Assembly: GCA_003024785.1 (NCBI GenBank)
Contig: PUQB01000054.1
Coordinates: 1-64,000, forward strand
DNA length: 64,000 nt
Source of the DNA: Selaginella tamariscina
Lineage: Eukaryota; Streptophyta; Lycopodiopsida; Selaginellales; Selaginellaceae
Direction: 5' to 3'
Position 1 is the stretch's first letter, and each line of letters starts with the position of its first letter. Below, piece by piece: positions 1 to 64,000 of this stretch. Below the pieces are notes generated by a model. It was given only the letters and a program-made list of their open reading frames with translations, was not told where the DNA came from and made no database searches. Both the position numbers and the translations under genes were made by a program.

Positions 1-73
1 ATCTATTTTTCTCTCTTATGTTTGTTATTATTATATATTTGCATTATCATTAAAAAATTTATTATTTTTGCAG

Positions 74-2287
<2,214 letters not shown>

Positions 2288-2672
2288 TCACAAATTTTGG
2301 TAAATAGTGTAAATCTGAGGTATCAAATCATTCTTTGATATTTCATATTTATGTACAACAATGTGTCACAGGCAAACTCACAATATAATTAATATTCGAG
2401 GCTGTTTTAATGGAAAAGAAAATTAGTAACAGACTCAACATTATTTGATTATATTTTTTCGTAATAAGTTTGATTGAAATTTATATTTCTACGACAGTGC
2501 CTTCAAATACAGGCAATATAAAGCATTGTACCAACGGAGGTTTTTAATTAAAATCTTTATTATTGAATGTACTTCTGCTAATTAATTTATTTATATCGAT
2601 TGTTGAAAAAGCAGTTTCTTAATGTATTAATAAATTTTTATTTTACAAGGTATTAATATATTCCAAACTATC
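2288..2672. other. AT-rich downstream region
   Basis: RAD17 3' flank. No coding exon, RNA gene or element is recognised; candidate polyadenylation AATAAA-like words occur, but none stands out. Confidence 0.5.
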
Positions 2673-2866
2673 CTTCAGGGCAAGACAGGAAAGACAGAAA
2701 ATATAAATGTATAATATACACATCGATTAAGAAATATAAAAAAAAGTGTAGAGTATATGTAAAAATGAACTTCAGGGCAAGACAGGAAAGACATAAAAGA
2801 TAAATGTATAATATACACATCAATTAAGAAATATAAAAAAAAGTGTAGAGTATATGTAAAAATGAA
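2673..2866. repeat. 97-bp direct tandem duplication
   Basis: Two near-identical 97-bp copies lie head to tail, starting at 2673 and 2770. Each begins CTTCAGGGCAAGACAGGAAA and ends with a GTAGAGTATATG stretch. The few differences suggest a fairly recent duplication. Confidence 0.9.
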
Positions 2867-2869
2867 TGT

Positions 2870-4740
2870 CTTATTGTAGTGATATAAGTAATGGTTGTTA
2901 AAATCAATGGAGATTTAGTATTGATTATCGATTGAAAAAAATATAAAGAATCTTATTAATCAATTTAAAATCTACAAGAAGAAAAAACGATAATAAAAAA
3001 GATTGTGAAAGAAAAATTGAAAGTATATGGAAAAAGAAAGAGTACTTTAATTATAAAAAGAAGAAGTTGATGTAATAAAGATTTATAAATATTTAATAAA
3101 TAAAAAAAAAACATTAATTAAATGATGAAAGAAAAGTTAAAGGAAAAAGGTTTGGTATATGAAATGTAATAATATATAATGAAAGAATATAAGTTATAAT
3201 TGCTTATGTGTCAGATATGTATAAAGGAAGGACATGTGATTTAAATTGTAAATATCTCCTAAATCAAAATGTGATTTATATAAAGAAAAGGAAAAGGAAT
3301 AATAATTACCACCTCTTAAAAGGTTACTTTTTAATAAGAATTATGGAAACGATAAGAATGACAATGCTGTTTCTTACGAGAATAAAAATGATTTATATAT
3401 GCAGAAAGAAATAATATTTTTTATCAAAATAAAAATGATCAATATTATGGGCAAAGAGAATAATGTTTCTTATGAGAACAGAGAGGAAAAGTATTATGGA
3501 GAAAGGAATAATATATAATGAAATGATAACCTTATGAAGAGAAAAATGACAAATAATATAAAATTAAAAAAAAACTTATCAAGGTCAAATGAGAAAAATG
3601 ATTAATATAGTAAAAAAAAGTGACATACAAGAATCATAGATAAGAGTTTTTCTTATCTAGTTTGTTATATATGTGGTGAAATGAGCCATATCTATAGGGA
3701 TTGTCCTAGATAAAATATATAGCCTTGACATTCATGAACATGAATAATAAACAGTCTAAGAGAGAAAAAGAGTATCCACCAGTTATGAGAGTAGTTATAA
3801 CATTTTAATGAAATTAAAAAAGAATATTCTTTCGATGTCGAAGGAGAGATATTTATCATTCCTAAATAGAAATTGATCTCGTTATATTATAAAATAACAA
3901 CAATAAAAAGTCTTGATCAAGAATGTCAGATTAATAATGAATTAATTAATTCTATGCCATATGTTACAAACATAAACAAACAATGTTTTCAATCTTTACC
4001 ATTACAAGATAAAGTAATGGAAAAAATATATTATTAAATTATAAATCAGGAGGTTAAAGTTACACTTAGACAATTGTTTTTTATATAAAAAATTAAATAT
4101 TACACGCACTGAATATGGTTCAAGAGACATCACTTCTAATGAAGAAAATAAAGTTTATAAAGTTGATAAGAAAGTGAAATATAAAGGTGATTATAATGAA
4201 CAGTTCCTTTATATCATAGTATATGTGGGAAGTAACAAATTAAAAAGAGTGTTAGTTAATGAAGGTTGAAGAGTAAATTTTATTAAAAAGAAGGAATGTA
4301 AATAATGGGTTTAAGACTATATAGACTGCCCCATTTAATCTTAAAATGGTGGTTCAATCTAGTGTAAAGCCACTTGATATAGTGAAAAAAATTGCTATAT
4401 CAGTTAAAGGACTTAAGTATAAAATATTCTTAATAATTCTCCAAATGAAAGAACACGATACATACATATTACTATACTGTTGAGTCAACTTTAGTTCAAA
4501 ATTGTTCAAGTTGAGTAGGATTAAGGCTTAGAAAAAATAACATTAGAACAGGAGATATAAATGTTAATATCCATAAGTATGTTGAAAATATTTATCAAAG
4601 AAAGATACCAATTGCATTGGAAGGTTACGATTGAATCCCAGGGTCTATATAATTAAGAAGAAGAGAAAATTTTAAGAGTATATCTTAATTTAAAAGTTTA
4701 TTTAGATGTTAATTTTAAATTTTTAATAAAGTTATAAATG
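2870..4740 (+). mobile_element. AT-rich LTR-retrotransposon fossil (gag/protease region)
   Basis: A heavily decayed, very AT-rich segment. Near 3663-3711 it keeps a retroviral-type zinc knuckle (CYICGEMSHIYRDCPR, C-x2-C-x4-H-x4-C), and near 4220-4290 a stretch like the start of a retropepsin. Both suggest a gag-protease piece of an LTR element, probably Ty3/gypsy. No LTRs were found. It is old and broken many times; boundaries are approximate. Confidence 0.4.
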
Positions 4741-4766
4741 TGTATAGTGATATATGCCGTTAGTAA

Positions 4767-4810
4767 AAAAATGTTACGGATTAGTAATTAAACATGTCCG
4801 TAACATTTTT
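4767..4810. repeat. Perfect 14-bp inverted repeat
   Basis: AAAAATGTTACGGA at 4767-4780 is followed after 16 bases by its exact complement at 4797-4810. It could be a hairpin or the remnant of a small inverted-repeat element. The following 530 bases (4811-5341) are AT-rich with nothing recognisable. Confidence 0.7.
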
Positions 4811-5344
4811 CGACTACGGATTTAATCACTGAATGTATATGGTTAATATTTTTTATAAAATCAAAATAATGACAGCTTAATTTTTCATGGTTTCTATTTA
4901 GATTAACACAATTTATTTGCATTCCATTTATTATTGTTAAATATTTAAAATGTTCCATTACCACTGAAATGAAAGCCATATATATAATATTCCTTAACAA
5001 GAACATTAACTTTAATATACTTTAATAAATAATTTAATCGATAGTTCAATTTGCAATTACTATGATTATAAAACTAAAATTTAAAGTAGCCAAATTTTTA
5101 AAAGAAAATTAGTTTCAATGCAATTCTAATAAATATAAATTTATCGTTTAAATTTATAGCTTAGTTAAGGTTGATAACACGGTTCAAATGGAAATCCTTT
5201 AATTTGTCACTTAAAAATTTAATATGAACTTAAACAAACATTAAATCCAAATTGTTTTACATTATTATAGATTTCTTTATTTAAACTGTCTTAACTTTCC
5301 TCAAGTAATGTAGATTAAGTAATTCATTCAGAAATCTTACAGAT

Positions 5345-6185
5345 ACTACTTTGAACAGACATTATCCAAGATTAACAATGTCCTTTGTGTTAAAAAACCA
5401 ACGCCCACCAACAAAGAAGCGGCAATTCGAACGTGCATATGTTCAAAACTGGGCATAACATTTAAACTATAATACACACCGATACCACACACACACGTCT
5501 GTGCGCGCGCGCGTTTCTGGCCAGAATCCTCCTCGACACGCACACAAAATGGCAGTGCCCGAGTGTTTCCCAGGGGAGGGAAGCGTACTAAACGTGCTAC
5601 CATGTAGTTAGAGCTTTCTCTCTCACGCGCACACGGTGTATAAAATAATCGTGAAATAATAATTAAATTAAAGGTTGATATGTTACCATAACAACTGTTA
5701 GTCTATGGTTTAAAAAATCGAACTGGGGCAAAGACCGCCTCTCTCCTCCGGCAAAGTCTAGGTATTCAACCTTGCGCTCTTGGCACTTTCCTCTCTTAAT
5801 AGCAGGTGCCCGAATTATGTCCCCAGGCTTAAACACTGGGAAGTTAGGCCTCTTTAGGGCAGCCTCTTCCCCTCCGTTTCACACCCGCATCTTTAGTTTT
5901 AACGAGGGGAGCCTTCACGTTGTCTTCAGGCCTCTTTAGGGCAGCCTCTTCCCTCCTCCGTTTCACACCCGCGTCTTTAGTTTTAACGAGGGGAGCCTTC
6001 ACGTTGTCTTCAGTAGGGGGCTTGACCCTTAGGTGCAATACTCTTCCGTCGGTCATAATCCTACTTATATAATGAGGTAGGGTTGTATTTCACTTTGGGT
6101 TTTATGGTAAAATAAAAAGGTAACATTGTCTCTGGAATATTCTTAGATTCCATTAGGGCTTCATTTAATTTTTGAATCATGTACA
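5345..6185 (-). repeat. Dispersed Lys/Arg-repeat family, copy A
   Basis: One of three copies of an interspersed repeat of about 1 kb (others near 8860-9955 and 38130-39225). Read on the minus strand it encodes MTDGRVLHLRVKPP, then two copies of a 28-residue Lys/Arg-rich unit (EDNVKAPLVKTKDAGVKRRR...), then FPVFKPGDIIRAP-like and CQERKVEYLDF-like segments. The noncoding flanks are shared as well, including GGAAGCGTACTAAA and a CTCTCTCTCACGCGC tract. This copy lacks an interior part seen in copy C. No known family is recognised. It may be a mobile gene, a fossil host gene or a non-autonomous transposon. Confidence 0.7.
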
Positions 6186-6662
6186 ATTGAAGAGCAAACA
6201 TTTACAAAATGTTTTTGTGAGAAACCATATGATGACAAAATTCATGAAGTTAAAACTTAGTTGCATATAGAGGACAAGTTGGAGGGCACCTAATTAGGTG
6301 TGGTCCATATCGAACAACTTATTCTCCCATGGGTTGCTCATGCTACTAAACATCGAACAACCTATTTTCCCATGGGTTGCTCATGTTTTTTTAGTAGCAT
6401 AGATGGTGTTACATGTTTTGTAGGAGTGTTAATTGATGTGGGTTAGGCACTTCCGGTGCTCTGTGGAGGAAGACTTATGGGCTTCTTGGGGTTAGGTTGG
6501 CGTGGGTTAGGCATTTGCCACTACTTTCTTGGTGTGGATGGTGTGAATTGATCTTCTATTCCTTGTGATATTTCTTATATGTTTCACTTTCTTTGAATGG
6601 GGTTGAAAAATATTCTTGAGGGGATATTCTTGAGGGGATATTCTTGATATGTTAATGGAAAT
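6186..6662. other. Spacer with short local duplications
   Basis: A phrase containing CCCATGGGTTGCTCATG is duplicated at about 6314-6392. GTGGGTTAGGCA recurs at about 6440 and 6500, and GAGGGGATATTCTT recurs near 6620-6645. No exon is convincingly recognised. Confidence 0.5.
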
Positions 6663-7064
6663 ATGGTGATGGAATGCTCATTATGCAGTGTCAATATATA
6701 CATAGTTTCATTTGGCTCGTTCTATATGGAACTAGCTTGTGGACCAACATGTGATAATATCTTGGCATATGAGAAGATTGGTAAAGGTTTGAAACATGAC
6801 AAATATGCATTTGCGAGGTTAAGCTTTGTTTTCAAGACTTTCAAGGTATATAAAATATTTTTTAAATATTCCAAGGTTATGGATCAGTGAGAACATTGTG
6901 ATTTATTTTGTTATTGATCATGGATGTATTGAACATGTAACCTGGCAATTTCACACACACGCATATGAAATGGAATGTTAATGAGTAAATATGTTTGTTG
7001 GACTACAATGCAGAAGGACACAATAGAGGTTGATTTGGAGGAGATTGAGGCAAGATTAAGATGA
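6663..7064 (+). CDS. Possible 3' end of an unrecognised small gene
   Basis: An open stretch ends at 6845 (ARLSFVFKTFK) directly before GTATAT. It joins in phase 0 to a short exon at 7014-7064, preceded by TGCAG, reading KDTIEVDLEEIEARLR and a stop. The acidic coiled-coil-like tail and the phase match argue for a real terminal exon. The 5' part is not recognised and the shown start is arbitrary, so treat this as a fragment. Confidence 0.3.
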
Positions 7065-7428
7065 ACACATCGTAATAAACATTAAATATTGTGATACTAG
7101 TTATTTAAATAGAATTTCAGTTTGGGAAAATATTTCTTACATATGTAAAGGTGATATTAGCAATGGGACGGTATTCTAGATTATGCTAGAATATATTGTT
7201 ACTTCAGAATCTGCCACGTACTGTGTCATGCTGACCGTACACTAGTTTGTTTCGAAGAATGTTCTCCTGTTAGAAACGATTTAAAAAACCCCAATAGGCC
7301 AAGTGTTTACCGCGACCATGTCAGGCTGGCCGTACGGCACGAGGTATACCCTAGCTTTGACATTCTTCTACTAATCAGAAACAAATTCAAAAACCGAACA
7401 CACACGCGCGCGCGCGCCGCAAGGATCA

Positions 7429-8389
7429 ATGTCTTCTTTTCCTCACTTTGGCTTGCTGTTTTCTTCCACAGATTTGCGTATCCGAGATCACAGTCTGCAC
7501 AACAAAGACACACAGAAGTGGTGCCAAGAAAAGAACCTTCTTTCAATCGAGTATCAGAGAACGCATCCGGGTTACGACAGTAAACTGAAGTTGCAATCCG
7601 ACACTCTTCAATGCTTCTCTTACAATGACGACTGGGAGGACGCCGCCAGTTTGCCTCTCCACTGTCCCTCAGTGTGGGGTGGACTCACCCGCTGCCTCGA
7701 GCTGCATACTCTTCAGTTCAAGGCTCCTTGGTCTAAAGTGGAAGTGGACACGCTGGAGCAGCTTGTTCCTCGGTTGCAGATGCTGGATATAACAGCCAAG
7801 CTGATGACGGATATGGATTCGTGGGAGGTGAGTAGCAACACGCTGGAGAAGCTCCGGTCCGAGTCCATAGTGAACTCCGACGACAACTCGTCTTGAACAC
7901 ACCCAACCTGCGTGAGCTTGAGGTGCTGGAGGCAGAAGTCGAGCTGGAGAACACACCGAAGCTGTGCAAGCTCAAGCTCACGGATGACGTAGCTATGTGC
8001 GATGTGGACGTTAACTATAACCTTCCCGATTTGAAGCTTTTGAACTTGGATATGAAGGAGGACCGCAACCTGGACAATTGGGATGCTGACGAGATGGAGG
8101 CCTTGCTGAAGCATACACCGGCAGTGAAGGAGCTTTTGCTTAGATCCCCTGTTAATCTGGAACCAAACAGGCTCATGGAGCTTCTGCCAGAGCTGCAAAG
8201 GCTCTTTGTGCCGTATACTACTAGCACATTATATATACGTATACGTGTGTGTTAAACACAACTCGCACACATACACAGACATTAAATGATTTAGTAATAG
8301 GAGATGGAGCGGTTCACAACCGGAAAAGTGGTCGTTGAGGATTGTCTTGAAAAGGAGTGGGAAATAGACTTCGACACCAGAATGCCACC
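7429..8389 (+). CDS. Leucine-rich-repeat protein, F-box/LRR-like
   Basis: The reading frame from about 7472 (preceded by TTCCACAG) gives LRIRDHSLHNKDTQKWCQ and then irregular leucine-rich repeats (TLEQLVPRLQMLDI, TPNLRELEVLEAEV, LENTPKLCKLKL, LPDLKLLNLDM, LLPELQRLF). This spacing is typical of plant F-box/LRR proteins, but no F-box is visible. After an intron of about 90 bases near 8205-8300 a last exon reads ERFTTGKVVVEDCLEKEW to a stop at 8389. One base appears missing at about 7890, where SDDNSS must continue as LNTPNL. The function is likely protein recognition; the target is unknown. Confidence 0.6.
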
Positions 8390-8468
8390 CATGGATTGAA
8401 GCGTTTCTTCGAAAGGTGCTCTTTTGGGATTGATATAACTAAATTTCTATTTCCTCTTTTGTGTGTGA

Positions 8469-8499
<31 letters not shown>

Positions 8500-8859
8500 T
8501 ACTCATTTAAGAAGAAGGTACTTAAGTTCTTACTTTACGTGGATATGTATATACATAGATGATACACACACATGCACTGTTTTACTAAATGATGTACTAA
8601 ATACACTGTGTGTATATATATAAAGCTTAAAACGTCATACACGTTTTAAGGAGGATATTACTTTAAGTTCCGTTTATATAGGTTACACACATAGACACAT
8701 ATACCTACATGGGCTAGTGTGTGCGGAATACACACAAATAAAAACACGGACACAATACATCGGCCGTCGGCCGTTAATGATTATATATTCATATTATACA
8801 GTATATGCTCAGAATATTATGTTATTTGTAACAAAGTAAAAGTTTATCATAATTAATTT
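8390..8859. other. Spacer with GT/GA microsatellites
   Basis: Downstream of the LRR gene: a (TG)n(AG)n tract at about 8461-8500 and otherwise AT-rich DNA. No gene is recognised. Confidence 0.5.
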
Positions 8860-9955
8860 CCAAAGAACTTGAAGAGGCCTGCAAGCTCCATATTCTCCCC
8901 TCGACACCCAGGGGAGGGAAGCGTACTAAATATGAAAAATAAACATACATACAATTGACATCGTAGTTAGAGCTTTCTCTCTCACGCGCACACACGGTGT
9001 ATAAAATAATGGTGAACAATAATTAAGTTATGTTACTAATACAACTGCTAGTCTATGGTTTGAAAAATCGAACTGGGGCAAAAGACCGCCTCTCTCCTCC
9101 GCCAAAGTCTAGGTATTCAACCTTCCGCTCTTGGCACTTTCCTCTTAATAGCAAGGTGCCCGAATTATGTCCCCAGGCTTAAACACTGGGAAGTTAGGCC
9201 TCTTTAGGGCAGCCTCTTCCCTTGTCCATTTCACACCCTTAATCAGAGTGTCTTTAGTTTTAACGAGGGGAGCCTTCACGTTGTCTTCAGGCCTCTTTAG
9301 GGCAGCCTCTTCCCTCCTCCGTTTCACACCCGCGTTAACCAGGGGAGCCTTCACGTTGTCTTCAGGCCTCTTTAGGGCAGCCTCTTCCCTCCTCCGTTTC
9401 ACACCCGCGTTAACCAGGGGAGCCTTCACATTGTCTTCAGGCCTCTTTAGGGCAGCCTCTTCCCTCCTCCGTTTCACACCCTTAATCAGAGCGTCTTTAG
9501 TTTTAACGAGAGAGCCTTCACGTTGTCTTCACTAGGGGCTTGACCCTTAGGTGCAATACTCTTCCGTCGGTCATAATCCTACTTATGCATTTCCCTTCCG
9601 CCATTTCAAGTATAATGAGGTAGGGTTGTATTTCACTTGGGTTTTATGGTAAAATAAAAAGGTAATAGTGTCTCTGGAATATTCTTAGATTCCGTTAGGG
9701 TTTCATTTACCTTTATCGCAAGGTAAAATAAAAAGATAATGTTTGTTCACCAAAGTAATAAAACATTTCTTAAGAATATTTTTAGATTCATGGTATTCTT
9801 TTAATATTCTTGTTTTCACTCATATTCTTCTATTCTTGCGAATATAAAAAAGGCTTGGTAAATTAAAGAATTACTTTATATAATGTGTACATAAGTGCAA
9901 CTTAAAAATTTTAAAGTTAAAAATTATGTTAATGTTAAATTCATTATCAATATAA
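8860..9955 (-). repeat. Dispersed Lys/Arg-repeat family, copy B
   Basis: A longer copy of the family at 5345-6185. On the minus strand, at about 9145-9530, it carries four copies of the unit containing KRRREEAALKRP, with EDNVKAPLV between them, followed by NFPVFKPGDIIRAP. The unit count differs between copies (two in A, four here, one in C), so the coding tandem has expanded and contracted independently. The distal part (about 9600-9955) matches the beginning of copy C in inverted orientation. Confidence 0.75.
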
Positions 9956-10394
9956 TACACCATACACATACATATATTATTAAACTATTATGATTTGCTT
10001 ACCATTTGTCAAGTTTATTTACTTATATTGAGAGGAAGCACGCAAAGCTGCAGTATCAGAAAGAATGGAAGGTGTATTCAGACTCCACTAAGGCCTCGTT
10101 CACAACGAAAACAGAATCGTCTTATGTCTTATACACTTCTGTACCTGTCAACATATATATATATATATATATAGATAGATATATAGATATATATATTAAA
10201 AAACTGTTTGTTGAAGCATCCAATTCACTGCAAACAAGAGAGGCGTGAACCCCGCGCAAACCATCACGAGATAACATGCTTCTAACTTTAATTAACTCAA
10301 TATGGTCTGACAATTATTGCAGCTAGCAAATGCTTTATAAACATACATATATACACACACGCTAGTGTTGTACATATACATCTGAGCAGAAAGA
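9956..10394. other. Spacer with an exon-like stretch and a TA tract
   Basis: About 9975-10025 is nearly identical, in the same orientation, to about 37825-37878 (TTAAACTATTATGATTTGCT-like). About 10035-10150 has codon-like composition (RKHAKLQYQKEWKVYSDS) but no neighbouring exon supports it. A TA/GATA tract occupies about 10150-10195. Confidence 0.4.
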
Positions 10395-10833
10395 ATGCTC
10401 ACTCTACATTCTCTTGTTCTCATGCCTACAATTCTCATGGTCATGTTGTTAGCAGATGCCAGAGAAACTTGGTCGCCTCAACCCATCGCCATTGGTATGT
10501 ATTTTCTCATCATAATTACATAATTCAACTCAGACTGCACGCACACGCACACACGCACACGCACACAATTAGAAAGATCTCCTGGTTTTTAGTGGTTTCA
10601 TGAATATATATACGTTTTCAGATGAGCACGCTCCGAACATATCGTGTTATCCTTTTCTTCCGAATATTACAATGGGAGAGAGTCTTCACCATGTTAATAA
10701 AAGCAAGCACTGCAAGGCACTCAAGAAACCCAAACATCCTAAGCCTCCCAAGAAAGAAAAGAAGCAAAAGAAGAAAAACCTTGAAGATATACTAAATAAA
10801 AAAGATTATGTTAATCGTTTATTAATTTACTGA
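10395..10833 (+). CDS. Small secreted basic protein (unrecognised)
   Basis: Two exons, 10395-10494 and 10622-10833, joined in phase 1 across a GT-AG intron, give 103 residues. The N-terminus (MLTLHSLVLMPTILMVMLLA, then DARETW) looks like a signal peptide. The mature part has only two cysteines (SCYPF and KHCKAL) and a tail of Lys/Pro repeats (KKPKHPKPPKKEKKQKKK), then NLEDILNKKDY. It resembles no family I can name. It could be a secreted peptide precursor with dibasic sites or a cationic wall/defence peptide. It is intact, with no frame break. Confidence 0.55.
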
Positions 10834-10987
10834 GAATATTCTAGCATCTCATCTATGCACAATTTATAGTATGTAAATGTGTGCACGTGTTCTAGTGCTG
10901 TTAAATGGAAGAGTTGTTGCATGATGACGTATATATCTCTAGGTGGCTATGGCGATCCTGGTCTTTTAAAGATTTTCATACACAGCT

Positions 10988-13385
10988 ATGGAGGATTCAT
11001 GTGACGTAGTTAAAGAATGTGAAGAAGCAGAGAAGGCACTGAGGTAGCAGTTTTTATGTAATACACAATATATACGCACATACACACACATATGTATGTA
11101 CATATTGTGTGTATACACATGTAATTGCAGGCTATTTCTTCAAGGAAAGTTTGATGAAGCAGAAGAGTTTGTTGTTAATAGGACTGATACAAGTCCAATT
11201 TTTACCCATTGCCATGCAGTCATTCTTTTCGCTAAGGCCGGACTATCAGGAACTGAAGACGATAGGTACAAAACATTATAATAAATGCGCTACGATGTGC
11301 ATGTGTGTGTATTAAATTGTATGTTATACTCACAGGAAGCAGGCAATGGAGAGACTTAATGAAGCTGCAACCATGGCCGAGAATCAAATCCCAAAACAAG
11401 GATGGGTACAAAGCATAACCACTTACTTCAGTTCTTCATCTCCGAAGCCCCATAGTGACGTCTCTGAGGAAGAGCTAAGCTAGTAAGCATATGTACATAT
11501 AATATATCTATACATGTGTGTGTATTTATGTGTATACATGTACAATACACACAATGCTTTCCAGCCGGATTATCGAAGCGGAAGCTACCTTCCTGTCAGC
11601 ATTGCTTTGCTTTTTCGAAGAATCCATTGCTGCATTTTTCAAGGTTGGTGATATATATAAACACATTATCAAAGTAATACTATATATATATATATATAAT
11701 ATCATACATGTGGATGCAGGCAGCGTTACTTATAAGAAAGGCCATTAAAGGTTATAAACACTGCAATACAATCATTAAACATCAGGTGTGTGTATACATA
11801 TTACGTATATATACACACCACAATTACACATACACACACGTATTATATTTGTGAATGATAATAGTGAATGATATACAGGCATATTCCAACAGGAGTAAGC
11901 ACAATACAAGTGCTGTCACACTTGGTTTTGGAGGCTTCAGTTTGGCAATTTCTATGCTCCCCAATAAAATGCTGCGCCTGTTATCTGTACTAGGTTTCCC
12001 TTCAGATAGACATGCTGGACTTACTGCTATTCATGAAAGCTTACAAAGTGGCGGTTTGCGAGCACCTGTATCTGGAGTGTAAGTTACACACGCACACACA
12101 TTAATATGTAAGAACCATAACAGAAACATAATGTGTATGTGTGTGTGTAAACGTATAACATGCGGCTGCAGATTACTTCTCTCCTACCATGTTATCTTGC
12201 CTGCATTTTTCTCTACTCCACAGGCAAGTTGTGTGCGTGTGCGTGTGCGTGTGGGTGTGTGTGTAAACGTACACATATGTACCATCAGAAATGTACTCAC
12301 GTAATCTGTTCATGCGTGCATAACGTAAGCTGTTTTGTGTGTGCGTGTGTGGGGCTGTGGGTGTGGGCGTGTACACACATATAATAGGATGTTTACTTGC
12401 AGGAGCGGGAGCAGCATGTGGCATCTGCACGAGAAATACTGAAGTTTATGAACGAAACGTATCCAGGGAGTTTCTTTCTGAGGTAAGTTGTGTTAAGTTG
12501 AGTTATAATTGATTAAGCTTGACTTCCAGCTTCTATGAAGGCCGTCTAAAGAGGCTAAACAGTGACTTGGAAGGCTCAATTCAATGCTTTTGGAACCTTG
12601 AACAGGTACTATACATGCACAAACGTATATAAATGTACACATACACACGTTGTACATATCTGTAGTGTCTATAATGTGTATGCGCAGACACAACACATAC
12701 ACACATTCATATGTATCTTGCAGGGTCTTAAGTTAACCAGTAAGTCGCATTTCTTCAAATTGCGACATGTATGGGTTTATGAGCTTGGATTAAGTCATAT
12801 GCTGCAGCTTCAGGTATACTTACACACACACACCCACAGATTTTTAACTTTTCATATCGTTATTTCTCATTAGTGGAAGGAAGCAGAAAAGTACTGGGTG
12901 GAACTACAGGAAGACAGTGCATGGTCTAGGGCATTTTTTGCTTACCTTCATGTAATGAAGTTTACGTAGTTTGTATAATTATTGACCTGCATGTTTTCGC
13001 CAGGGAGTTTGCCTTTGCATGCGAGGTGAAGCTAAACTTGCTGCACTAGAGTTTGCAAAGGTCAGTATGTTCTCTTCTGTGTGTGTGTGTGTGTCTTTCT
13101 GTCTCTCTCTCTCTCAGAAAATATTTATGAAGGTTCAAGGACTAATGAGAGGGACTTTGTCTGGAAGAGTCTTAGCAGAAGAGCAGTATGCATCTAGAAA
13201 GGTAAGATTACCGCATACACACCCATGCACACACGCACTAAAACACACGCACACACACTTATAACTCAATTAACAGATTAAAGATCATGCTCTCTATACT
13301 GAAGACGGGGTCAAAAGTCTTCAAGGAAAGCTAACTGGAGTAGAATTTCTGTACTTGTGGAACTCATTTCCTCAGGTACTTTCAA

Positions 13386-13416
<31 letters not shown>

Positions 13417-13746
13417 GTGCACGTACACATTCATCAGATGCCAAAAGGGAAGCTTGAGGAAGTTATACAAATTGTTGAAAGTGCAAAACACAGCCTGGAA
13501 ACGAAGAACACGAGTGAGCAGGATGGTAGAGTTACAGACTCTGAGGTACATCTTAATTTTTAATTTCTAATATTGATCATTTTATTAAATATCTAATATT
13601 TCTATTTTGTAGGATGAGGAAGAACCTGAAGACGTGCTTGCAATCTGTAACCTTGTAAGCGGCACTGCTTTACGTGAATTAAGAAGGCTTGATGAAGCAC
13701 GTCACTGTTTAGATCTAGTCAGGTTTGTTATTATATACATATACAT

Positions 13747-13801
<55 letters not shown>

Positions 13802-14187
13802 ACGTGTGGTGAAGATGTTATCGTGTATAGGGAAGACAGTTGCTACGTAGAAACTGAACAGTTTGTGATTCCAATGGCGGCTTACGAGCGTGCATTATTG
13901 CTAATGTACCAATATACAGATAGTCAACCCCAACAAGCCCAGCTTCTTTCCAAGGTAATACACACACACACACACACACACTTATATTAATGATAAGTAT
14001 ATTATAATGTTAATGTTATATATTTTAGGCAGCGAAAGAACTAGATACGGCAGAAGGCTTCAAACAAGACTACAATTTCTTGTGGCGTCTTTTAGGCCGT
14101 GTGCATGCTGCCCGCGGGGCAATCAAGTGCCTTAGAGGAGAACAGGTATACATATGTGTGACATATATACTGTATATTCTACATTAT

Positions 14188-14225
<38 letters not shown>

Positions 14226-14332
14226 ATAGAATATGTTTATATATTGTGTTCATTTGAGAGCAGGAAAGTGCGAGTACAGACAGTAGCGCTCTTACAGATA
14301 ACGAGGTAGATGAGAATGGGAAGATTGTGTAG
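10988..14332 (+). CDS. TTC39/Iml2-family tetratricopeptide protein
   Basis: Nineteen exons splice into one open frame of about 608 residues, close to the usual TTC39 length. Start ATG at 10988 (MEDSCDVVKECEEAEKAL); stop at 14330-14332 (VDENGKIV). Family hallmarks seen are GKFDEAEEFV, the block AEATFLSALLCFF, a Gly-rich GFGGFSLAISMLP with LLSVLGF, WKEAEKYWVELQEDSAWSRA, and C-terminal TPR helices (AAYERALLLM, LLGRVHAARGA). The relatives (animal TTC39, yeast Iml2) are TPR scaffold proteins linked to lipid and inclusion-body biology; the plant role is unknown. The intron after exon 7 starts with GC (CAG|GCAAGT at about 12222). Introns are short and full of TG/CA tracts. No frame break, in contrast to several neighbours. 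Confidence 0.82.
13750..13803. repeat. (TC)n(AC)n microsatellite
   Basis: About 14 TC units pass into about 12 CA units in a TTC39-like intron. Similar CA tracts lie at 13384-13412, 13960-13981 and 14192-14222 in neighbouring introns. Confidence 0.9.
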
Positions 14333-15732
14333 AACAAGCTGATGAAACATTCTTCATGCAACTGTAATGTATAAATCAAAAAATAAATGTTTGTGTATGT
14401 TATACGACATATATTTTATTCTTATATGAATATTTATATATTTAAATATATATTTTTATAATACGATTGTATGTGATTTTACAAACATGCATGTATATGC
14501 TACATATACAGCTATAAAACTATAAGTGTATGAAATATTATAAGTATTATATTATGTATAAATTATTTTAATGACATATTTATTCTTTAATGCATAAAAT
14601 ACTTATAGATAGATAACATAGTATTTCTTGATGTAAGAGCATGCTATTTATAAGTGATACACAATAATTTGATTTAGTAATATGATGTGAAATAATAAAG
14701 TATTTATTAATATATTCTCGTATGCAGAATATTTTATTAAATATATTTTATAATTCATCAAAGATATTAAAAAATAAAATATTTTATTTAAATAAACCAG
14801 TGTGTGTATACATTATGTGTGTATGTAGGTTTATTAATAAATTATAAATTTATAAGTTTCATAAACCAATATATTAATAATATTTATAATATAATTGCAA
14901 AAACTAGTAGTTTGCTTTTAGATAAACCTATTGATGAGATATTATATATCAGATTTATATTTATTATAACTTTATTAATTTTAATTGTTAATATCATTTA
15001 ATTTATAAGTTTAAAGAAGTTCAAAATTTTCTTAAACTAGTATATTGTAAAGTTTGTTGATTAATACATCTCAACCATTAAAATGTATATCATGCTAATT
15101 TAGATTATTGTGATTATTTTAATTTTAATAAATAAAGATTGTTAATAAGTTAAAACACGAGGTTTTTTATATATTAAAAGTAAGTTCTATCGATTTAATT
15201 AGCTATATTTATGTAATTTAATGTCTTATGGAATTTATAACCCAAGAAATGTTTACGTGTCTTTAATGTAGTTTTTTATTTTCTTTTCACATTTTAAAAG
15301 TTGTTGTAAAATTAAATATAACTTAGTTTTTTATTTAAATAAAAGATTTCCATACGTTGTGATGTGTGTGTGTGTGTGTGTGTCTATATATATGCATATT
15401 GAATAAAGTGGCATATTAAAATTTTAACTCTTCTTTTCATTATTTTATAATAACAAGCTAATAATTAAATATCAAAAACTGTGCTATATATAAGTTACTT
15501 TATATAATTTGTTTTTTTATAATTAGTTACATTAGAAAATGGATTCATGAACCTTTTTAATGATGTCAACATTCTTCATTATAATATTTATTTAGTATTA
15601 CTAAAGAATTTATATATTAGTTATAACTTTTTCTGATTAATAAATTTTAAACTTGTAATTAATCACATTTAGTCAATAATCAATTTCTTAACACCATCTG
15701 TATACTGACAAGTTCGCAAAATTCTAGGAATT
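14333..15732. other. AT-rich intergenic region
   Basis: 1.4 kb of very AT-rich DNA with a (TG)n tract near 15362-15382. No exon, RNA gene or element is recognised. Confidence 0.6.
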
Positions 15733-15942
15733 TCAAGCTCTTTTGTCCATATAAATGCCCATATAAATATCCACATACTCCGTACCATCGGATGCACAGT
15801 AATCTAGATGAGAAATGGACCGTCCACAATTATGTGCGTTAACATTAGCCACGTCAGACAGTCCAGAGTCGTCGGATGAATCCAAATCCCACGGTGTATT
15901 ATAGGTAGGTATTTGTGTGCGCTTCGTTCTTTCATGTTCCAA
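15733..15942 (-). CDS. Short acidic open frame, possible exon
   Basis: Minus-strand frame of 69 codons with non-repetitive, codon-like sequence (TPWDLDSSDDSGLSDVAN, HLDYCASDGTEYVDIY). No splice partner is identified. It shares only a PWD core with the small frame at 29848-30030. It may be an exon of an unannotated gene or chance. Confidence 0.2.
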   Translation of the reverse strand: MEHERTKRTQIPTYNTPWDLDSSDDSGLSDVANVNAHNCGRSISHLDYCASDGTEYVDIYMGIYMDKRA

Positions 15943-16043
15943 GGTACGAATTCAAATTGTGTATGATAAGAATCCTGTAGTGAAATGCTACCCATTACTC
16001 AGATTGCTAACATAAATCTGAGTAACATACATAGTTAAACAGA

Positions 16044-17441
16044 ATGACATCTACAGTGGACTCTGCCACATTTGATAATACGGTTCTACAGTCTGCCTGG
16101 ATACGAAGACTCAAGGCAAAGGATATAAATGAAGAATTTGCAGTAGATTCAGGGAGCAACTTTTGTGAAGAAATCCCATGCAGGATAAACTTTAGTGCCG
16201 CCGCCAAGGAGCAGACGCAGGTTCGAAACGGTTTTGGGCATTCCAGTTAAAGCCCAGAAAGCCACCGTTACCGCCCTCCTCAAAACAGTCCAAGCTCGAC
16301 ACACGCCGTCTGAAGATCCATGCTCTGGATATGAAGATGGAGCAGCTTCATCGCCAAGGATCGAGAAAAGACTTGGTCGTAGAGCTTGCATCGAGGTTGG
16401 ACATCAAAGAGAAACCTACACCTGTGGGAACCTACCGTGTAGCCAACAGAAAGAAGAGCTACCACGACTACACCTTGACACCCATAGCTTGTCCCAGAAA
16501 CTCCTCCCTTATACACATCCCAAAGAAGCATGATAACTTGGGAAGGTCTCCTCTTGTGCATATCAAGAAAGAGGATAATTGCAGCACAGGTAGCGATGGT
16601 GAGGGAGTATGTCTGGAAAAAGATGGTAAGTTTACATCTACAACCGAGAGTCTCGTACCGGAAGCATGTCTGAGGAACTCAACAGCAACGGAGAGCCTCA
16701 CTCTGGATATACTCTCTAACTTGAAACGTAATTCTTCTTTGGAAACGACATCCAGGACAATTGAATCTTCTGCATGCTGTGGGAGCTCTCCATTTCCAGG
16801 TGCATCTGATACAAGCTTAAGAAAGTTTAGCAGGCTAAGAAGAGTAACTCGAGAACCAGAAGGCAAGTTAATTTGTATATTTATATATTTTCTATGCATA
16901 TCAAATCGTATGGTTTTAATCCTGGACTTCCGTTTCAAACAGGATGCAGCAGGACTGGTGAGGTAAGACACATATGCGACCTTCATGTGTATTTACAGAG
17001 CGTACGTGTGTGTGTGTGTGAGAGTGAGAGAGAGAGAGAGAGAAATAGTATACACAAGTACCTACTTATGTGTTTAGGAAACGAAACTGGGAAAGAGGAC
17101 ATCTGAACCTTCAGTAAATCTACATGGAGAACATACAGTGATAAAAAGAAGCAGACTATCTGGGGGGAATAAGAAACGCAGAACCGTTCTTACCAGGAAA
17201 CGACGCTGCCTTAACAGGACCGTGGTTAAACAGATGGGCCATACGGAACACACACTCCAACGTGGACAGTACAGAACGTGTGGACGAATGTACAGGCCAG
17301 GTTTGTACAGATAAAGGGGCAAAGAGCCACTGTGGAAGCACCAAGTGCAGCTGCAATGGCAATTGTTGGGGCAGCTATTAGACAGCTGCAGAACTACTCA
17401 CCAAAACCTTTGAGAATCTTGCAACCTGGACAACAGTAAGA
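16044..17441 (+). CDS. Unrecognised Ser/Lys-rich, probably nuclear protein
   Basis: A first segment opens at 16044 (MTSTVDSATFDNTVLQSAW). The main exon, about 16260-16863, reads MKMEQLHRQGSRKDLVVEL, then DIKEKPTPVGTYRVANRKKS and long Ser/Thr-rich stretches. After a microsatellite intron (GT/GA at 17006-17043) an exon at about 17079-17441 reads TKLGKRTSEPSVN, KRSRLSGGNKKRRTVLTRKRR (nuclear-localisation-like) and PSAAAMAIVGAAIRQLQ, and ends before GTAAGA. Frame slips of single bases occur near 16250 and 17310. No domain is recognised. It converges on the gene at 17585-19201. Confidence 0.45.
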
Positions 17442-17584
17442 ATATACTTTATATGTTACCGGATTATGATAATTATTATGCTTGTACTCATTAACATCAC
17501 CTTATAATATAATTAGCAGGTGCTACCCACAGCCTTATGAATAATTAAGCAAATAACCGCATTATCATCCATCATTAGTGTTTA
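17442..17584. other. Spacer between convergent genes
   Basis: AT-rich junction between two converging unrecognised genes; nothing else visible. Confidence 0.4.
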
Positions 17585-18851
17585 ATATGTAACGACTACA
17601 ATGAAATGAATTAATCTAGAAAGTGTACCTATCTGAGCAGCACCTGTATTGTTCAGATCTTTTAACTGTGGTGTTTTTCTCACGAATGCTGATATTGAAG
17701 ACGTACTCATTTTACTGAACCTGGAAAGACAAGAATATCACTAAAGTTCCTCTCGATTCACATATACATACACGTGTGTGTGTGTGTGACAACTTACTGT
17801 TCCTTTTTGCATTCGGATCCAACCTCATCTTGGGAGGTTCTATAATGGGCTCAGATTCATTTGGTTTGTTCTTCTGCTTACCAAACTGGAATGGGTATGT
17901 CGTTCTGCCAAATGCAACATGCACCTTATCTACAGACGGTGGTTGCCTCTTCACACGCTTCACAAACCACTCATTAAGTGCCTCTTGACCTGTGCACATT
18001 ATCAAGAGTACATACCATAGCTTCTACATACAAGTCATGTTGTACATACATTGTTGTGTTTTGCATCACACACCACACACACACACGATTGTGTACACGT
18101 TAACTTACGTGTATCTGGAGGCTCATAGGCCCATGTACCACGGATCCTTCTATGCAGATGGTAACCAGGAAAGGTTGAAGGAACTGTCTTTGATGGAGGT
18201 TTCGGTTTCTTGAAGGTTTTTGCATAATGGTTCACTTGATGCTCGAATATTTCTAAGAGAGTCCCTGCATCGTAGGCCACAAACATTGCAGGTGCCATTG
18301 TCCTGCCCACTTTCAGCATCCCTTCTGTATTAATAATAGCAATAACTACAATGATAATAATAACAGTAGGAGAACCGGTTCAAAACAAATGTACTTAACT
18401 TATGACTAGTGCGAAACGACCCTTAAAACAAGTTTAATTTCTGAAAAGCCTGACTATGTGTATACAGGCACAACACATGTAATGGCATACTCTCTCTCTC
18501 ACACAAGCACACACACACACCTGGTTTGTTGCGTTGTGCTGAGAGTTTGGAAGTTGGTGGTCGAGGTGAAGAAGTGAAAGAATCCCATTCCATTCTACCA
18601 TAGACTTTATTTTTTTCCATGCTGCGACCCGAGGAGATGGTCGTGAAGGCAAACGATACTGTTAAAATTCCAGTTTAAGAGTGAATACTACCATATACTG
18701 CTTAGATACTTGTACGTAGATATAATGTATGTAGAGTATGCAAACATATGAATGTGTTAAATATACGGTTTTAACATACATCACAAATAAACACCTTCTG
18801 GAATATATAAAAACATTGTGAAATATATCTGCGTGTAACATACCAGAAAGT

Positions 18852-18892
<41 letters not shown>

Positions 18893-19201
18893 AATGTCCA
18901 GTTTATAAAGATTGTTTAAGTATATAAAGTATATGATTTGCACACCTGACACGAACTATGTGTATTTTACACACCTCATGGCGGTTGCTGCTGCCGTTGC
19001 TGCTCAAGACGGAATCCAAGAACTCCTTTGCAGTAGGAAGTTCACCAGTAGTCTGAGGGGTGAGGACTGATCCTTATTAAGCAAATGCAGAGGCAAGTGT
19101 GGAACTGCACGTTTGTGCAACACTCTCGAAACAGGCATGTAGTCTGAAACAGGTGGAGCATGTGGGAGATGTTCAGGGGGAATCCATGAAACCTCCGCCA
19201 T
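17585..19201 (-). CDS. Unrecognised multi-exon gene (minus strand)
   Basis: Start at 19201 (MAEVSWIPPEHLPHAPPVSD, MPVSRVLHKRAVPHLPLHLL). After one apparent single-base slip near 19060 the frame continues as LTPQTTGELPTAKEFLDSVL to a donor near 18975. Later exons: about 18640-18530 (VYGRMEWDSFTSSPRPPTS), about 18325-18110 (RTMAPAMFVAYDAGTLLEIF, RRIRGTWAYEPPDTR) and about 17990-17800 (NEWFVKRVKRQPPSVDKVHV, IIEPPKMRLDPNAKRN). A possible last exon at about 17715-17585 reads MSTSSISAFVRKTPQLKDLN. Exon texture and splice sites are convincing, the family is not recognised, and the terminal junction is uncertain. Its 5' end lies about 215 bases from the divergent PPR gene. Confidence 0.5.
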
Positions 19202-19416
19202 AGCTGCTGTTGTGGTGCTCGAATTACATCATTTTAGTAAATTCTGTGCCGGAATAAATCTGCTCCAATTTGCAGGATTATATAGAGAGTACCTGGTAGT
19301 GCGCTCCCATCCATAGCCTAGAGCGCGCAGACTAACCTAAAACCTAATACCGTTATGCGAATCTGTTGATTATCCACTAGAATATCCACTTAAACCCTAA
19401 ACCCTGTTGTCAATGG
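19202..19416. promoter_or_regulatory. Divergent promoter region with telo-box
   Basis: 215 bases separate the start of the minus-strand gene at 19201 from the PPR start at 19417. About 25 bases before the PPR ATG lies TAAACCCTAAACCCTG (about 19393-19408), a double plant telo-box (AAACCCTA), a known promoter/5' UTR motif of growth-linked genes. TATATAGAG lies near 19280. Confidence 0.5.
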
Positions 19417-20803
19417 ATGAGGAGAGGATACGCTTCCCTGTCTGGAAGGCAGGCATTTCGCAAGGATGCGAAATTCACGACAGAGTTCAAGCAGGCAGAT
19501 CTCAAGGAGATCGAATCGAGCAAGGAGCCACTGGATGTGGGAAGCTATGCCTCTCTCCTTCGCCAATGTAACAATCCGGGATCTCTGAATGCAGGCAAGC
19601 ATATACACACCCACATTTCGAGGTTCACGAGAGATCCAGGCACATTTCTGAGCAACTTGCTTGTACAGATGTATGCTAACTGTGGTAGCCTTGGTGAGGC
19701 AAGAGCTGTGTTTGATAGGATTGCACACAAGAATGTATTCTCCTGGAACATACTCATTGCTGCGTATACCCAGACCGGGCATCTGCAGGAAGCCAGTATT
19801 CTCTTCGAGAGAATGATGGAGAGATCATATCACCTGGACGGCACTCATGAACGCATATGCAGGGAGTGGGAACCTCTCGCAGGCAAGGGTTTTATTTGAT
19901 ATGATACCACAGAGAGATGTAGTGACTTGGTCCACTATGATTGCAGCGAATGCCAAGAAGGGGCATCTAGATGAAGCACAGCTCTTGTTCGACGAGATGC
20001 CTCTGAAGAACATTGTTGCATGGACTGCTCTTCTAACTGCGTATGCACAGATTGGACATGGAAAGAAGGCGGTAAGTCTCTTCAAACACATGGAGCTGGA
20101 GGGGTTGAAAGCAAACGACGTAACTTTCCTGTGTGTTCTTGATGCATGCTGCTGTCCGGTGAATCTCTTCGAGGGAGAGCTGTCCATTGCCGACTACTGG
20201 AGACAGAGTTTGTTGATCAGCTCAAGATCGGGAACGCCCTCATCGGGATGTATGGGAAATGCGGTAGTTACCAGGACGCCAGACACGTGTTTGACACAAT
20301 GTGTCGGAGAGATGTTGTGTCGTGGAATGGCTTACTTGAGGCGTATGCACAGAACGACTTGAAGAGCTTCGTTCCAGGGATATACAGACTCATGGAACTG
20401 GATGGACAGTTTCCAAACGAGATTACATTGATAAGTGTGTTATCTGCATGTAGCCATGCCGGTTTACTGGACGACGGATATCAGTTTTTTGCTTCGTTAT
20501 ATGACTATGGTATGGTTCCTGCAATTGATCACTATGTTTGTATGATCGATCTCTAGGAAGAGTTGGAGATATTCTTGGTGCCATAGATTTTTAAAGAATA
20601 TGCCTTATTACCCCGATGCCGTTGCTTGGAGAGCCGTGCTTTCTGCATGCAAAGTCCATAGAGAGCTTCAGCTTGCAGCTCATGCTGGGGAAGCTGCACT
20701 CGAGTTGGATCAACTGCACGCAGGGTCTTATCTGCTGGTCTCTAATGCACTTCACGAAATCGAACAGTTGGTAAGGAAAGCCAACTTGTTGTTTGGGAGA
20801 TGA
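19417..20803 (+). CDS. PPR protein, PLS/E-type
   Basis: Pentatricopeptide repeat protein, probably an organellar RNA-binding factor. N-terminal MRRGYASLSGRQAFRKDAKF is Arg/Ser-rich and could be a targeting peptide. Repeats seen include LLVQMYANCGSLGEARAVFD, NVFSWNILIAAYTQTGHLQE, DVVTWSTMIAANAKKGH, NIVAWTALLTAYAQIGHGKK, IGMYGKCGSYQDARHVFD, VLSACSHAGLLDDGYQFF, and an E-like motif PDAVAWRAVLSACKVHREL, then AGSYLLVSNAL. No DYW domain follows; the frame ends inside a tandem repeat. Frame slips occur near 19830 (two bases short), 20150, 20555 and 20590 (one base short each). It is either a recent pseudogene or carries base-drop errors. No introns. Confidence 0.8.
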
Positions 20804-20955
20804 CAAGTCAAGCACAAATTATCATAATCGAACAGTTGGTAAGGAAAGCCAACTTGTTGTTTGGGAGATGACAAGTCAAGCACAAAGTATGATAATCGAA
20901 CAGTTGGTAAGGAAGGCCAACTTGTTGTTTGGAGATGACAAGGCACAAATGATAA
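20758..20955. repeat. 67-bp tandem repeat, three units
   Basis: Units beginning AATCGAACAGTTGGTAAGGA start near 20758, 20826 and 20893, the last one shortened. The first unit codes for the end of the PPR frame (IEQLVRKANLLFGR and stop), so the array has replaced or duplicated the gene's 3' end. It abuts the stop of the converging PPR gene at 20969. Confidence 0.88.
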
Positions 20956-20968
20956 TGGTTTTTAAGTT

Positions 20969-22747
20969 TTAACAAAACCTGTTGATATCCAAAAACTCAT
21001 CATTCTCTTCTTCTTCATCTCTGGTAAACATGTTTGAGAAGAGCACATAGTTAGCTGAAATCTTGGAACAAACACGAACTGCATGAACAGCAATCCTTGC
21101 GGCTCTGTCCAGATCCCCATGAGACCCACACGCACTGAGCAAACACGTCCAGCCAGCTTCATCAGGCTCATAAGGCATGTTCCTCATCAGATTCTCACCG
21201 TCTTCAAGCTCCCCAGTTCGCGCTAACAAATCCACCATACAACAGTAACAATCTGCATCAGGCTCCATACTGTAGTCCTCCAATATGGAGTGGAAATGCA
21301 GCTTTCCCTCGTCAACAAATCCCCCGTGGCTACATGCTGCCAGCACGATTATGAACGTTACCAGCGTTGGTGTTACACCTTCGAGTTGCATATTCACATA
21401 TGTAGCTAGTGCCTCCTCTTCCATGCTCGCTTTAGCACATGCTCCTGTTCATGTTATGTGTGAGCTCTCTCTCTCTCTCAACACACACACAACACGCACG
21501 CACACGCACCTATCAAGACGTTCCAAGAGATGCATCAGCAGGACTCTGTTCAAACACTTTCTTGGCATTAAGAGCGCTACCACATCTGGCATACATGTTT
21601 AGGATAGCCGCTTTGAGAACTCTGTCCTGCTCATATCCACCAGCTACAATCCGTTCATGTATCTTAGTTCCCTCAGCCAGAGCCTCCACGCTGGAGCAAG
21701 CATCGAGCAAGCTTGAGAGCACAATAATGTCCGGTTTCACACCTTCATGCTCCATTCTGTGAAAAAATATAGAGCTTTCTCACCGTATCCGTGCTTTGCA
21801 CATGCCGCAATCACAGAGCTCCATGCAACTTTGTCCCTGTGAGCTATCTTGTCAAACACTTGGAGTGCATCTAACGCCCTCCCCGTCCTGGACAACATGT
21901 TCAAGAGCGCAGTCTGCACGAGGCAGCTTGTCGATCAAGTCCTGTTTCCTCTGCACACTCATAGATAACTCTACATTCACCCGGGTCACCAAGAGTTTCG
22001 TATGCCCCGATCACACTCACGAGTGTGACTTCGTCTCCTCGGATGCCTTCTTGGTCCATGACGCGGAAGAGAGTTATAGCTTCCACAAAATGCCCATACT
22101 GGGCATATCCACATATCATTGCAGTGTACACATACCGGTCCCTGTTACACATTCCATCGAACGCAAGCCTCGCTTCGTCGAGGCACCCACACTGGTTATA
22201 CATGTGTATAAGTCCTGCCCCGACGAATACATCGGACATGTATCCTCTGTCGCGTATCACTATGCTTACGGCTCGTCCGATTGAGATTGACTCGAGAGTA
22301 CAGCAAGCACCGAGTAGAATGCTACAGACGTAATCTGAAGGATCGGTTCCGTCCAGAAGAAGCTTTCTAAACAAGTGTATTGCCTGCTGCAGATGCCCAT
22401 TCTGGGCATACGCCTTGATCATCAGTGTCCAAGTGAACTCGTTCCTTTGAGGATTGTTTCGAAGAGGAGTGTTGCGTCCTCTATTCTGCCACACTTGCCA
22501 TGCATGTCCAGGAGGAAATTGAGAACGTACCTGTCTGACTTGAATGGGCTTCTGTGAATGTATTCTGCGAGGCGGATGCCCTCTGTGAGAGCTCTTTCGT
22601 GACCACATTGCTTGATGAGATGGAGTATGTGTTCCTTGCTTGGCTCGGTTCTGCCCTGTGGAGTAGCTCGATAGCTTCTGACCATGCCTTGGTTTGTCCT
22701 TGCGCTATTGATGCTAGTGTTCTCCTGCCCTGCGATGCTCTACTCAT
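20969..22747 (-). CDS. PPR protein with a microsatellite intron
   Basis: Second PPR gene, converging on the first. Read from 22747: MSRASQGRRTLASIAQGQTK, then repeats FLLDMHGKCGRIEDATLLFE, FTWTLMIKAYAQNGHLQQAI, HMYNQCGCLDEARLAFDGM, VYTAMICGYAQYGHFVEAI, ALLNMLSRTGRALDALQVFD, VAWSSVIAACAKHGYGEKAL, AAILNMYARCGSALNAKKVF, and an E-like end (PDEAGWTCLLSACGSHGDLD). Near 21433-21511 a GTGCGTGTG...CAG intron splits ISWNVLIG|ACAKASMEEE; it consists mostly of TG and GA repeats. Several frame slips (near 22690, 22450, 21910, 21760 and 21540) mark it as decayed or error-bearing. No DYW domain. Confidence 0.78.
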
Positions 22748-23329
22748 CCATAAGTTTGAAAAACAGAACGCCTATATGCGTGTAGGATGTCGTATGCGTG
22801 TACTTTGTGTGCGTATAGGTTGTCTATGTACGTGGGTGCGTGTCCCGTGTGTGTGCGTGAGTAGGTTGTTTATGCATATGTTTATTATAAAATAAGATTC
22901 ATGATAAAACAAAAATTATAAAAAAAAAAATTCAAAAACTTCTTGGTATAATTACATTTTACCTTTTAAATATATTAAATAAAATTTAATTTAATACATG
23001 TAAATTATCTATGTGAATTATATTTGAATTGTACACTAACTTTAATTTAGTACACCTACATATGAATATTTATAAAATAAACCAAGTTAATACCATATAT
23101 ATATATATGAAATGGGAGCGCAGGCTGCTAATACAGGAAATATTAAACCTTAAACCCTAATATAATTAAATATAAAATATTACTAATATAATTAAGTTTT
23201 CTACTAACGTTTGTTAAACTAAAATGCGACGAAATTTGAATTAGATATAATAACGGTTATGTACCTTTAAAATATCAGGCGCAAATTTAGGTTCGAAATC
23301 TAAATGAACGGCAACTCCAGTTAGGGTTT
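22748..23329. other. AT-rich intergenic region
   Basis: A (TG)n-rich tract (about 22780-22860), then AT-rich DNA with AAACCTTAAACCCTAATA near 23142-23160. Upstream flank of the CDCA7-like gene. Confidence 0.5.
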
Positions 23330-23348
23330 ATGAGGTTAGGGTTTACAG
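23318..23348. promoter_or_regulatory. Paired telo-boxes at a 5' end
   Basis: AGTTAGGGTTTATG and GGTTAGGGTTTACAGG lie just before and over the start region of the CDCA7-like gene. TTAGGGTTT is the inverse of the plant telo-box AAACCCTAA. The role is inferred from known plant promoters. Confidence 0.45.
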
Positions 23349-23350
23349 GC

Positions 23351-26300
23351 ATGAGCAGCTTCGATGAAGAACGGATAGTCAATCCGCCCAAGAAACTCTC
23401 ATATTGCAAAGATGAATCCAACGAAGAATGGGGCATTAAGAAGAACAGATCCTCACTGAAGGCAAGTAGCACAGATGAATCCAATAAATGGCGTAAGAAG
23501 AAGAGATCCTCACATTCAATCGTCAAGGCGAGTAGCGGAGATGAATCCGATGAGGAACGGGCGATCGTCACATCGGAGCCGCCGAAGAAGAAGAGGCGTA
23601 CGGATGCAGGTGTGAGATGGGTTGGGGGCAAATTGTATGATTCTAAGCTCGGGGAGACCTGCCATTGGTGTCGTCAGAAGTGTGTGGCGGATCATGTACA
23701 TTGCTCGAAGTGTCCAATTCGATTCTGCAGAGGATGTCTTGCGAATCGCCATGGCGAGGTCATCAAGGAACAAATGCGCCAAGGTATCAAGTGGGTTTGC
23801 CCCAAATGTCGTGGTGGATGTGGCGTCGGATGCGAAACTAACTGGTATGTGCATTTCCCTTTTTTTCTGTGCCTTCCAAATATTGGGGTTCTTTTTTTTC
23901 TTCTCTTTTCCGCTCACATTTCTAGCATACAAAGCTGTTTTATCAAAGAACCGACTTTTATTAATCTTTTCTTCATTTAGCAGCGGTTATGTTATTTAAC
24001 AGTCTAGTCTGTACATTCTGCCTCATATGTTTCTTACATAACATATATCCTATTGTAAAAAACCTTTTGTGAAAACAAAAACCGACTGTAAGAACAAGAA
24101 AGATAATTGGTTGGTCTATATCATTACTTACATATATTGAAGTGTTTACTTTCTTCTTGCAGTTGCAACTGCGGGCCTTGCCGGAAACTGCAGAAACTGG
24201 AGCCTACGGGTACGTATTCTTTACGTATTTACCTAGGCATATTTTTATCAATTTATATTTCTATCTAGTTTCATATATGTGTGTGTGTGTGTGTGTGTTC
24301 ATACGTTTTAATTGATGTTATGATAACAGGACAACTGATACGGAGGCGAGAGCTTGCGGATTCAACAATATACACGATTATTTAATATGTCAATTGACGG
24401 GCGAACCACGTGAGGAGATAGAAAAGCGGAAAATCGGACGAGGATGGGTGAACGAAGATCCAAATGCATTTTGTTACGATATCACTATAAGGGTCAAGGC
24501 GGAGAAGGCCGAGAAGATTGATTCGGACTCCGATATGAGTGCTGTAAGTATAATTATTCATGTTTTAGGCTTAAATATTACAGATATTTCACACACACCG
24601 CACGATAATATTACCATCTCTCTTTCTTTCTCTCTGATCTAGCTTCCTGGATGGTTCTTCGTTGTACAAACATAGCTTTAGATCCCTTACAGTGCAATGT
24701 GTTACATACTTTATAATAGTTTCAGATATCTCAATGTTCAGTTTATCTTTACCAGAAAAGAATGCGGGGGCAATTGACGGGAGTTATGTTAAGTCAACAT
24801 TTGTCGCAGCAAGAGGAAATCCAGAAGTTAAAGGTCAAAAAAGAGCCGGATATGGACTTTACTTTTACAAAGGTGTGGTAAATACATATATAATATCTAT
24901 GCACATTATAATATATAGAGTTATGCACATATGTGCATATATGCGACCGTAAGGTGAATTTAGGAGTGCAGATTTGTTGTAGACATTCAACATACATAAA
25001 ACTCGCAAGTCATATGTGCATATTTAGGTGCATACATAAAATATACATATGGACGTTTTTAACTTCGTTAAACAGGAAAATTTGGTAGATGAATACGCTG
25101 TTAAACAGTCACAAGACAACGTTCAGAAGATCATTCAAGATAAGTTGAAGAAGATGAAAAATGAAGAACCAATTACCGAACCCGCGTTTATGCTCTGCGA
25201 AAGGTATGTGTGCATCTGTATAGGCATACATTAGAGAGAGAGAGAGAGAGAGACAAAGAGACAGACAGACAGACAGACACTTCAAATGTGTACCCTACCA
25301 CGTGATTAAGAAGATTTTACCGTGTAGAAACAAACAGGAGCCCGTTGTTATGGATGAATGCGAACGCTTGCCTCCTCTCGTCATAATGGAAAAAGAGGAC
25401 ATGCACGCACCTTTAGAAGCTCTCACCAAAGGTAAGGAGGCATACATAAACATAAATATGAATAATATCGATGTCTTACATAGTTCTTCTTCTTTCCTTT
25501 TAAAAGCTGAGATTGAAACTGAACCTGTGGAAGCTGAAGTATTAAAGGAGAAGGAGCAGCAGATTTTTCAAGTTAAGCAAGATATCGAGACAGCTCAACC
25601 ATCTCCTTGCAAAGTTACAGGGGAACTCATATCTGATTATTGTTCTCCGGTACGTGCGTGCACCCGTGTTAGTGTGTATGTTCTCACATGTCTATATATG
25701 CATACAAATTTTGAACTGGTCACACATCGAGATAGAGAGTTTGTATGTAACACATTAAATATATTTTACATATATATGACCGTATCGGCTTGATGTTTGT
25801 CTATTAAGTACATATAATGCATGTATATAGCATGTTGTGAGCACCCGCATCTGTTTTTAAGCTGATATTCTTCAGGTTAAGAAAACGTCTGTTCAAATTA
25901 AACAGGAGAAGATCGATCAAAACGATGGAAAACAGAAGACGGCGGAGGTGGTATGTTTTTGTGTGTATATACATACGACTTCCGTAGTGTCTTAAAAGTT
26001 TGTGTCCGTGTGTGTGTCAGAGAGAGAGAGAGATTTATGTGTGTGCTGATAAATTTAATATTATGCAGCTTATGCAAACCGCTTTTCAAGTTAAACAGGA
26101 GAAAATGGATCAAAATAAGGGTAAACAGGAGACGGTGGATCAGAACGAGAGAGCACCAACAAGGACTCTGAATAGGAATGAGGTGGAAAAAGAGGCCAGC
26201 TCATCTTCTTCTGAGGAAGAAGAGGTCAGCTCGTCTTCTGAAGATAATGACGAAGAAAAAGAAGACTATGATGATGACGGAGAAGATGATGGGGAAGAAG

Positions 26301-26442
26301 GATGATGATCAGAAGCAACCAACAAGTAAGTGGATGGTTATTTAGTTACATCATTTACACACTTGAACGTCTAGCTTATTATGTATTGTATATACACATG
26401 CACACCTACACATATACACATGGATGCACACGCACTATATAT

Positions 26443-26515
<73 letters not shown>

Positions 26516-28754
26516 AACTCAATACTCGTGATATACACAGTTAAGATATTTACATAGCAGGTTGCAATCTCTCATCATATATTCATACGTGTTTTCTTAC
26601 TAAACTTAACAACGCATACATATTGTATTCACGATATAAGCATATTATATAATATGTGTGCGTGTGCTTTTACATTTATAGGCTGCAACTATGCACATTT
26701 TCTTAACACCGTGGTGGACTTCGACTTTGAAAAACATAAGAGGGCCTTACAACATAGAGCTAAGTTTAAAGCTGCAGTTAGGAGGGCCCGAATGGTACCC
26801 TGTAGCTATGCACACCTGTTAACTTGTGCACCCGGTGTGAAACAGGAGCCTATAACCACTAATTTCGACTCTGAAAGCGAAGGAGACTTAAAAAGCCCTG
26901 CACCAGCGAGCTCTCTTACTGAACAACGAGACTCTGATGATTCAGATGTTGGCAGCATGGTGAACTATATTAATATAGAAGTTACTAAATAACTCACTAT
27001 ATAGTACATGATAGTACTTTGTTTAGTTACATATATAGCATAGGTTTATGAAATTATAATTTAGCAGTAGTTAACAGGTGATAAGTGTTGTTCTAATATC
27101 TTATATAATGCACTAGTCAATACTTATGTGAGTTGTGATGTTTGTGATGATATTTGGTTATAAAGATGAATTATGATATCTTATCTTTAGATCAAAGAAG
27201 TCATTCGATAAATATATTATTATAACATTATTGTAATAAGTATTTGCACAGGTTAATGAAGGATTTGTACCAATGGTTGATGCTGGACGACTATACAAGG
27301 AACAGCTTGACAAGGAGCTTGCAAAGCCGTTCGATGGCCGTCAACTAGAGAAAATGATTAGTGAGGTGAACCTCAGAAGGGCTATTTTTCGTCACCGTGA
27401 GACAAGGCAGAGGGTTGTGATGTCGAAACGAAGAGCGAAGGCCCCTCTTATCTCGATCATAATCCTGGTGTGTGTGTGTGTTTAACAAGTGTATAGGTAT
27501 ATGTTGTTCTACATTACTTGATTGTCATTACCAAGAGTTCCAGAAACTCACCTGACCACACTATAACGAAATAATCTGTCTGAAACATACTATGTCGTAT
27601 CTTGGACAGAGATACTATGATATGTATATACATATATATTTGCATTTCTACTGCTATATGTTATCATTTTCACATTGGTAGTGTTACACTAGTGGTAGCA
27701 TTCACACACAAACACACACCACTTTTTATCTTTAACTTATGTGTTTCCCCCATTGTTGACAAAGTTGCTGAGTGTTTCTCACTAGAGAGAGAGAGATTTA
27801 AGCATTAATAATCTTTTACTATGTTTTTTAGCTCTAATATTTTCTGTTTCTTTTTGTATGCATATTTTAATCTTCAGAACTTGCTGAAAAGCTTGCGGCA
27901 GCCAAGGATGACGAAGAGAAGCTTAGACTATTACGTGGTTTCTTCTTCTGGCTTCAGGTAATATATGTATGTATGTATTTATATATACAGATCTCAGGTA
28001 GTATAGATCAACTTCAGGTAACTCGACTTATATATACACATTCATATAAGCAATATATATACATATGTATTGCCATTTTGTGTGTATCCAAAGCTTATAA
28101 ACTATACATGTTATAATAGTATCTACATACTGCTTTCTGTGCAGCATGCATGTAATCCTGGAGCATTCAAACCTTGGGCTTCGACTCCAAAGAAGTCTAA
28201 CCAGGCTGCTGACGACTGCATTGAAGTTGATGGTCCTGATTGCGAGGTATACACTGTGTGTGTGAGTGAGAAAGACAGAGCATTATAGTTAATATACAGA
28301 ACATACTATAATATTCCAAACTTATACCATACATGTGTTTCCATGTTATGATAATATCCATTAATGGATACTACATACAATACTTAAGTGTAATACTAGT
28401 GTATAACCGTATAATTGAGAAAACCACGAAGATCAAATCGTAGAATTTGATTTAAACACGTATAGTTGTTAATACGTACATGTAGAATAGAATTTGATTT
28501 AAACACGTATAGGGAATGGAGAATTGTCACATACATGTATGCATGCATGTATATACATATAATTGTTAACATGTACACGTGTATACTGATTATTTACGCA
28601 GATAACTGCGGTTATAGTTTCAGTGGATGAAAGAAGAGCAGCCAAAAATCTACTTAGGCATACAGCTCGACATGTGGCAGCACACGGTGAAGAGAAGAGT
28701 TTTCCTGTGCTGCCTGACAACCTAGTTAAAGTTAAGACTGAGGTTAATCCTTAA
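23351..28754 (+). CDS. CDCA7-like zf-4CXXC_R1 protein
   Basis: The first exon (ATG at 23351; an in-frame upstream ATG lies at 23330) has a Ser/Lys-rich start, then ETCHWCRQKC, CSKCPIRFCRGC, LANRHGE and WVCPKCRGGCGVGC. The next exon (about 24164) adds CNCGPCRKLQKLEPTG, and the third ACGFNNIHDYLI. This Cys pattern is the zf-4CXXC_R1 domain of CDCA7 proteins, which recruit the HELLS/DDM1 remodeller and support DNA methylation. Exons from 24757 to 26304 are Lys/Glu-rich and hold repeated PsiKxE motifs (VKKEP, VKQD, IKQEKID, VKQEKMD, VKQEP) plus Ser/Asp/Glu runs. Exons at 27252-27466, 27877-27957, 28144-28246 and 28602-28754 give a C-terminal helical domain (KPFDGRQLEKM, LLRGFFFWLQHACNPGAFKP) and end VKVKTEVNP. 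Single-base slips occur near 24330 and 27440. The link between the acidic and last exons (donor near 26958) is inferred. Confidence 0.72.
26452..26516. repeat. (GA)n microsatellite
   Basis: Long AG tract after a short TA tract, inside a CDCA7-like intron. Confidence 0.9.
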
Positions 28755-28880
28755 CGAGTAAGTATCATATGCGGCTACTAAGTAAATTCTTTTTGTAAAT
28801 ATTATACATAAGCCTTATCAAAACATTTTATTTAATAGAAAAAATTATAACAATTATGTCCAAAGTAAGGCTTAATTACC

Positions 28881-29652
28881 TTAGGAGGGCTCTTCATAGG
28901 CATCCTTCTTCTTCGCAATATTGGTAGCTTCATGAAGTGTGTGATTGAACAATCCAACAACAGCACTGCAAATATCATAAATCAAACTTGTTATTAAACA
29001 GTAAGACCATTCAGGGAAATAACACTTTCAATCAAGGGGCATACACTAACCATTATATTATTCATCATAATCAGTACATACAGCTCACTCCCTCCCCACA
29101 CACACACGCATGCACGCATGCACGCACTCACTCACTCACACACATCCGAATGCCATTGGTATCATAACACATAAGCAAGGAACTCAGCTGTAAACATGTG
29201 GCCAGGGCTCACCTTTAGTTGCATAAAAGATAATGCCCCTCCCTCCTCTCTCTCTCTCTCTCTCTCTATCATATAATATAATAATTACAACTTAAAAGTG
29301 ATATTGACTTACGCTTCTTTCATCTGGTGAATCTTTTCAGGGTCAGTCTCATTCATGTTTTTCTTGAATTGCATACGGACCAGTCGAACAATGCCCTCCG
29401 TGTTGCCATGCTGCAAAAGCAATGTGTACACACACAAACACACACACGTCCCATGAATGAAACAATGGTGTTATACACACACCTTGTTACCCACGAATTG
29501 TGCCCGTCGAAGGCATTCTTTGTAGAGCTGGTAAGAAGAGAGAAATGTATCAAATTTCGTCTGCAGTAGATTGGGATTCCACTCACCCTGCGAGCGCTCT
29601 TCGTAATCTGTTGTGGAATCGCCTGCGCTGCCGCCTGCGACGCGGCTGCCAT
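28881..29652 (-). CDS. LYR-motif (LYRM) protein
   Basis: Four exons (29652-29587, 29527-29483, 29410-29313, 28965-28881) splice in frame to about 97 residues: MAAASQAAAQAIPQQITKSA, then RRLYKECLRRAQFVGNK, GNTEGIVRLVRMQFKKNMNE, TDPEKIHQMKEAAVVGLFNH and AKKKDAYEEPS. The LYKECLRRA segment and the GNTEGI..VR..F..N..ETDPEKI block are characteristic of Complex1_LYR proteins, small mitochondrial adaptors that bind acyl-carrier protein and assist Fe-S or respiratory-complex assembly. Which complex is not decidable from sequence. Start choice: the first ATG with an in-frame exon ending at GTGAGT. A longer unspliced frame across 29500-29690 was set aside. Intact. Confidence 0.8.
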
Positions 29653-30339
29653 TGGCCGTGCCGAAGAACAACCCTGAATAAGCCCTAAAACAGGGGATCA
29701 TTAACCTATAATAATCTTTGATGATCATTAGAATATTCCTCGACAGAGACAATCACAAGTGTGTGTGTGAGAGAGAGAGAGTTTAATATGACTTAAGAAA
29801 TCGTCTCTCTTTTTTTTCTCTCTCTCTCTCTCTCACACACACACATTTCAACGTAGTTCTTTGACAGGTTGCTGTACGGCGGAAACAAAATGTCGGAACG
29901 GAGAATCAGCGTCTGAGGTGTGTATATATATATTCTCATATTTCAAGGTATAAGTTCTTTGAGATGGGCAAGCAATAGTAGGAGCACACATGGCATTGTC
30001 ATCCATTGTCGGCACATCCCAGGGACTCATGCGCTTCCTGAAGTTTGTGGAGAAATTTATAAGTGATAATTAATGATTGGGCTTTGAAGCTACAACACCT
30101 GAAACTACGTAAATGGCACCCTCAAGAAACATGTTCCCATTCTTAATCTGGAAATGTAACAAACTATGTTGAAATTGCACTATAGGAGACACAAAATGAG
30201 TTAGCTAACACGACCCTTGGTTTGAATCTCGGGGAGGAATTTCTCGGCCTAATCAGCATGAGTCAATCCTCCCACGAGAATTAGAGCGCTCTTGAGTAGA
30301 CACAAGGTAAATAGAATGTACTCACTCTCAAACAACAAT
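29653..30339. other. Spacer with a small open frame
   Basis: CT and GA/GT tracts at 29760-29845. A minus-strand frame at 29848-30030 (MSPWDVPTMDDNAMCAPTIA) may be an exon of an unknown gene. Nothing else is recognised. Confidence 0.3.
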
Positions 30340-31290
30340 TCTTCAACTTGCACATGGCCTCTGGCAGACAATAACAATTTGTCAGTTATCTCAAGAGTGT
30401 CATCCTTCAGCTACAACACATGAAAGCTATCATGTCGGAGCAGAACCAAATGGCAATGCTACTAAAGGTGCTAGCTTTAGTCCCTGAGTTTTCTTTCATG
30501 GTAAACACACTCACCATCGTCCCTGATCAGACCATGTCCACCCTTGTCTCATCCCTACTCGAGGAGGAGTGCAACATGAAGTTGTAGAGTGCCACACATG
30601 CATCTGCATTATATGCTACTCAATAGTAGCAAGGTGGCCAACAACAACAAATACGAGGGAGGGGAACCTTTGGCTCTCGTATGGGAAATCCCTCCACCGG
30701 CAATTGAGGGTGACAACATCAACAAATCACAACATAATGCCAATCTCCGCACCCCACACCACACAATCATCTGTCAGTATTGCGACATGCAAGGTCACAT
30801 GATTAGGGAGTGCCTTGCATACAAGACCACACTTCATATAGGTAGGGTCATGGTACTAGTAGTGGTACCACAAAGAATTGCATCTTCATGGTGAGATCCT
30901 CCCTCATTCTTTGTGCAGCAATAGAAGTTGCACCTCCAACTCTAAAGCAGAAGAAGGTTCTGTGGCTTGATTTTGGTGCAAACATCTACTTGTCTCCCTT
31001 GCTCAAGTTCTTATTCAATTTTGAGTTGTTCTCTTCATCGTCATGTCTACCTTGGTGATGATTCTTCACAGGTGATCCTTGGCATTGACAAGATGTTAGT
31101 TTTCACTAGCAAGAAGGTGCTCGACAACATTTGCTATGTCCTATACCTCACACATAGTCTTCTCTTAGTGAGCGCCATCGCCAATGCTAGCTACCAGACC
31201 ATGTTTGGCCAGCAACATCAACAGTGTCACCTACTCAATTCATATGGCTTACAAGTAGTGAGGAATCCTTTTTATACCATCAAACACTCG
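30340..31290 (+). mobile_element. Ty1/copia fragment (gag to protease)
   Basis: Contains a zinc knuckle (CQYCDMQGHMIREC) near 30770-30815 and a copia-type protease region (KKVLWLDFGAN..., then VILGIDKMLVF and LDNICYVLYLTHSLL). No LTRs, reverse transcriptase or integrase follow. It is a truncated, old fossil with several breaks. Confidence 0.6.
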
Positions 31291-32475
31291 TTATCCTTCA
31301 CTTTTCTACCTTTATTATATTTACATCTGTCGAACTTACTGTTATCTACTTTTACTATTTTTCCTAATCCTCTAATCTTATTTAAACTAATATAATAATA
31401 TTTTTACAGAATTTATACTAATTAACAATAGTATGTAGCAATTTATTATTACATTTTGATTAATCAACAATACATAATGTTGATCATTTGCTTCCATTTT
31501 AAATTATTATGAACAAACCAATTGTCAATTTTAAAATCTTTATTAATATTACATATTATACATTTTCATTTCATTTTATCTTTCTTGTTATTATCTCTTT
31601 TTACTTTTATTAAACTTTTACATATTTCACAAATACAGTCATTTAAAAGTAAATCAATTTCAACACAGAAATTAATTACTTTTAATTATGAACTAATTCT
31701 TTCATGTAATTCATACATGTTTATATTTTCAAAAGAAGAATTTTACAAAAGAGCAAAACTAAACATTATAAAAATAATAATTATAAAATAAAAACCCACA
31801 AAAGAAATAAAGAACACACAAACAAAAATGAAAAATTTATTTGAGACAAGATAGAAGATGCACCACTTAAATATAACATATATACTCTTAAATGAAATGT
31901 GTCACAATATATATCAAGTAATTACATGGAAAAGGATTTGTTTTATGTTAAGGTATCACATGGAAAATGTAAAAAAAAATCCATTTTATTTAAAAAACTA
32001 ATTAGCATAATGGATTTAATTTTTCTCCATGTTATAACATATAAGCATCTTAAATCCCACTAAAAAGTATGAGAATAAGAAAGGCCCATTGTGTAAACTA
32101 CTCCCTAAATTAAAGCATGTGTTTGGATAATCCCATTGATATTGATTTTAACATTCATATTAATGCAAAAAAAAAAAAGAGTTAAAATTTTATTTAATTT
32201 CATGTGTGCCACATCTTAGATTAATAATAAATAAGATAGATGTACTAAGATAAAGCAAACATTACAAGTTAAAGAACCCTAATAAAAGAAATTTAAGCAC
32301 TAAAGATTAAGATTAAAAACTCTTAGCCCATGCCATTGGGCATGGACTAAGTTTTTATTGAAAATACAAAGGAAATAGATTGGTACTACACGTGTGTGTA
32401 TAAATGTATACACATGTAGAAATTTGTATTGATTGTTTTAATGATTTTTTTAACTTTTGGAGCTTAATATTGGGG
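31291..32475. other. AT-rich intergenic region
   Basis: About 1.2 kb of AT-rich DNA between the copia fragment and the first gypsy LTR. No feature is recognised. Confidence 0.6.
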
Positions 32476-35400
32476 TGTAAGATCCATGTGTACAGTTGCA
32501 TGTGCACATACTATTATTAGTGTAGTGGGTTTTAATAGCCATTGGATTGGTTTCAATTTGGACCACTCGCCCTTGTATATAAGTTAGGGTTCTGTACTAA
32601 TGGATATACACATTTCTATATTTCAAACTCTCACATTAGTGAAGGTAAGGGGCAACTCTAAGTCCCTAAGGAGCGCTCGAATTTGTGTCTTTTTTGATCT
32701 TCTTTATCTTCTTAAGATCTAATTTCTCCATTGTTTAAATTTATTCTTTCTTTGTAGATATTATTTTATTTTTCTTTTCGTCCATGGATGCACAACAAAC
32801 AATCCTTCATCTATGGAGCAACTACTTATGCAGTTGTTGGATGCCATGCGAATGCAATTGAACAATCATTCTCAGTTGATGGCGGCATTCACAGCCCATG
32901 ATACTCCTCTCTTGTTCATGTTGCAAATCCTAATGTCCGACCAGATTTCTTTTGCGAAATCCTAGGGATCATGTGTACCATTGGTTTGACCACTTCACCG
33001 TGGTCCCACATATCATTCATAGGATGGTGCCTCAGTGTTGCGCGAGTTTCCTACTTGTTTGCATAGGACGGCGTTGCAATGGTACAATGGTCTGGATGTT
33101 GCAACTTGTGGGGATTGGAGTGTTATTCTAGAGATCTTTAAACGTGCATTTGGGCATGTAAACGACTGTGACGATGCTTTCAGCAGTTGCATCGTATTCA
33201 TCAGGAGCCATCTAAGTCAGTGATGTAGTTTGGTGTTCGCTTTCGGAGCCTTTTGCCGCATGCAGAGCCTAACATGTCAGAATGCATTAAGTTAGGTATG
33301 TTGTGGCTAGCACTTTTAAGACCTTGTGGGGCTTGTGCATGCACTAGCTCCAGTGACTCTTGACGATTTAAGGCTAGCACAATGATATGAGTCATCACCT
33401 CTCCCACTTGCAACTTCACATTCTCTCGTTCCATTTCACGTGGGGGATGATCCTGCTCGATGGAGGTTGATGCTATTGCTGCTTGTGTACCAGCACAAGG
33501 TTGGGCCTGTGGACGAGGACGTGGACATGCAGTTTGTTGTTGGTGTGTGATGAGGTTGGACACATGTATCAGCGCTGTCAATGATTTCCGGATTGGCGTC
33601 CCCATTTCTGGGTGGAGGCCTTAGCGTCAACAACGTCCGATTGGCGTCGCTGCGTAGAAGGTCTTGATGCAATAGATCTTCCAGGAAATGACGAATTGCA
33701 TGAGTAGAGGGGGGTCCTCGTGCAAGTAAGTTAGTGATCCCTCCATCTTTCTTTCGGGAGTATCATTAAGGAGTTCACTCGGCACCAGTTCATTCGATCT
33801 TCACTTTTCAAACTCGATTTAATCACACGCCACATCCTGTTTTCCTTTCAATGTTGGTGGATACAGGTTAAAGTTTGTCCTTTATTTCTCAGTCTGTTGC
33901 TACACATTGCAGCCTTCATTTGCATTGTGCAGTAGAACAAGTCTTCATTCTATATAGCAACAGACATACTCATGCTTGTTTGTGAAATGAAGTTGACATT
34001 GTTGTTCGTGTGGACGATCGAGTTTAAGCTTCAATTTTATGGGTGGTGCCGAGTCAAGCTTTTCACCTTATTCTTGATATGAATTGGTTAACTCGCAATC
34101 ATGTCAAGTGTGACTTTGAAAAGTCTCCCCCCTGTTTGACTCTTCCTCATTTTTTATTTCATTCCTTTTACTTTTATTCCACTTCATCCATCTACTTTCC
34201 CCTCTGCTTCCCCTCTCTGGATTTATCAGATGATCGTCATGCTGCAGTTATTGATTAACTCAAGAAGGAGTATGCTAATCTTTTTAATTTCGACTTGTCA
34301 TATGGGGTCAAGATTGCAACACGCCACCCTATTCCAATTGGGATGCTAGGCCGATCAAGGTATCTACTCGGTGTCGATCACCAAAAAAACTCAAGATCTT
34401 ACGAGCGAATGTTAAGGAGATGTTGGAAAAGGGTGTTATTCCAAAATCTCAAAGTCTTTTGGCGTGCGAACCTCATTTTGTGACGAAGCCAGATGAAAGC
34501 ATTTGATTCTACATCAAGTATCGCCCATTAAATGATGTAACCATTTCAGATGTGTGCCCACTTCCTCATACTGCAGACCTTTTGGATCAACTAGGGCGGA
34601 GCCGTTAGTTCACCAAGTTAGATCTCGCTTCTAGATATTGATAAGTTCCAATGGTTAACATGGACATTCCCAAGATTGCTTTCAAACACCATTTGGCTTG
34701 TACGAGTTCTTGATGATGCCTTTTATTTGAGCAATGCTTCAACAACTTTCCAGTGTATGATGGACAAGGTTCTCTGCGATATGCCGAATGTGACTGCCGA
34801 CTTCATCGATGATGTTTTAATCCACTTGGATGGAACGTAAGGAGCATTTGGTGATGTACACAAGGTTTTGGATTGATTATGGAAAGTTGGTTTGAAGTTG
34901 AAGCCATCTAAGTGTGTGTTTGGATCCAAGGATACCACTTATCTGGGTTATCACATTTCACGTGAAAGTTTACAAGTTGATTCTAACAAACTTGTTGCAG
35001 TTTAAAGTTCCCTACGCCGAAGTGTGTGAATGATGTGCAACACTTTCTTGGTAAAGTATAATATCTAGGTTATTTTGTGGATCATCTTTCAGATCGTACT
35101 GCATCGTTATAGGCGTTGCTGAAATTGTCAATAACTTCTTTTGTTTGATATAAGAATTGCAAGCAGGCATTTTGCAAATCTCAAAGAGTTGTTAATGACT
35201 CCTCCCGTTTTAGCATATTCGGATTACACTCATCCTTTTATCTTGCGTGTAGATGCTTTTGACATCGATCTCAGGGGCGTATTGCTGCAGGAAAGTACAA
35301 GTGTCCTTGGCTAACGACATCCTATTGTGTACATCAGCCATACATTGCAACTAGCAGAGGTGAACTACTCTACGACAGAAAAGGAGTGTCTAGCAGCAGT

Positions 35401-37262
35401 TTGGGGTTTTGAGAAACTCCATGCCTACTTACATGGTTCTCAGACGTTGTTGGAAGGCAATCATGTAGTAGTCACTTCGTTGTTGAAGCGGAAGAACTTA
35501 ATTGGTCGTATTGCTCGGTGAGCCTTGAAGCTTCAAATTTATAACTTTGAAGTTGTTCATCGCCTAGGGAGTTTTATGACTAATGCTAATGCTCTTTCTC
35601 AAGCTCCTCTTTCACATTCTCTTTTTTTTTTGCCCTTGAGGAGTCAGTTGTTCTAGCATCAGTGGACTTTTTGGACAAAGATTCTGTACCATTAGTGTTG
35701 CTATGCTTAATATTCAATGTCCACAGAATGCAAAGTTAAAGCCATCTTTGGATGAGGTACGGGAAGTTCAAAAGGTTTGAGCCTTAGATTTGAAGGCTTC
35801 GTGATGGGTTTGAGAATCCTACATCACTTTTGATGACTTACCTTTCATGCATTTACATATCGCCTTTAGGACGACCTTCTTTATTTTGTGGGGACTAATC
35901 CAGATGATCATTTACGGTTGGTAGTGCCTTTGATCTTTGTTCCATCTTTACCATGACTTTCCTTCTCGACAGGCACATGAGACATCGTCGTGTGATGGAA
36001 AAGCTGCGTAGATCTTTTTATTGGCCAAAGTTGTGAGGAGTTGTGATTCAAATATGTGCGTAGTTATGTATGGTGCCAAGCTCGCAATACTCCCTCGTGT
36101 ACTTTGGAAGGACGGTTGGAGTCAATTGCAGTTTCTCATTCATTTAAGTTGGTGGCATTTGATCTGATGGAACCTTTTCCGCGGTCGACTACTAGCAATG
36201 AGTACGTTATTATTGCTTTTGACTACCTAACTCGTTGGGTAGAAGTTGGTGCTCTTGTTAGTGCAACTGCTTCTGCTGTTGGTCAATTCTCCTTAATCGG
36301 GTTGTGTTTCAGCATTCTTGCCGGAGCGAATTCTCTTAGACAATGGTCCTACATTTATGGCCAAAGCATTTCATGTCTTGATGCACACTTTCACAAGTGC
36401 TTATCATCCTTAGACAGATGGTTTGGTGAAACGGCTCATCTGAACCTTAAAGGGATGATTGCGAAATATGTGAATTTTCAATATTCGGATTGGAATGATT
36501 ATCTGCCGTCTCTCCGATATGCTTATGTCACTGGAGTACAAAGTTCCGTTGTTACTTCCCCATATAAGCTCTTGTATGGTCATGACTCAGTGTTGCCAAT
36601 GGAGTTGTGTCTGCCTTCTCGATTACTACGAACTGCTGATGCTCGGTCATGGGATCGGTATCTGATGAACATTCTTCCATTGGTTCGTGCAGAGTCAACA
36701 GAACACTTAGGCCACGTACAAGTAGGACAACAACAACGCTATAACTCACACCATCGTCCTCCTGCAGAGTACAAGGTTGATGAACTGGTGTTGGTTTGTT
36801 TTCCTAAGCTTACAATACGTGGTTTAGTTAAGAGTCTCCTTCCTTAATGGAAAGGACCGTATCGAGTGCTATGCCAAGTGGGGCCACAATTTTTATGAAG
36901 TCCAGCACAATTCACCCAATCTTCCGGAGATTGTACACGTACAATAGTTGAAGTGTTTTGTGCAACAGGAACAAGTTGTGCCGCCTACAATTTCACCAAT
37001 GCCTCCTCCTAATGTTCCTTCAAATCCAGGGCCATCTACCAGATAACCCTAACCAACTTACATCCTTTCCAGAGGAGGGGATGATGTAAGATCCATGTGT
37101 ACAGTTGTATGTGCACATACTATTATTAACATAGTGTGTTTTGATAGCTGTCAAATTGGTTTCAATCTTGACCACTAACTTATATACGTGGGTTTTGATA
37201 ACCGTCGAATTGGTTTCAATCTGGACCACTCACTCATGTATATAAGTTAAGGTTGTTGGACT
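32476..37262 (+). mobile_element. Ty3/gypsy LTR retrotransposon 1 (fossil)
   Basis: 5' LTR 32476-32635 (TGTAAGATCC...CTCACA, 160 bp). The 3' LTR begins at 37085; it contains an internal duplication of about 55 bp and lacks its normal end. Between them lie gag (from about 32785), a protease-like region (about 33800-34100), reverse transcriptase (about 34400-35200), RNase H (about 35240-35600) and integrase (about 36000-36850), in gypsy order. It is the same family as the element at 48805-53591, in opposite orientation. It is badly broken, with many lesions, and clearly older than its sister copy. Confidence 0.85.
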
Positions 37263-38129
37263 CAGGGGCGGAAATTAAATATTAAATATAAGGCTTATAA
37301 AATCACTTGAAAAGCTTAATCTCTAAAAGAATAATTTACAAAGGGGAATTCCCTTAAACATTACTTAGTTAACATTAAAAATATTTAATATATACTCACT
37401 TCAAAACACAAGTGATTCATAAGATATTTAATTTCAACATTCTACACTTAATTGTGTTATGTCCTTTATTTTTATAATTAATGCATGTACTTTGTCTTCT
37501 TTGTTGACACTTGAACTCCCTTTTTGCACTTTCTTATTCTTGTTTCTCCTCCTTCATATTCACATTCATTCGACTTTAACATGTAGATGTACTTTTTGAC
37601 CCTAGATTTTCTATATGAATCATATGGCTCTTGTAGTCGTACTTGCATTTGTTCTTCTTTATAAAATAAAATTAAAAGTAAGAAAATGATACATACAGAC
37701 ACACACACATGACTATGTATTATTGCTTGTTAATAATAATATTACACAAGTGTTATGAAATATTAATTTTTCATGGTTTTGCTTGAATAAACATAGCCTG
37801 TTCAAGTATTACACTCAAACACATAATATTATTAAACTATTGTGATTTGCTTACCAATTGTCAAGTTTATTTACTTATGTATGCATACGGTGTACGTCTG
37901 CATGTAAAACCCTGAAACTTTCAATTATATATAAGACTTTATGTGCTTATACATGTGGATCTATATAAATTGATAAGAATATTCCCTTCTTATTGTGATG
38001 GTTCCATGTTGTGTTGCGCATGTAGCTGATCCAAGAAGATATATAGAAATAAATGTATACATTGAATATCAGGTGGTATAATTCATTAAACCATATATTA
38101 TTAATAATTAATTATATAAGATATTTATA
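37263..38129. other. AT-rich spacer
   Basis: No gene recognised. A stretch near 37825-37878 repeats about 9975-10025 in the same orientation. Confidence 0.5.
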
Positions 38130-39225
38130 ATGAATTTAACATCAGCATAATTTTCAACGTTGCATACAATATAATTTAATCTAGCCAAGTTGCTTTTACA
38201 TTAGCAAGCATAGAATTAAAAAACAAGAATGTTTTAATAAAATACCATGAATCTAGGAATATCTTAAGAAAAGTTTTATTGTTAACAAACATTTTGCCTT
38301 GTGATAAAGGTAAATGGAGCCCTAATTGAATCTAAGAATATTCTAGAGACACTGTTACCTTTTTTACTTTACCATAAAACCCAAGTGAAATACAACCCTA
38401 CCTCATTATACTTGGAATGGCTGAAGGAAAGTGCATAAGTAGGATTATGACCGACGGAAGAGTATTACACATACGGATTAAGCCCCTCAGAGACCCACCG
38501 AAGACATTGTGAAGGCTCCCCTCGTTAAAACTAAAGACGCAGGTGTGAAACGGAGGAGGGAAGAGGCTGCCCTAAAGAGGCCTAGCTTCCCAGTGTTTAA
38601 GCATGGGGACATAATTCGGGCACCTGCTATTAAGAGAGGAAAGTGCCAAGAGCGCAAGGTTGAATACCTAGACTTTTCCGGAGGAGAGAGCGGTCTTTTG
38701 CCCCAGTTCGATTTTTCAAACCATAGACTAGCAATTGTAATGGTAACATATCAACCTTTAATTTAATTATTGTTCACGATTATTTTATACACCCTGTGTG
38801 CGCGTGAGAGAGAAAGCTCTGACTGTCAATTGGTATGTATGTTGATTATCTTATTTTTCATATGGTAGCACGTTTAGTACGCTTCCCTCCCCTGAGCAAC
38901 ACTTGGGCACTGCCATTTTTTTTTTTGTGTGTGTGTCAAGGAGGAGCTTGCAGGCTTCTTTGGGGGAGGTAGTGGGGTCGCGGTTGACTGTTTCCGGTAC
39001 TTGAAATTCTCCCACAGCGTGATTATGTCGTTCTACTTTGCTTTCTTCTTATTCTCGACATAAACACACACCCACGCGCGCACAGATGTGTGTGTGTGGT
39101 ATGGGTTGTATTTGTTATAGTTCATTTCTTTTAGGGTTCTTCATATGTATGTATATACTCACGTCCTAACTTCTTTGTTGGTGGGCGTTGGTTGAAAGTA
39201 TTAAAGATTTCTGAATGGAAGGGGC
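38130..39225 (+). repeat. Dispersed Lys/Arg-repeat family, copy C
   Basis: Plus-strand copy. Near 38420-38480 it reads MAEGKCISRIMTDGRVLHIR, and at about 38509-38766 a single unit (VKAPLVKTKDAGVKRRREEA) is followed by SFPVFKHGDIIRAPAIKRGK and CQERKVEYLDFSGGE. It is the most complete at the 3' side and shares the tail TTCTTTGTTGGTGGGCGTTG with copy A. It ends about 130 bases before the MULE. Confidence 0.72.
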
Positions 39226-39357
39226 GTATTACTTAAGCTAAATTATCAAAAATAATATTTTTTTGATAAGTTAATGAAATATACATGTTATAACATACAT
39301 ACCTGAAGAGGACCTGATTTACTGTATTCATGTGTTGTTGTAAACAAAAATATGCTC

Positions 39358-39366
39358 TCGCTATAC
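39358..39366. repeat. Target-site duplication, left (MULE)
   Basis: TCGCTATAC, repeated exactly at 48283-48291. Nine bases is the usual Mutator-superfamily duplication length. Confidence 0.9.
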
Positions 39367-39415
39367 GGGTTGACATTTCCTCGAGCGCAGTTTGCCGAGC
39401 GTACGGATTTCCGTC
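39367..39415. repeat. MULE terminal inverted repeat, left
   Basis: Starts GGGTTGACATTTCC. It shares TCGAGCGCAG (39381-39390, 14 bases in), CGAGC and GATTTCC with the complement of the right end, in the same order and spacing. The repeat is imperfect over about 45-50 bases. Confidence 0.75.
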
Positions 39416-39421
39416 ATACCG

Positions 39422-39469
39422 GAATATTCCATTCCGTACAGAATATTCGTTTTCATATAAAGAATATTC
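39422..39469. promoter_or_regulatory. GAATATTC cluster, left subterminal
   Basis: Three copies of the 8-bp palindrome GAATATTC, at 39422, 39441 and 39462, spaced about 20 bases apart, with CCGTAC words between them. They could be sites for the transposase or for the methyltransferase/ParB protein. This is inference from position only. Confidence 0.45.
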
Positions 39470-39671
39470 TGGTGCGGCGGGCGGGCAATCATGGCGGCAC
39501 GGTAATGTGTCAAAGTTTCACAAATTTGGGGGTTAATCTGACATATATATTTATATATTTATATTTATATTTATGTTTTTATTTTTTTAATATTTATATT
39601 TATAACTATAATTATATTTTTATATAAATACCAGCATCAAACTAAATAAAAACAATAAAAACATAACTCAA

Positions 39672-42600
39672 TCATGAAGACTCGTTTCCACCAGCCAGTG
39701 CCTCGTCGTTAATGAATGCATTGTTACGGTGTCGTGAACGTTTCTCCAAAATCTGTCTGTCGTAAACTTCGAACTCTTCAACCATTTTCTTTGCCATCTG
39801 ATTAGCGTAGTCTGGTAGAACAATACTGAAAACATATTAAAGTTTAAAACCAAAGAAATGATAAAACAAATCTCACTCATCATCTGATGACTCGTATGAT
39901 CTCTCTTCTGCTGACTCATCTGATGACTCGTCGTTGTGCTCCACGGACTTCTCCGTAACAACATCCTTGTCGTTTCGAGAAGGCGGATCCTGGTCTCCAT
40001 CGTTGTCGCTAGCCAAAGGCAAATCCTGTGCTTCTGTTTCCATGGCCCTCTTCCACTCATCAAAAGGAGTAATCATGGAAACAACTTGATCATCCCCACC
40101 ACCTTCAGCTGCTGTAACACTTGGAATGACCTTCCTGAAGACATCTCTGGCTGCTAAAACCAGATCCTTGTTGATGTCGATTCCATAACCATGTCTCCCT
40201 GTGTGAAAAGCTGCAAGAATACTAGCACCGGTTCCCACTGTTAGATCCACAACAGTTCCACCAGGCTTTGTGAGCTTCTCCACTAGCATCGCAAACAACT
40301 TGGGAGATTTCGGGCCAATTGAAATCCTGAAAGTTACAATATTAGAACATGAGAAATAACAAACAACATTATACCATGGGAGCTGGAAATCTTCTGGCTC
40401 ATCAAAAAGAAGAGTGTAGCGAGTGTCCAAGATCTCCTTGTTCTTGGCAACCTTAGAGTAGGGGGAACCAAAAATACACATGGCAATGATGCTTTCCTGA
40501 AAAAATAAACATTAAAAAATGACATTCTCAAAAAGAAGAATTACCTTTCTAGAGAAACGGTATCCCCATGACTTTGTCGTGTGCACATAACTCATCTGCA
40601 GAAACTTTAGCTTGCAAGTTTCTGCAGTGTTCTTCAAAGCTAGAACATCATCCGGTAGCACAAACACTACCACATGGCCAGCTCTGTCTAATATCCCGAA
40701 AGCAAGGTTCACCAAGTTCTTCAGCAAAGCATCCGAGAACTTCGTGTATTGATCCACCATCCCGCCTGCCTCAGCAACGCATCCGGTAGGCGGGTCGATG
40801 ACAACGAGATCAACAGCTCCCTGGATGCATTTTGGTGGAGGCTTCGCACCAAACACATGAATAGTCCAACTTGACTTGTGACTCACGATCCAATCCTCAA
40901 GCTCCTTCAATCCTGACGGAAAAGGCCTTCCGGCTTTGAAGTACTGGACTGCAAGGTTCTCTGAATCTGCATGAATGATTTCCCAGCTTCCATTTCCCTT
41001 CTCAGGCATCACCATCCTCAACATATCATCTTCTTCCAATCCAGCCGAGATGAAGGATGGGGCTGAAGAAGAAGCTTGTCCCTTGCTGACCTTGCTCGCC
41101 GATCTAGCATACCTGATATCCATCTTCACATGGAGCTTCCTTGCAGCATTGTCGTTCTTCCATAATAGCTCTCGCCGATCATCCTTGTGTATCTTATAGC
41201 TGGCCATCTCCCATTCGGGACAGTCACCAGGAAGGAAATCCAGCCAGAAAGGACAGTGTTCCACTTCGTAATCACTGATATCACGTAACAACCGGCTCCA
41301 CATGCTAGAATCCTTGGTAACATCCATCCACTCTTTGAAATCTTCAGGGAGTGCATCGTTCTTCCATTTTAAAAACCTGTAAAAATAGATAAAAATCTGT
41401 AAAGAAACAAAAAAAAAACTTGCCTGAATGCCATTCTTTTTGCAGATTTTTCCAGCTCAAATAGTCGAGGAGGTGGAATTGTCGCACCGAACTCCTTGTT
41501 CTCGAGCATGTTCTGGTACATATCCAACTTAATTTCATTGTGCATCTTCATATACCATGTCATGAACTCCTCTACATGCTCGACCAAAAGCTCTTTAGCT
41601 GCCTCCGCGACCTGGCACGATAAAACGAATAAAAATGAAAAATATAAATATTAAATTACCTGGAACCAGTAAGTAAAGATGTGCAAAAACTTGATGAAGT
41701 CCTTGTCAGGCCAGCCGGTGACACCTTCCTTCTTGTCTTTCTCCGTCATGTTCACCAGCTTCTCAAGAACGCCACGTTCTTGAATGTGCACAAGCTTTCC
41801 AAGGATATCAACCTTGACGTTGGAAGGAAGCTGGGACTTCGCGAGCATTTGAAGCTTCTCCAGAGTTATTTGCTTCGTTGATGGTTTGATAGTGATATCT
41901 GTGATCGCCTTGAACCAATCTTCACCGACCGCCGGATCAGCAATGGTGAGGAATTTGTTCATCCGAACTGTGAATGTCTTGTAAACGCTGGAGAGGATCT
42001 GAGATTCTGTCTGGTTTGGTTTTCTGTTCGCAAGTTTTGTAGCGATTTGTCGCTTCAGTTGATTCTGCAAAAGAAACCGAAAATCAAAAAAAGTCAAAAG
42101 AAGAAGAAAAGATTACCTCCCAAAAAATCTTCACCAATGTCGTCTTTGGATACTCGTACCAAACGTCTTCTTTTCTGTTCGATCTCCACACTTCCACAGC
42201 TTTTCTATCTTCCTCCGGCATCCCGCGAAGAACATGATCGGTAGAAAGATCTGCAGACTTCACACAACAATTCCGTAAGAACTGCAAGGTGTGAATGATT
42301 GTTGTAGGAACCACACGAGCAGTTGCTCTGCAAAACAAAACAACATTTATTTAGTATTTAAATAATGAAACAAACAAGTCACTTACTCATTCAACCGATT
42401 GCAAGCAGCGATTAGTCTCTTCTCCTCTTGCACTGTGGATGCTATGAGTGTTGCACGTACACGCAAAGTCCATTTCAAACCTGGCTCTTCAGCAAGCAAA
42501 GTGTTCAAAGCAACCCGACGATGATTCCCATCCCACACCAGAAACTTTGCATCTTTCAGAAATCGATACCATGCAGAAAATGCTGGCTTATGCAAATCCG

Positions 42601-43303
42601 CTTCAAACTCTCTATCGACCTGTGCTTCTGACTCATTCCAACTTCGGCGTTCGTCTGCACTCAGCTGTGGTCCGAAAGATAAGGTGAACACTGACGTCTC
42701 CTGGTAAAATCCTTCAGCTCTAATCCATCCAACAAGGTCTTTCACGCCGTCCTTAGTGACATTCCTCAAACGTTGGTGTGGGAGCAACCTGTGAACCGGG
42801 ATACGCGGAGGCTCACCAAGCTCAACTGGAACGTAGTGGTCTCGTCCTTGTAGCGATGTGTCAATATCTGTGTCATACCGAATAACAAGATCCCGAAGAA
42901 GCTTGGATGGAGCCTCAAGTGTCAGCCGCTCCGGAATTGCATATGATTCGGCAACATCCTCAGGAGCATCCAGTTTCCTCTTCTTATTGAACATTTTACT
43001 ACCAAGATCAATATCCGGTACTTCCTCTGCATTACCGTGTTCTGCAGAGCTTCCTGCAATCTCCCTATTTCTAGGCATCCATTCACTCACCACAGTATGT
43101 TCATCAATGACTTGCGAACTATCCACAGGTTCATTGTTCGTCGGCATCATCTCTTTGTGTTGCAGTTGTTGCTTGGCGCCTCGGCCTCCTTTCTTGCCAC
43201 GAGGTTTTGGAGCCATATCTGCAAGAGCTTCTTGGACGATATGTTCTTGAAGTGTCAAAGTCTTGTATTTATCTCGTAGTCTCTTACTCTGCCTTTGTCT
43301 CAT
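39672..43303 (-). CDS. ParB-like / amino-DNA methyltransferase fusion
   Basis: Eight exons (43303-42387, 42327-42117, 42064-41660, 41611-41424, 41376-40545, 40496-40375, 40326-39877, 39825-39672) join in phase to 1,092 residues. About residues 155-300 form a ParB/sulfiredoxin-like domain (IPVHRLLPHQRLR, VWDGNHRRVALN at about 256-267). The middle is helical. A permuted, beta-class methyltransferase domain follows: catalytic motif IV first (VVIDPPTGC, D768-P-P-T771), then after about 150 residues the SAM-binding motif I (KPGGTVVDLTVGTG, D919...G923-x-G925) with YGIDIN. DPPY or SPPY is usual for N6A/N4C enzymes; Thr here is atypical. The C-terminus is Ser/Asp/Glu-rich. The intron after exon 4 starts with GC. 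Lys/Arg-rich start (RQRQSKRLRDK, PRGKKGGRGAK) suggests nuclear entry. Proposed role: marking the element's own DNA. Confidence 0.85.
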
Positions 43304-43636
43304 TCTGCAATTACAACAACTGATAAGTGTGTGTGTGTGAGTTGTTTTAATTTATGGACACACATTTACTATATATGTATACCTATCAATATATATAGAC
43401 ACACACGCACACACACACATATTTATACGTGTAATGTTGTTTGTGTGTGTGCTCACTATATAATGTTCCTTGTGTATGTGTGTAATGTTGATTATGTGTG
43501 TGTGTGTGCAATGTTGTTTGTGTTTTGTGATGTGTCTGTGTGAGAGAATATGGGTATATTCATATCTCTTCACATGTATATACAGACGAAAAAGCATCAT
43601 CTCATATATACAAGTCTTAAATTCATATACTTATAC

Positions 43637-43689
<53 letters not shown>

Positions 43690-44696
43690 TTTTAAGTATG
43701 TATTTAAATATATATATTTATATTACACACACACATGTATACAAGTCTAATGTTGTATAATCATACGTGTGTAAAATGTTATTTATGTGTGTGCGCAAAA
43801 ACACACACACACACACACACACGGATTTCCTGCCCGAATTGGCAGGAAATGTGTGTGTGTGTGTGTGTGTGTTTGCCGAAATCGGCAATAACTCATGCGT
43901 CGGAGGTGTGTGTGTGTGTGCACACGCGCGTGCGTTTGTGAATACAAAGAAATCCTACTGAATTTGCACATACATTCACAGAAATTACTATACACATATA
44001 TAAGATTTTACCTGTAGCCATGTCGCCGTGACGCTCACACTAGCCTCTTGTCGCCGCAAAAAAAAGAACAAAAGTGCCCTCTCTCAACAATGGAGAATGG
44101 AGAAGAAGAATGGGTAGTCCTGAACCTTTACCCTAAAATCTAACACTTAACCCTTTGACCCTTAACTATAAAACTGTGTTTAATTAAACCATACAACAGT
44201 ATATATAATACTTACGATAAATAACATACTATATAAAAGGATACAAATACAAACACATATTTAAGTAAAAATTTGTATGTTAAAAAACATATTATTATAT
44301 AATTAAATAAATATTCGTGTAAAAATATGTATTTATAATTGACAATTGGTAGCGGAGCAAGTATTAATCAACATCTACATTTGATAAAATACTGGATCAA
44401 ATAACTATATAATTATAATAAATAAATTAACAGAATATAAACAAGTCATAAATAAATATGTCAGATGAATGTAGATTAGACACACATTTATTTAAAAGAC
44501 AATAAAGATTGCTCTATCTCTACGTGAAGTGCTATACTATATTAGCATCTAAGATCTATACGTTTCCTTGAATTAAATATTCGCCCACGTTGAGTCATGA
44601 TTGTGAATTTTTGAAATGGTAATATCCGATATTTACCAAAAGATGATTAAGTAATGCTGTTGTTTTTCTGTCACGTTTGTGGTAACTGCTTGCAAA
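43304..44696. promoter_or_regulatory. Divergent promoter region of the MULE
   Basis: 1.39 kb between the two start codons. It holds (TG)n and (AT)n tracts (AT run 43649-43684), a large hairpin at 43800-43872 and AT-rich DNA. A likely 5' UTR intron of the methyltransferase gene runs from a donor at 44011 to an acceptor next to 43305 (ATTGCAG). The upstream exon, on the minus strand, contains a short ATG frame. Confidence 0.5.
43800..43872. repeat. Long hairpin built on AC/GT runs
   Basis: (AC)11, a GG bulge, ATTTCCTGCC, loop CGAATT, GGCAGGAAAT, (GT)11. The inner 10-bp stem is perfect and the outer 22-bp dinucleotide arms are complementary. A second small stem, TTGCCGA-AA-TCGGCAA, follows at once. 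Confidence 0.85.
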
Positions 44697-47600
44697 ATGG
44701 CCAGGATTGTTTACGGCAATTTGGATCACGATGTTCCTGTGATAGATGGTGTTGGAATCATTCTTACTAATCAGATTAGAACGTTCTTTGGCATTTTTGA
44801 TTGGCAAAGTGTTCGTCTTTTTAAACTTCTTCATGGGCAATCTGCTTTACAGATCGAAATAAACGAGGACCAAGATGCTGGAGGGAAGGATAATCCAGGA
44901 TATGTTTTGTTACCGGATGAAGGACCATTGTTTAAGCTTGTCGTTGCTTCTGACTCTGAATACTCAACGTTGAAGAACCTTTTCACTTCTAATACCTGCA
45001 AAAAGGGAAGAATTCTTATCGAGGGTTCCACGATCATTCATACAAATGAATTGCCTATTGCGTATGATGGGGATGTCATTTTTGAGCTCCCTCCTTCCGA
45101 ATACAAATACAAAGGAATGAATCGGAAAGAGGATGGACATACCTGGACAGCAGGAACGACCAGCAACTGGAATTTTCAAGCGAGGGTGTCCAGGAGCAAA
45201 TGTGTTGGGAGCCTTTGCTGTATCAACCCGGACTGCCCTGCTTCTAAGGCAGGATTTCCGAACTGCACTAAATGGAAAGGATGTATTGTTTCCCCACCTT
45301 CAATCGACAAACTGGCAAAAGGATTGACATGTTTTTTCTGTAAAGAAAATCCATTGTGCCTTGAAGTTTGTCATGCTGTGGCGTTTTGCGTTTTCCCAGA
45401 CGACATAACCAAGACTAGATTGTTTATCCACCAGGGAAAACATTCACATCCAGTGGGTGATGGTGTTTCTGCATCGAACAAAGAAGAAATGCATATGGCG
45501 GTCCAGAATGCAACAGAAAGAACTCCCAGAGCTAGTCCAAGAGTCATCGAAATGGCAGCATGTAAAGATGCTATCTTTGGTTTTCTATTAGATAATTCTG
45601 AGCCTGGAAGTTGGGATAAGCTCATGGATCATTTGCAACCATTATCAAACAATCGAAGGTACAATTAGAGTTTTACTTTGTGCTGAGCATTCTTTGATAA
45701 TACCTTTGATGCAGAGTTCGTCAATGGGTAGCGTCCGCAAAGAGAACTGCTGCTGAAATGCCAGAGAATATTGATGGATTATTGGAGCTGAAACGAAGGT
45801 TGTCTATCCCATTCATCCACGTGATTCACTATCCTGGGATGAATTTCCGTGGTTCAGACGACCAGGCATTAGTTTTTAAGATGACGGTTTCAGGGCCAGG
45901 TTCTGGAATCGATTATGTAAGGATGTGCCAACCTCCTCTTGGCCCTTTGCAGAAGAGTTGGGTTCTACTTGATCACACACACCGTGTTGTTGATAAGTGG
46001 ATCACTCTGGCATTGCATGTTTACGACCCAAAGTAAGATGTTATCTTTTTGTTGTTTGCTTAACTCTTTGATTATTTTATAGTGTGCGCCGATTATCCAC
46101 CATTGCTTATGGTGACATGAAGAGACAAACGGCTGGAGCTGTGGAGAAGTTTTTTCGTGCTATGTTGGATGTCTGTTCCGAGAAGGGAATCTACAATGTG
46201 CAGTTCGCTGGGTTTATGTCCGATGAAGCAGGAGCGATCTGGCAAGCAATTAGGAATGTGTTCTTTAATGGCCAAGAAATTCCTGGACGTGAACGGAGCT
46301 GTATCTTTCACTATGAACAAGCCATACAACGTGTGACAAGGAAGTGGGTCCCTCTTGAACATCAACAACAACATCTTCAACTTTTGAGATCATGGCCAAC
46401 AGCCACATCAACAACTGATCGTGAAGAAATTGAAAATAATCTTTTCCGCTTTTGGAATGAAAATGTGAAGGATGTTGGAGTTATGCAGACGTGGTTTTCA
46501 TGGTGGGAAAGACAGAAGAATCATATTTCAAATGTTGTTCTTGAAAGCATGCCGGAGAATGCTGCAAGGGTTGTGCCCATGACAAACCAGTCGGAGTCTG
46601 TTCACGGAAGATGGAGGAGGGCTAGAGATTCAAAATACATTTCATTGTACCAAGCTACAATCCACGACCTGACTGAATCAGTGCGACAATGTGCTCTTGT
46701 GAAGGCTTTTAGAGATGGAAGGTATAGTGGTTCCGGGCCGACTTCAGAGGAGCTCTCAGCAAGGTTCGAGAGAAGAATGTCAAATGCTAACTCAACAACA
46801 CCTACAGCAAAGGTTATCATCGACTTAGTTGAAGATGTTGCTCCATCAAGCATGCAGGATACTGCTTTTGTGGCTGCCACGAATGTTGAACATCGCACTG
46901 TGCAAAGAAATATGGGGTCAGAGGCTGAACGATCCCACCGACCGGACATCTTCTATAGTGAACAGGTTATTCCAACACAGTGTAGACGGAAGCGACGATT
47001 GGATTTTCAACTTGCAGAAGAACATGAAGAATATGTTCTGGTTGAAGAACAAGATGTTACACCTGGACAATGGGCGATTAGAAGATGTGGTGAAAGAAGT
47101 TCTGTGAAATGTCTGGCAGGCTTTCCCTCTTCAGGAGGTCAGTGGAGTGCTTGTGACAAAAAGATCAGTCCTAGTGGTAATCGAGTGGCTGCTCCTTGTT
47201 TTTTTGGAAGGATCAGATACAATGACAAAGAAACTGGTGAAGAATGCTTTCGCTCACAAATGATGTATTTTTGTCCAACAAACATGCTTTGCAACAGACA
47301 TCCAAGACCAACTATTGTTTCTCCGCCAGCTTCTACCTCGGTTTGGAAAGTTCAAGTGGGCACGAAGCTGATAGCAATGGAGATCAATGATCTGGCAAGA
47401 TCAGGTTTTATGCTAGCTGGGCTTCCTTCAGCTCATGCAGGAGTGCCAGGTTTTTCAACACCTCATGTTCCTTCAGTTCCTGTTGGAGTCACTGGATTTT
47501 CAACACCCCCTGCACAATTTCGTGGACCTCCTGTTCCTGCAAGTGGTCGTGCAACAAGAACACCTTTAGGGATGTCTAAGAAACAACAGGTAAGTTTTGA

Positions 47601-47916
47601 AGCATGTTTGACGTTGGGAGCATATGTCGCAGAAGTTGACGTGGTTGATCCTCCAACATGCATTCGCTTCAGAGTATGTGACAACGACCATACATCTGCT
47701 TGGGTTGTCATTTGTAGCGCACCATCTTGTTCATGCTCGGAGTTCTGCAATGGTCGTCAGTGGGTGCCTTGCAAACATATGTATTTTGTTTACAAGCGTG
47801 TACTGGGAGCTGATCCTCGAGTTGTCAAGCATTTGCAACGTCGTACACTTGCACCCCGTGAACTAAGTTCTTTATTGATGCTACCAAGGAACCTCCATCC
47901 TCCACCATCTATTTAG
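44697..47916 (+). CDS. MULE transposase with extra zinc domains
   Basis: Three exons (44697-45658, 45715-46032, 46083-47916) give 1,037 residues. Residues about 168-251 are a Cys-rich domain ending IHQGKHSHPV (C...C...H-x-H), like the WRKY/GCM-type DNA-binding domains of MULE transposases. The catalytic core shows WVLLDHTH (D407), GFMSDEAGAI (D474) and CIFHYEQAI (C500-x2-H503), as in the MULE DDE family. A second Cys-rich block follows (WAIRRCGERSSVKC, YFCPTNMLCNRHPRP) and then a SWIM finger CSCSEFCNGRQWVPCKHMYF (C976, C978, C990, H992). The start at 44697 is the first ATG; the frame has no breaks. The enzyme cuts and pastes the element through the inverted repeats. Its start faces away from the methyltransferase gene. 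Confidence 0.87.
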
Positions 47917-48094
47917 TGTGTTTGGTTTGTTTTCAAACAGCTTCGGTTTTATATTTGTTATTTCAAACTTATAATTTTCAATATAAATTTTAATGGTAAT
48001 TTTATGTTTAGCATATTTTTAAGTAATTTAACATATATTTTCTTTAAATACAACAAAAATATACTACCATATTTTGTATGCGGCCGCCGCACTA

Positions 48095-48232
48095 GAATAT
48101 TCTAGAATATTCTTGAAAATTTTGGAAGGTCCAATTGTGTGTACACTTGGCAGTACGAAAAATTTCCGTACAGAATATTCGAGGATATCTAGACGGAAAT
48201 CGTACGGAACAACGGAATATTCAAGAATATTC
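48095..48232. promoter_or_regulatory. GAATATTC cluster, right subterminal
   Basis: Five GAATATTC palindromes at 48095, 48105, 48173, 48215 and 48225, interspersed with TTTCCGTAC and CGTACGGA words. This mirrors the cluster at the left end. Confidence 0.45.
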
Positions 48233-48282
48233 GGAAATCTAGGTCAAGCTCGTTGACCTGCGCTCGAATTTCGCCGTGCCCC
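48233..48282. repeat. MULE terminal inverted repeat, right
   Basis: Ends CGCCGTGCCCC. CTGCGCTCGA at 48258-48267 is the complement of the left-end TCGAGCGCAG and lies 15 bases from the terminus (14 on the left). Confidence 0.75.
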
Positions 48283-48291
48283 TCGCTATAC
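48283..48291. repeat. Target-site duplication, right (MULE)
   Basis: TCGCTATAC, identical to 39358-39366. Confidence 0.9.
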
Positions 48292-48311
48292 ACATGCATA
48301 ACTCATAAATA

Positions 48312-48599
48312 TTATACACCTCGTTTACCCTTTTCACGTACACAGTTAATAGATCTATATGTAAGCATGTGATATCGAGCCAGATTGAAATGTAGCCCAT
48401 TAATGACAACCCTGTATACATTGCTTCGGTTTCGGGTGAAGACACTGTTCTCTGTGGTGTTCCGTGTGTTGTAGTAGATTACTCCTGGGCTTGATTCCGG
48501 GCAGTCCGTTATTCCTTTGTTCAGAACTCTCTTTGCAAATGCAACATTTGAATATGCATTCCCAATCAACAGCATGAAAATCCCCAATAATATGGACAT
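48312..48599 (-). CDS. Possible small secreted protein
   Basis: Minus-strand frame of 95 residues starting MSILLGIFMLLIGNAYSNVA, a good signal-peptide-like start, then RVLNKGITDCPESSPGVIYY and VFTRNRSNVYRVVINGLHFN. It ends about 20 bases outside the MULE target duplication. No family is recognised. The codon-like texture and N-terminal hydrophobic segment are the only support. Confidence 0.35.
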   Translation of the reverse strand: MSILLGIFMLLIGNAYSNVAFAKRVLNKGITDCPESSPGVIYYNTRNTTENSVFTRNRSNVYRVVINGLHFNLARYHMLTYRSINCVREKGKRGV

Positions 48600-48804
48600 T
48601 GTTACAGAAATATGGAGTTTGTGGAGTGTATATGCAATGGGGATTGTGACATCTATAGTGGGACTTATATGGGTGGGTGTGGGTATCCGCTTACTCAAGC
48701 ACACAAAGTTTGAAGAGTCAATATTAAGACAAGTGTTCTACATGAATTTGCTCTGTCATGAAACAAATATTAAATATTGAAAAAAGAAATTTTTAAAAAA
48801 ATAA

Positions 48805-51800
48805 TGTGAGAGCTCAGAATATAAAAATGTGTATATCCATTAGTTCAGAAAACCCTAACTTATATACAAGAGCGAATGGTCCAGATTGAATCCAATCCGA
48901 TGGTTATCAAAATTCACTATGCTAATAATAGTATGTGCACATGTAGCCATACACGTGGATCTTACATTATCCCTCCTCTCGGAAGGGTGTAAGTTGTTTA
49001 GGGTTCTCTTGTAGATGAGCCCGGATCTGGAGGAACATTAGGAGGAGGCACTGGTGGATCTGTAGGCGGCACAACTTATTCCTGTTGCACAAAATACTTC
49101 AACTATTGCACATGTACAATCTCCGGAGGATCGGGTTGAATGTCATGCCGAACCTCATAAACCTGTGGCCCTACTTGCCATAGCACTCGATACGGTCCTT
49201 TCCACTGAGGAAGGAGACTCTTAGCTAAACCACGTACCGTAAGCTTGGGGAAACGAACCAACACCAGTTCATCAACCTTGTACTCCACAGGAGGACGATG
49301 ATGCGAGTTGTAACGTTGTTATTGTCTTACTTGTACGCAGCCCAAGTGTTCTGCTGACTCCGCACGAACCAATGGAAGAATGCTCGTCAAATACCGATCC
49401 CATGACCTAGCATCAGCAACTCGCAATAACCGAGAAGGCAAACCCAACTCCGTTGGCAACATCGGGTCATGACCATACAAGAGCTTATATGGGGAAGTAC
49501 CAATGGAACTTTGAACTCCAGTGACATAAGCATATCGGAGAGATGGCAGATAACCATCCCAATTTAAATGTTGAAAGTTCACATACTTCACGATCATCCC
49601 CTTGAAGGTTTTGACAAGCCGTTCCACTAAACCATCTATCTGAGGATGATAAGCACTTATGAAAGTGTGGCGTATCCCTACAAAACATGAAATGCAGGAC
49701 CATTATCCGAGAGAATTCGCTCTAGACAAGAATGCTGAAACACAACCCGATTAAGGAGAAACTAACCAACAGTAGAAGCAATTGCACTAACAAGAGCACC
49801 AACTTCTACCCAACGAGTTAGGTAATCAGAAGCAATAATAACGTACTCGTTGCCAGTAGTTGATCACGGAAAAGGTGCCATCAAATCAAATGCCACCAAC
49901 TCAAATGAACGAGAAAACTGCAATGGACTCCAACCGTCCTTCCGAAGCACATGGGGGAGTATTGCGAGCTTGGCACCACACACAGCTACGCACATACCGA
50001 ATCACATCTTCTCGCAACTCTGGCCAATAGAAAGATCTGCACAGCTTCTCCATCACCCGACGGTGTTCCATGTGCCCGCCAAGAATAGGAGAGTCATGGT
50101 AAGCATGGAGGAAGCGTGGAACGAAGACTGAAGGCACCACCAACCGCAATGGATCATCTGGATCAGTCCTCACAAAATAAAGAAGGTCATCTTAAAGGCA
50201 ATACTGCGAATGTAAATGCCTGAAAGGCAAGTCATCAGCAAGTGATGCAGGGTTCTCAAACCCATCATGAAGCCTTCGAATCCACAGCTCAAGCTTTTGA
50301 GCTTCCTGAACCTCATCTAAAGATGGCAAATCTAACTCTGCATTCTGCGGACACTGAATGTCAAGCACAGCAACTGCTGATGGTATGGAATCTTCGTCCA
50401 AAAAGTCCATTGAAGCTGGAACAATTAGTTCCTCTGAGGCAACAGAAGAGAGAGAAGGTGGAAGAGGAGCCCGAGAAAGAGCATTAGCATCATCTATGAA
50501 ACTTCCTGGGCGATGAACAACTTCAAAGTCGTAAATTTGAAGTTTCAAGGCCCACCGAGCAGTACGACCAATCAAATTCTTCCGCTTCAACAACAAAGTG
50601 ACTGCTGCATGATCACCTTCCAACAACGTCTGCGAACCATGCAAGTAGGCATGGAACTTCTTAAAACCCCAAACTGCTACTAGACACTCCTTTTTTGTCG
50701 TGGAGTAATTCACCTTTTGCTGGCTGTAATGTACATAATGTACGCAATGGGATGTCGTTGGTCAGGAACACTCGTACTCTCCTACATCAATACGCCCCCA
50801 AGGCCAATGTCAGAAGCATCTACACGCAAGATGAAAGACGGGTGTAATCCGGGTATGCCAAAACTGGAGGAGTAGTCAACAACTCTTTGAGATCTGCAAA
50901 TGTCTGCTTGCAATCCTTAGACCAAACAAAAAAAGTCAATGACAATTTCAACAATGCGCGCAACAGTGCAGTACGATCTGAAAGATGATCCACAAAACGA
51001 CCCAGATATTGTACCTTGCCAAGAAAGCATTGCACCTCATTCACACACTTTGGCGTAGGGAACTTCAAAACTGCAACCAGTTTGTCAGGATCGACTTGCA
51101 AACCTTCACGTGAAATGCGATAACCCAAATAAGTAGTGTCCTTTGATCCAAACACACACTTAGATGGCTTCAACTTCAAACCAACTTCCCACAGCCGATC
51201 CAAAACCTTACGTACATCACCGACATGCTCCTCCCACGTTCCATCCGAATGGATCAAAACATCATCGATGAAATTGGCAGTCACCTCCGGCATGTCGCAA
51301 AGAACCTCGTCCATCATACGCTGGAAAGTTGCTGGAGCATTGCTCAAACCGAAAGGCATCACCAAGAACTCATACAGGCCAAATGATGTCCGGAAAGCAG
51401 TCTTGGGAATGTCCATGTCAGCCATCGGAACTTGCCAATATCCAGATGCGAGATCTAACTTGGTGAACCAACGGCTCTGCCCCAGTCGATCCAAAAGGTC
51501 TACAGTATGAGGAAGTGGGTACACATCTGAGACGGTTACCTCATTTAATGGGCGATAGTCAATGCAGAATCGAATGTTCCCATCAAACTTCGTCACGAGG
51601 TGAGGTTCGCACGCCCAAGGACTCCGAGATTTCCGGATAACACCCTTCTCCAACATCTCTTTGACATTCGCTCATAAGATCTTGAACTCCTTTGGTGACT
51701 GACGCAGAACAGGTACCTTGATTGGCCTAGCATCTCCAGTTGGAATAGGGTGGCGTGTCGCAATCTTGACAGCACGACGATCATCTGATGGATCCAAAGA

Positions 51801-53591
51801 AGAAAAAGGAAGAACGTGAAGGGAAAATGGTTGGAAATAGGGGTGAGACAAAAGTGATGGAGGCAGAGGTGGAAGCAGATGGATGAAGTGGAATAGAAGT
51901 AAGAGGAATGTAAGAAAGACGAGGGAGAGTTAAACAAGGGGAAGACTTCTCAAAGTCACACTTGGCATGATTGCAAGTCAACCAATCTATACCAAGAATA
52001 AGGTGAAAATCTTGACTCGACACCACCCACAAAGATTGAAGCTCGAGCTCACGATCATCCACATGAACAATAATGTCCACTTCATCCTGCGAACAAGCAT
52101 GAGTGTGTATGTTGCCGTACAGAATGAAGACTGGTTCTACCGCACGACGCAAATGAAGGCTGCAACATGTAGTAACAGATTGAGAAATAAAGGACAAACT
52201 CGAACCTGTATCCACCAACACTGAAAGGAAAACAGGACGTGGCGTGTAATTAAATCGAGCTTGAAAAGTGAAAACTGGATGATTTGGTGCCGAGTGAACC
52301 CCTTACTCCCGAAAGAAAGACAGAGGGGTCACTAATTTATTCGCACGAGGACCCTCCTCTACTCGTGCGATTCATCATTTCCCGGAAGATCCCCTGCATC
52401 ACAACCTTCCACTGTAGCAGCACCAACCGGACGTTGTTGACGCCATGGCCTCCATCCTGGAAATGGGGGACGCCAATCGGGAAATCGTTGACAGCGCTAA
52501 TACGTGTGTCCAACCTCATCACACGCCCAATAATGAACTGCACGTCCACGTCCTCGTCCACGGGCCCCACCTTGTGCTAGTACACGAGCGGCAACTGCCT
52601 CAACCTCCATCAGAGCAGGTCCATCCCCAACATGAAGTGGAACGAGAGCACGTGAAGGTGCAAGTGGGGAGAGGTGACGACTCATATCGTTGTGCCAGCC
52701 TTAAAGCATTGTCAAGAGTCACTCATGCACAAGCCCCACAAGATCTTGACGAAGTGATGGCCACAACATACTTAACTTGATGCGTTCCGACATGTTAGGT
52801 TCTGCACGCAGCAAAAGGCTTCGAAAGCGAACACCAAACTGCATCACTGACTCAGATGGCTCCTAACGAATACGATGCAACTGCTGAAAAGCATCATCAC
52901 ATTCGTCCGCATGCCCAAATGCATGTTTGAAGATTTCTGGAAGAATATTCTAATCTCCACGAGTTACAACGTCTAGACCATTGTACCACTGCAATGCTGT
53001 CCCTCGAAGACAAGTAGGAAACTTGCGCAAACACTGAGCACCATCCCACGAATGATATGTAGCAACCACAGTGAAGTGGTCAAACCAATGGTACACATCA
53101 TTTCCAGGATTTCTGCGAAAGAAATCCGGCCAGACACGGGGGTTTGCAACATGAGTAGGAGGAGTACCTTGGACTGTGAATGCTGCCATCAACTGAGAAT
53201 GATTATTCAGTTGCATACGCATGGCATCCAACAACTGCATGAGTAACTGCTCCACAAACAAGGGATTTGCCTGTTATAGATCCATGAACGAAGAAAAGAT
53301 AAAATCTACAAGAAAGGAATAGATCTAGACAATGGAAAAGCTAGACTTAAGAAGACAAAGAAAATTGATAAAAAGACACAAATCCAAGCACTCCGTAGGG
53401 ACAATTAGAGGTGCCCCTCACCTCCACCAATGTGAGAGCTCAGAATATAGAAATGTGTATATCCATTAGTTCAGAAACCCTAACTTATATACAAGAGCGA
53501 GTGGTCCAGATTGAATCCAATCCAACGGTTATCAAAATCCACTACGCTAATAATAGTATGTGCACATGCAGTCGTACACATGGATCTTACA
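48805..53591 (-). mobile_element. Ty3/gypsy LTR retrotransposon 2 (fossil)
   Basis: LTRs at 53431-53591 (5') and 48805-48966 (3'), each about 161 bp and about 93% identical by eye. Flanks end in ATAA on both sides (short target duplication). Order on the minus strand: gag (about 53261-52300), protease (about 52220-51900), reverse transcriptase (about 51656-50820), RNase H (about 50713-50192), integrase (about 50173-49103). This is the younger relative of the element at 32476-37262. Domains are long and recognisable, but several breaks make it inactive in this form. Confidence 0.9.
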
Positions 53592-53930
53592 ATAAGAAAT
53601 ATCTATGCTAAGGCCTTGTGGCACTATCACATATACACATGCATGAATGTCACGTGACAACTCATTGTGTACCATGTGAGTGCCCCTAATTTGTAGTAAT
53701 TTTCACTTATGCTAAATGGATATTCTTATAAGGATACCTTAGGAGAAGACTCTCTGTGTTTTCTACACACATATAGGCTTCTCTTCACAATGCTGAGTAT
53801 AAACTTCATGGCTTCATTCCATTTTCTTCTTATATGTGTCATATCTTATTCTAGTATGTCCTACCCAACGGTATATACACATGTAAAGTAGCACACAACA
53901 AAAGTAATTGTTGAATATTATTGAACAAGT
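53592..53930. other. Spacer between LTR elements
   Basis: Unique-looking AT-rich DNA with no gene recognised. Confidence 0.5.
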
Positions 53931-54827
53931 TGTTGGAGCATATGCTAAGGAATATGCAACTATAAGTCTTGGCATGACTCAAGCATACTAGGATATATAT
54001 AGAGGACAATGCAATGCAAAACCACACCAAATGCAAGTTCTCTTGCTAGTTATCTTGTGTGTTTTTTGTGTTCCAACACGGTATCAGACCATTAAAAGAA
54101 ATAAATTTTCTTCTCAAGTTAGAACACACTATAACTTGGTGTGTTGATCACTTGGGTAAAGATTGTGGGATATGTGGGATATGTGGAAAAGACCCAAGCA
54201 GACTTGGGTCATCATGATCAGGGCCCTCTCATAAATTGACCCTTTGCCTTGTTGTCTTAAGGGGAGAGGAAAAGGTTATAACATTTAGTATCAGAGTGGT
54301 TCTAGGTTTGATTCCCATTAGAGACAAACTTATGTAACTCATGCACCAAGCGAGCGGGCTAACCCCAACTAGACTAAACTGTCTTGTCGATAACATGAGA
54401 TCTACCACAATGATGTTAATGTCGTTTCTCATCACTAGTGAGTAGGTTTTTGTGCTTAAGTAGTGGCATGGGATCCTTAGGGGGGTAAAGCATGTCATGA
54501 GTGTCAAGAGGGAGGTGACAGTTGATTGACGGCAAACCGCCAGTCAGCACGAACGAGCCATGGGACAGAGCGGCCAAGCAATGAAGGTACAACATGTACG
54601 GACTGACGGTGACATCACGCATATGGGAGGCGCATAAATGCTACATGCAGGACTCTATCACAAGGCATCAAACTAGTGAGAGGGTGCCACCTATACTTAG
54701 GATCTAGCACTAGCCGACTCCAAGCGAAGCTAGAACTTACCTTCTAGAAAACCCACCCTCAATTTTGACATCCCAGTTAGGTTAATTGTGTGCGAGAGAT
54801 ACATAAATAAAATTATACAGATAAACA

Positions 54828-54856
54828 CACACACGCACACACACACACATATATAT

Positions 54857-54892
<36 letters not shown>
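54828..54892. repeat. (CA)n...(TG)n inverted microsatellite
   Basis: About 16 CA-like units, a TATATAT hinge and about 17 TG units: a second dinucleotide hairpin like that at 43800-43872, inside the short-LTR element. Confidence 0.8.
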
Positions 54893-54894
<2 letters not shown>

Positions 54895-54994
54895 AGCAGG
54901 GAGGCTAGTAGTGGGTCGGGGTCCTTCTAGTCCATTTTTGTCTTGTATCTTGTTCCACCTTTCTAAGGCATCTTTATACTCAGGCAGGCAATAT

Positions 54995-57900
54995 TGTTAT
55001 GACCCATATAATGAATTAAAGAATATTCCTCAGAAAGGTATAAGTCAGAATATTTCTAAAGAGCTATACCTATATCTAAGAGAATTAAGGGCACCCTAAT
55101 ATATTGGAAGCCTTTTTGGAGAGCAGCGTGTGGAGACTAGAGACAGCTCAAGGGAGGTCGGATGGTTTGTGAGGGTCTCTAGTTTGTATGTAGTGGTGCT
55201 TAACAATTGGTATCGGAGCAAGATTCGAGATGAGCAACCGACCAGTGGGAAGGAGAGGATAATACCACTTGTGTGGAGATGTTGGACACTGAAAGGCAAA
55301 TTGTCTGAGGAGCAAGCCCAAGGGCAAAAGTTTTAATGGCAGCAAGGACAAGTAGATGCCTAAGAAGCTTCAGGAGATGGAGCGTGGAGAGGAGCACAAA
55401 GGAGACTTCTCTAGACAATGAGGAGCCACACACATGTGCTATTGTGGTGGAAGGACAACTTGGTGAGTGTCCAATGCGAGTCCTTGTGGATAGCATGAGT
55501 AGCAATAACTTTATGTCAACAAAGTTAGTGAAGGAGTGCAGCTTGCCCATGAAGATTGTGCCTCAATATGAGATTGAGGGCTCAGTTATCACACAGAGCT
55601 ACAGTGCTTGTGTGGAGAAGTTACAGCTGGAGGTTGGCAAAACCTAGTTGGTGAAGTTGCATGAAGACTGTGCCTCAATACGAGATTGAGGGCTTAGTTA
55701 TCACACATAGCTAAAGTGCTTGTGTGGAGGAGTTACAGTTGGAGGTTAACAAAACCAATTGGTGGAGCTGCATGAAGACTATGCCTCAATACGAGATTGA
55801 GGACTCAGTTGTCACACATAGCTAAAGTGCTTGTGTGAAGGAGTTACAGTTGGAGGTTGGTTTTTAAAACCCAATTGTGGAGTAGCATGAAGATTGTGCC
55901 TCAATACGAGATTGAGGGTTCAGCTATCACACATAGCTAGAATGCTTGTGTGAAGGAGTTACAACTAGAGGTTGGCAAAACCTAACTAGTGGAGACTTTC
56001 TTTCTTGCGGAGCTAGTGCGTGTGGATTTCATCCTTGGGATGAGCTAGTTGGAGCATGTGGATCCTAAGATCCAGTGGAGCACCAAGCACATGTATAGTG
56101 AAGTGAAAGACACTTGGTTTGGAACAAAGCTTGAGTCTCTAAACAAGTCTTTTACTGTCACCTTGAGTGAAGCTGTTGTGTGAGGAGTTTGCTGACGTCT
56201 TCCCTCTCGAGCTACCTCATGGCTTACCACTTGCAAGAGGTGTGGAGCATGAGATTGTGTTGGAATAGGGTACAAAAAACCATTTACTATAAGCCATTCC
56301 AACTGAGCCATGTTGAGGAGCAAGAGGTTAAGGATGGAGCTATTGGAATATGGCTTCATATAATCGAGCAAGTCTCCATTTGGTGCACCAGTATTGCTTG
56401 TCAGACGAAAGATGGCACCATGAGGATGTGCATAAACTACAAAGCTCTCAACAAACAAACAGTGAAGGGACAAGATGCCCATGCCACGTGTGGATACTAT
56501 CATGGATCATCTCGGTGGAGCCAAAGTGTTCACCAAGATAGATTTGCGCAGTGGGTATCATCAGATTGCTGTGAAGGAGGCAGATATCTACAAAACTTTA
56601 CTGGCGGGCATTTGTTAAGCCAAATGCATACATTGAACTAAAAATGCCCAGCACATTCACTCGGTTGATGACTGAGGTGTTTGGTGACTACTTGCATGAC
56701 TTTGTGGAGATCTTCCTCGACGATATTCTTATTTACAGTAAGAATATGAAGGAGCATGTGGAGCATTTGCGGAGAGTTCTTCAATTGCTGAGGGAGAACA
56801 AGCTCTATGCAAAGAAGAGCAAATGTGCATTTGCTCAGTGCGAAGTGGAGTATTTGGGTCACATTGTGACGCCAAGTGGAGTGAAGACTGATCCACAGAA
56901 GGTGGCAGTGGTGGAGCAATGGCCAGTTCCTAGCAATGCACAAGAGTTACGGAGTTTCTTGGGCATGGCTGGTTATTACGGCGGTATGTCAAGGATTATG
57001 CCAAGAAAGCTTCTCCGTTAACTAGGTTGCTAAGGAAGGACGTTCCCTTTGCATGGAGTGCTTCAGAGGAGAGCAGTTTCCAAGCTTTGAAACAAGCTTT
57101 GGTACGTGCACCAGTTTTATGTATTGCAGATCCCTCTAAGCCTTATGAGGTATCGTGTGATGCAAGTGGAGTGGCCATTGGAGCTGTACTTATGCAAGAG
57201 GGAAGGCCTATTGCTTATGAGAGTCGTACTTTGAATCCTGCAGAGCAACGGTACTCAACGTATGAGCAAGAACTACTGGCTATTGTTAATGCATTACGAG
57301 TTTGGAGGCACTATCTTTATGGTGCAAGTTTCAAGGTGTTTACAGATCACAAGCCTTTGGTGTATCTGTTCACACAGAAAGAGTTAAACTCTCGGCAAGC
57401 TCGCTGGATGGTTAAGCTCATGGAGTTTGGCGAATTTCCTATTGAGCATCGCAGGAAAGGCTAACGTGGTGGCAGATGCTTTGTCACGCGTTAGGAGAGC
57501 CACAGTAGTGGGAGAATTCCAAACACGCTTATGTAATGCATTAACAAGGACGGTCAGTGAGTTTAGCCAAGTAGTTCAACATGCTCAAGCACAAGACGCC
57601 GAGGTGCAGGAGCTCAAAGGACAGCTAAGCCACCATTCTCATTTCAGGATGGGTTTTGTACTACAATGGCCGTGTGTACCTTCCTGTGTGGACCATTTGA
57701 TCAACCAGGTACTATATTTCATCATGATCGCCGGAGGCTGGTCATTTTGGGGGGAAAACGTATGAGTTGATCAAGAGGAGGTTCTATTGGAGGAATATGA
57801 AAGCTGATATCATAGAGTACTGCAGACTTGTGACAAGTGTCAGCAAGTAAAGGTGCCCAGGGAGAAACCAGGTGGGCTATTAGTACCATTGCCTATTCCA

Positions 57901-59047
57901 GACAGCAGGATGGGGCAGTATCTCTATGGACTTTGTCACCCATTTGCCAAGGACACAGAGGCAGAATGAACAGGTGTGGGTCATTGTGGACAGGTTGACA
58001 AAGTTTGTCAAGTTAGTTCCCTTGGGGAAGAATGTGAATGCATCCGAGCTGGCTACGATGTATTTACAACATGTATTTCCTATCCACGGATTTCCAGATG
58101 ATATTGTAAGTGATAGGGACTCCAAGTTCACTTCTAGCTTTTGGAGAGGCTTTTCTAAGTGCATGGAAGTGAAGCTTAAGTTGTGTAGTGAAGATCATCC
58201 TGAACATATGGGCAAATAGAGGAAGATATGCTAAGGTGCACTATTAACCAGAAGGAAGGCCAGTGGGATAAGTATATTCCATTACTGAGTTTACTTATAA
58301 TAAGCCAGCACATGGCATTGAATGAGTCCATACTATGCTATGTTTGGACGGCATCCCAAGACAGCTTTTGAGCTGGGTTTAGCAAGTAAGAAGGCTCAAG
58401 GCAACATGGATGAGGAAGCTAAAGATCTGAGTGTTGAATTAGGAAACATTCAGAGTTTGTGCAAGAAGAACTTACAAGCAGCTCACAGCCAAGCTATCAA
58501 GTTTGCTAATGAGCACAGAAGCTTCGAGAGTTCCAGTGGGAGATTATGTATATCTCCGAGTGGTATTTGCCACACATGTAAGGTGAAACATTGTTGTGGC
58601 CTTACGGAAGGGACGCAATGATAAGTTGTCTCCAAGGTACTCAGGTCCTTATGAGATTCTGGAGCGTATCGTTAAGGTAGCATATTGACTACGGTTGCTA
58701 GAAGGAGCACCCAGTGTTTCATGTTAGTCAGTTAAAGAGAGCAACAAGGACGAGTCCTAAGTAGATTCTTTGTGGATGTACGAGGCTAACAATACAGGAC
58801 CAATTGAGTAAGTTATACTGCCTTTGAGGACAAGGACTTGCTATTGTTATGACCCATATAGCAAATTAAAGAATATTCCCCAAAAGGTATAAGCCAGAAT
58901 ACTCCTAAAGAACTATACCTAGATCTAAGAGGCACCCTAATATATTGGAAGCCTTTTTGGGAGAGTAGTGTGTGGAGACTAGAGACAGCTCGGGGGAGGC
59001 CGGTGGTTTTGTGAGGGTCTCTAGTTTGTACATAGTGGTGCCTAACA
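54995..59047 (+). mobile_element. Ty3/gypsy LTR retrotransposon 3 (fossil, innermost)
   Basis: LTRs 54995-55205 (211 bp) and 58845-59047 (203 bp), TGTTATGACC...TAACA, about 90% identical by eye, with a perfect AATAT target duplication. A tRNA-Met-type primer site (TGGTATCGGAGC) follows the 5' LTR. Parts: gag/protease (about 55340-56040), reverse transcriptase (about 56180-57020, with FLDDILIYS), RNase H (about 57030-57470), integrase (about 57770-58200). It differs from the family at 32.5 and 48.8 kb. It is broken, with several lesions. Confidence 0.9.
55559..56000. repeat. About 112-bp tandem repeat, four units
   Basis: Units beginning TGCCTCAATA start near 55559, 55671, 55782 and 55897. 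They lie within the gag/protease part of gypsy element 3. Confidence 0.85.
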
Positions 59048-62000
59048 AATATATGCATATATACATGTTTTTCTATTCACCACCTCTCCGGCTACTCTCC
59101 TCTCGCTCTACTCCAAGGCCAAGAACGTACTTAGGTAACAAGCGGCAACACTATTCTAGGAGAACTTCTCCACACTTGTACACAAACCCTTGCGGCGTCT
59201 GGCCATTTCAACAACTTTCAGTACTCTTGAGATAAGGCCGGCTCACTGGCATGGACCCCTAGGACTGGATGCTATCCATAGCATCTTGGCAACCACCGAG
59301 ACTTCATAGCAATACCACATCTAGCCTGCGGAGTCCTCGATGACTAACAGTAGTAACCCTTGAGTCTGTGGATAAGGGCATCCACAGGATGGTGATGTCA
59401 TAGTTCTAACCTGGTGAGTTGACCACATGAGTAAAGGTTGTGAAATATATGAGATATGTGGGAAAGACCCAAGTGGACCTGGGTAGGGGCCCTCTCATAA
59501 ACACCAATGGCCCTTTGCCTTGTTGGCTTAAGGGGAGAGGAAAGCGTTATGACAAAAACTGTATTTGTTCAAATATCGACTTCAAGTATAAAGACATGTG
59601 TGTGAGATCTCACTATTTATATTTATAGCACAAGTTTATTTTCTGCACCATGCCTAAAAGTGGAATTATTTTGAATCATGGCATCATACGAGAGATGTTT
59701 ACAAAATCCAAGATCAAATCAATCACACATGTTTGGAGCTAAGCTTGATGCCCACTTTTGTCATTGACAAGCTGGATATCATAATGCACATACTTGGTCA
59801 ATCCTTGTCAAGTCCCTCCTTAAGATTAAGGTTTGTTGGGTCTAGTGGAAGGCACAGAGACCTTAGTTGAAAATGCTAATGCTGAGGAGCAATAGAGGTT
59901 TTGTGCTCACAATCCCAAACCTTGCAATCTCATTCAACCATGGTTGCACTTGTATGATCTTGCAACCTTGCACCAAGCTAAATCGGTAAAATTAGAATGG
60001 GACAAACTCATGGAGATCTATTTCAATGGGTTAGTTGCTAATATTGCTAATCTCTTTTAAAAAATCATCGCTCTATGTGAATGAGTTCAAATGTACACAC
60101 AATCTTATGAGTGCATTCAAGTTTGATATCAATGATGAGGTATTTGCTTATTTATTGTTGTTGAGTTTGCCACCATCTTTTGCCCTTCTCAAGACTTCCT
60201 TGAGTGCTTCTTGTGGGAACAACAAGCATACCACTACATGTGTTGTAGGTGTTTTACTTCAAGAGGACGTTGATCAAAGTAGATCTACTTCATCAATCCC
60301 AATAGCAATGGTTGCCAAAGTATCATAGAACAAGAGACAATGAGTGTCTAGACATAAGGATCGTACTTGTCATGATTTTGCTCAAGAGAATTGCTGTTGT
60401 TATGAGTACGGAGTTATAGAACATGTTGGCTATCAATGCAATAAGTGGGAAAAGTCGTGCAAGCAACATGGAGGTGATAGCTATCATGTTGGACACAACA
60501 ACATGGAGCAACTTGGAGATCATCGTCAACCAACTGCACCAGAAGCTTCACAAATATAAATGATGTATATGGATTTACCATATATGTGGTGGCCAATCTT
60601 GTTAAAAAGAGCATGACTTCGTAATGTTTTTGGTGGCTTGATTCTGGTGCCATGCACAATATGACTACTAGAAAGACCTAGTTTAGTAGCCTTACCCTAC
60701 AGCCCACATTTCAAGTAGTCAAGGCTGCCAATGGGGACAAACTTGCTATTGCTGGAATAGGAGATATCTTCATATCTTCATTACAAATTACAATTAGGGG
60801 AGTATTATTTGTTCCAAATACTGCTAAAAATCTTCTTTGTGTGGCACGTGCAGGGATTCATGTAACATTTGGAGAAAATGGAGCAAATTTACTGTAGAAT
60901 GGAAAGTGTTGGATTAGCTAAGATGGATTCAAACTTGTATCATTTGGAACATGTTGTGTTTGAGGTAAATCAGGTTTAGTACAACAACTACCAACTTATA
61001 CATCTTTGACATCAAAGATTGGGTCATGACAATCTCTGACAACTAATAAAGATGCCAACTATGGTCCATGGGACATGCTTGTTGGAGGAGTATATTGGTT
61101 GCTATATAGGTAAACAAAGAAGGAAATGTGTACCCAAATAGGCTCAATTCCATGTGGATCATGGTGCATTTGGACTTATCAAGATGTTCCAATGTCTCAT
61201 CTCAAGGCTATCAATACTTCATGCTTTTAGTGGATGACTTTATTAAGAAAGTATTTGTATAGTTACTTTGTTGTGAGTCTCATGCATTTTGCAATTTAAG
61301 ATTTGGCATGGACTTGTAGAAAACACCACAAGCTTGAGGCTTCAAATAATTCTGGTGGAGAGTTTGTAAGCAATGAGTTTAAGGCTTATCTTCAAGAACA
61401 CAGCATTGAAGTTCAACTTGTAATTCTGCATGAGCATTTTCAAAATGAAGTTGTGGAGTGTAAACTTCAAACAATGCAAGATGCTATTAGAGGCATGTTA
61501 GAACACCATGAGATCCCCCCCCAAGTTTTGGTCAGAAGATGTGGAAATTGCTGTATATATACAAAATCTCCATCCCACCAAAGCCTTGGGCAACATCACT
61601 CTAGAGGAGGCATGGTTAGGAGCCAAACCCAATGTACACTATCTTCATGTTTTTGGTTGTTTGTGTTTCTCGATTGTAATTGCATAAGAAAGGACTGGGA
61701 ATTGGGCTCTAAGAAGGGTTCCATGCATGATGCTTCGATATAATCATACCACTAAGAATTACAAACCATGGACTGGGGCCATGATTACTTGAATGAGTGT
61801 ACTTGAAGGGCAATTTGCAACCCCCTTCTTAAACATTTCAAAGGATGATCCACTGAGGTGAATTGTTGAAGTACTTTTAGTTTTAAGGGACACTACATCT
61901 TTCGAAAATGTTGAGACAATTCCAAACCTTATGGAACTTAATCAACAGCAAAAAGTTAGTGCCAAACCGCATGATTTTAATGTCATGGATGGTCAATATT

Positions 62001-63774
62001 CAAATGTTGACAACCCAATTGACCAGTTCCATGACACAGAGTAATAATGATGAATGGGCTAACAATGAAACACATTGGCCAACATTCAGACATTGGTAAT
62101 GATGGTATTTAGGATGGCGAACACTCTAATCAACTTAAAAATGATGATAAAGTGATTGAGGAGAATGATGGCCAACCTATTGACCAACAACATGACATTG
62201 GTAGTTAGGTACCCATAGTCTTCTAGGGGACTTGTAGGTTTGCTTGTGCATAGAGGCAATGGCAAGCCCAAAACATAGAAAATGGCAGCAAGGCATGCAA
62301 AAAGAATTTGATTCTTTGATGAAGAATGACACATGGGAACTTGTTCCAAAACCTGTGGATTGTCTAGTAGTCTCATGCATGTGGATCTACAAGCACAAGT
62401 TAGATGAGCATGGAAATGTAGTGCATTATAAAGCTCACTTGGTAGCTCATGGGTTTTCTCAAACACAAGAAGTATACTACTTTGATGTTTTGCAAAATTG
62501 ACATCTATATGTCTAGTGCTACAGTTGGCAGCAACATGAAATTTGGAGCTTCATTAGATGGACAAGAAAAATGCCTTTCTCAAAAGTGAACTAAAGGAGA
62601 CGGACATAAAAAATGCCTTTCTCAACAGTGAACTAAATGAGACAACCACCCAAGTTTACAAGTTGGTAAGAAACATATGGTATGTTATTTTAAAAATCAT
62701 TATATGGTCTTAAACAGTCCCTGAGAGCTTGGTAAGACACTATTAATACCTTTTTGGTTGGTCAAGGGTCCCAAGTAGACAAAATCATTTTATTGATTGT
62801 TCTGTATGTAGATGATCTTCTCCTTGCATGCAACAATCTCCATATTCAAGGAGTTCAAAAATTGTTTCTACAACTGGTTCCAAATGATTGAACTTGGTGA
62901 CTTATGGTACTATCTTAGTTTGTAGGACTCTCTTTCTTCATCAACGATAATATGTTAAAGGAATCTTAAAGAAGTTTGATTTTGATTTCTCTCGTATTTG
63001 CCCAGTTGCAACTCCAGCTTCTCCCACCATGAAACTATCTTGGGTTGCAATCAACACTGGCAACAGAGCACATGATCATTTAATGAATACCTTTGCTAAG
63101 GATAAGCCTTTATCATAATACTGCTGGATGTCTAGTGCATCTTGTCACACCTTGATATTGCAAATGTTGTTGTTAATGTATGTATGATCTAAAACATGTC
63201 ATATTTGTTTGTTCAATATTTATCCATCAAAGCTAATTGGGCCTATTGTACACCAAACACCATAGCCTACTCAAGGTTACGTAAATGCCGATTAGGTTGG
63301 TGATATTAACGATCGTAGGTCCAAGACTGGTTTTTTTTTTCATTATTGTGGTGGACTTATCCAATGGAAGTGCAGTAAACAACAATGTGTGAGCACATCA
63401 ACATGCAAAGCTGAGTATGTTGTGATGGCTACTGCGACTAAAGAAGCTATGTGGATTCATTAACTATTACGAGACATGGGGGTATAAACAACACCAAGTG
63501 ACATTATTGTGTAATCACAACACATCTGTTATTGCCTTGGTTAGCAATCCAATATGCCACAATAGCACCAAGCAGATATCCATCGATCACCATGTGTTAC
63601 ATGAACGGATGGTGACATGGGAGTGTTAGAGCATATGCTAAGGGATATGCAGCCGTAAGTCTTGGTGTGACTCACGCATACAAGGATATACATATATAGG
63701 ACACTGCAGTATGTAAAACCACACAAATACAAGTTCTCTTACTGGTTATCTTGTGTGTTTTACGTGTTCCAACG

Positions 63775-64000
63775 CAAGCATGGCCCTTTCATTGTTTACA
63801 TTATCACGTTCAATTCATGCCAAGCAGGTAAAGGCCATTGTTTATAAGAAAACAACAGTTCTACGTACAACTCATACCGTCTATGCCACATACTTTTTGC
63901 ATCCATACTCTTTGCATCCATCGGCACGCTCTTTGTCCACAATATGATATATATAAGCATGAAGACTTGGAGTCTTTTCTTTCATATGCAAGGATGGAAT
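63775..64000. other. Window edge, right flank of copia
   Basis: No feature recognised; includes a short duplicated CTTTGCATCCAT phrase near 63895-63920. Confidence 0.4.

Follow-up and report, generated by a model that had tools for sequence, protein, structure and literature searches.

Genes that join a ParB domain to an N4C/N6A methyltransferase within a DNA transposon have been described in algae. In the brown alga Ectocarpus, the element Sola1-1_Ec32 of the superfamily Sola1 carries such a gene, for a protein of 1104 aa, on the strand opposite to that of the transposase, and green and red algal ParB-methyltransferase cases are also mentioned (PMC12477816, in the parts cited here). The element that we describe from the window, by which we mean the whole analysed stretch of 64,000 nucleotides, resembles Sola1-1_Ec32 by description: a ParB-like and a methyltransferase-like domain are combined in a single protein of about 1100 aa (1092 aa here), encoded inside a DNA transposon, and the accessory gene and the transposase gene likewise lie on opposite strands. 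It differs in being a Mutator-like element with 9-bp target-site duplications in a land plant, and in that the gene pair of the spikemoss is found in at least three families and many copies, unlike the algal element as presented in those parts of the source. Because transposon accessory genes of this type have already been reported from algae (PMC12477816, same parts), the plant element is a further variant of them rather than a new kind, and the statement in the initial annotation that no such fusion was known in transposons was not supported.

Other systems share single traits with this locus. Hiun, of the VANDAL group in Arabidopsis, is also a plant Mutator-like element (MULE) with extra non-transposase genes, and its VANC counters methylation of the element (PMC6446971, in the sections cited). 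Among bacterial and phage ParB-methylases, Bce_0392 of Bacillus cereus has a ParB domain fused to an amino-methyltransferase (PMC5512222, in the portion cited). The N4CMT of bdelloid rotifers is a bacterial-type amino-methyltransferase that acts on transposons in a eukaryote, but it is the product of a host gene, includes a chromodomain and has its SPPY motif intact (PMC8885841, in the portion cited). The ParB-methylases are prokaryotic, and no close relative of the ParB-middle part of the protein studied here was recovered in one scan each of a viral and a prokaryotic collection. To our knowledge, these enzymes have no transposase partner, and VANC is an anti-silencing factor that lacks a methyltransferase domain, unlike the accessory protein described below. 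MuDR, which carries mudrB, likewise combines two genes with 9-bp duplications in a Mutator element and is autonomous, as the present element would be, whereas MURB, as far as we know, has neither a ParB nor a methyltransferase domain.

Element borders, genomic copies and pairing of the two genes

The transposon covers positions 39367..48282 (8916 bp, GGG...CCCC), with the borders placed where the genomic copies stop matching. It is flanked by identical 9-bp duplications, TCGCTATAC, at 39358..39366 and 48283..48291, in agreement with the initial proposal of a complete transposon within a perfect duplication. For a comparison across the genome, 18 copies were taken from 42 loci, and one (C473) was left out because its right end was not located. 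An exact 9-bp duplication of their own was present in 10 of the 17 copies with both ends located and absent in the other seven, as compared to none of 272 mismatched control pairs. The repeat is thus not a chance match; such a match was part of what had been named as a refutation. Eight of the ten exact duplications were found at the standard borders, and those of C169 and C484 only after shifting the borders by at most 3 bases. In family C, one copy (L064) has an exact duplication and another (L066) one with 8 of 9 positions identical, for which one border was shifted a base by eye.

The termini read GGGTTGACATTTCCTCGAGCGCAG and, inverted, GGGGCACGGCGAAATTCGAGCGCAG. Their inverted alignment scored 38, as compared to a best score of 31 in 200 shuffles, which indicates that the terminal inverted repeat, part of the initial description, is real, yet short and imperfect. 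Its best conserved motif, TCGAGCGCAG, is located at 39381..39390 on the plus strand and 48258..48267 on the minus strand. MULEs without terminal inverted repeats have also been described (PMC6446971, in the sections cited).

At least dozens of near-identical copies are present in the 300.7 Mb assembly, all copy counts being lower bounds. In two full-length copies elsewhere, the methyltransferase-like protein is identical to that of the window element and the transposase has one or no differences, with no internal stops in either gene. These results show a DNA transposon with 9-bp target-site duplications in many near-identical full-length copies, and the transposon is recently active.

Among the matches listed, a head-to-head transposase was found within 9 kb for 32 of the 42 methyltransferase loci, while the remaining 10 had no listed partner within that distance. 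Conversely, 40 listed transposase loci lacked a listed partner, and inspection of 10 of these revealed the methyltransferase gene at the predicted place in eight. In the ninth (C158), the gene is reduced to its final part. The tenth (C336) gave no methyltransferase match at the predicted places and has a head-to-head methyltransferase locus about 11 kb away, so an insertion is possible. Families B and C carry the same gene pair, with 24-25% identity in the methyltransferase domain. The assignment of the gene to the transposon and the co-occurrence of both genes in other elements, on which the first reading depended, are thereby borne out, and the view of a host gene beside a chance transposon was rejected on the basis of the paired loci.

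Bacterial contamination was likewise rejected, since the accessory gene has introns with borders common to families A and C. It is also opposed by retroelement pieces and PPR-repeat reading frames in the window, the latter being typical of plants, and by the outcome of the viral and prokaryotic scans. No Rfam match at gathering score was found within the window.

The transposase and the accessory protein

Both gene models are predictions, with splice sites picked by hand from the sequence alone. The transposase gene is located on the plus strand at 44697..47916 and consists of three exons (44697-45658, 45715-46032 and 46083-47916) that encode 1037 aa. The protein contains the motifs D, D, CxxH and TNxSES, followed by a C-terminal SWIM-like CxC...CxH. 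The duplication length of 9 bp is inside the 8-11 bp range of MULEs, and by its target duplication and motif order the transposase is Mutator-like, although it remains under the Pfam cut-off for MULEs, a caveat to the initial label of a clean MULE transposase. The full-length protein gave no MULE match in Pfam. A core piece matched PF10551 over nearly the whole model for one of 13 members, with an E-value of 0.023-0.026 and a score of 15.4-15.6 bits where the cut-off is 27.6, and the family C piece did not match this model. Alignment by hhalign to MuDR-type copies from this genome was colinear over 188 columns, including the motifs, without reaching significance (E 0.057, probability about 1%), and another profile comparison with MULE copies did not reach it either. 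For the SWIM zinc finger, the match in the piece from family C was below the cut-off (17.1 bits versus 19.6, E 0.0041) and that in family A had an E-value of 3.3, although the CxC...CxH residues are present. Searches of NCBIfam gave an MspA porin (E 0.058) and an IS256 transposase (E 0.11). The transposase profile identified 11 public-assembly fragments (source tags lgn and ena) that are 32-59% identical and have no precomputed Pfam names.

As originally annotated, the accessory gene is divergent from the transposase gene and located within the duplication. It lies on the minus strand (39672..43303) and consists of eight exons (43303-42387, 42327-42117, 42064-41660, 41611-41424, 41376-40545, 40496-40375, 40326-39877 and 39825-39672) separated by introns of 47-59 bp, one of which is GC-AG. 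In the 1092 aa that it encodes, a region with ParB/DndB-like motifs is combined with a conserved middle region and with an amino-methyltransferase-like domain of permuted order. The motif WDGNHR in the first region (42518..42535, minus strand) is identical in the aligned sequences of families A, B and C, but no ParB match was obtained in Pfam, and a short DndB match around this motif was below the cut-off (E 0.0012, one of five members); what was annotated as a ParB-like domain thus stands at the level of the motif. For the ParB-middle part, weak matches to sulfhydryl oxidases in a PDB profile search (E 0.28 and above) were taken as chance.

Motif IV of the methyltransferase-like domain (40785..40796) precedes the SAM-binding motif I, DLTVGTG (40227..40247), both on the minus strand, and this permuted order, noted at the outset, together with motif I is a feature of beta-class DNA amino-methyltransferases (N4C/N6A). 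The domain passes PF01555 with 34 bits against a cut-off of 26.7, and the match is above the cut-off in both family A and family C. PHROG 67, a DNA methyltransferase family, matches from motif IV through motif I (E 3.3e-9). The catalytic [DSN]PP[YFW] is absent, with DPPT in family A and DLPN in families B and C, both without an aromatic residue, whereas the aspartate and second proline of motif IV are the same in all three families and motif I is intact. The residues WDGNHR, D.P, WGYR, PKS and GTG are unchanged across the families. Searches of NCBIfam and PHROGs with the accessory domains gave methyltransferases, DndB (E 0.027) and uncharacterised families. In a PDB profile search, non-DNA methyltransferases also matched through motif I, and the match to an N4-cytosine enzyme was weak (E 0.061). 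Taken alone, the alignment of motif IV with MboIIA was not significant. A search with the full protein gave no match, while the methyltransferase profile identified a fragment of 135 aa, with 93% identity across 22% of the query, besides two weak matches that bear the name modification methylase.

We compared families B and C by codon-position identities in place of dN/dS, since dS was not computable, as expected from saturation. Identities at the first, second and third positions were 0.64-0.67, 0.69-0.75 and 0.38-0.39 in the methyltransferase gene and 0.69-0.72, 0.77-0.80 and 0.36-0.37 in the transposase gene, with 0.25-0.26 in a shuffled control. The third positions are nearly without likeness while the first and second are conserved, which argues that both genes have been kept by selection. 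Of the family B copies read, one (L065) is broken and another (L067) rearranged. Because the pair is old and selected, the accessory protein appears to be a working part of the element rather than a captured passenger, and we regard it with high confidence as an element-borne, selected accessory factor.

Candidate sites and proposed action of the accessory protein

Palindromes of the sequence GAATATTC are concentrated at the ends of the element, with three copies on the methyltransferase side (39422..39469; at 39422, 39441 and 39462) and five on the transposase side (48095..48232; at 48095, 48105, 48173, 48215 and 48225). The two 250-bp ends thus contain eight and the interior none, as compared to a mean of 0.2 and a maximum of 3 in 2000 simulations, and such palindromes are found near the ends in families A, B and C alike. 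The divergent intergenic region (43304..44696) contains CA/TG and TA repeats and the palindromes ATTTCCTGCC-CGAATT-GGCAGGAAAT (43825) and GCCGAAATCGGC (43875). At the corresponding place, families B and C have repeated GTCGGC sites, and one family C copy contains eight perfect AGTCGGCATGCCGACT palindromes spaced by 39-40 bp between the two genes. An intergenic array of this kind is missing from family A, and the second copy of family C contains just one perfect palindrome, which means that the operator proposed here does not apply generally.

Overall, we favour as the likely explanation a selected accessory factor that acts on palindromic sites of its own element; specific action of the protein on the element's own DNA is, taken by itself, probable. 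As selection has kept the accessory gene beside the transposase in older related families, a mobile element may in this way come equipped to bind or mark its own DNA. The element would be autonomous, and the ParB-like and middle regions would recognise palindromic sites that it carries, the candidates being the intergenic array of families B and C, the terminal GAATATTC, or both. The methyltransferase-like domain would bind SAM and either write a base mark at these sites or work as a SAM-dependent regulator, with possible control over silencing, over how the divergent genes are expressed or over how the transposition complex is assembled. If the protein does bind or mark its own element, transposons in a vascular plant are equipped with a prokaryotic type of epigenetic tool, and one could then ask directly whether 4mC or 6mA is present in land plants and plays a part there. 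With its many near-identical copies, its three diverged families and the candidate binding sites built into the element, the system lends itself to testing. Should the algal and plant proteins turn out to be related, the combination of ParB and methyltransferase would span more than one transposon superfamily and extend to land plants, and this would suggest an accessory module that can be reused.

Genuine N4C/N6A methylation by the protein is possible, although we lean against it, and with a motif IV that lacks the aromatic residue, a regulator that binds SAM and DNA agrees with the data no less than self-methylation does. Methylation of N4 cytosine or N6 adenine at element sites, which would counter silencing or time transposition, was the mechanism suggested in the initial annotation and is a tentative reading that agrees with the intact motif I, the conserved aspartate and second proline, and the PF01555 match. 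For the algal proteins, binding and modification of the transposon that carries them is likewise suggested as a possibility by the authors of PMC12477816 (in the parts cited). What speaks against self-methylation is that motif IV has T or N as its fourth residue, as the motifs given in the cited portion of PMC8885841 are SPPY, DPPY, NPPY, DPPF and DPPW, and a change of SPPY to APPA abolished the activity of N4CMT (PMC8885841, same portion).

Equally tentative is a protein that binds SAM or DNA without methylating and serves as a sequence-specific co-factor of the transposase or as a repressor of the divergent promoters. METTL14 is comparable. The aromatic residue is missing in three diverged families in which other fold residues are conserved, and the palindrome array between the divergent genes of family C is in line with such a role, but the decay that a pure scaffold would predict for motif I and for the aspartate of motif IV has not taken place. 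A wider version of the favoured explanation, in which a family of vascular-plant transposons carries a DNA-marking or centromere-like module whose ParB-methyltransferase loads on element palindrome arrays and spreads or marks the element, with the non-canonical DPPT/DLPN site, to evade silencing or license transposition, is rather unlikely.

It is improbable that the ParB-like domain assists excision or repair by nicking DNA and that the methyltransferase domain does no more than target it. For a ParB-methylase of B. cereus, nicking of DNA by the ParB domain has been reported (PMC5512222, in the portion cited). The similarity here, however, is at the motif level only. Still less probable are heat-shock elements (GAAnnTTC) at the ends that confer heat-induced expression and are unrelated to the accessory protein. 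GAATATTC conforms to what we take to be the heat-shock consensus and some repeats are in tandem, but the repeats are located at the ends while the genes start in the middle, and most sites retain the central TA: in 14 loci of families B and C, GAATATTC accounts for 54 of 63 GAAnnTTC sites, though for three of five in L065 and L062. Chance capture of a host or bacterial gene is very improbable, for although plant MULEs often capture gene pieces, no free relative was recovered in the viral and prokaryotic scans, families B and C have kept the gene under selection together with the transposase, and families A and C have exon borders around exon 6 in common.

Mobility and gene content of the window transposon

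The genome assembly searched comprises 1391 contigs and 300,702,823 bases; the window lies on contig C882. The transposon at 39367-48282, which together with its near-identical genome copies is referred to as family A, is bounded by a 9-bp repeat, TCGCTATAC, and carries an imperfect inverted repeat at both ends with the common motif TCGAGCGCAG. According to gene models with splice sites picked by hand, a transposase gene (3 exons, 1037 aa) and a second, methyltransferase-like gene (8 exons, 1092 aa) lie divergently between the duplications. The initial annotation had described these features from the sequence alone, and its account of the inverted ends, the divergent 8-exon gene and the perfect target duplication was upheld, the latter by the exact duplications that other copies possess.

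Both flanks were inspected for 18 of at least 42 loci, and both ends could be located in 17 of these; the score was the best pair of 9-mers within 3 bases of the junctions. An exact pair was found in 10 of the 17 copies, with the standard borders GGG...CCCC in 8 cases, and a pair matching at 8 or more of the 9 bases in 12. Among all 272 mismatched left-right flank pairs, which served as a control, none was exact and two matched at 8 of 9 positions. Most of the tested copies are thus flanked by a 9-bp duplication of their own, and the element is genuinely mobile. In all 10 copies initially retrieved, the right end was at the predicted position. A search with the left end gave at least 40 places at 98-100% identity, from the 40 of 137 candidates that were scored. 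In full-length copies on two other contigs, C1218 and C1097, the methyltransferase-like protein was unchanged and the transposase differed by one and no changes, respectively, so the amplification was probably recent and the element recently active. The transposon is real, and the case for it is firmer than a reading of the sequence alone could show.

The transposase had been called a clean MULE transposase. The 9-bp duplication, the motif order and a SWIM-like finger fit a Mutator-like transposase, but the MULE domain PF10551 matched a core piece of the family A protein below the cut-off (E 0.023-0.026, covering almost all of the model, for 1 of 13 members), and the full-length transposase gave no PF10551 match. 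A profile comparison with the MuDR-type copies of this genome aligned the D, D, CxxH and TNxSES motifs colinearly without reaching significance, and another such comparison was not significant either. Given the duplication and the finger, Mutator-like is the best name, used here with reserve. Relatives of the transposase, 32-59% identical, were also found in fragments of public assemblies (P0011-P0021).

Elsewhere in the window, PPR-repeat reading frames were observed on both strands at 19381-22704, with a piece of a zf-4CXXC_R1 protein nearby (23291-23977). Right of the transposon are retroelement reverse transcriptase and RNase H pieces (50823-51671 and 56934-57461), and a reading frame at 49319-49702 was judged by eye to be integrase-like.

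Pairing of the two genes in three families

A search of the genome with the second protein gave at least 98 matches, merged to at least 42 loci. Among the matches listed, 32 of 42 second-gene loci had a head-to-head transposase within 9 kb, and 40 of at least 72 transposase loci seemed to have no second-gene partner, an absence that may be apparent only. In 8 of the best 10 of these 40, inspection located the second gene where it was predicted. On C158, only the last part of the second gene is left, adjoining the left end. No second-gene match was present at the predicted place beside the transposase on C336; that contig carries a methyltransferase locus at a distance of some 11 kb, in head-to-head orientation.

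A PF01555 search of the same genome gave at least 150 matches, and all 12 loci taken from them resemble the accessory protein of the window and fall into two diverged families, B and C. The accessory methyltransferase-like class looks very abundant in this plant genome, since exon matches are so numerous and every sampled locus is a relative. In the longer stretches extracted for family C (L064, L066) and family B (L065, L067), a transposase adjoins the ParB-like/methyltransferase-like gene, head to head in both family C copies and in L065; the L065 transposase is incomplete and L067 is rearranged. Read by eye, the 9-bp duplication of L064, TTAAAGGCG, is exact, and that of L066 shows one mismatch once a border is shifted by a base. 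Co-occurrence of the two genes, whose absence from other elements would have spoken against the initial annotation, is found both in family A and in families B and C. An inverted second end of a family C transposase (L064:9120-9901), some 700 bp away from the first element, has a GAATATTC site at 9203.

Identity to family A is 24% (C) and 25% (B) in the methyltransferase domain, 31% and 32% in the ParB-middle part, and about 34-61% in transposase segments. The introns flanking exon 6 sit, by eye, at the same positions in A and C. Selection between B and C was judged by identity at codon positions 1, 2 and 3, as dS was not computable near saturation, as expected. For the methyltransferase gene the values were 0.64-0.67, 0.69-0.75 and 0.38-0.39, and for the transposase 0.69-0.72, 0.77-0.80 and 0.36-0.37, against 0.25-0.26 in a shuffled-column control. 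These patterns indicate purifying selection on both genes, to a similar degree, and mark the accessory gene as a long-standing component, kept by selection, of a transposon lineage.

The accessory protein and its known counterparts

Profile matches identify the C-terminal domain of the second protein as a predicted permuted-type amino-methyltransferase. PF01555 scored above the cut-off, PHROG 67, a DNA methyltransferase family, matched from motif IV through motif I (E 3.3e-9), and a profile of families A, B and C matched the solved structures of MboIIA (E 1.1e-5), CcrM (8.2e-5) and RsrI (0.002), with weaker matches to an N4-cytosine enzyme (0.061) and, mainly via motif I, to several non-DNA methyltransferases. 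Motif I is intact. Motif IV, which aligns weakly with the DPPY of MboIIA, reads DPPT in family A, and families B and C share DLPN. PMC8885841 gives SPPY, DPPY, NPPY, DPPF and DPPW as variants and reports loss of activity upon a change from SPPY to APPA; set against these forms, activity of the altered motif is not to be assumed. The protein may mark the element's own DNA, as first proposed, but the altered motif IV in all three families speaks against such self-methylation. The N-terminal region contains WDGNHR in A, B and C, and its best domain-library match, DndB, is below the cut-off, so "ParB-like" is a motif-level reading. Of the domains initially assigned to this protein, the methyltransferase thus holds, with an altered motif IV, and ParB is a reading at motif level.

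The initial annotation knew of no such fusion among the accessory genes of plant MULEs. In transposons more widely one is already on record: PMC12477816 describes a 1104-aa ParB and methyltransferase gene in Sola1-1_Ec32 of Ectocarpus, and states that transposons of green and red algae have similar proteins. As in the window element, that gene and the transposase lie on opposite strands, and its product is close in length to the 1092 aa found here. ParB-methyltransferase accessory genes of transposons are hence already known in algae, and the present lineage is a further variant. A literature search that reached only a minority of subscription papers, and that covered ParB-methyltransferases in transposons, ParB in MULEs, N4-methylcytosine in Selaginella and accessory methyltransferases of lycophyte Mutator-like elements, returned no title describing the present case.

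Candidate binding sites

Two repeated sequences, GAATATTC and AGTCGGCATGCCGACT, are candidate protein-binding sites. The two 250-bp ends of the window element contain eight GAATATTC sites and the interior none, as compared to a mean of 0.2 and a maximum of 3 in 2000 simulations. The GAATATTC array begins 46-60 bp from each end in both family C copies, and at least two sites lie past the methyltransferase gene in each of the 12 loci sampled from these two families, B and C. L066 carries, between its genes in the region of the divergent promoters (3916-4600), eight perfect AGTCGGCATGCCGACT palindromes spaced at 39-40 bp, an iteron array that recalls the parS clusters of ParB. The intergenic region of family A is without a AGTCGGCATGCCGACT-type array and has two different palindromes instead. 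One perfect AGTCGGCATGCCGACT palindrome was found in L064, and repeated GTCGGC half-sites occur at the corresponding intergenic place in L065.
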